From assembly GCA_019038625.1 (NCBI GenBank), contig JAHOYU010000147.1, positions 1 through 33,244 of the forward strand: a stretch of 33,244 nucleotides of DNA. The letters are read 5' to 3'. A model generated the notes under the pieces. It saw nothing but the letters and a program-made list of their open reading frames with translations, had not been told where the DNA came from and did not search any database. A program made the position numbers and the translations under genes. Position 1 is the stretch's first letter. Every line of letters begins with the position of its first letter. The stretch is from Candidatus Latescibacterota bacterium. Lineage in GTDB: Bacteria > Krumholzibacteriota > Krumholzibacteriia > Krumholzibacteriales > Krumholzibacteriaceae. Of this stretch, positions 1 through 33,244 are shown piece after piece.

Positions 1-256
1 TAGTAGTAGTGTGTGTTGATATGTTGAAAAGCCGGGGGAAGCATGTATTGGCGGTGCGAATGATGTGCATGGGAATGTTGGGATCTATGTAGAAAATGGG
101 ATGTTTTCCAGAATATTCCATAAGCTGGCCTCTATTCCACAGAAGTTAACAATCTTTCAACAGGGACAATGTGGATAAAAGTGAATGGCAGAATCCACAA
201 GGGAACGTGGCGCGCGCGAGAAAAAAAGTGTCAAAATTTTGAGGGCTTCCTGGATG
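1..256. other. Intergenic region downstream of dnaA with DnaA-box-like sites
   Basis: No convincing gene lies here. The stretch follows the dnaA stop codon and runs off the window. It holds one perfect DnaA box (170-178, minus orientation) and two weaker look-alikes with two mismatches each (TATTCCACA at 133-141 and GAATCCACA at 191-199). TAGTAGTAG opens the window at 1-9. The 10-mer TGATATGTTG at 17-26 recurs at 1757-1766 on the other side of dnaA. In many bacteria dnaN follows dnaA; it is not visible here and could lie beyond the window edge. The region could be a second origin sub-region, but this is inference. Confidence 0.5.
170..178 (-). promoter_or_regulatory. DnaA box (perfect consensus), dnaA 3' side
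   Basis: The plus strand reads TGTGGATAA, the exact reverse complement of the consensus DnaA box TTATCCACA. It lies 79 bp beyond the dnaA stop codon, with weaker box-like 9-mers on either side. Confidence 0.7.
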
Positions 257-1630
257 TCAGGAGTTCATCTCTTCCACGAGACTTTTTACCTTGTCTTCCA
301 GGAAAGAATCTGATTGAAGTTCTTTCTCGATCTTTTTGCATGAGTGAAGGATCGTACTATGGTCCCTCCCGCCGAAGCGTTTCCCGATATCCACAAGAGA
401 AAGCGATGTGATTTCACGGGACAGATAGACCGCTACATGTCTCGCCCTGACGATTTTGGCTATCCTCGTCTTCGCTTTCAACGATTCAACCGGCACATCA
501 AACCTTCTTGCGACGGCACCCTGAATCGCTTTGACCGTTATCCCCTTGCCTGGAGATTTAATGATATCCCTGAGTACTTCTCTTGCCATATCCTCGTTGA
601 TGTCCTGGTTGGTCAGGCTGGCACAGGCAAGTATCTTTATAAGAGAACCTTCAAGTTCCCTTGTGTTGCTTTTGACGTTCTCTGCTATAAGATCGATCAC
701 AGAATCCGGAATATGGATTCGTTCGTTCTCGGTCTTTTTTCGTAAAATAGCTATCCTGGTCTCGAGATCGGGTGGTTGAATATCGGTGATAAGGCCCCAT
801 TCGAATCTTGAGGTAAGCCTCTCCTGAAGCGTGGGGATCTCTTTCGGTGGCCGGTCGCTTGTGCATACGATCTGTTTGTTGTTCTCGTGCAACGCGTTGA
901 AAGTGAAAAAGAATTCCTCCTGGGTCCTTTCCTTGCCCGCAAGGAAATGTATATCGTCTATGAGCAGGATATCAACCTTGCGGTATCTTTCCTTGAACTC
1001 GTGAGTAACGCCGTTCCTTATTGAATGGATAAGCTCGTTCACGAAGCTTTCTGTAGAAACATACGAGATGCGCATCCAGGGATGCTCACTAAGGATGGAA
1101 TGGCCGATAGCCTGTATCAGATGGGTTTTTCCGAGACCGGGGCCTCCGTATATGAAGAGGGGGTTGTAGGTCTTTGCCGGGGTCTCGGCGACGGAAAGCG
1201 CCGCGGCCTGAGCAAGACGGTTTCCGTTACCCACGACGAATTCAGAAAATGTATATCTGGCGTTAAGGTGTATCTTGTTCGGAAGAGTTATCGGATTCTG
1301 CACGAGCGTCTTTCTTTCAACCTGATTATCGGATCTAGGCTCACTGCGTGTCCTTGTCGGCAACGGAGATGTGAATTCCACCTTCAGAGCAAGGCCAAGA
1401 ACATCTTCTGCTGCGGCAGCTATCCTGTTGCGGTGGTGTTCGGCAAGCCAGTCTATGAAGAAGGAATTGGGCCCTTCTATGGTGATTGTGGTCTCCGAGA
1501 GCTTTACAAGGCGAGTGGGAACGAACCACGTTTGAAAACTCTGGTGGTTGACGGTCTTCTCAAGATTGACAAGAACATCGTTCCATACCTGACCGAAATC
1601 TACCGTATTTATGTCTTTTTCCGCGCTCAT
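257..1630 (-). CDS. dnaA: Chromosomal replication initiator protein DnaA
   Basis: DnaA binds DnaA boxes at oriC, unwinds the duplex as an ATP-bound oligomer and helps load the replicative helicase. From the ATG at 1630 the protein is 457 residues, normal for the family. Visible parts: N-terminal domain I (about 1-85), a short linker, the AAA+ core with Walker A GGPGLGKTH (about 162-170) and Walker B ILLIDD (221-226), and the C-terminal DNA-binding domain IV with the signature FGGRDHSTILHSCKKI (about 419-434). The frame stays open upstream to a TTG at 1729, but those 33 residues are unlike DnaA and run through the palindromic DnaA box, while the ATG at 1630 has a GGGGGA element just upstream, so I chose the ATG. 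The gene is divergent from rpmH across the probable origin. Boxes at 1695-1716 and 1775-1783 upstream suggest autoregulation (inference). Confidence 0.97.
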   Translation of the reverse strand: MSAEKDINTVDFGQVWNDVLVNLEKTVNHQSFQTWFVPTRLVKLSETTITIEGPNSFFIDWLAEHHRNRIAAAAEDVLGLALKVEFTSPLPTRTRSEPRSDNQVERKTLVQNPITLPNKIHLNARYTFSEFVVGNGNRLAQAAALSVAETPAKTYNPLFIYGGPGLGKTHLIQAIGHSILSEHPWMRISYVSTESFVNELIHSIRNGVTHEFKERYRKVDILLIDDIHFLAGKERTQEEFFFTFNALHENNKQIVCTSDRPPKEIPTLQERLTSRFEWGLITDIQPPDLETRIAILRKKTENERIHIPDSVIDLIAENVKSNTRELEGSLIKILACASLTNQDINEDMAREVLRDIIKSPGKGITVKAIQGAVARRFDVPVESLKAKTRIAKIVRARHVAVYLSREITSLSLVDIGKRFGGRDHSTILHSCKKIEKELQSDSFLEDKVKSLVEEMNS

Positions 1631-1694
1631 CGTCCCCCGCACCGGAGAAAACACCACCCCGGGACAGCCACTGCAGCCCAAAGAACCATTTAAG

Positions 1695-1716
1695 GTTTTC
1701 CACAATTGTGGAAAAC
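1695..1716. promoter_or_regulatory. Palindromic pair of DnaA boxes
   Basis: A 22-bp perfect inverted repeat with half-site GTTTTCCACAA, so two TTTTCCACA boxes sit back to back in opposite orientation. It lies 65 bp upstream of the dnaA start codon, where bound DnaA could both act in initiation and repress dnaA transcription (inference). Confidence 0.75.
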
Positions 1717-1774
1717 TCAGCAATTTCAATTGTTACAACAAGTACGACGGGTTTCCTGATATGTTGTCAAAGCG

Positions 1775-1783
1775 TTATCCACA
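1775..1783 (+). promoter_or_regulatory. DnaA box (perfect consensus), oriC side
   Basis: TTATCCACA, an exact match to the consensus DnaA box, lies 59 bp from the palindromic pair. On the minus strand a TTGACA (1765-1770) sits beside it and could be a -35 for dnaA, but I see no good -10 to go with it. Confidence 0.75.
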
Positions 1784-2068
1784 TTGTCTGTTTCAGGAGG
1801 AATGGTAAAAATCGATCCGGTCCCTAACTCCCCGGAAAGTGAACACTCCCCTCATCCCGCAGGCGGAAATGTATCACACGGAAAAAACCATATCAAGAAT
1901 TTTTTACACAGATGAGGAAAATATTTATAAGACACTAGAACAAAATAAGATATGAGAGGGTTACTTTGGTGGTGTGTGGGGAAAAGGTGGGATGGGCGAA
2001 AAAGGAGTGAAAATGAAAATCAAAAGGCCGATATAATAAACGAGTTAAGGCCCCGAGCGATAAAAAGC

Positions 2069-2097
2069 TTGACATGAAGGTATAGTATTTCTATCCT
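2069..2097 (+). promoter_or_regulatory. Sigma-70-type promoter for the rpmH operon
   Basis: A perfect -35 TTGACA (2069-2074) is followed after 17 bp by TATCCT (2092-2097), a four-of-six match to the -10 consensus. It lies 56 bp upstream of the rpmH start codon, pointing toward it, at the right edge of the oriC gap. Confidence 0.7.
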
Positions 2098-2152
2098 ACA
2101 GTGTTTATGTGGAACATCAGTTTAGATTCGGGGAACACTAGAAGAGGTAATA

Positions 2153-2287
2153 ATGAAGCGCACATATCAGCCTCATAACAGAAGAAGGAAAAAGACCCAC
2201 GGGTTCAGGAAGAGAATGAGTACCCAGAACGGTCGCGAGGTCCTCAAGAGAAGACGGTCAAAGGGAAGGAAACGTCTGGCCGTTTAG
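2153..2287 (+). CDS. rpmH: 50S ribosomal protein L34
   Basis: L34 is a small, highly basic protein of the large ribosomal subunit. The 44-codon frame reads [19 protein letters not shown] at its start and continues with the family-typical [14 protein letters not shown] segment; about 40% of residues are Arg or Lys and the length is normal. A ribosome-binding site GAAGAGGT (2141-2148) precedes the ATG. It is the first gene of the plus-strand origin block, 31 bp before rnpA, driven by the promoter at 2069-2097. This is the canonical rpmH position beside dnaA. Confidence 0.97.
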
Positions 2288-2318
2288 GTGTTGAGAACCG
2301 GAAAGAAGACCTTGCCCG

Positions 2319-2666
2319 ATGTCCCAATGTGGATTAAAGAAAACCAGCCAATTCAGGCAGGTATACAGGGAAGGCAGAAGAGAGGCCGGGGAGAGAATCA
2401 CGATTCTTTATATTACAAGAAATGATGGAGGGATCGTACCCGGGTTCGTGGCGAGCAAAAAAAATGTAGGAAAGGCCTATCAGCGTAACAGGGCAAAGAG
2501 GCAGATGAGGGAAATATTCAAGAGGCTTGAAGGCAGAATCGTTCCAGAGGACATCTGGATCGTCTTCATAGCGACGTTTCGCCCCGGAGAGGCAACATTC
2601 AGGGAACTTTTGGAAGATGTAGAGCGCTCTTTAGCAAGGGCGGGATTGATATTAAATTGCGGATGA
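2319..2666 (+). CDS. rnpA: Ribonuclease P protein component
   Basis: RnpA is the protein subunit of RNase P and assists the catalytic RNA in maturing tRNA 5' ends. The 115-residue product has the usual size and the N-terminal pattern GLKKTSQFRQVYREG. It has the hallmark RNR motif in KAYQRNRAKRQMRE (about residues 52-65), which contacts the RNA. The ribosome-binding site is weak (AGAAG about 10 bases upstream), so translation may depend partly on the preceding rpmH. The stop codon overlaps the yidD start (ATGA). Position between rpmH and yidD/yidC is the standard bacterial arrangement. Confidence 0.96.
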   Translation: MSQCGLKKTSQFRQVYREGRREAGERITILYITRNDGGIVPGFVASKKNVGKAYQRNRAKRQMREIFKRLEGRIVPEDIWIVFIATFRPGEATFRELLEDVERSLARAGLILNCG

Positions 2667-2887
2667 TATCGAGAATTCTGACAATATTTGGCTTGTTTGC
2701 CATAAAGGTCTACAGAACAGCGGTTTCTCCGTATATCGCGCCAGCCTGCAAGCATACACCTTCCTGTTCACAATACGCCGAGGAAGCACTGAAAAAATAT
2801 GGTTTCTTCAAGGGCGGCCTGAAAGCTTTCTGGAGGCTACTAAGGTGTAATCCCTTCTCTGCCGGCGGTTACGACCCGGTTCGCTGA
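2663..2887 (+). CDS. yidD: Membrane protein insertion efficiency factor YidD
   Basis: YidD is a small membrane-associated protein that assists YidC in inserting proteins into the inner membrane. The 74-residue product has an N-terminal amphipathic or membrane segment followed by the family signature: VYRTAVSPYIAPACKHTPSCSQY, then a KYGFFKGGLKAFWRLLRCNPFSAGGYDPV-type ending (given here as key pieces), including the conserved cysteines. I chose the ATG at 2663, which overlaps the rnpA stop codon as ATGA and implies translational coupling; a TTG at 2657 would add two residues. It lies directly upstream of yidC, its functional partner. Confidence 0.95.
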   Translation: MISRILTIFGLFAIKVYRTAVSPYIAPACKHTPSCSQYAEEALKKYGFFKGGLKAFWRLLRCNPFSAGGYDPVR

Positions 2888-2923
2888 TAAAAACTGTTCA
2901 ATAAGAAGGAAGGAAAGTCGGGA

Positions 2924-4750
2924 ATGGATAAACGCTCATTTCTTGCTATCGGTGTAACGTTTGCGATCCTGCTTGTCTGGCAGGTATTCTATGTGATGCC
3001 CAAGCAGAGAGAGGCAACAAGAAGGAAAGTAGTCCAGCTGAGGGAGCAGACAGTCGCCGATTCTCTGGAGAATGTGGAGGCAGGGCTGGCGGAAATCCGG
3101 GAAGCCGACGAAAGGGAAAGGCCTGCCGACTTGCCCGAGAACGGAAACAGTGAAGATCTGAAGAGCCAGGGCAGCGAATCGGTAGAAGCCTGGCAGGTCG
3201 AAGGCGGATTTTTCTCTACTTCAAGAGAGACATCTTCAAAACAGTTCACAATCGAAAATGAAAAGATGAAAGTCGTTCTCTCCACAAAGGGCGCCAAGGT
3301 TGAAAGCCTGAAGCTGCCCGGGTTCAGGAGAAAAAACGGTGAGGAAGTAGAACTCGTACCGGCCGAAAAGGGCGGAGGACTGGCTCTGGCTCTCGAACAC
3401 CAGGGAGTGTGGAAAAGCCTGTCAGAGGTGGATTTTACAGTCACTGTGAATGGAACGCAGCCGATGGCAGGAGAGACGATCATACTGTCGGACCAGCTTG
3501 AGAGAGCAGATGTGGTGTTCTCCCGGGCCGGGAAGGCTGGAGAGAGGGTCGAGAAAAAATATTCGTTTACAAGGGACGGATTCGAGGTCGGCCTGAGCGT
3601 GGGCATCACCAGAGAAGGCGAGCTGAGAGAGACCTCCTCCTGGGCTTTATCCTGGGATGCCGGGATCGAGTTGAATGAGAAGAACAAAAAGGACGAGATT
3701 CGCCAAATTGCCTCGATGGGCATGGTTGGAGAAGATTTCCACAAGGAATCATCTGGGAAATTCGGCAAGACAGACCGCAAGGAACAGGACGGCACGATTA
3801 TATGGGCCGGGGCGCGGTCCAAGTATTTCCTTGCTGCCGTTCTAGCAGAGGACCAGAAATCCGGTACGCTTGCATTGATCGGTGACAAAGAGACGAACAG
3901 GGCGGGCTTTGCCCTTGAGTACCCCTTCCGGGGAGACCCGAGGCGCCTGGACGACTCGTTTGTCTGCTATTTCGGGCCGCTGGACATGGAGGGGTTGAAG
4001 TTTTACGGGGTAGGCCTCGAAAAGTCGATCGAGATGGGTAAGCTCAGGTTTTTCAGTGTGTTCGTGCTGAAACTGATGCTCTGGATGAAGAAATTCATAC
4101 CAAACTACGGTCTCATTATTATCATCCTTTCGATCTTGACGAAAGTGATCTTCTACAGGCTGACGCATAAAAGCTTCAAGTCGATGAAAGACATGCAGAA
4201 GCTTCAGCCGAAGCTGAAAGCTCTTCAGGATAAGTACAAGGATGATAAGGAAAAACTGAACAAGGAGACTATGAAGATGTACAAGGAGGGAGGAGTCAAC
4301 CCGCTTGGTGGTTGCCTGCCGCTCCTCTTTCAGATGCCGGTTTTCATAGCATTGTTCAATGTTCTGAGGAATACAATAGAGTTAAGGGACGCGCCGCTAG
4401 GGTTGTGGATAAACGACCTTTCGACGCCGGATGTCCTGTTCGATTTTGGTGTAAACCTGCCTCTTCTGGGCAGTGAGTTTCACTTGCTCCCCATACTTAT
4501 GGGTGTAGCGATGGTTGTTCAGACGAAACTGGGTGGGACCCCGGAGGGTAGTACGGGGCCAGCTTCGCAGACGAAGATGATGCAGACGATGATGCCGATC
4601 GTATTCACATTTATTTTCTACGGAATGCCCTCAGGGCTTGTTCTGTACTGGTTGATAAACAACATCCTGTCGATCATCCAGCAATATTTTGTACATAAGG
4701 CGATAGACGCCGAAGAAGCAGCAGCGGAGGAGGCCGCAACAAAAACGTAA
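2924..4750 (+). CDS. yidC: Membrane protein insertase YidC
   Basis: YidC inserts and folds inner-membrane proteins, alone or with SecYEG. The 608-residue protein is the long Gram-negative type. It has an N-terminal membrane segment (about 5-25), a charged linker, a large periplasmic beta domain (about 90-365) and a C-terminal insertase core (about 375-592) with several membrane spans. Core motifs include SMKDMQKLQPKLKALQDKYK, GGVNPLGGCLPLLFQMPVF and GLVLYWLINN. The position equivalent to the hydrophilic-groove Arg of E. coli YidC is Lys407 by my alignment. The tail is rich in Ala and Glu. A purine-rich ribosome-binding site (GAAGGAAGG) lies upstream. The next gene, jag, is 137 bp away, and I see no clear terminator in that gap. 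Confidence 0.97.
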   Translation: MDKRSFLAIGVTFAILLVWQVFYVMPKQREATRRKVVQLREQTVADSLENVEAGLAEIREADERERPADLPENGNSEDLKSQGSESVEAWQVEGGFFSTSRETSSKQFTIENEKMKVVLSTKGAKVESLKLPGFRRKNGEEVELVPAEKGGGLALALEHQGVWKSLSEVDFTVTVNGTQPMAGETIILSDQLERADVVFSRAGKAGERVEKKYSFTRDGFEVGLSVGITREGELRETSSWALSWDAGIELNEKNKKDEIRQIASMGMVGEDFHKESSGKFGKTDRKEQDGTIIWAGARSKYFLAAVLAEDQKSGTLALIGDKETNRAGFALEYPFRGDPRRLDDSFVCYFGPLDMEGLKFYGVGLEKSIEMGKLRFFSVFVLKLMLWMKKFIPNYGLIIIILSILTKVIFYRLTHKSFKSMKDMQKLQPKLKALQDKYKDDKEKLNKETMKMYKEGGVNPLGGCLPLLFQMPVFIALFNVLRNTIELRDAPLGLWINDLSTPDVLFDFGVNLPLLGSEFHLLPILMGVAMVVQTKLGGTPEGSTGPASQTKMMQTMMPIVFTFIFYGMPSGLVLYWLINNILSIIQQYFVHKAIDAEEAAAEEAATKT

Positions 4751-4887
4751 AAGGACCGACAATAGACTTTTACCGGAAAGCCCCGGATGTGGGCTCCGGG
4801 CTGGAATGGAGATCAATAAGTTCAGGTAGAATAATAAGCTGAACAGGATCATGCTTACAATATCGACTGGGAAAAAGGGAGAGTAAT

Positions 4888-5583
4888 ATGAACAGGCCGG
4901 AAAAGACAGAATCAGGAAAGAGGACGATCGAGACCACAGGAAAGACCGTTGAAAAGGCCCTTGCGAAAGCGATGAAAGAACTTGCAGCGAAAGTGGAAGA
5001 TGTCGACATCGAGATCATCGAGGCTGGATCAAAGGGTGTACTCGGCATATTCGGAGCGAAAGAAGCAAAAATAAAGGCAACGTTAAAAAGAAGCTCGGCG
5101 GGCGTCGAAGAGGTGGCCGACGAAGTAACGAAGCTTATAATGAGTTGTCTGGATGTTAATTACAGACTGTTTTCAGATATTCTGGATGATACGACATATA
5201 TAAATATCGAAACAGCCGGAGTGGACGGGCTGTTGATAGGCAGAAAGGGAGATACGCTGAGCTCCCTGCAGCATCTGGTTGGCCGGATAGTATCCCGGAA
5301 GCTCGGTGGGTATCAGAGGCTGACCCTCGATGTCGGCGGGTATCTGAAAAACAGACAGGAGATCCTGAAGCAGAAGGCAGTGAAAGCAGCCGAAAGGGCG
5401 CGACAGACGAACAGAGATGTCGGACTGGAACCCATGAAAGCCTCGGAGAGACGGATAGTACACCTGGCCCTTACAGATATCGAAGGTATTTCAACATACA
5501 CGGTCGGCAACGGCGAGATGCGGAAAGTATTCGTTGCTCCAGAACATGGAGCGGAGAGAAAAAACCGCTATAACAGAAGATAA
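4888..5583 (+). CDS. jag: Jag/KhpB-type RNA-binding protein (Jag_N, KH, R3H)
   Basis: Jag (KhpB, EloR) proteins bind single-stranded RNA and in Gram-positives influence cell elongation; the role in this lineage is unknown. The 231-residue product has the three family parts in order: a Jag N-terminal domain (about 10-67, with GSKGVLGIFGAKEAKI), a KH domain with GRKG loop (118-121), and an R3H domain with the R-x3-H motif (Arg188-His192, in RRIVHLALTD). A GGGAGAG ribosome-binding site precedes the ATG. Only three bases separate its stop from mnmE. The yidC-jag-mnmE order is common near origins. Confidence 0.94.
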   Translation: MNRPEKTESGKRTIETTGKTVEKALAKAMKELAAKVEDVDIEIIEAGSKGVLGIFGAKEAKIKATLKRSSAGVEEVADEVTKLIMSCLDVNYRLFSDILDDTTYINIETAGVDGLLIGRKGDTLSSLQHLVGRIVSRKLGGYQRLTLDVGGYLKNRQEILKQKAVKAAERARQTNRDVGLEPMKASERRIVHLALTDIEGISTYTVGNGEMRKVFVAPEHGAERKNRYNRR

Positions 5584-5586
5584 GCT

Positions 5587-6954
5587 ATGGACGGTGAGAC
5601 TGTAGTAGCCCTGGCAACGCCGCCCGGCGAATCGGGGATCGCAGTTGTGCGGATCTCCGGAAAGCGGGCAGTGGACATAATCGAGGGGATGTCGCCCGGT
5701 GCGGCCGGGTGGAAATCCCACGAGATGCACCTTTCGCGCCTTGGAAACATAAATGGCGAGATCCTGGATGAGGCTCTCGCCGTTTGCATGCTGGCACCGA
5801 ATTCATATACAGGAGAAGATGTCGTTGAGATCTCATGCCACGGAAGCATGCACGTCACGGGCGCTATAATCGAAGATATCATCTCAAGGGGCGCTGAACA
5901 GGCAGGACAGGGAGAATTCACAAAAAGGGCTTATCTTAACGGACGAATGGACCTTGTCCAGGCGGAAGCAGTTGCGGATCTCATCTCTTCCGAGACGAGA
6001 CTTCAGAGCAGAGTGGCGCTTGCGCATCTGGGAGGAAGTCTTTCGAGGAAAATGGTAGAGATAGAAAACGGGCTTCTGGGACAGCTTGCGCTTGTGGAGG
6101 TGTCGATTGATTTCAGCGAGGAGGATATCGAGACCTGGTCAGCTGAGAGGCTGACGGAAATATCTGTGGAGACAAGAGGGAAGATAAGTGTCCTGTTGGA
6201 ATCCGAGATGGCAGGAAGAAAGCTGAGACAGGGTATAAGGATAACCATACTGGGTCCGAGAAACGCAGGGAAAAGTTCTCTCTATAACGCCCTTATTGGA
6301 GAAGAGAGAGCCATAGTCAGCGAGATCCCGGGGACGACGAGGGATGTTTTGAGGGAAAGGATCCACATAGGGGGGTTGACATATTACCTTGAGGATACTG
6401 CGGGGATAGCTGATACAGGCTGTGAGATCGAGGCGCGGGGGATCTCGATGGGCAGAGAGGCGGCAAGGGGGGCAGACATCGTTCTTTTCGTTCTGGATGG
6501 AAGCCATAGATCCAGGGCCGAAGATAGGGAAGAATTGCGCAATGTGAGCGCGGTCGAGCATATAGTCGTGTTGAACAAATCAGATCTCGGGCTGGCCGAG
6601 TCGACGGCGGATGTTGCCGGGAGATTTGGAGAGGCAGATGTAATAGCAGTATCCGCGCTTGGCGGAGAAGGGTTGGCCGATCTTCGAAGCGCCATTTTCG
6701 GAAGAACGGTCGGGGGCGATATCTCAAAGCTGGAAAAAGAAAGGATAGCCCTGAACACGAGGCAGAGCAACGCTCTGAAGGATGTGTCGGCCGCGCTGGC
6801 GAGGATGGAGAAGGAGATAGAACGGAAAGCCGGGCCTGAGATAGTAAGCATGGAACTCCGCGAGGCTATTGACGCGTGTGGGAAGGTTACCGGCAGGTCT
6901 GTGAGCCAGGACCTTCTGGACACGGTCTTTTCAAGGTTTTGTATAGGTAAATAG
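5587..6954 (+). CDS. mnmE: tRNA uridine-5-carboxymethylaminomethyl GTPase MnmE
   Basis: MnmE works with MnmG to modify the wobble uridine (U34) of certain tRNAs, using tetrahydrofolate-derived carbon. The 455-residue protein has the folate-binding N-terminal domain (about 1-118, from ETVVALATPPGESGIAVVRI), a helical domain, and an inserted G domain: G1 GPRNAGKS (223-230), G2 GTTRD (249-253), G3 DTAG (270-273), G4 NKSD (330-333). It ends in the conserved CIGK tail, whose Cys452 is catalytically important in the family. Length is normal. It starts three bases after jag and is followed 49 bp later by its partner mnmG. Confidence 0.97.
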   Translation: MDGETVVALATPPGESGIAVVRISGKRAVDIIEGMSPGAAGWKSHEMHLSRLGNINGEILDEALAVCMLAPNSYTGEDVVEISCHGSMHVTGAIIEDIISRGAEQAGQGEFTKRAYLNGRMDLVQAEAVADLISSETRLQSRVALAHLGGSLSRKMVEIENGLLGQLALVEVSIDFSEEDIETWSAERLTEISVETRGKISVLLESEMAGRKLRQGIRITILGPRNAGKSSLYNALIGEERAIVSEIPGTTRDVLRERIHIGGLTYYLEDTAGIADTGCEIEARGISMGREAARGADIVLFVLDGSHRSRAEDREELRNVSAVEHIVVLNKSDLGLAESTADVAGRFGEADVIAVSALGGEGLADLRSAIFGRTVGGDISKLEKERIALNTRQSNALKDVSAALARMEKEIERKAGPEIVSMELREAIDACGKVTGRSVSQDLLDTVFSRFCIGK

Positions 6955-7003
6955 TTGCAGACAATTAAGATATAAGTATAACAGGAATAATTACTGATAG
7001 TTT

Positions 7004-8938
7004 ATGGATAATAGATATGAAATAATAGTTGTCGGAGGAGGCCATGCCGGATGCGAGGCTGCCCTGGCTGCCGCAAGGATGGGTATCTCGACATTGCTGG
7101 TGACTATAAGCGAGGCTGATATAGCACGGATGCCGTGCAATCCGGCCATAGGAGGTCTGGCGAAAGGACAGCTGGTCCGAGAGATCGACGCTCTGGGGGG
7201 AGAGATGGGTGTCTGTATCGACAGCGCGGGCATACAGTTCAGAATGTTGAACCGGGGGAAAGGGCCCGCCGTCTGGTCACCAAGAGCTCAGGCCGACAAG
7301 AAGATATACCACGAAAAAATGCTCACGACTCTTCGTGAATGCAGGAATCTCGAACTCATGGAAGCGGAGGTGTCGAGGCTCGAAGTATCGGGAGGCAAGG
7401 TGACTGGAGTTGTAGTCGCGGGAGGCACGACGGTAGCGGCGGAAAAAGTCATCCTGGCCCTGGGGACATTTCCAAACGGGCTTATGCATATAGGGGAGAA
7501 GCAGATACCGGGTGGTCGGGAAGGAGAGCCGCCTTCGTGCTCACTTTCAGACGCGATGTCAGAACTCGGGCTGGAACGAAAAAGGCTAAAAACGGGGACT
7601 CCGGCCAGGCTGGCGAGGGACACCATCGATTATTCCTGCTGCGAAGAACAGCCCGGAGACCCGGAGCCCATGCCATTTTCCTTCAGGACCGACAGGCTCG
7701 AAGTCGACCAGGTAAGCTGCCATATAACATATACAGGTGAGAAGACTCACGAACTGATAAAGAAGAATATCGGGAGATCGCCGTTGTTCTCCGGGCAGAT
7801 AGAGGGTGTCGGGCCGAGGTATTGTCCATCGATCGAGGACAAGGTGGTCCGCTTTCCGGATAGACAGAGGCACCAGATATTTCTGGAGCCGGAGGGCAGG
7901 GATAGCGAAGAGATATATATTAATGGTATGTCGACAAGCCTTCCTGTCGATGTCCAGGCTGAAATGATCTCATCGGTGCCGGGCCTGGAGAACGCAAGGA
8001 TCATCCGGTACGGGTATGCGATAGAATATGATTTTTTTCCTCCATGGCAGATCCATTCGACCCTGGAATCGCGAAAGATCGGTGGACTTTACATGGCAGG
8101 GCAGGTCAACGGTACTTCGGGGTACGAGGAAGCTGCGGCACAGGGGCTTTGGGCGGGGATAAATGCGGTCCTGGATATAAGGGGCGATCTTCCATTCAGA
8201 CTTGGAAGACACCAGGCATACGCTGGCGTGATGGTAGATGACCTGATAACAAAGGATATTGATGAACCTTACAGGATGTTCACCTCAAGAGCGGAACACC
8301 GGCTTCTCCTGCGGCAGGACAACGCGGACGAAAGGCTGATGAGGTATGGGGCCAGGTTCGGGCTTCTGGAGCGGAAGATGTGGGAGGAGATGATCGACCG
8401 CAAAAAGAATGTACATAATGCTGCTCGAAGGCTGGAGAGAATAATGATATCTGCAAGCGACGCAAGCAACATCCTTGAAAGATCAGGGGCGCCGGGAGTG
8501 AAAGAGGCGAAAAGGGCATCAAAACTTCTTCAGAGGCCGGAGCTTGGGATCGAAGACCTCGAAGCGGTTCTGCCAGAAGGGCTTCGAGGCCTCTCCAAGA
8601 GAGAGAAGGAGATGCTCTCAATCGACCTTAAGTACGAGGGATACATAAAGAGACAGAAAAAAACGGCCCAGAAGATCATGAGAATGGACAAGACGCGCAT
8701 TCCGGACAAGTTTTCATTTGAGATAGACGCGCTAAGTATGGAAGCGAGGGAAAAGCTGGAGAAGTTCAGGCCCGAGACACTGGGGCAGGCATCGAGGATC
8801 ACAGGGGTGAGGAATTCGGACCTTTCGGTGCTCATGGTCTATCTCGGGCGGCATTTCCCCGATGGGGAGGATAGGCAAGGCTCCGGGGCGGGAGAAGCCA
8901 ACTCCTTCCGAAGAAAAGGTAAAGGGGGCGGGAGATGA
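7004..8938 (+). CDS. mnmG: tRNA uridine-5-carboxymethylaminomethyl enzyme MnmG (GidA)
   Basis: MnmG is the FAD- and NADH-dependent partner of MnmE in the cmnm5U34 tRNA modification. The 644-residue product has the N-terminal FAD-binding motif [17 protein letters not shown] (from residue 11), the signature [21 protein letters not shown], a second family signature [19 protein letters not shown] and the C-terminal helical domain that contacts MnmE and tRNA. Length is slightly over 620-630, explained by a Gly/Arg-rich tail. The ribosome-binding site is weak. The end overlaps rsmG by four bases (ATGA), suggesting coupled translation. Confidence 0.97.
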
Positions 8939-9609
8939 GTGACGCAAAAGACGAGCACGAAAAGATCGTGGGGGCGATTCTCGAAGGATCTCCTTTCGGG
9001 TTACAGGACAATGCCCTTGTCATGCTGAACCACTTTGTGTCGGAGTATCTACACTGGGGCCGCAGCATACATCTTGTAAGCAGGCGTGACCCCGGCTCTT
9101 CTCTGGCCACCCAGATTGTAGAATCACTGTTTATGCTGGATTTCGCCGGGAACCTGCTTTCCGGGAGAGGTGGTGGACCTTTTCAGGTCGCTGATGTCGG
9201 TTCGGGTTACGGATTTCCGGGCCTGGTGTGGAGCCTGGTGCGGGAGGACATGGATATAACGCTGGTAGAAAGAAAAGAAAAATGTGTCTCCTTCCTGGAG
9301 ATGATGATCTCGAGGATCGGCATGGGAAGGGTCCAGGTGATGAGGGCCGATGCGGGAAAGATTGATATACCACAGAGGTTCGATCTGGTGACGACAAAGG
9401 CGGCCGGCAGGCTTTCCGACGCCATCCCCATCGTATCCGGCCTGATGAATGATGATGGGCTTTACGTTACGATAAAGGAGGCGGCCTGGGAATGGGAAGT
9501 GGATGGGTTAGATTTGCGTGGGATGGTGCTGGTCTCCAGAGAGGATCTTCCGGGAAAGACCGGGGTATTGCTGGCATTTGGAAAAGAGGGCTGGGACGAT
9601 ACGCGATGA
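8935..9609 (+). CDS. rsmG: 16S rRNA (guanine-527-N7) methyltransferase RsmG
   Basis: RsmG (GidB) methylates N7 of G527 in 16S rRNA using S-adenosylmethionine. The 224-residue protein has the SAM-binding motif [12 protein letters not shown] (about 85-96; GSGAGFPG in most homologues), the following acidic residue in [14 protein letters not shown] (Glu112) and a KAAG segment where many homologues have SRAVA. It is somewhat divergent but the fold pattern and position, directly after mnmG with an ATGA overlap, fix the identity. The upstream domain carries the usual LxHF-x8-W-x3-IHLVS pattern. It ends the origin block before the parS sites. Confidence 0.93.
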
Positions 9610-9668
9610 TTCCACCGAAAAGCATGCTTTTTTAGTCCCTCGACGAGATGATCGCAGTTGGATCCCGG

Positions 9669-9684
9669 TGTTTCATGTGAAACA
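9669..9684. promoter_or_regulatory. parS: parS site 1 (one base off consensus)
   Basis: TGTTTCATGTGAAACA differs from the canonical palindrome only at one central base (C to T), which breaks perfect symmetry. ParB family proteins bind this site. It lies exactly 50 bp upstream of the second, perfect copy and about 1.4 kb upstream of parA. Confidence 0.85.
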
Positions 9685-9718
9685 TTTATCCCCGGTAGCC
9701 CGCCGACGCCTTGCCGGG

Positions 9719-9734
9719 TGTTTCACGTGAAACA
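9719..9734. promoter_or_regulatory. parS: parS site 2 (perfect consensus)
   Basis: TGTTTCACGTGAAACA is the canonical 16-bp parS palindrome recognised by chromosomal ParB. It lies between rsmG and the lipoprotein gene, 31 bp upstream of the -35 element of the promoter at 9766-9794, so ParB loading here could also influence that promoter (inference). Confidence 0.95.
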
Positions 9735-9765
9735 GGCACTGGGGGAAGCGAAGGACACTTTTTAA

Positions 9766-9794
9766 TTGATTTCCACGACGGGCCTGTCTATAAT
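9766..9794 (+). promoter_or_regulatory. Sigma-70-type promoter for lipoprotein-parAB unit
   Basis: TTGATT (9766-9771) and a perfect -10 TATAAT (9789-9794) are separated by the ideal 17 bp. A GAGGAG ribosome-binding site (9817-9822) and the start codon at 9829 follow. It is the only clear promoter seen before the lipoprotein-parA-parB-M23-bactofilin run. Confidence 0.75.
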
Positions 9795-9828
9795 CCTGTA
9801 GGCCCCACAATTATCCGAGGAGAAAAAT

Positions 9829-11028
9829 ATGCGTCATATTTCGTGGTATTTCAAGGCATTAGTGGTTTGTGTCGTGTTTGCCGGGGTCGCCGGTTGTGAC
9901 GACTCGGTGGACTTTAAAAACGCTACTCCGGGGAGCATTACCATAACAAAGGATCTTTGTTATCTGTCGGGAGGGGACGTAGTCGAGCTTAACTCTTCCG
10001 CCACCGATCCCGACGAAGACGAGATCTCTTTCGGCTGGGCGGCTACAGGGGGAGTTTTTAGTCCGGTTTCCGGCGAGGGGCGCAGCGTGACCTGGACGGC
10101 GCCGACAGAATCCGGGACATATACGCTGACCTTGAGTGTCTTCGACGGAATCGATACGGGAAGCAAGTCGATCGATATCGAAGTCGGCGAGGTGATACTT
10201 CTGCTGCCCGGGAGCAACGAATATTTCGATAACGGATCATACTATATATACAGTCAGGCGGCACATATTACGGTCAGGTTCCTGACGTCTCTAATCCTCC
10301 ACGAGGGCGTAACCATCATATTCGACAACGAATATGCAGGCATTACTGTCGAAGGAGATTTCCAGGCTCTCGGGAAACCGGGCAACCCGGTTGTTTTAAG
10401 GACAAACTATTGTCCAGGAGATTCGGAAGAAGAATGGGAGGGAGTCAAGTTTCAGGGCGAACACGCAATCGGTATAATGAAATATTGTGAGATCAGCAAT
10501 GCTTACACCGGTGTTTCTGTGCGGGACTATGCGACAGTCACCCTTGATACGATCAGCATATCTGATAGTGCAGAATTCGGTATCGAGATATACAACATGT
10601 CTAATGTAGAGATAACAGGGTGTAAAATATGGGATAACGGCCGCGGAATACGCAGTAACGATTCCGATGTCACGATCAGGAATTCGTCGATCCGATACAA
10701 TTACCAGTTTGGAATACATGCCGGCGGAGAAGCCGCTCCAAATCTGGATATAGAATACAGCAACGTCTCGAACAATGTTGAAGGGTTCCTTCTCTCCGAC
10801 GCCGCACGGCCGCGGGTCAAAAACTGCTCGATATTCTTAAATGAGGCTGGGATTAACAAATATGGGGTCCGGCTTTATGAATACGATGGTGGAGGGGTGC
10901 TTGATTTTACAGAAAACTTCTGGGGAGAGACCACATACGGTTCAATAGCGGCCATGATACATACACAGGGTGGTAACGCTACGGTTGATTTTAGTGACTG
11001 GCTGGATGAATCCCCGGCGGAAAACTAG
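9829..11028 (+). CDS. Lipoprotein with Ig/PKD-like and right-handed beta-helix domains
   Basis: The function is unknown. The 399-residue product starts with a lipoprotein signal peptide: a hydrophobic stretch ending in the lipobox VAGC (Cys23). Next comes a PKD/cadherin-like beta-sandwich (about 38-118; typical pieces are [11 protein letters not shown] and [12 protein letters not shown]). From about 150 to 370 runs a repetitive segment of short beta strands with many Asn, Ile, Gly and Ser (for example [16 protein letters not shown]), the pattern of a parallel right-handed beta helix (NosD/PbH1 type). Such helices bind or process polysaccharides in some families, but no catalytic residues are evident. 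It probably sits on the periplasmic or outer face of the envelope. A strong GAGGAG site precedes the ATG, and the stop is 16 bp before the parA start, so it is probably cotranscribed with parAB. Confidence 0.85.
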
Positions 11029-11044
11029 AGGAAAGACAATTTAT

Positions 11045-11854
11045 ATGAAGGGTAAGATGGGAAAAATAATAGCGATAGCCAATCAGAAGGGTGGGGTCGG
11101 GAAGACGACTACGGCCGTCAACCTGAGTGCCAGCCTGGGAGTGCTGGAAAAGAAGGTCCTTCTCGTTGACAGTGACCCCCAGGCCAACGCCAGCAGCGGC
11201 CTGGGAGTGAGGGCCCTGGAAGGCGACAAAACGGTATATGAAGTGCTTATAGGAGAAGCTGAGGCGGGCAATGTCATTGTCAATACAGAGCTTATGGACT
11301 TGCTCCCTTCACATCCCAGGCTGATAGGCGCCGAGATCGAGCTTGTTTCCCAGATAGCCCGTGAGAGAAAATTGAAATCAGCCCTGATGGGAATAAGAGA
11401 AAGATACGATTTTGTCATAATAGATTGCCCACCAAGCCTCGGGCTTATTACCCTCAATACACTTACGGCGGCTGATTCGATCCTTATCCCGATCCAGTGT
11501 GAATATTATGCACTCGAGGGGTTGAGCCAGCTGCTCAGCACCATAAGGATGGTACAGAAACACCTCAATCCCGACCTTGCGATAGAAGGTGTCCTGCTGA
11601 CCATGTTCGACAAGCGGTTAAGGCTTTCCAGCCAGGTGGCTGACGAAGCAATATCATATTTTGGAGAAAAGGTGTATGACAGCATCATTCCCAGAAATGT
11701 CAGGTTGAGCGAATGTCCGAGTTTCGGGATGCCTGTGATCCTCTACGATGTACAGAGTTCGGGAGCTAAAAGCTATCTGAAGCTGGCGACTGAACTGATC
11801 GAGAAGCAGAATTCGGGTTCGGCAGAGATAGCTGCCAGTGGGGGAGGTGGATGA
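11045..11854 (+). CDS. parA: Chromosome-partitioning ATPase ParA (Soj)
   Basis: ParA is the DNA-bound ATPase that, with ParB-parS, segregates the newly copied origin. From the ATG at 11045 the protein is 269 residues. It has the deviant Walker [16 protein letters not shown] (about 13-27, with the signature lysine before GG), the switch [10 protein letters not shown] (about 41-50) and Walker [16 protein letters not shown]. An SD-like AGAGGAAAG (11027-11035) overlaps the stop of the lipoprotein gene; an alternative ATG at 11057 with AAGGG upstream is possible. Upstream in-frame codons lie inside the previous gene and are unlikely. Its 3' end is coupled to parB. It lies about 1.3 kb from the parS pair. 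Confidence 0.96.
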
Positions 11855-11855
11855 T

Positions 11856-12713
11856 TTGAGAAAGAAAGTTCTTGGTCGAGGCTTGGAAGCTCTTATCTCA
11901 CAAGACCTTAAAGATAGCATTGCGGAGACTGAGCGAGTCCGGGAGATCGAGCTTGGAGAGATAGATCCCAACCCTCACCAGCCGAGGGACCACTTCGACG
12001 ACAGGCATCTGGATGAGCTGGCCGAATCTATAAAAAAGAATGGTGTACTTCAGCCCGTGGTCGTCAGGAGGGCTGGAGACAGATATCAGCTGATCGTGGG
12101 CGAGAGAAGGCTCAGGGCTTCAGGAATTGCCGGAAAGAATACAATTCCTGCCATAGTACGGAATGTCGATGACGATGACGCGCTGAAGCTGGCTCTGTTG
12201 GAGAACCTGCAGAGAGAGGATCTTAATCCGATAGAAGAAGCAAGGGGATATATCGCCCTCAGGCAGCGTACCGGATTGTCTGACAAGGAGATAGCAGCAA
12301 TACTTGGAAAGAACAGAAGTACTGTCGCGAATACTATAAGGCTTCTTAACCTGCCCGCCGAAGTGGTCGGGCTGATCGAGGAAGGTCGTCTCAGGGCGGG
12401 CCATGCCAGGGCCATACTCTCGGTCGATGGTGAAAAGGAACAGATAGCGTGGGCTAGAAAGGTCGTTGAGGACGGATTTACGGTGAGAGATATAGAGCTG
12501 GCCGTGAAACCGGAAAAGAAGAAAAGGCGCAGGAAAAAGAGTGCAAGCCGTGATCCGGTCCTTGCGGAGTTCGAGGAAAGGCTTGAGACAGTGCTTGGTA
12601 CAAGGGTGAGGATCCTCCCGAGAAAAAAAGGAGGACTGATCACAATTGAGTTCTTCTCCGACGATGACCTCGAGAGCATCCTGGAGAGGATAGGAGTAGA
12701 TATCACCCTTTAG
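11856..12713 (+). CDS. parB: Chromosome-partitioning protein ParB (Spo0J), CTPase fold
   Basis: ParB loads at parS, spreads as a CTP-dependent clamp and stimulates ParA. I place the start at the TTG at 11856 because a near-perfect GGAGGT (11843-11848) sits seven bases ahead and it gives the family N-terminus M-RKKVLGRGLEALI; a GTG at 11838 would add six residues. The 285-residue protein has the ParA-contacting N-terminus, the CTP-binding GERRLRA motif (82-88), ENLQREDLNPIEEA (116-129), a helix-turn-helix (about 141-164), a basic KKKRRRKK linker (221-228) and a C-terminal dimerisation domain. It starts one base after the parA stop. Confidence 0.95.
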   Translation: MRKKVLGRGLEALISQDLKDSIAETERVREIELGEIDPNPHQPRDHFDDRHLDELAESIKKNGVLQPVVVRRAGDRYQLIVGERRLRASGIAGKNTIPAIVRNVDDDDALKLALLENLQREDLNPIEEARGYIALRQRTGLSDKEIAAILGKNRSTVANTIRLLNLPAEVVGLIEEGRLRAGHARAILSVDGEKEQIAWARKVVEDGFTVRDIELAVKPEKKKRRRKKSASRDPVLAEFEERLETVLGTRVRILPRKKGGLITIEFFSDDDLESILERIGVDITL

Positions 12714-12759
12714 GTTCAAGCGGCTCCGGAGTCGCATAGGGCGGAAGATCGGGAATAAG

Positions 12760-13539
12760 ATGGAAAAAGAGACATTCTCCATTATCGTCGTACCTCACGA
12801 TATCAAAAAGACGAGGACCTACAAGGTCCCCTACAGGACGTTTTATACCGTAACAACGTTTCTTGCGATAGGGCTTGTTGCAATGGTTGTTTTTCTAAGC
12901 ACTTACGGAAAACTGCTGGTAAAGACGCGGGAGACTCTCATGCTCGAGCGACAGGTGAGAGAGTTGACGGTAAGGAATGAGAAGATAAGCGAGGTCATCC
13001 GAAATCTTTCGGAGATACATGCTATGGATCTGAAAGTGAGAGGGATGCTTGGCCTCGATATAGCAGAAGAAGACAGGCGGGCACTTGATAGCACATCACC
13101 GGCGGTAACTGCCGGAGAAACACAGCTTGAGAATGAAAAAACACAGATGCTGAGGGCGATACCCAGCTTTTGGCCTGTAAGAGGCTTTATTACAAAAGGT
13201 TACAACCTTGGGCGAGGGGAAGGAGACCCCACATATCATCCGGGGATCGACATTGGTGTGGAGCGGGGAGTGCCTGTGCGAGCGGCAGCTTCCGGGGTAG
13301 TGATCGATGTGGGGTGGGACGATATCTACGGATATATTGTTCAGATAGACCATGGGTACGGAATAAAAACTCTTTACGGACACAACGACAGGCTGGTAGT
13401 AATAAAGGGAGAACGGGTGGGTCGGGGACAGACGATAGCCCACGCTGGAAGCACGGGAAGGAGTACAGCTCCGCACCTGCATTTCGAGGTCACACAGGAT
13501 AACATCCAGGTGGACCCTTTAAAATACCTTTTAAAATGA
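12760..13539 (+). CDS. Membrane-anchored M23 (LytM-type) peptidoglycan endopeptidase
   Basis: M23 peptidases cleave peptide cross-links in peptidoglycan or, if inactive, regulate amidases. The 259-residue product has a cytoplasmic N-terminus, one membrane span (about 29-50), a coiled-coil-like stretch (about 52-85) and a C-terminal M23 domain (about 138-256). All zinc and catalytic positions are present: HPGID (His160, Asp164), GHN (His208) and HLHFE (His239, His241), so activity is expected. It lies 46 bp after parB, and its stop codon overlaps the ribosome-binding site of the bactofilin gene. M23-bactofilin pairing is a known theme in cell-shape control (Helicobacter Csd1-CcmA); the same partnership is inferred here. 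Confidence 0.93.
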   Translation: MEKETFSIIVVPHDIKKTRTYKVPYRTFYTVTTFLAIGLVAMVVFLSTYGKLLVKTRETLMLERQVRELTVRNEKISEVIRNLSEIHAMDLKVRGMLGLDIAEEDRRALDSTSPAVTAGETQLENEKTQMLRAIPSFWPVRGFITKGYNLGRGEGDPTYHPGIDIGVERGVPVRAAASGVVIDVGWDDIYGYIVQIDHGYGIKTLYGHNDRLVVIKGERVGRGQTIAHAGSTGRSTAPHLHFEVTQDNIQVDPLKYLLK

Positions 13540-13548
13540 GGTCAATAG

Positions 13549-14025
13549 ATGAAAAAAAAGAATCAGATGAAAGGATTCTCAAAATTCACGAAAGAGGGTG
13601 AAGAAATGAACGGAGAAGGAAAGATGAATTCAATTATTGGGCAAGGGTGCAAGATCAAAGGTACGATCGATGTCAAGGAAGGTACTCTCAGGGTCGACGG
13701 AGAATTTGAGGGGACGATTAATTGTCCGGGAACTCTGGTCGTAGGTAAGGACGGAAAGGTCAATGCCGACGTGAATGTTGCAAGCGCTGTCATAGGCGGG
13801 AAGGTAAACGGAAATATAGACGCCAGGGAAAAGATCGAACTGCAGGCCGGGTCAAGGCTCGAAGGCGATATCAAGACTACGAGGCTTGTGATCGATGAAG
13901 GTGTGTTTTTCGAGGGCTCCTGCAAGATGAGTCCGGACAACAAAACGGCAACTCCGTCACATGTGCCCGGGAAAGAAGAGGCGCAAAAAGACAAAAAAAG
14001 CAATTCGAATGCTTGGGCTAAATAG
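13549..14025 (+). CDS. Bactofilin family cytoskeletal protein
   Basis: Bactofilins polymerise without nucleotide into membrane-associated filaments that position cell-wall enzymes or chromosome-partition proteins. The 158-residue product has a short charged N-terminal tail (1-26), a core right-handed beta-helix (about 27-128) made of repeated Gly- and Val-rich turns such as GTIDVKEGTLRVDGEFEGTI and KVNGNIDAREKIEL, and a Lys/Ser-rich disordered tail. The ATG at 13549 has a GAGGT site six bases upstream; an internal ATG at MNGEGKMNSIIG would trim the basic tail. It closes the par-M23 run and is followed by the bidirectional terminator. Length and core are typical. Confidence 0.92.
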   Translation: MKKKNQMKGFSKFTKEGEEMNGEGKMNSIIGQGCKIKGTIDVKEGTLRVDGEFEGTINCPGTLVVGKDGKVNADVNVASAVIGGKVNGNIDAREKIELQAGSRLEGDIKTTRLVIDEGVFFEGSCKMSPDNKTATPSHVPGKEEAQKDKKSNSNAWAK

Positions 14026-14149
14026 GAATAGATGCTTAATAACAAGAATGCCGGGTGTCGCAAATGTGCGGAATGTGTTGATGTGACAAGCTGACCGATG
14101 CATCAAATTAGATGTGAAGCGCGGACACACAGAGCAATTAGATAATAAG

Positions 14150-14177
14150 AAGCGGGAGCCCCCGGAGGCTCCCGCTT
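14150..14177. terminator. Bidirectional hairpin terminator between bactofilin and hsp20
   Basis: A perfect 11-bp stem (AAGCGGGAGCC and its complement) with a 6-base loop lies between the convergent ends of the bactofilin (+) and hsp20 (-) genes. On the plus strand it is followed by TTT, and on the minus strand by CTTATTATCT. The T-runs are weak, but position and GC-rich stem support a shared terminator. Confidence 0.75.
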
Positions 14178-14195
14178 TCGTGCAGGCTATTCAGA

Positions 14196-14645
14196 TCATT
14201 TGATGTTGACCTTTATCTCCTTCGGGATCGCCTTTTCGGTCTTCGGCACGGTGATGTTCAATACGCCGTTTTTGTACTCCGCATCGACTCCTTCCGGCTC
14301 GGTATTGTCGGGGAGAGTAAAAGACCTCTCGAAGCTTCCACAGTGTCTTTCGCAAAGATGATAGTTCTTCTCTGTCGCCTTCTCTTCTTTCTTCTTCTCG
14401 CCCCTTATCGTGAGGATGTTCTCCTGGACTTCGATGCTGATCTCGTCTTTGTCCCTTCCGGGTATTTCGGCCGATATCTCATAATTGTTCTCATGCTCCT
14501 GAATATCGACCCTGGGTGTCCAACCGCGATAGTCAGTGTCAAGCCTCCTTCTGTTCACCAGGAAAAGATTGTTGAAAATATCGTCCATCTCACCCTGAAG
14601 GGTCTTGAGGCCCGTCGTTTCCGGGTACCATCTCATCAGTCTCAT
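14196..14645 (-). CDS. Small heat-shock protein, Hsp20/alpha-crystallin family
   Basis: Small heat-shock proteins are ATP-independent holdases that bind unfolding proteins. The 149-residue product has a short N-terminal arm and an alpha-crystallin domain (about 43-135) with the hallmarks VDIQEHENNYEISAEIPG, the ER-x2-GSFERSF pattern (ERHCGSFERSF, with Cys102 where Tyr is usual) and YKNGVLNITVPK. An I-x-V/I type tail is at the end (IKVNIK). A GGAGGT site (14651-14656 on the plus strand as ACCTCC) precedes the ATG. It is alone on the minus strand, divergent from the S8 protease, and shares the terminator at 14150-14177. No CIRCE element was seen upstream. Confidence 0.95.
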   Translation of the reverse strand: MRLMRWYPETTGLKTLQGEMDDIFNNLFLVNRRRLDTDYRGWTPRVDIQEHENNYEISAEIPGRDKDEISIEVQENILTIRGEKKKEEKATEKNYHLCERHCGSFERSFTLPDNTEPEGVDAEYKNGVLNITVPKTEKAIPKEIKVNIK

Positions 14646-15078
14646 TCTGCACCTCCACTTTTACTTCTGCCTTTAGATCTTGTTTCCGATTCTTAAGCCT
14701 GTTGTCCGGACTTGGTAACAGTCAGGGCATGAGGCGTGCCAGAAAACAGTGTTATAACGCAACACATTATATAACAACAGAATAGAAAGTACTCGGGTAT
14801 GCCGATCTCGCCGTGGCGAGCGACTGGCTGCCACGCTGCCACAACGCGCTGCCACAATTGACGGCCGTGGCGTGCTGGGGCTGCCAGAATGGCATGTCTT
14901 TTATTGTCTGGTATGGCGGAAATGAGAAACCTGACAGACCCGGGATCGTCAATGAAGTTGCGGAAGGCAGGCTGTTAAGGGGCTAAAAGAAAGATAAAGA
15001 GGCTGCTGCATCATGCCGAAAAACCAGAAGGAGGATTATAAGGAAAGTTTTCTGACAGACGACAGGAAAAGAAATTAA
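14646..15078. other. 433-bp divergent intergenic region (hsp20 / S8 protease)
   Basis: No convincing gene is seen here. It contains four copies of GCTGCCA or CTGCCAC (14828-14834, 14836-14842, 14849-14855, 14880-14886), an inverted pair CGTGGC/GCCACG (14812-14817 and 14830-14835), a sigma-54-like element facing hsp20 (14726-14741) and a possible 21-codon frame (15013-15078) ending exactly at the S8 start. These suggest regulation of one or both flanking genes, but each is weak alone. Confidence 0.4.
14726..14741 (-). promoter_or_regulatory. Possible sigma-54 (-24/-12) promoter upstream of hsp20
   Basis: On the minus strand TGGCACGCCTCATGCC keeps the GG-N10-GC core of the -24/-12 consensus (TGGCACG-N4-TTGCW) with two mismatches in the -12 block. 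It points at hsp20 from about 80 bp upstream of the start codon. Without knowledge of rpoN in this genome it is only a candidate. Confidence 0.3.
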
Positions 15079-18000
15079 ATGAAGGTAATTAACTACATAA
15101 TACTCTTTTTGAGTCTTCTCGTTATTCCTGCCATAGAAGGTGAATTAGATATAATAAATAGGACTAACATGATATTAGATGCCGAGAAAAACAATTTGGA
15201 CCCGAACAGAGATGAGGCCGGGTATATGCTTCTTGAGCATATGGTGGAAGAAGCGAATTATTTTATTCCTGCAGTCGATGATCGATTACAGGGGGGGGAC
15301 AGGTCCGAAAAAAGCAGAAGTGTTACTCTCTCATCTTCGATAGATCCAGGTCCTTCAATTCCGGGAGTCCGTGATCCTCTATGGGATCAGATGTGGGGGT
15401 GGCGTGCTGCGGGGCTCGAGGAGGCTTGGAAGCACGCGACGGGAGAAGGCGTGACTATAGCGATAATAGACACTGGATGCGACCTCGGACATCCCGACCT
15501 GGAGAAGTCTTTATGGACAAACGAAATGGAATTTTCGGGACTGCACGGGGTCGATGATGACGGAAATGGGTATATCGATGATCTGCACGGGTATGATTTC
15601 GTGTCTGTGTCAGAACAATCGATGGTTGAAGGAGAGGATGGATGGCCTCCGGACGGAGATCCAGGAGATACAAACGGCCATGGCACACATGTAGCGGGAA
15701 TAATCGGTGCCGTCGCCGGAAACGGACTGGGGATAGAGGGGGTTGCTCCTCGATGCCGGCTGATGATACTTCGAGCGGCCTACACCGACCTGTATGGAGC
15801 CGGGGCTCTATCCGGGCATGATGTAGCAGAAGCTATAAGGTATGCAGTCGCTATGGGTGCCGATGTGATTAACATGAGTTTCGGGGGGGGGTATTCTGAA
15901 GAGATACACCGGGAGATAATTATTGCGGAGAAGGAAGGCATCGTCCTCGTGTCTTCTGCTGGAAACAACGGGGCTGGATCTGAACTTTTTCCCGCTTCAT
16001 GTCTTGAGACGATCGCTGTGGGCGCTTCAGATCCAAACGGAAATCCTGCTATTTTCTCCTCCTGCGTTCCGGGCGTCGATTGCCTGGCACCTGGAGTATC
16101 TGTGATTTCGACCGGACCAGGCGGGTACGCGGTGAGAAGCGGCACATCTACGGCGGCGCCGTTTGTATCTGGGACGGCGGCACTCATACTTTCCGGACCA
16201 GAGCCTGTTCCCCTGGAAATGGTGAGAGGAAGGATCCTTTCGGGATGTCTGCGTGAAGGATCAGACGATGAGATCCTCTACGGGTGCAGAGGTTGCGGTA
16301 ATATCCGGGCCGACCTGTCGATCGCCGCGAACACGCGCTATTTCGCTGTTCCGGAAAGTTCGGAATTAATTACAGATGATATATCGGACTGTGGAATCTA
16401 TCCGCCCGGGCGAAAGTTCATATTAATTGTGAGGGCGAGAAATCTTCTCGAACGTATCGAGGGTGGACAGATTCAGATCGAGCCAGACAGGGAAGGTATT
16501 TTCACGGTCGCCCCGGTAGTGAGTGAGCAGATCGATCTGGGAACGGACGAGATCTTTGAAGCCCGGTACGAGTTGGTATCTCTGGTCCCCATCGATGAGG
16601 GGGAGATGATCGGGTTCAGATTCTCACTGGTATGTGATGGGGAGATCCAGACAACAGGGATAGATCAGCAGGTCCCGGCAGCTCCTCGTTATACAAGTGG
16701 GGCGGTGGCTCTGTTTGAAATGCCGGGGGACGGAAACGGGGCGGCAGATCCGGGAGAGAGGATAGAACTGGAAATAGAGATATACGGTCCGGACGACGGA
16801 GGAACAATATCATCCTGCCTTGATGTCTCGGAAATATCCACCGTAGGGAGCGGGTTTCTGGTATCGGAAGCAGTTTTGAACGGGGAAGGACGGGCTTTGC
16901 TCAGCTTTGAATTCGTTATAGCAGATTTGAACGAGGACAGGCCGGATCTTTCCCTTTCGGGCTCTGTCCCGGCATATCTTCCGCTTTCAATAGAGGGTGA
17001 AGATGCCCGGAATACGACGGAGATACCGTTATGGATATCATACCGCGGAGATGCCTTTACATCCGATCCCCCCGTCTGTTTCCAGGGGGGAGGCGCTCAT
17101 ACGGGGATCTTCCATGATGGGCCGGGCACCGACTTGAAAATGAAATGGAATTACGATATTCCAGGAACGGGAAGCATAGTCTGTCAGCCCGCGGTCTCCA
17201 GAAAAATGGTCTTTGCGGCAAGAAGAGAAGGCGAAAAGAGTGTTGTATACGCAGTCGACAGGGCTTCCGGAGGATTCCTCTGGAGGAGAAAGCTGCCGGG
17301 TGAATGCAGGCACGCGCCACGGTCGATGCTCTGGGCAGGGGGAGTCCTTTTTGTGCCATCGGGACGATATCTCTGTGCCGTGGACTGTGAGACTGGAGCA
17401 ATCGTATGGTCGCGGACCGTGGGTGTCGAAGAGGGGTGGAAATATACGGCCGGTGAACCGGTGGGTGACCAGGATGTGATCGTCTGTACATTCCACTGTC
17501 CGGAAACGGGAGCAGATGACATCGTCATGGCTATGGATCGTCTGACGGGTAACAGGCTCTGGATCGACAGGGATCATGAGATGGTCTATGGAACGGCTCC
17601 TCCGGCGTTAGACAGGACAGAGCTTGTGGTGGTCGATCTGGCCGGAAGGATGGCAGCCTTCGATATCAGCTCGGGAAGACGGCTGTGGACGATAGAGACC
17701 GGGATCTCCCCTGGATTCCCACTGATGATCTCCTCCCATGCGGCTATCATATGTGGAGGAGGCGGAAGGATCGGTGCCTTTCTGATCGAAGACGGTATGG
17801 CACTATGGGAATGTGAAACGGGTGCAATACCACAGGGTCCTCCCTGCTTGACGCCAGACGGGATGATGACGGTCGTCGTAAGGACCGGACTCGTTCCCGG
17901 CATTCTTCGGATCGGGCCATCGGGAGATCTCGATTCTCCCCTGGCGGAGATAGGAGGGTATGGGTTCTCCGGGGCGATCTCGTCAGGAGGGATGATTTTT

Positions 18001-18471
18001 TCCGGAAGGGAAGACGGCAGGATAGGGATCTATTCCACTGCCGGGGAGTCGATAGCGGAGGTTCCGATAGCTCCGGGCGAAGATGCCGCAGCGAAGTTGC
18101 CGTTTATAAGTGGAGAAGAACTTTATGTATGTGTGAATACGAACGGCAGGGATATTCTGATAGCATTGGCCCATTCTGGCGGGCAGGCACCTTCCGTTCG
18201 GGGCAGGATCGTGAACTACCCCAACCCCTTCAATCCTTCGACTACCATCCGATTCATCAATGGCTCGGGCGGGCATGTGAGGCTGCGTGTGTTCGATGTG
18301 GCCGGGAGGCTGGTGAGGACGATTGTCGATGAATTCCTTCCTGCCGGACCCGGCGAATATACCTGGGATGGTCTGACAGAAAAGGGAAGTGTCGCGTCGT
18401 CGGGTGTCTTCTTCGCTATGCTCGAGTGCCCGGACGGGACCTTCACACGCAAGATACTATTGTTGAAATAG
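15079..18471 (+). CDS. Secreted S8 subtilase with beta-propeller and FlgD-like C-terminal domain
   Basis: This 1130-residue protein is a predicted secreted serine protease. It has an N-terminal signal peptide (about 1-19), a propeptide-like stretch, and a subtilisin domain (about 105-395). The catalytic triad is visible: Asp131 in IIDTGCD, His201 in NGHGTHVAG and Ser357 in RSGTSTAAPFVSG, with the oxyanion Asn in SAGNN (about 296). Then follow beta-sandwich regions with GDGNGAADPGE (about 549-559), a PQQ-like beta-propeller (about 680-1010, blades with TGAIVWSR, TGNRLWID, SGRRLWTI and similar) and a FlgD/T9SS-type C-terminal domain (about 1044-1130, from NYPNPFNPSTTIRF). The latter is a common feature of secreted FCB proteins and suggests export and cell-surface anchoring. 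Two G tracts (8 and 9 Gs) lie in the coding sequence. The promoter was not found; SD is weak AGGAAA. Substrate is unknown. Confidence 0.9.
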   Translation: MKVINYIILFLSLLVIPAIEGELDIINRTNMILDAEKNNLDPNRDEAGYMLLEHMVEEANYFIPAVDDRLQGGDRSEKSRSVTLSSSIDPGPSIPGVRDPLWDQMWGWRAAGLEEAWKHATGEGVTIAIIDTGCDLGHPDLEKSLWTNEMEFSGLHGVDDDGNGYIDDLHGYDFVSVSEQSMVEGEDGWPPDGDPGDTNGHGTHVAGIIGAVAGNGLGIEGVAPRCRLMILRAAYTDLYGAGALSGHDVAEAIRYAVAMGADVINMSFGGGYSEEIHREIIIAEKEGIVLVSSAGNNGAGSELFPASCLETIAVGASDPNGNPAIFSSCVPGVDCLAPGVSVISTGPGGYAVRSGTSTAAPFVSGTAALILSGPEPVPLEMVRGRILSGCLREGSDDEILYGCRGCGNIRADLSIAANTRYFAVPESSELITDDISDCGIYPPGRKFILIVRARNLLERIEGGQIQIEPDREGIFTVAPVVSEQIDLGTDEIFEARYELVSLVPIDEGEMIGFRFSLVCDGEIQTTGIDQQVPAAPRYTSGAVALFEMPGDGNGAADPGERIELEIEIYGPDDGGTISSCLDVSEISTVGSGFLVSEAVLNGEGRALLSFEFVIADLNEDRPDLSLSGSVPAYLPLSIEGEDARNTTEIPLWISYRGDAFTSDPPVCFQGGGAHTGIFHDGPGTDLKMKWNYDIPGTGSIVCQPAVSRKMVFAARREGEKSVVYAVDRASGGFLWRRKLPGECRHAPRSMLWAGGVLFVPSGRYLCAVDCETGAIVWSRTVGVEEGWKYTAGEPVGDQDVIVCTFHCPETGADDIVMAMDRLTGNRLWIDRDHEMVYGTAPPALDRTELVVVDLAGRMAAFDISSGRRLWTIETGISPGFPLMISSHAAIICGGGGRIGAFLIEDGMALWECETGAIPQGPPCLTPDGMMTVVVRTGLVPGILRIGPSGDLDSPLAEIGGYGFSGAISSGGMIFSGREDGRIGIYSTAGESIAEVPIAPGEDAAAKLPFISGEELYVCVNTNGRDILIALAHSGGQAPSVRGRIVNYPNPFNPSTTIRFINGSGGHVRLRVFDVAGRLVRTIVDEFLPAGPGEYTWDGLTEKGSVASSGVFFAMLECPDGTFTRKILLLK

Positions 18472-18528
18472 GCTTAAGCCTGCAAAAATAATGGAACAAG
18501 GTGGGCTTTTGGCGTATAAAAGATATTG

Positions 18529-18554
18529 AAGGCTCCGCTTTCTGACGGAGCCTT
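18529..18554 (+). terminator. Hairpin, possible terminator after the S8 gene
   Basis: A perfect 9-bp stem AAGGCTCCG/CGGAGCCTT with an 8-base loop lies 57 bp beyond the S8 stop and 42 bp before the S9 start. There is no following T-run, so factor-independent termination is uncertain; it may also act as an mRNA stability element. Confidence 0.45.
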
Positions 18555-18596
18555 AAGAGTCATTAATGACATGGGCCGCCGCCTGAAGGAGGAAAA

Positions 18597-20483
18597 TTGT
18601 CTCTCAGGAGTCCGATAACACTGATACTGATGATAGTCATGCTGCTGTCCGGCTGTGGTGGTGGGAAGGTGACAGAGTACTCCATTGAGCAGTTCCTCGA
18701 TTACAGGATAGTCGCCGGAGGTTCTTTTTCTCACGACGAGACGAAACTGCTGTTCACTATGGACAGCATGGAGACTTTCAACGCCTGGACGGTCCCGGTC
18801 GCCGGCGGGAAACCGGTCACCCTGACCGATTCGAGGAAGGCTCCAGTGTTTGCCCTTTCATATTTCCCCGATGACGACAGGTTTCTTTTCCTGTCCGATA
18901 AAAGCGCCAGGGGCAATTACCATTTATATCTCATGGATGAAAACGGAGATGTGACCGATCTCACACCGGAAAAGAAAGCCCGGGCAGTTTTCTATGGCTG
19001 GACCCGCGACAGAAAACATATGATCTTCGGGTCGAACAAGAGGGATCCGAGATTTACAGATATATACCTGATGAATGTCGAGAAGATGAAGCCGAAGATG
19101 ATATTTTTAAATGACAGGGGATACAATTTCGGGCATCTCTCGTCAAATATGAGATACATGTCGTTCTCCCGGTACAGGACGGAACATGACTCGCAGATGT
19201 ATATATACGACAGGGACACGGGTGAGATGAAAGACATATCCCGCCATACAGGCGAGGTACATTATCAGCCCCTCGAGTTCTGCAGCGAGTCGAGATATCT
19301 ATATTACCTTACAAACAGTGGGAGCGAGTTCCGGTACCTTCGCAGATACGATCTGGCAACCGGCGAGAGCGAGACTGTCGAGACGGCGGAATGGGATATC
19401 GTATATTCGTATTTCTCATATGACGGCAAGTACAGGATGACCGGAATAAACGTGAACGGAAAGACAGAGATCAGGATCTATGACGAGACTACTGGCGAAA
19501 GGGTGGAGATACCGGAAGCCCCGACCGGAGAGATCTCAAATGTCGGATTCTCGCGAAGCGGAAGGTATATGAAGTATTCGGTCAACAGTCCGCATTCGCC
19601 GAACGATCTTTACGTCTATGATTTCCAGACTGGACGACACACGAGGGTGACCCGGGCGATGAACCCGGAAATAGATATGGCAGACCTTGTGGATGCCGTG
19701 GCGGTCAGGTACAGGTCTTTCGACGGTGAGGTCATCCCGGCTGTATTGTACAAGCCGAAGAAGATCAGGGCAGGGGACCGCGTCCCGGCGCTGGTCTACG
19801 CTCATGGTGGCCCCGGAGGCCAGTCAACATTCAGGTACAAGGCATTATTCCAGTATATGGCTAACCATGGCTATGTGGTCCTGGCGCCGAACAACCGCGG
19901 CAGCAACGGGTATGGAAAGAGATTCCTTTCTCTGGATGACAGGAAGCACGGGCGTGACGATCTACAGGATCTTATCGAAGGAAAGAACTGGCTCATCAAA
20001 ACAGGCTATGTAGACCCCGAAAGGATAGGGATCATCGGTGACAGTTACGGTGGATTCCTGGTGCTCTCCGCGATGGCTTTCCATCCGTCTGAATTCGCCG
20101 TCGGTGTCGATCTGTTCGGGATAGCGAACTGGATAAGGACTCTCAGGGACCTTCCCTCGTACTGGGAAAATTACAAGGATGCCTTTTATCGTGAAATGGG
20201 TTATCCTGACAAGGATGAGGAGTACCTCAGAGGCATTTCTCCCATCTATCACGCAGAACGGATAACGGACCCGCTCATGGTGATACAGGGGGGGAAGGAC
20301 AACTGGGTGCTGAAGGTCGAGGCAGAAGAGGTGGTCGACACGGTGAAGCGGGGAGGAGTCGACGTCGAATACATGCTGTTCGAAGATGAGGGACACGGGT
20401 TTTCCGGGAAGACCAACCGGTTGAAGGCTTACAGGGGGATCCTCGAATTTCTGGACAGGCATCTGAAAGACACGAAAAAATAA
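18597..20483 (+). CDS. S9 family prolyl-oligopeptidase-like lipoprotein
   Basis: S9 peptidases cleave short peptides, often after proline, with a beta-propeller gate over an alpha/beta-hydrolase domain. The 628-residue product starts at a TTG with a strong AAGGAGG site (18586-18592), and only this start gives the lipoprotein signal ending in LLSGC (Cys20). Residues about 30-370 form a WD40/TolB-type propeller (for example SHDETKLLFTMDS, DIYLMNVEKMK). The hydrolase domain (about 380-628) has HGGPGGQ, the nucleophile GDSYGG (Ser483), GGKDNWV (Asp568) and EGHGF (His600). The membrane anchor suggests a periplasmic enzyme that could digest peptides released by the neighbouring secreted S8 protease (inference). 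It is followed 25 bp later by the moxR gene. Confidence 0.93.
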   Translation: MSLRSPITLILMIVMLLSGCGGGKVTEYSIEQFLDYRIVAGGSFSHDETKLLFTMDSMETFNAWTVPVAGGKPVTLTDSRKAPVFALSYFPDDDRFLFLSDKSARGNYHLYLMDENGDVTDLTPEKKARAVFYGWTRDRKHMIFGSNKRDPRFTDIYLMNVEKMKPKMIFLNDRGYNFGHLSSNMRYMSFSRYRTEHDSQMYIYDRDTGEMKDISRHTGEVHYQPLEFCSESRYLYYLTNSGSEFRYLRRYDLATGESETVETAEWDIVYSYFSYDGKYRMTGINVNGKTEIRIYDETTGERVEIPEAPTGEISNVGFSRSGRYMKYSVNSPHSPNDLYVYDFQTGRHTRVTRAMNPEIDMADLVDAVAVRYRSFDGEVIPAVLYKPKKIRAGDRVPALVYAHGGPGGQSTFRYKALFQYMANHGYVVLAPNNRGSNGYGKRFLSLDDRKHGRDDLQDLIEGKNWLIKTGYVDPERIGIIGDSYGGFLVLSAMAFHPSEFAVGVDLFGIANWIRTLRDLPSYWENYKDAFYREMGYPDKDEEYLRGISPIYHAERITDPLMVIQGGKDNWVLKVEAEEVVDTVKRGGVDVEYMLFEDEGHGFSGKTNRLKAYRGILEFLDRHLKDTKK

Positions 20484-20508
20484 AACATAAACAGGAGAGA
20501 CCGATCTG

Positions 20509-21492
20509 ATGAATTCGCAAGGCGACGCGGAGATACTGCAAAAATTCGAGCATGCCTGCGGGCAGTTGAAGGGCCAGATAGCAAAAGTGATCATCGGGCA
20601 GGAAAGAGTAGTCGATGAACTGGTAATGGCCCTTTTCACTGGAGGCCACTGCCTCCTGGTCGGAGTGCCGGGATTGGCCAAGACACTTCTTGTCTCGACC
20701 GTGGCGGACTGCCTTGGCCTCGGGTTTTCGAGGATACAGTTCACCCCGGACCTGATGCCGAGCGATATTATGGGAACCGAAGTGCTGGAGGAGGATAAGG
20801 CTGCCGGGAACAGGGTGTTCAGATTCATCCGTGGCCCGGTCTTTGCGAATGTTGTCCTTGCCGATGAGATCAACAGGACACCTCCCAAGACACAGGCGGC
20901 GCTGCTGCAGGCGATGCAGGAGTACGAGGTGACGGTCGGGGGCAAGACGCACATGCTCGGACGGCCATTCTTTGTCCTGGCGACACAGAATCCAATCGAG
21001 CTCGAGGGTACATACCCGCTGCCCGAGGCGCAGCTGGACAGGTTCATGTTTAATATCCAGGTCGATTACCCGTCAGAAGAAGAGGAACTCAGGATCGTCG
21101 AGACTACGACTACTTCTGTTCCTGACAAGCCGGAGAAGGTACTCAGCGGAGCGGAGATAGTAGAGATCCAGCAGATGTTGATGAAGGTCCCTGTCTCTGA
21201 AAAGGTACTTTCCTACGGTGTCAGACTCGTCAGAGCGAGCAGGGGAAGCGAATTTCCGGATATCAGCCAGTACCTTTCCTGGGGCGCCGGGCCCCGGGCG
21301 GGCCAGTACCTCATGCTGGGAGCAAAGGCGAGAGCTGTCATGACCGGCAGGACCACACCCGATATCGAGGACATCCGTGCCGTGGCCAGACCGGTGCTCC
21401 GGCACAGGCTCGTAACGAACTTTCATGCCGAAGCCGATGGAGTGACGACTGAAGATCTCGTCGGCCGCCTGCTGGAATCTGTGCGGCCCTGA
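20509..21492 (+). CDS. MoxR family AAA+ ATPase
   Basis: MoxR ATPases act as chaperones that, with von Willebrand factor A (VWA) partner proteins, assemble or activate other complexes. The 327-residue product has Walker A GVPGLAKT (52-59), Walker B VVLADE (115-120), the MoxR-typical INRTPPKTQAALLQAMQE (from 121), a sensor-1 ATQNPIELEGTYPLPEAQLDRF region with Arg178, and a C-terminal lid. Length is normal. An AGGAG site is upstream of the ATG. It leads a three-gene set with a DUF58 protein and a BatA-type protein, the usual MoxR companions. The target is not known. Confidence 0.95.
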   Translation: MNSQGDAEILQKFEHACGQLKGQIAKVIIGQERVVDELVMALFTGGHCLLVGVPGLAKTLLVSTVADCLGLGFSRIQFTPDLMPSDIMGTEVLEEDKAAGNRVFRFIRGPVFANVVLADEINRTPPKTQAALLQAMQEYEVTVGGKTHMLGRPFFVLATQNPIELEGTYPLPEAQLDRFMFNIQVDYPSEEEELRIVETTTTSVPDKPEKVLSGAEIVEIQQMLMKVPVSEKVLSYGVRLVRASRGSEFPDISQYLSWGAGPRAGQYLMLGAKARAVMTGRTTPDIEDIRAVARPVLRHRLVTNFHAEADGVTTEDLVGRLLESVRP

Positions 21493-21524
21493 GACCAGGG
21501 ATTGAAACGCGGGGCAGCATACTG

Positions 21525-22430
21525 ATGTCACCAGATAAAAGACAGATCAGTGAATTTCTCCGGCCGGAGGTCGTAGGCAGGCTGGCAAACATGGATCTAC
21601 GTGCCCGCCTGATCGTGGAGGGATTCATAGCAGGACTGCACAGGTCGCCCTATCACGGATTCTCCGTGGAGTTCGCCGAGTACAGGCAGTACAATGATGG
21701 AGAATCGGTCAGGGACATAGACTGGAAGATATACGCTCGGACAGACAGATACTACACGAAGATATTCGAGGACGAGACAAATCTCAAAGCGACCCTGTTG
21801 CTGGACAGAAGCGCGTCGATGGATTTTGGAACCGGGTGGGGCACGAAGCTCAATTACGGTGCTCTGCTCTGCGCCGCGCTGGCCTACCTTATGATAAAAC
21901 AGAGGGACGCGGTCGGGTTGGCCCTCTTCGATGAGAAGATAAACACGATCATCCCGCATCGTTCGATAAGGAGACACCTCTTTTTTCTGATGAAAGAACT
22001 CGAGGGTGTGACTCCGGGAGCAAGGACAGAGATAAGCTCGACCCTGCATGAGATGGCGGAGAGGATCAGGCGCAGAGGTCTTATAGTCCTGGTCAGCGAT
22101 CTTTTCGATGATCCGGAATCGATAATGAACGGACTGAAACATTTCAGGCACAGGGGCCACGAGATCGTTCTTTTTCATATTCTTGACCCCATGGAGATGT
22201 CCCTGGATTACGATGGTGAAGTGACCTTCGTCGACAGGGAGACAGGCGAGAAGATGAGGACCCAGCCATGGTTCATAAAGACCGGGTACAGCAAGGACAT
22301 GGGGGCATGGCTTGAGCTGCTGGAAAATGGCTGCAAGAAGAACGCGATCGATTATAACCGGGTCAAGACTGATACTCCTTTCGACAAGGCGCTGGTGTCC
22401 TACCTCAACAAGAGACGCAGGATGAGGTAG
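21525..22430 (+). CDS. DUF58 domain protein (VWA-like)
   Basis: DUF58 proteins are regular partners of MoxR ATPases. The 301-residue product contains the DUF58 hallmark YRQYNDGESVRDIDWKIYAR (54-72, in part) and a VWA-like domain with a MIDAS-type DRSAS (Asp94, Ser96, Ser98). No membrane span is seen, so it is probably cytoplasmic. It lies 32 bp after moxR with a weak ribosome-binding site, and its stop codon is directly followed by the start of the next gene. Function is inferred from context; no substrate is known. Confidence 0.92.
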   Translation: MSPDKRQISEFLRPEVVGRLANMDLRARLIVEGFIAGLHRSPYHGFSVEFAEYRQYNDGESVRDIDWKIYARTDRYYTKIFEDETNLKATLLLDRSASMDFGTGWGTKLNYGALLCAALAYLMIKQRDAVGLALFDEKINTIIPHRSIRRHLFFLMKELEGVTPGARTEISSTLHEMAERIRRRGLIVLVSDLFDDPESIMNGLKHFRHRGHEIVLFHILDPMEMSLDYDGEVTFVDRETGEKMRTQPWFIKTGYSKDMGAWLELLENGCKKNAIDYNRVKTDTPFDKALVSYLNKRRRMR

Positions 22431-24467
22431 ATGAATTTTCTTAATCCCATATTTCTGATCCTTGTGAGTGGGGCCGCGGTCCCACTTATCATCCACCTTT
22501 TCAGCAGGAAACGGATCCCCGAGGTGCAGTTCAGCACATTGATGTTTCTGCGGCAGTCTGACCGCCGGTCGATGCGAAGAGTGAATCTGCGACGCCTCCT
22601 GCTTCTGTTACTGAGGATGGCCGCGATAGCTCTGGCCGCGATGGCCTTCGCGAGGCCGGTGATAACCGGCCGGCTCGCTGCTCTTTTTCCAGGGGAGGAA
22701 CCGGGAGCGGTGTGCATCCTTCTTGACCGTAGCTACAGTATGGGTATGGCGGGGGCTGGAGGGACGGTCTTCGATCGGGCGAAGGAGCGCGTGATGGAGA
22801 TTGCCGAAATGCTCGGGGAAGAGGATGAGGTGACGCTGATCCTTTTCGACGAGAGCGCGGTGAAAGTGTTCACCGGGGAGAGGTTCGGCGCCGCTGCGAT
22901 GGACATCATCGAAAACGAGACCCCATCCTGCCTTGGAACAGATCTTGGAGCGGGAGTAAGGCGAGCGGTGGAACACCTCGCTTCGCACAGGAGGGAAAAG
23001 AAGGAACTATATATAATATCCGATTTTCAGAAGAGCGCGTTGAGGGAGGGATCTTCTTCTCTCCACTTCCAGGAAGGGCCGGTTATCAGGACATTTCTAT
23101 TGCCTGTCGGTGTCGCGGAAGAAGCTAATGTATCGATATATGAAGTGAGGACTCCACAAGTCCCTGTCCACAGGGGGGAGACCGCCACGGTCGGAATCTC
23201 GATGAGAAACCATTCCCCCGTCTCGGAGGCAAGATTTCCCCTGCGGGTCTCTTTTGGGGAAAGACTTGTCTTTGAAAGGGAAGTGACGATCGCACCCGGG
23301 GCGACCTCCGAGACGAGGATCGAACTCCAGGCCGAAGAGATCGGATGGATAAAGGGTGTAGTCAGAAAGGGGCCGGACCGGTTGGGCACGGATGACACTA
23401 GATATTTTACGGTTCGATCCAGGGAAAAGATAAAGGTGATCCTCCTGGCAGGGGACGGGTCGATGTTCCTTCGTGAGGCCCTGAGCCCGGAGGATGCTGA
23501 CAGCGACATGGAGGTCGAAACAAGCAGCTGGAACCGGCTGACGACCGGGGACCTTGAATCAGCCGGTGCCCTGGTGATAGGACCCGGGGAAAAACCGGAA
23601 AGGACGGATCTGGCCACGGTGAAGAGATTTGTCGAAAGAGGCGGAAGAGTAGTCGTTTTCCTGGCAGAAGAGACACGCGTGGTGGCGGAGGCCCTGAGCC
23701 GACAGGAGCCATCGATCAGGTTCGGTGTAGAAGAATCCTGGCAGACACTGAAAGATCCCGGATCAGTTCCCTCGTTCCTGTCTCCCTTCAGCAGAGAAGA
23801 CCTTGCCGCTCTTTCCGGTCTGCGCTTTTCGCCAGCGGTCAGGATAACCGGGATACATCCAGAAGATGTCCTGCTTTCTTTCAGGTCAGGGAATCCATTC
23901 ATATGGAGGGAAAGGTTTGATGAGGGGGCGGTTCTGTTCATCGCGGCAGACCCGCGGCCGGATGGAGGAGACCTTGTACTTTCACCGCTTTTTCTCCCGC
24001 TGGTCCATCAGGCTGTGATGGCGATGCTTCCCGGGAGCCCCGAAGGTGACGGGTCAGCGGTGGGAAGGGAAATGGTCCTTGAAGTAAAGCCCGGGATGTC
24101 TTATGAAGTGGTTCTTCCCGGAGGCGCATCCGAAAGAACGGCGAAGACGGGAATCGGCAGAGAGTTGTTGCTGCCGCGAGCCATGCATCCCGGATTCATC
24201 GATATATACGAAGAAGGCCGGCTCTACCAGGCGCTGGCGGTCAATCCTGACGCCGAACGGGAATCCCGGGGCGTTCTCATGGACGCAAGGGAGGCTGCCG
24301 ATTCCCTCGGGCTGCGGGATTACGCAGTTTTGAACGATGATGACAAAGCCGGGAGCGGTCTACGAACCGCAAGAGAGGGCAGAGAGATCTCCTCCTGGCT
24401 GGCTGCTGCCGCGATAGCTCTGCTCGTCGCAGAGTTGTTTATCGCTCAGCGAAGAAGGGTGATGTGA
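22431..24467 (+). CDS. BatA/VWA domain membrane protein
   Basis: BatA-type proteins combine membrane anchors with a VWA domain and work with MoxR and DUF58. The 678-residue product has an N-terminal BatA segment (FLNPIFLILVSGAAVPLIIH and a basic stretch then a second span about 56-76), a VWA domain (about 93-250) with MIDAS residues DRSYS (Asp99, Ser101, Ser103) and Thr170 in CLGTD, beta-rich middle regions, a Rossmann-like segment resembling type-1 glutamine-amidotransferase folds (about 330-430, GALVIGPGEKPERTD), and a C-terminal membrane span (about 652-670) followed by QRRRVM. There is no separate BatB, BatD or TPR partner gene in the window. The stop overlaps mfd by one base. Confidence 0.88.
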   Translation: MNFLNPIFLILVSGAAVPLIIHLFSRKRIPEVQFSTLMFLRQSDRRSMRRVNLRRLLLLLLRMAAIALAAMAFARPVITGRLAALFPGEEPGAVCILLDRSYSMGMAGAGGTVFDRAKERVMEIAEMLGEEDEVTLILFDESAVKVFTGERFGAAAMDIIENETPSCLGTDLGAGVRRAVEHLASHRREKKELYIISDFQKSALREGSSSLHFQEGPVIRTFLLPVGVAEEANVSIYEVRTPQVPVHRGETATVGISMRNHSPVSEARFPLRVSFGERLVFEREVTIAPGATSETRIELQAEEIGWIKGVVRKGPDRLGTDDTRYFTVRSREKIKVILLAGDGSMFLREALSPEDADSDMEVETSSWNRLTTGDLESAGALVIGPGEKPERTDLATVKRFVERGGRVVVFLAEETRVVAEALSRQEPSIRFGVEESWQTLKDPGSVPSFLSPFSREDLAALSGLRFSPAVRITGIHPEDVLLSFRSGNPFIWRERFDEGAVLFIAADPRPDGGDLVLSPLFLPLVHQAVMAMLPGSPEGDGSAVGREMVLEVKPGMSYEVVLPGGASERTAKTGIGRELLLPRAMHPGFIDIYEEGRLYQALAVNPDAERESRGVLMDAREAADSLGLRDYAVLNDDDKAGSGLRTAREGREISSWLAAAAIALLVAELFIAQRRRVM

Positions 24468-27400
24468 TGTGGGACTATCTTAAAGACAGGATCGCCGGAC
24501 TTCCTGCTTTCGAGGGCCTCGAAAAGAGACTCGAACAGGATTCGGGGAGGATCCCTGTAGCAGGACTGGCGGGGAGTTCGCAGGCGCTTGTCCTGTCGAC
24601 CCTTCTGCGCGGAAAACATGGGCCTGTGATAGTCATCACCACCGATCCGGTCAGCGCCAGGGACATGGAATGGGAGCTTTCTTCGTTCGGTGTCGAGAAG
24701 GTCGTAGCCTATCCGGAAGATGAGATCCTGCCGTACGATTATCACGATCCCGACCGGAACCTTACAGGGATGCAGATGACGGCGCTGGAATCTGTCCTGG
24801 ACGGCAGTTGCGAGGTCCTTGTCTGTACGATGCGCTCCCTTTTGAAAAAGATCTTCGCGCCCAGGCTGTTCAGGTCACTTGTCTTCGAAGTCGAACAGGA
24901 CCGGGAATATGATATTTATGAACTGGCGGACAGGCTGGTCCAGCTCGGGTACGAACGTCACGAGATCGTGGAGGCGAAAGGTCATTTTGCGATACGCGGA
25001 GCGATCCTGGATATCTTCGAGGTTGGATCGCCCGATCCCGTCAGGATCGAGTTCGATGGCGACAGCGCCTTCTCGCTCAGAGATTTCGATGTCGAGACCC
25101 AGCGCTCGACCGACCCGCGGTCCTCGGTAAGGATAAGGCCCTTTCATCATATTGCCCCCGATGCCGAGGGGCTTGCCAAGCTGAGAGATTTTCTTGCCGG
25201 CATCCCGGAAGAGTTCGACCGTGAAGAGAGAGCAAGGATGATGGTGGTCGCCGAAAGACTTGAAAGCGGCCTGCATTTCTACGGGATGGAACATTACGCG
25301 GCGGTCGTACACGACGTCGTGCCGATATTCGAATATTTTCGACAGGCGCCGATGATCGTCACCTGCTGTGACGAAGATATCAGAAGAGGCCTGGAGGAAT
25401 TCAGGGAAGAGATAAAGGTGCGGTACGAAAGCTCCAGGGAAAAGGAGCATTATTATCCCGAGCCCGACAGGGTCTACCTGTCGGAGAGCGGTCTCGAAGA
25501 TGCGATGTCCGGATTTAAGAGAATAGAGATGGTGAAGGTACCTGTGTCTGGCGCGGTGAGGTTCTTCTCGGCCTCGACAGGAGATTTCAGGAGGAATTTC
25601 AAGGGGCTCGAAAGCCGGATAAGGAAAGAAACGGAAAATGGGATGCAGGTCTTTCTGTTCTGTTCAAGCAAGGTACAGAAGGACAGGGCGGAGGACGTTT
25701 TCGAGGAAGTCTCCCTGGAAATGGATTTTCCGGAAGGGTTCATCTCCGGGGGGTTCAGATGGGAGGACGCGGGAGTGCTGTTTCTGAGCGAAGACGAGGT
25801 GTTCGGCAGGTTCCACCGGCCGTATCATTCTCCCCTGTCGAGAAACAGATCTCTCTCATACGATCCGGCTCATTTCCAGCCAGGCGATTTCGTGGTGCAC
25901 ATCAGCCATGGGATAGGCCGGTACATGGGCATGAGGATGCTCGAAGTCGAAGGCGGAAAGACCGAGTGTCTCGATATGAGGTATGAAGGGGACGATCGCC
26001 TGTTCATCCCTGTTAGCAAACTCAGGATGGTTGAGAAATATATGGCTGCCGACGGTGTGGCGCCGAAACTGGCAGCACTCGGGAGCAAGGCGTGGAAGAG
26101 GGCAAAAGAAAAAGCCAAAAAAAGTGCCAGCCTCATCGCTGGCGACCTGCTCGAGATATATGCCGCGAGACAGGTGGCGAAAGGTTTCGCGTGTGGTCCC
26201 GACAAGCCCTGGCAGAATGAGATGGAAGCTTCCTTTCCCTGGGAGGAGACACCACATCAGCTCCAGGCTACATCCGAGGTGAAGAATGACCTCGAGGCTA
26301 TCAAGCCGATGGACAGGCTGCTTTGCGGAGATGTCGGGTTCGGCAAGACCGAGGTGGCGATCAGGGCGGTATTCAAGGTGATTATGGAGGGTAAGCAGGC
26401 AGCCTTTCTTGTGCCGACTACAGTGCTGGCCCTGCAGCACCTCTCAACGCTGAAAGAGAGGCTCGCGGGGTTTCCCGTGCGGGTGGAGATGCTCAGCCGG
26501 TTTGTCTCCACCTCGAAACAGAAGGAACTTGCAGTAGAGCTTGGAGAGGGAAAGATAGATATCGTTATCGGTACACACAGACTGCTTTCAAAAGACATCT
26601 CTTTCGCGAACCTCGGGCTTGTGGTCGTGGACGAGGAGCACAGATTCGGCGTGAAACACAAAGAGAGATTCAAGAAGATGAAGAAGAGTGTGGACGTATT
26701 GAGCATGACGGCTACACCGATTCCGCGGACTCTTTCGATGGCTCTTTCAGGGATCAGAGATATCTCGGTGATAGATACCCCTCCGCGTAACAGGCTTCCC
26801 ATTCAGACGGAGATCCTTCCCTTCGACGACGAGAAGATCAGGGAGGCTGTGATGAGGGAGATAAACAGGGGGGGGCAGGTCTTTTTCGTGCATAACAGGG
26901 TGCAGTCGATCCAGGTGATGGAGGGGTATCTGAGGAGACTTCTGCCGGAGAAGGTGAAGATCGCCCACGCTCACGGGCAGATGAAGGAGAAGGAACTCGA
27001 GAAGATCATGATCGATTTCCTCGAGAGGAAATTCGACCTGCTTCTTTGCACGATGATCATTGAGGCGGGGCTCGATTTTCCCAACGTGAATACAATAATA
27101 ATAAACAGGTCGGACCGTTTCGGTCTGGCACAGCTCTACCAGCTGAGAGGAAGGGTCGGAAGGTCTGACAGGAAGGCCTACGCATTCATGCTCATACCGA
27201 AAGGAAGGACCCTGACAGCGACAGCGATCAGGAGGCTTCAGGCAATAAGCGAGTTCGACTATCTCGGGGCCGGGTACAGGATCGCCATGAGGGACCTGGA
27301 GATAAGGGGGGCTGGAAACCTGCTGGGGCATCAGCAGTCGGGGCAGATAAATGCCGTAGGACTGGATCTGTATTCGAGGATGATAAGGGAGGAGGTCTCT

Positions 27401-27949
27401 CGCATCAAGGGAGAGCCGGTCGAAGAGGAGAGGGAGATGAAGATCGCAGTTCCTCTAGCCGCGTACCTGCCGTCAGGGTATATCACCGATTCCGAAGAGA
27501 GGATGGAACTCTACAGGAAACTGTCAAGAGTAAGGGAGAGGGAGGAGGCCGAAGTGGTCGGCGAGGAACTCGTCGACAGGTTCGGCAGTATGCCCGAGGT
27601 AGCGGGGAACATGCTCAAGATCGTCGAATGGAGGGCCAGGGCGATGAAGGCAGGCCTCGAGGCAGTGGATGTGACCCCCCGGGGGATACTGAGGGTCCAT
27701 TTCTCTCCCGGAAATATTCCGGGGAGAAAACCGATCGCGGAGATTGCCGGGTTGTTCGAGGGAAGGCTCACCTTCCATACGGAAAACGGTTTTTCGATGT
27801 CGGTCAGGCCGGATGGGGAGAGGCCCGATCCGGGCCGGGAAGTTGCTGATGTGCCTGTCGGGGAGGCAACCGGAACGGGCTGGCAGGATATGCTGTCGCT
27901 CCTGGACCTTGAAAGTTTGTTGAATTTGTTGGAAAATTATGTTAATTAA
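24467..27949 (+). CDS. mfd: Transcription-repair coupling factor Mfd
   Basis: Mfd is a DNA translocase that removes RNA polymerase stalled at DNA lesions and recruits UvrA. At 1160 residues it has the family length. Visible parts: the UvrB-like N-terminal module, the RNA-polymerase-interacting (CarD-like) domain from about residue 471 (QPGDFVVHISHGIGRYMG), and the RecG-like helicase domain with GDVGFGKTE (about 622), DEEHRFGVKH (about 720) and SMTATPIPRTL. The translocation (TRG) region GLAQLYQLRGRVGRS and a C-terminal D7 domain follow. I chose the ATG at 24467, overlapping the previous stop by one base (TGATG); a GTG three bases upstream is possible. A GAAGGG element precedes it. Confidence 0.96.
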   Translation: MWDYLKDRIAGLPAFEGLEKRLEQDSGRIPVAGLAGSSQALVLSTLLRGKHGPVIVITTDPVSARDMEWELSSFGVEKVVAYPEDEILPYDYHDPDRNLTGMQMTALESVLDGSCEVLVCTMRSLLKKIFAPRLFRSLVFEVEQDREYDIYELADRLVQLGYERHEIVEAKGHFAIRGAILDIFEVGSPDPVRIEFDGDSAFSLRDFDVETQRSTDPRSSVRIRPFHHIAPDAEGLAKLRDFLAGIPEEFDREERARMMVVAERLESGLHFYGMEHYAAVVHDVVPIFEYFRQAPMIVTCCDEDIRRGLEEFREEIKVRYESSREKEHYYPEPDRVYLSESGLEDAMSGFKRIEMVKVPVSGAVRFFSASTGDFRRNFKGLESRIRKETENGMQVFLFCSSKVQKDRAEDVFEEVSLEMDFPEGFISGGFRWEDAGVLFLSEDEVFGRFHRPYHSPLSRNRSLSYDPAHFQPGDFVVHISHGIGRYMGMRMLEVEGGKTECLDMRYEGDDRLFIPVSKLRMVEKYMAADGVAPKLAALGSKAWKRAKEKAKKSASLIAGDLLEIYAARQVAKGFACGPDKPWQNEMEASFPWEETPHQLQATSEVKNDLEAIKPMDRLLCGDVGFGKTEVAIRAVFKVIMEGKQAAFLVPTTVLALQHLSTLKERLAGFPVRVEMLSRFVSTSKQKELAVELGEGKIDIVIGTHRLLSKDISFANLGLVVVDEEHRFGVKHKERFKKMKKSVDVLSMTATPIPRTLSMALSGIRDISVIDTPPRNRLPIQTEILPFDDEKIREAVMREINRGGQVFFVHNRVQSIQVMEGYLRRLLPEKVKIAHAHGQMKEKELEKIMIDFLERKFDLLLCTMIIEAGLDFPNVNTIIINRSDRFGLAQLYQLRGRVGRSDRKAYAFMLIPKGRTLTATAIRRLQAISEFDYLGAGYRIAMRDLEIRGAGNLLGHQQSGQINAVGLDLYSRMIREEVSRIKGEPVEEEREMKIAVPLAAYLPSGYITDSEERMELYRKLSRVREREEAEVVGEELVDRFGSMPEVAGNMLKIVEWRARAMKAGLEAVDVTPRGILRVHFSPGNIPGRKPIAEIAGLFEGRLTFHTENGFSMSVRPDGERPDPGREVADVPVGEATGTGWQDMLSLLDLESLLNLLENYVN

Positions 27950-28069
27950 AGTAGTTAAGACAGAATGGGAAGGTAGCCCGTACGTAGACCCCGGTGAAAG
28001 AGTCGGGATGACGTGCCAGCGGCCTTTCGTGTGTGGCAGATCCAGCGGATCTATTTGAGAGGAGAGAAC

Positions 28070-29767
28070 ATGAAAAAGACTGTAATCATCATTGTCGCCA
28101 TGGCTTTGGCGCTCGCGGCGGGCTGTTCGAAGACCGACCGCAAAGACCTGATCGTTGCCGAGATCGATACGAAGACTATTACCCTGGCGGATTTTGAGAC
28201 GACGGCGGAAACGCTGGAAAACAAATATCTGCCGGAAACCGCCGACATGGAGGGAAAGAAGGAACTCCTGCATCACATGATCAACAAGGAAGTCATGGCG
28301 CTCAAGGCCACCTCCCTCGGGTATGAGAGAGACGAGGATTTCAAAAAGTTCTGGGACCAGTTCAAGGGCCCGTTTCTCGTGACGGCTCTATGGAACGAGG
28401 AGATAACGAAGAAGGTCGAAGTCTCAGAAGAAGAGATAGATTATTATTTCGAGCAGATGCAGTACGAATATACTCTGAGCCAGATCATCCTCGCCAATGA
28501 AGAGGAAGCTTATGAGTTGAGGGAAATGATAATCGAGGGCGAGGATTTCGGAGAGATGGCGAAAAAGTACTCGCTTGGCAAGGGTGCGGAGAACGGGGGC
28601 CATGTCGGCAGCTCTCCCGTAGGCAAGATACATTGGTGGGTGGAGGAAGTCCTTTTCGAAACGAAGGAAGGCGAAGTCTCTTCTCCGGTCAAGACAGATA
28701 CAGGATGGGCCCTTCTGAAAGTCCACCGCAAGAGAAAGATCATTCCCGATCTCGACAGGGATTACGCGATGAAGCGGGTCAGGGGTATTAAGGAATACAA
28801 GGGCCGTAACGATCTGAAGACCAGGATCGAAACTGATATCCACCTGCAGGTATTCACAGACGCTGTAAATATTGTTTTCGACGCCCTCCCGGAAGATGTC
28901 CCGTTTGAGGAGATAGTCAATTACAGGGTGACGAGGAACAATGCTCCCAAGCTCGAGGTGATGTCGCAGTATATCGACATGCTGCTCATCCAGCACGACG
29001 ACGGTAGTTACACCATTGGAGATTTCATCGAACTGTATGACCGCGCTTCACTGGTAGAGAGGCCGAGGCGCCAGTATGGTCGCGAAAGTATCGTTCAATT
29101 GCTCAAGAAGGTCATCTACGACAAGATCCTCCCCGTATACGCGGAGAATATAGCGAAGGTCCTCGAAGTACCCGAAGTGAAGAAGAACCTCGAGAACAGA
29201 AAAGAGCAGTTTCTGGTCTATAGACTCTATCAGGACCAGATCACGGACGAGGTCTCTGTGACCGATCGCCAGGTCAGGGAATATTACGACAACAACAAGG
29301 AATACCTGGCAACGAAGGAGCAGAGGGATTATCAGATATTGATCAACTCCGATCACGAAATAGCAAAACAGGCATCGGCATTGGCAAAGAACGGAGAGGA
29401 TTTCGACGCTCTGGTCAGGAGATTTTCGCAGGATCCTACGAAAAAAGAGAACATGGGGAGAACAGGTCTGATCTACTCTGGTAAATACATGGAATATGAC
29501 TCCCAGGCGTTCAGCCTTCCCAACGAGGGTGATGTCTCCGAGCCTTTCTCCTTTTCACGCGGATGGGCAGTCGTAAAGGTCATGGAGATCGTCCCCGGCA
29601 GGGTCCCGACCCTCCAGGAAGCTTCGGGCACCATCCGAAAAGAGCTGATGGAAACGAAGGGCGAAGAACTGCTCGCCGGGAAGATCAAAGGCTGGAGTGA
29701 GGATTATATTATCAAGATCAACGAGAAGAATCTCGCGAAGGCCAGGATGGAAAGGACCAGACTCTGA
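28070..29767 (+). CDS. Lipoprotein with two parvulin (PpiC) domains
   Basis: Parvulins catalyse cis-trans isomerisation of prolyl bonds or act as chaperones for exported proteins. From the ATG at 28070 (GAGAGGAGAG site upstream) the product is 565 residues. A signal peptide ends in the lipobox LAAGC (Cys19). There is a SurA-N-like helical region, a first parvulin repeat (about 133-223) and a second (about 417-510, FSQDPTKKENMGRTGLIYSG). Both repeats lack the conserved histidines: TLSQIIL and DYQILI replace SHIL, and GWALLKV and GWAVVKV replace GYHIIKV, so it may be a chaperone rather than an isomerase. The long middle (about 230-410) is unassigned. It begins 120 bp after mfd, with AGATCC-AGC-GGATCT just before the ribosome site, and is followed by another parvulin gene. 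Confidence 0.87.
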   Translation: MKKTVIIIVAMALALAAGCSKTDRKDLIVAEIDTKTITLADFETTAETLENKYLPETADMEGKKELLHHMINKEVMALKATSLGYERDEDFKKFWDQFKGPFLVTALWNEEITKKVEVSEEEIDYYFEQMQYEYTLSQIILANEEEAYELREMIIEGEDFGEMAKKYSLGKGAENGGHVGSSPVGKIHWWVEEVLFETKEGEVSSPVKTDTGWALLKVHRKRKIIPDLDRDYAMKRVRGIKEYKGRNDLKTRIETDIHLQVFTDAVNIVFDALPEDVPFEEIVNYRVTRNNAPKLEVMSQYIDMLLIQHDDGSYTIGDFIELYDRASLVERPRRQYGRESIVQLLKKVIYDKILPVYAENIAKVLEVPEVKKNLENRKEQFLVYRLYQDQITDEVSVTDRQVREYYDNNKEYLATKEQRDYQILINSDHEIAKQASALAKNGEDFDALVRRFSQDPTKKENMGRTGLIYSGKYMEYDSQAFSLPNEGDVSEPFSFSRGWAVVKVMEIVPGRVPTLQEASGTIRKELMETKGEELLAGKIKGWSEDYIIKINEKNLAKARMERTRL

Positions 29768-29787
29768 TAAAGGCTGGTATCCGACCA

Positions 29788-30702
29788 ATGATTTACAAGA
29801 CGGGAAGGGTCCTTTTCCTGATATTCCTCGTCGTATTCGCGCCGGGTTGCGGCGGAAGCGATGGCGAGGAAGCAGTCGAAACAGCGCCCGGGGCTGTCGT
29901 CAGAGTGGGCGAGAGGGTCCTTACGAAGGACCAGCTCGAGAACCTGCTGCCTGACGGTGATGGAGCATCCCTTTCCCGGGAAGAAAAAAACCTTTTCATC
30001 AGAAAATGGATAGAGATAGAGGTCCTGTACCGGGAGGCGCTTGCCCGCGGCCTCAACAACGATCCCCGGGTAAGCTCGATGATCAGGAGGCTCGAGAAGG
30101 AGTTCCTTGCGGACCACCTGGTCTTCCTCGAGTTGAGGGAGAGGATCAGCGTGTCGGAGGAGGAGGTCGAGGAGTATTTCAACCTCAGGAGCCGGGAATA
30201 TACATACGAATACAGAGTCAGCCATATTCTTGTCAATACGATCGAGGAAGCAGGGACAGTCAAGAAGCTGCTTGGGACAAAAAGCTTTGCCTGGGTGGCC
30301 AACCGCCATTCTGTCGATCCGGTTGCCAGGAGGGGTGGGGACCTCGGGTACCTGACAAAGGGAAATATGATCCCGGAATTCGAGAGCGTGGTCTTCGACA
30401 TGAAAGCTGGTGAAGTGAGCGATATCGTTCATTCAGATTTCGGGTACCACATCATCAAGCTGATAGGGACAAGGGAGGCGCAGGTGAAGGTCGCCCTGGA
30501 CGAGGTGCGCGGGAGGATCATCAGCACGCTGGTCATGGAAAAGAGAAGAAAAGCTTACAACGAGTTTTACGAATCGCTGATGCGTTCAGCGGACATCGAG
30601 TTTTTTGAATCAGAGTATTTATCGGACGAGGACACGACGGAACCGGCGGACAGCGCCGGGGTCCCTGGTGAACCCGTAAGGGAGGACAATGGTGATGGGT
30701 AA
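29788..30702 (+). CDS. Peptidyl-prolyl isomerase lipoprotein (single parvulin domain)
   Basis: A 304-residue lipoprotein with signal peptide and lipobox FAPGC (Cys21). A helical N-terminal region (about 38-130) precedes one parvulin domain (about 140-231). The catalytic-type residues are preserved: SHILV and GYHIIKL, as is the GGDLGYL segment, so unlike the upstream gene this one has the features of an active isomerase. The C-terminal tail is acidic. It starts 20 bp after the previous gene and overlaps the next by 14 bases, so the cluster is probably one transcription unit. Its client proteins are unknown; export and outer-membrane assembly is the inferred setting. Confidence 0.9.
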   Translation: MIYKTGRVLFLIFLVVFAPGCGGSDGEEAVETAPGAVVRVGERVLTKDQLENLLPDGDGASLSREEKNLFIRKWIEIEVLYREALARGLNNDPRVSSMIRRLEKEFLADHLVFLELRERISVSEEEVEEYFNLRSREYTYEYRVSHILVNTIEEAGTVKKLLGTKSFAWVANRHSVDPVARRGGDLGYLTKGNMIPEFESVVFDMKAGEVSDIVHSDFGYHIIKLIGTREAQVKVALDEVRGRIISTLVMEKRRKAYNEFYESLMRSADIEFFESEYLSDEDTTEPADSAGVPGEPVREDNGDG

Positions 30703-32038
30703 TAGATTCCGGCCGGTCGTGCCGGTCGTTTGTGCAACCTGGATGGTCTTTATGGCGATCGTTTTTACGCCCATGGACCATCTCTCGGCCCAGGAAGCCG
30801 TTCCAGCGGAAGACGCGGGAGAGATCATCGACAGGGTGATAGCCGTGGTAGAGGACAGGGCTCTGCTGCAGAGCGAGTTCGAGATGGAATACCGCCGACT
30901 CCTGATGCAGACAGGCGAAGAGAGCCTGTCCGCTGAAGAGGAAAAAACGAGAAGGCAGGAAGTGTTCGATATGTTGATAGGCAACCTGCTGATGGCGGTA
31001 CACGCCCAGAAGATCGGTGTGGAGGTCCGCGAGGAAGAGGTAAATGCCAGGGTGGATGGGGCGCTCGATGAGAACATCAGGAGGATGGGAGGGGTGGACG
31101 CCTTCAATCGCGAGCTGGAGAAGGCCGGCATGACCCTGAAGCAGTTGAAAGATACATGGAGAGAGAACGCAAGGGCGAACATGCTGGTCGATGAGGTCCG
31201 CTACAGGGAAGTATATCGCAAGATAAAGGTCACCGAGGAAGAGATCAGGGAATATTATCAGTTGCATATCGACGAACTGCCGAAGCGGCCACCGACAGTC
31301 GAACTGGCCCAGATACTGATAATGATGAGGTTGAACGAGGCTGATGAGCTGAAAGCCATGGAGAAGATCTCCGCCGTTGAGGAGATCCTTGCGACCGGTG
31401 CCGATTTTGCCGAAACAGCCAAAGAATATTCGGAGGGGCCAAGCGCCAAATACGGGGGGAGCCTCGGGTACATGAAGATGGAGGATTTCGACAATCCCGC
31501 ATTTCAGGCAGCAGTGAAAAAGCTGATAGTCGGCGATGTCAGCGGCCCCGTACTAACTCAGTACGGATATCACATTATAAAGCTTGAGGAAGTGGCCGGA
31601 GACGAGGTCCTGCTGAGGCACATACTGATAAAGGCAGAAAAAGACATAGATGCTACCAGGGCATTCACTGAGGATATCAGGGACAGGATCATCGCCGGCG
31701 CCGATTTCGGCGAGATGGCGGCGCAGTTCTCCGAGGACCCCGAAACGAAAGACGGGGGGGGGAAGGTCGGGGATATCCCGGTGCCGAACCTCCCGGAATT
31801 TTTTACCAGCGCCCTGAGAGGTGTGGCGGATGGGGAGATCGCCCCGTTGATAGAGGATCCACGTGCATTCAGGATCATAAAGATGCTCGGGCGCGACGAG
31901 GGAAGGCCATACTCACTCGAGGAGGCCCGCAACGGCGTCAGGGAACTTATCGAGAGGGAACGGGCGTCAGAGAAAAGCATAGACTACATCGACAAGCTTA
32001 AGAAGATATATTATGTCGATGTGAAGATCGAGGTGTGA
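30689..32038 (+). CDS. surA: SurA-type periplasmic chaperone/isomerase, two parvulin domains
   Basis: SurA escorts outer-membrane proteins across the periplasm. The 449-residue product has a signal peptide (about 1-34), the SurA N-terminal domain (about 48-195, with IIDRVIAVVEDRALLQSEFE), and two parvulin domains (about 203-300 and 308-404). Domain 1 has AQIL in place of SHIL but keeps GYHIIKL; domain 2 keeps RHILI but has RAFRIIKM. So each is partly degenerate. GGAGG (30681-30685) is only three bases from the ATG at 30689, so the ATG at 30695 (nine bases) may be the true start. Order surA, small S4 gene, pdxA recalls E. coli surA-pdxA. A 9-G tract (31754-31762) lies in domain 2. The symbol is given by domain order and context. 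Confidence 0.88.
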   Translation: MVMGNRFRPVVPVVCATWMVFMAIVFTPMDHLSAQEAVPAEDAGEIIDRVIAVVEDRALLQSEFEMEYRRLLMQTGEESLSAEEEKTRRQEVFDMLIGNLLMAVHAQKIGVEVREEEVNARVDGALDENIRRMGGVDAFNRELEKAGMTLKQLKDTWRENARANMLVDEVRYREVYRKIKVTEEEIREYYQLHIDELPKRPPTVELAQILIMMRLNEADELKAMEKISAVEEILATGADFAETAKEYSEGPSAKYGGSLGYMKMEDFDNPAFQAAVKKLIVGDVSGPVLTQYGYHIIKLEEVAGDEVLLRHILIKAEKDIDATRAFTEDIRDRIIAGADFGEMAAQFSEDPETKDGGGKVGDIPVPNLPEFFTSALRGVADGEIAPLIEDPRAFRIIKMLGRDEGRPYSLEEARNGVRELIERERASEKSIDYIDKLKKIYYVDVKIEV

Positions 32039-32322
32039 TGAGAATAGATATCCTCCTCAAGAACCTCTGTCTGACAAAGACTCGGGGGATGGCGAGGAAG
32101 GGTTGCGATACGGGCAGCGTGAAGCTTAATGGCGGAGAGGTGAAGGCCTCAAAAGAAGTCCATGAGTCCGATCTGATCGAGATCAGGTATCCGGACAAGG
32201 TGCTTGTTTTGAGGGTCACGCAGCTTCCTTCCGGGCAGGTCTCGAAAAAAGACCGTGGCGACTATTTCGAGACGGTCCGGGAAATGCCGCTTCACAGAGA
32301 CAGTGGAGGATGGAATGTCTGA
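32038..32322 (+). CDS. Small S4-domain RNA-binding protein (RqcP/Hsp15-like)
   Basis: The 94-residue product is an S4 domain (about 1-58, RIDILLKNLCLTKTRGMARKG and VKLNGGEVKASKEVHESD) plus a short tail with VTQLPSGQVSKKDRGDYFETVRE. Length and motifs match small proteins such as B. subtilis RqcP (YabO), which work on stalled 50S ribosomes, and the shared N-terminal part of Hsp15. Which of these is orthologous cannot be decided from sequence alone. The ATG at 32038 overlaps the surA stop by one base; it overlaps the pdxA start by eight bases. The tight overlaps indicate a coupled operon. Confidence 0.85.
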   Translation: MRIDILLKNLCLTKTRGMARKGCDTGSVKLNGGEVKASKEVHESDLIEIRYPDKVLVLRVTQLPSGQVSKKDRGDYFETVREMPLHRDSGGWNV

Positions 32323-33244
32323 GACCGATATCAGGATAGCGTTGACTATAGGTGACCCCGCCGGAATAGGGCCGGAACTGGCTGCGGCTGTCCTTGAGAA
32401 AGGAACGCCGGGCATGGAGAACCTGCTTCTGATCGGGTCGGGCAGGGCGCTTCGGCAGGCGATGAAGGCCGAAAGCGCGAGCCGGATCGAGTTCTACCCC
32501 GCGGACAAACTCGAGGGCGGATGGATGCCTCCATCTCTTCCCGCGGTGATAGATGTCGCTGGCGATATAGAGGTTCCCGCCGGCGGGCCCAGCGTGGAGA
32601 GTGGAAGTGTGGCGGGGCGTGCTGTCGAACTCGCCGCAAGGCTCGCCAGGGAAGGAAGTATCGACGGGATAGTCACAGGCCCGGTCTCGAAGGAGGCGCT
32701 GAGGCTGGCGGGCTATCCATGGAACGGCCATACCTCGATGCTTGCCGAGCTGCTCGATGCTCCTGACTGTCAGATGGTGATGGTCTCAGGAGAGTTGAGA
32801 ATAGTCATATTGACCAGAGACATCCCGCTGAAAGATGTGCCGGGAGAGGTGACGAGGAAGAAGATCGAGACAGGGGTGCGGGTGATGGCCGAAGCTCTGG
32901 GGGAGCTCTGGGGCAAGGAGGATCCTGTCATAATAGTCGCATCGCTGAACCCGCATGGGGGAGATGGTGGAGTGACGGGCACGGAGGAGATCGAGACGGT
33001 GATCCCGGCAATAGAGGGCATTCGCCGGAAGGGCCTGGATGTCAGGGGCCCTGTGCCCGCCGACACGCTTTTCCATGAATGGGAGAAGAGAGGCGCTGAT
33101 GCATTCATCGCCCTGTACCACGATCAGGGGATGATCCCTTTCAAGATCGGTGGCTTCGAGGAGGGCGTGAATATGACAGTGGGGCTTCCGGTAGTGCGGA
33201 CCTCGGTCTGTCATGGGACGGCGTACGATATTGCCGGAAGGGGG
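32315..33244 (+). CDS. pdxA: 4-hydroxythreonine-4-phosphate dehydrogenase PdxA (partial, 3' end cut)
   Basis: PdxA oxidises 4-phosphohydroxy-L-threonine in the deoxyxylulose-dependent pathway of pyridoxal phosphate synthesis. The frame is open from the ATG at 32315 to the window end (310 codons; the family has about 330), so only the last residues are missing. Motifs: LTIGDPAGIGPEL (10-22), GHTSML (His139), LNPHGGDGG, ADTLFHE (His254) and YHDQGMIPFK (His269), giving the three metal-binding histidines, and RTSVCHGTAYDIAG, typically RTSVDHGTA in homologues. GTGGAGGA lies upstream of the ATG. Related enzymes acting on other hydroxy acids exist, but motifs and the surA neighbourhood favour PdxA. 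Confidence 0.93.
   Translation, partial: MSETDIRIALTIGDPAGIGPELAAAVLEKGTPGMENLLLIGSGRALRQAMKAESASRIEFYPADKLEGGWMPPSLPAVIDVAGDIEVPAGGPSVESGSVAGRAVELAARLAREGSIDGIVTGPVSKEALRLAGYPWNGHTSMLAELLDAPDCQMVMVSGELRIVILTRDIPLKDVPGEVTRKKIETGVRVMAEALGELWGKEDPVIIVASLNPHGGDGGVTGTEEIETVIPAIEGIRRKGLDVRGPVPADTLFHEWEKRGADAFIALYHDQGMIPFKIGGFEEGVNMTVGLPVVRTSVCHGTAYDIAGRG

Follow-up and report, generated by a model that had tools for sequence, protein, structure and literature searches.

Introduction

The closest described systems that emerged in our work are the serine KLIKK proteases of Tannerella forsythia, of which mirolase is reportedly subtilisin-like, being so called in a paper title. Mirolase, miropsin-1, and miropsin-2 are exported by the type IX secretion system (T9SS) and carry at the C-terminus a signal domain with a lysine in its final strand, as described in the available parts of two papers (PMC11285876, PMC4404884). 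These enzymes and the protein described here are all serine proteases with a T9SS C-terminal domain; however, the same parts mention no propeller for the KLIKK-type enzymes, and they describe an N-terminal profragment, whereas none was recognised in our protein. The combination of propeller and sorting domain is found in PorZ, which according to the available part of its description has two propellers and a T9SS C-terminal domain at the cell surface, but which has no protease (PMC5445135). S8 proteases that are followed by propeller-type repeats were also present in our own material, namely in a Zixiibacteriota protein that is likewise tailed (L034) and in a protein of the same class (L176), but their repeats are of the FG-GAP (integrin) type and not of the PQQ/BamB type, and their S8 domains lie outside the clade described below. 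In the S9 prolyl oligopeptidases and DPP-IV, and in tricorn-type proteases, a propeller is joined to a protease as well, but with another protease fold or clan and another domain order. BamB is a protein-binding scaffold, and its fold is best known from periplasmic assembly.

Here we describe a gene from a Candidatus Latescibacterota genome that joins an S8 protease, a BamB-like propeller, and a putative T9SS-type tail in one chain. The domain combination is unusual, each part being of a known kind. By "window" we mean the whole stretch of DNA that was analysed, 33,244 nucleotides in length.

Results

The gene starts with ATG and contains no internal stop, and the sequence of its parts (Table 1) suggests that the product is probably a protein-cutting enzyme that is exported to the cell surface. 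The signal peptide was called by eye, and its boundary is approximate. Pfam recognised no propeptide domain at E-values up to 1 in the approximately 75 residues before the S8 domain. Between protease and propeller lies a region of about 250 residues that the original prediction, made from the sequence alone, had missed, and for which Pfam gives no match. A GDGNGxxDPGE motif occurs twice in this region in the orthologs, and its first copy has decayed in the window protein; the region probably comprises two beta-sandwich domains. A structure prediction of the full-length protein, computed from a two-row alignment, reached a mean pLDDT of 29.6.

Table 1. Positions of the S8 gene, its parts, and its neighbours in the window
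Feature	Position	Strand	Basis
S8 protease–propeller–T9SS tail protein	15079..18471	+	1130 aa; intact ORF; Pfam
Likely Sec signal peptide, residues ~1-22	15079..15144	+	MKVIN, then hydrophobic run; by eye
N-terminal stretch, residues 23-97	15145..15369	+	no Pfam match at E up to 1
Peptidase_S8 catalytic domain, residues 122-373	15442..16197	+	PF00082, E 5e-47; conserved catalytic columns
Catalytic residues	D131 at 15469, H204 at 15688, N296 at 15964, S357 at 16147	+	sequence
Middle region, residues 421-678, contains GDGNGAADPGE	16339..17112	+	no Pfam match
Predicted eight-bladed BamB/PQQ-like beta-propeller, residues 679-1034	17113..18180	+	PF13360; PDB profile search; model and fold searches
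Putative T9SS type A/FlgD-like C-terminal sorting tail, residues 1044-1130	18208..18468	+	profiles; orthologs over cut-off
M23 peptidase and bactofilin, conserved site marker	12760..14025	+	PF01551, PF04519; synteny
Hsp20 small heat-shock protein, upstream, conserved site marker	14196..14645	-	PF00011, E 9.2e-28
S9 prolyl-oligopeptidase-type lipoprotein, downstream	18597..20483	+	PF00326, E 3.4e-47; LLSGC lipobox by eye

The S8 domain scores 161 bits in Pfam against a cut-off of 21.8, and it matched subtilases in the PDB with E-values down to 4.8e-37. The catalytic triad is complete, as had been claimed at the outset: D131 (in AIIDTGC), H204 (in HGTHVAG), and S357 (in SGTSTAA) occur in the canonical order, with N296 (in SAGNNGA) as the oxyanion residue. 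D131 and H204 were found in each of the four sequences that cover these positions, and N296 and S357 in five of five, the window protein included in both counts; the G022 sequence lacks the N-terminal part and that of G004 the whole protease, their contigs ending there. The catalytic residues are kept in orthologs that are 34–38% identical overall, and the domain would be expected to cleave proteins.

As for the propeller, the PQQ_2/BamB profile PF13360 matches residues 720–910 (E 8.5e-20, 71.8 bits against 27.6), and it also matches all three orthologs that were scanned. A propeller profile built from six orthologs matched solved BamB chains with E-values of 3.6e-25 to about 1e-24, and designed Cake propellers and PQQ dehydrogenases were matched as well. 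The AlphaFold model of residues 665–1039 has a pTM of 0.70 and a mean pLDDT of 65, with a weak stretch of about 45 around model residues 212–250, and the best Foldseek match to this model is BamB from Pseudomonas (4hdj, E 1.7e-15). With VIA-align, model residues 15–370, which are residues 679–1034 of the protein, gave Z-scores of 30–32 to eight-bladed propellers, among them BamB 4xga (Z 31.3, 2.8 Å over 318) and the designed Tako8 (Z about 30.5); equal scores were obtained for eukaryotic WD proteins, for instance Fbw7, and we take BamB and the eukaryotic matches to have this number of blades. At moderate pLDDT, the model thus predicts eight blades in a closed ring. The original prediction had described about 300 residues of [TS]G-x-x-[LIV]W-type blades between positions 680 and 1010, an idea that was to be given up if structure prediction found no propeller there. 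Pfam, the ortholog profile, and the model all bear out the propeller, and the model is BamB-like; the proposed extent was slightly short, and the signature, in the form [TSD]Gxx[LIV]W, is carried by five blades, the remaining ones being degenerate. As Pfam, the profile search against the PDB, and the model agree, an artefact of low complexity or chance repeats was ruled out. The shared fold leaves the ligand of the propeller unspecified.

Identity as a PQQ-dependent dehydrogenase was rejected, the score being far too low (TIGR03075, 34.1 against 480.05 bits), and the protein is not a PorZ ortholog, since NF052228 reached 16.8 of the required 260 bits and matched the tail only, at residues 1042–1121. 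BamB proper was likewise ruled out (TIGR03300, 55 bits against a cut-off of 285.2; domain fused to a protease). The two propellers are alike in being eight-bladed, with Z about 30 and a profile E-value of about 1e-25, but BamB stands alone as a lipoprotein within the BAM complex, whereas the domain described here, which is 13–19% identical to it, sits inside a secreted protease.

The tail of the window protein (NYPNPFNPSTTIRF...RKILLLK) stays below the cut-offs of the relevant profiles, with 22.8 bits against 23 for TIGR04183, 25.6 against 27 for FlgD_ig, and 17 against 27 for PF18962. Ortholog tails exceed the cut-off of 27, with 28.1 bits for PF18962 in L131 and 31.7 bits for FlgD_ig in L129, and a different tail from the same genome shares 51% identity with that of the window protein. 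The FlgD/T9SS-type C-terminal domain of the original prediction is thereby supported, the window tail itself falling just short by FlgD_ig and TIGR04183. Membership of the KLIKK proteases was ruled out, as the protein ends in RKILLLK and not in KLIKK.

The genome to which the window belongs (G000) comprises 3.78 Mb and is 96% complete. PF18962 has 82 matches in it, and three of its five other S8 ORFs carry this tail. PorU (NF033707, 572 against 420) and PorV (NF033709, 220 against 90) were found over their cut-offs, the PorV match starting 250 bases after that of PorU on contig C89, and there are eight PorV-family matches over the cut-off in all. SprA (TIGR04189), which is split over two contigs, reaches 298.8 bits summed over one frame against a cut-off of 200. 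For the motor/ring, GldM and GldK profiles were searched: GldM had no match in the genome, in a search whose control likewise matched nowhere, and the best GldK match, a 271-aa frame, had 86 bits against 350. Of the T9SS genes that had been suggested as a check, PorU was thus found, as were SprA and PorV, whereas the motor/ring may have diverged, may lie outside the assembled sequence, or may be lacking altogether. Transport of the protease to the surface by a T9SS, which the original prediction had implied, is well supported at the level of sequence by SprA, PorU, PorV, and the number of tails. On a separate note, contigs C114, C97, and C89, with SprA, PorU, and several PorV homologues, together with the 82 tail matches, possibly represent a T9SS with a divergent or different motor. 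Contig C3 of this genome (L187, 1908–5402) encodes a further secreted protein, which combines PQQ-type propeller repeats with a T9SS-type tail and whose N-terminal stretch is by eye not a protease.

A query consisting of the middle region and the propeller detected orthologs in 6 of 80 genomes of the phylum (G000, G009, G010, G004, G023, and G022), all of them in one order of 25 genomes; no ortholog was detected in the other 19 genomes of this order, some of which are incomplete. A seventh match, a 385-aa frame in G033 with two propeller stretches and neither S8 domain nor tail, was left out of the count. For comparison we used 17 S8 ORFs of similar size from 15 regions of other families of the class. 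A motif filter kept 13 of these, which were covered by the Pfam scan, and the four others were still included in the propeller-profile search and in the tree. FlgD_ig was found in 12 of the 13 scanned ORFs, FG-GAP and a beta-helix in one each, and PQQ_2 in none. The propeller profile, which was built from the orthologs and hence matches these by construction, detected no BamB-type propeller in any of the 17. Among 93 S8 ORFs of another locus set, a similar tail occurs in eight and a propeller of this type in one, L009, which is apparently the same record as the G023 contig (5918 bases, identical protein). In an S8-domain tree of 38 rows, the four ortholog S8 domains form one clade with support of 100/99, which suggests a single origin of the fusion group; the window branch is long (0.78). 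The domain order, of which the original prediction knew no characterised example, is thus unusual in one respect, as the BamB version was seen in one ortholog group only, and less so in another, as S8 domains with tails are common and Zixiibacteriota L034 has the parallel architecture of S8, FG-GAP, and tail. Judged by these sequences, the S8 domain with a T9SS-type tail is commonplace in the phylum, and the BamB-type propeller is the particular feature. Searches of a PubMed Central collection, a scope that leaves subscription papers outside, listed no description of an S8–BamB propeller fusion.

In the window, dnaA (minus strand) is followed by yidC, jag, mnmE, mnmG, rsmG, parA, parB, the M23 and bactofilin genes, Hsp20 (minus strand), the S8 gene, the S9 lipoprotein peptidase gene, MoxR, DUF58, BatA, TRCF/Mfd, and three rotamase genes, and positions 257–14025 would by their gene content be the origin-of-replication region. 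The adjacency of M23 and bactofilin genes is widespread, according to the available part of a published analysis (PMC10945521). Hsp20 is present in 21 of the 36 loci L129–L164 of relatives. The 1 kb upstream of the S8 gene contains no Rfam RNA at E 0.05 and no tRNA; the space holds the Hsp20 gene. The S9 gene adjoins the S8 gene also in G022. G009 has the same order, except that an ABC-type ATPase gene (identified by eye) separates S8 from S9, and in G010 the S9 gene lies on another contig. G010 and G023 share the upstream side of the window locus and G022 the downstream side, and in G004 the intervening genes are, by eye, those of ABC transporters.

Eight relatives (G001, G006, G008, G011, G012, G014, G015, and G017) have the site, as defined by bactofilin, Hsp20, and S9 genes on one contig, without the S8 gene. 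In G015, which belongs to the same genus as G009, the site contains only the ABC-type ATPase gene. In G001, which belongs to the genus of the window genome, DNA homology ends at window position 14714 and resumes at 18448, in the last codons of the S8 gene, with one 67-base match between these positions. There, G001 (L135, about 2606–2640) encodes VRKILLLKQT-stop as compared to TRKILLLK-stop in the window (18448–18471); the last seven codons (RKILLLK) survive, and their four differences are, by eye, all synonymous. A scan of the eight gene-less sites for relics of the terminal motif detected one in G001 only. This remnant is a deletion scar, from which it follows that the common ancestor of the genus already had the S8 gene. 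Orthologs sit at the corresponding position in two families, and repeated loss would therefore be the simplest history. We do not favour a recent horizontal arrival, since in two families the orthologs are accompanied by the same M23–bactofilin–Hsp20 or S9 markers and their S8 domains form one clade. The gene-less sites and the scar also show that the protein can be dispensed with and does not belong to the core of the ParAB–bactofilin locus.

Discussion

We propose, with moderate confidence, that the protein is a T9SS-exported surface subtilase, that its propeller is a docking module for substrate or partner proteins, and that its products are trimmed by the S9 peptidase. The signal peptide would direct Sec export, and the type A tail would then mediate passage through the outer membrane by SprA/PorV, as suggested by the components and the tail together with general T9SS biology; by the same biology, PorU may cut off the tail and attach the protease to the cell. 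The S8 domain, with its complete triad, would cut extracellular proteins. The propeller, separated from the S8 domain by about 250 residues that probably form beta-sandwiches, would bind substrate or partner proteins and deliver them to the protease—we assume protein binding because BamB is a scaffold of this kind—and it may in this way choose the substrate, as in the "targeted" protease of the original prediction. The S9 lipoprotein peptidase, whose gene is a neighbour, may trim the resulting fragments. The enzyme would have an optional nutritional or surface-processing role and would not be essential to the origin/ParAB/bactofilin locus. A bolder version, to which we give very little credence, is a gated unit displayed by the T9SS beside the S9 enzyme, in which the propeller would act as a feeder or filter for unfolded proteins on their way into the subtilisin active site; such a unit, on an equally faint expectation, would be an independent counterpart of the propeller gate in S9 prolyl oligopeptidases.

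A rather unlikely but serious alternative is that the propeller has no contact with the substrate and anchors or scaffolds the protease, via a surface polysaccharide, an outer-membrane protein, or the T9SS, in the manner of PorZ. Saccharides and proteins are among the possible ligands of propellers, and the T9SS has in PorZ a propeller protein with a C-terminal domain, as far as the available part of its description goes (PMC5445135). The fold matches also include BamB, a scaffold. Against a PorZ-like function, however, stands the fact that the PorZ profile matches the tail only, and most genomes of the phylum lack the S8–propeller gene, which is therefore no core part of the T9SS.

It is distinctly improbable that the protein is a maturation protease that trims the surface proteins of its own cell rather than feeding on protein from outside. 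Its fixed place by envelope genes (M23, bactofilin) and the approximately 80 tail-bearing frames of the genome would agree with such a task, but the gene is undetected in 19 of the 25 genomes of the order, incomplete ones among them, and has been cleanly lost in a relative of the same genus. Decay of the gene in the window lineage, with little function left, would account for the patchy presence, the deletion in G001, the lost first GDGNG motif, and the long S8 branch, but it is very unlikely given the intact frame of 1130 codons, the intact catalytic residues, and the exclusively synonymous differences (by eye) from G001 in the last seven codons.

The surface subtilase with a docking propeller, as preferred here, extends the range of accessory modules on T9SS subtilases by a BamB-type propeller, and the fusion makes it possible to test whether the BamB fold can bind substrates or surfaces outside the cell. 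It also presents a large secreted protease that is repeatedly absent from a conserved origin-proximal site, in one case with a deletion scar, and which is thus accessory. In other respects, nothing here is out of the ordinary for bacteria that have many T9SS-type tails. Apart from the S8 gene, the window contains a right-handed beta-helix protein (PF13229, 9829–11028) between rsmG and parA, which is kept at this place in G009 and G010 with 34–35% identity, and, downstream of the TRCF/Mfd gene, three successive genes for PPIC-type rotamase/SurA-like proteins (28013–32038).
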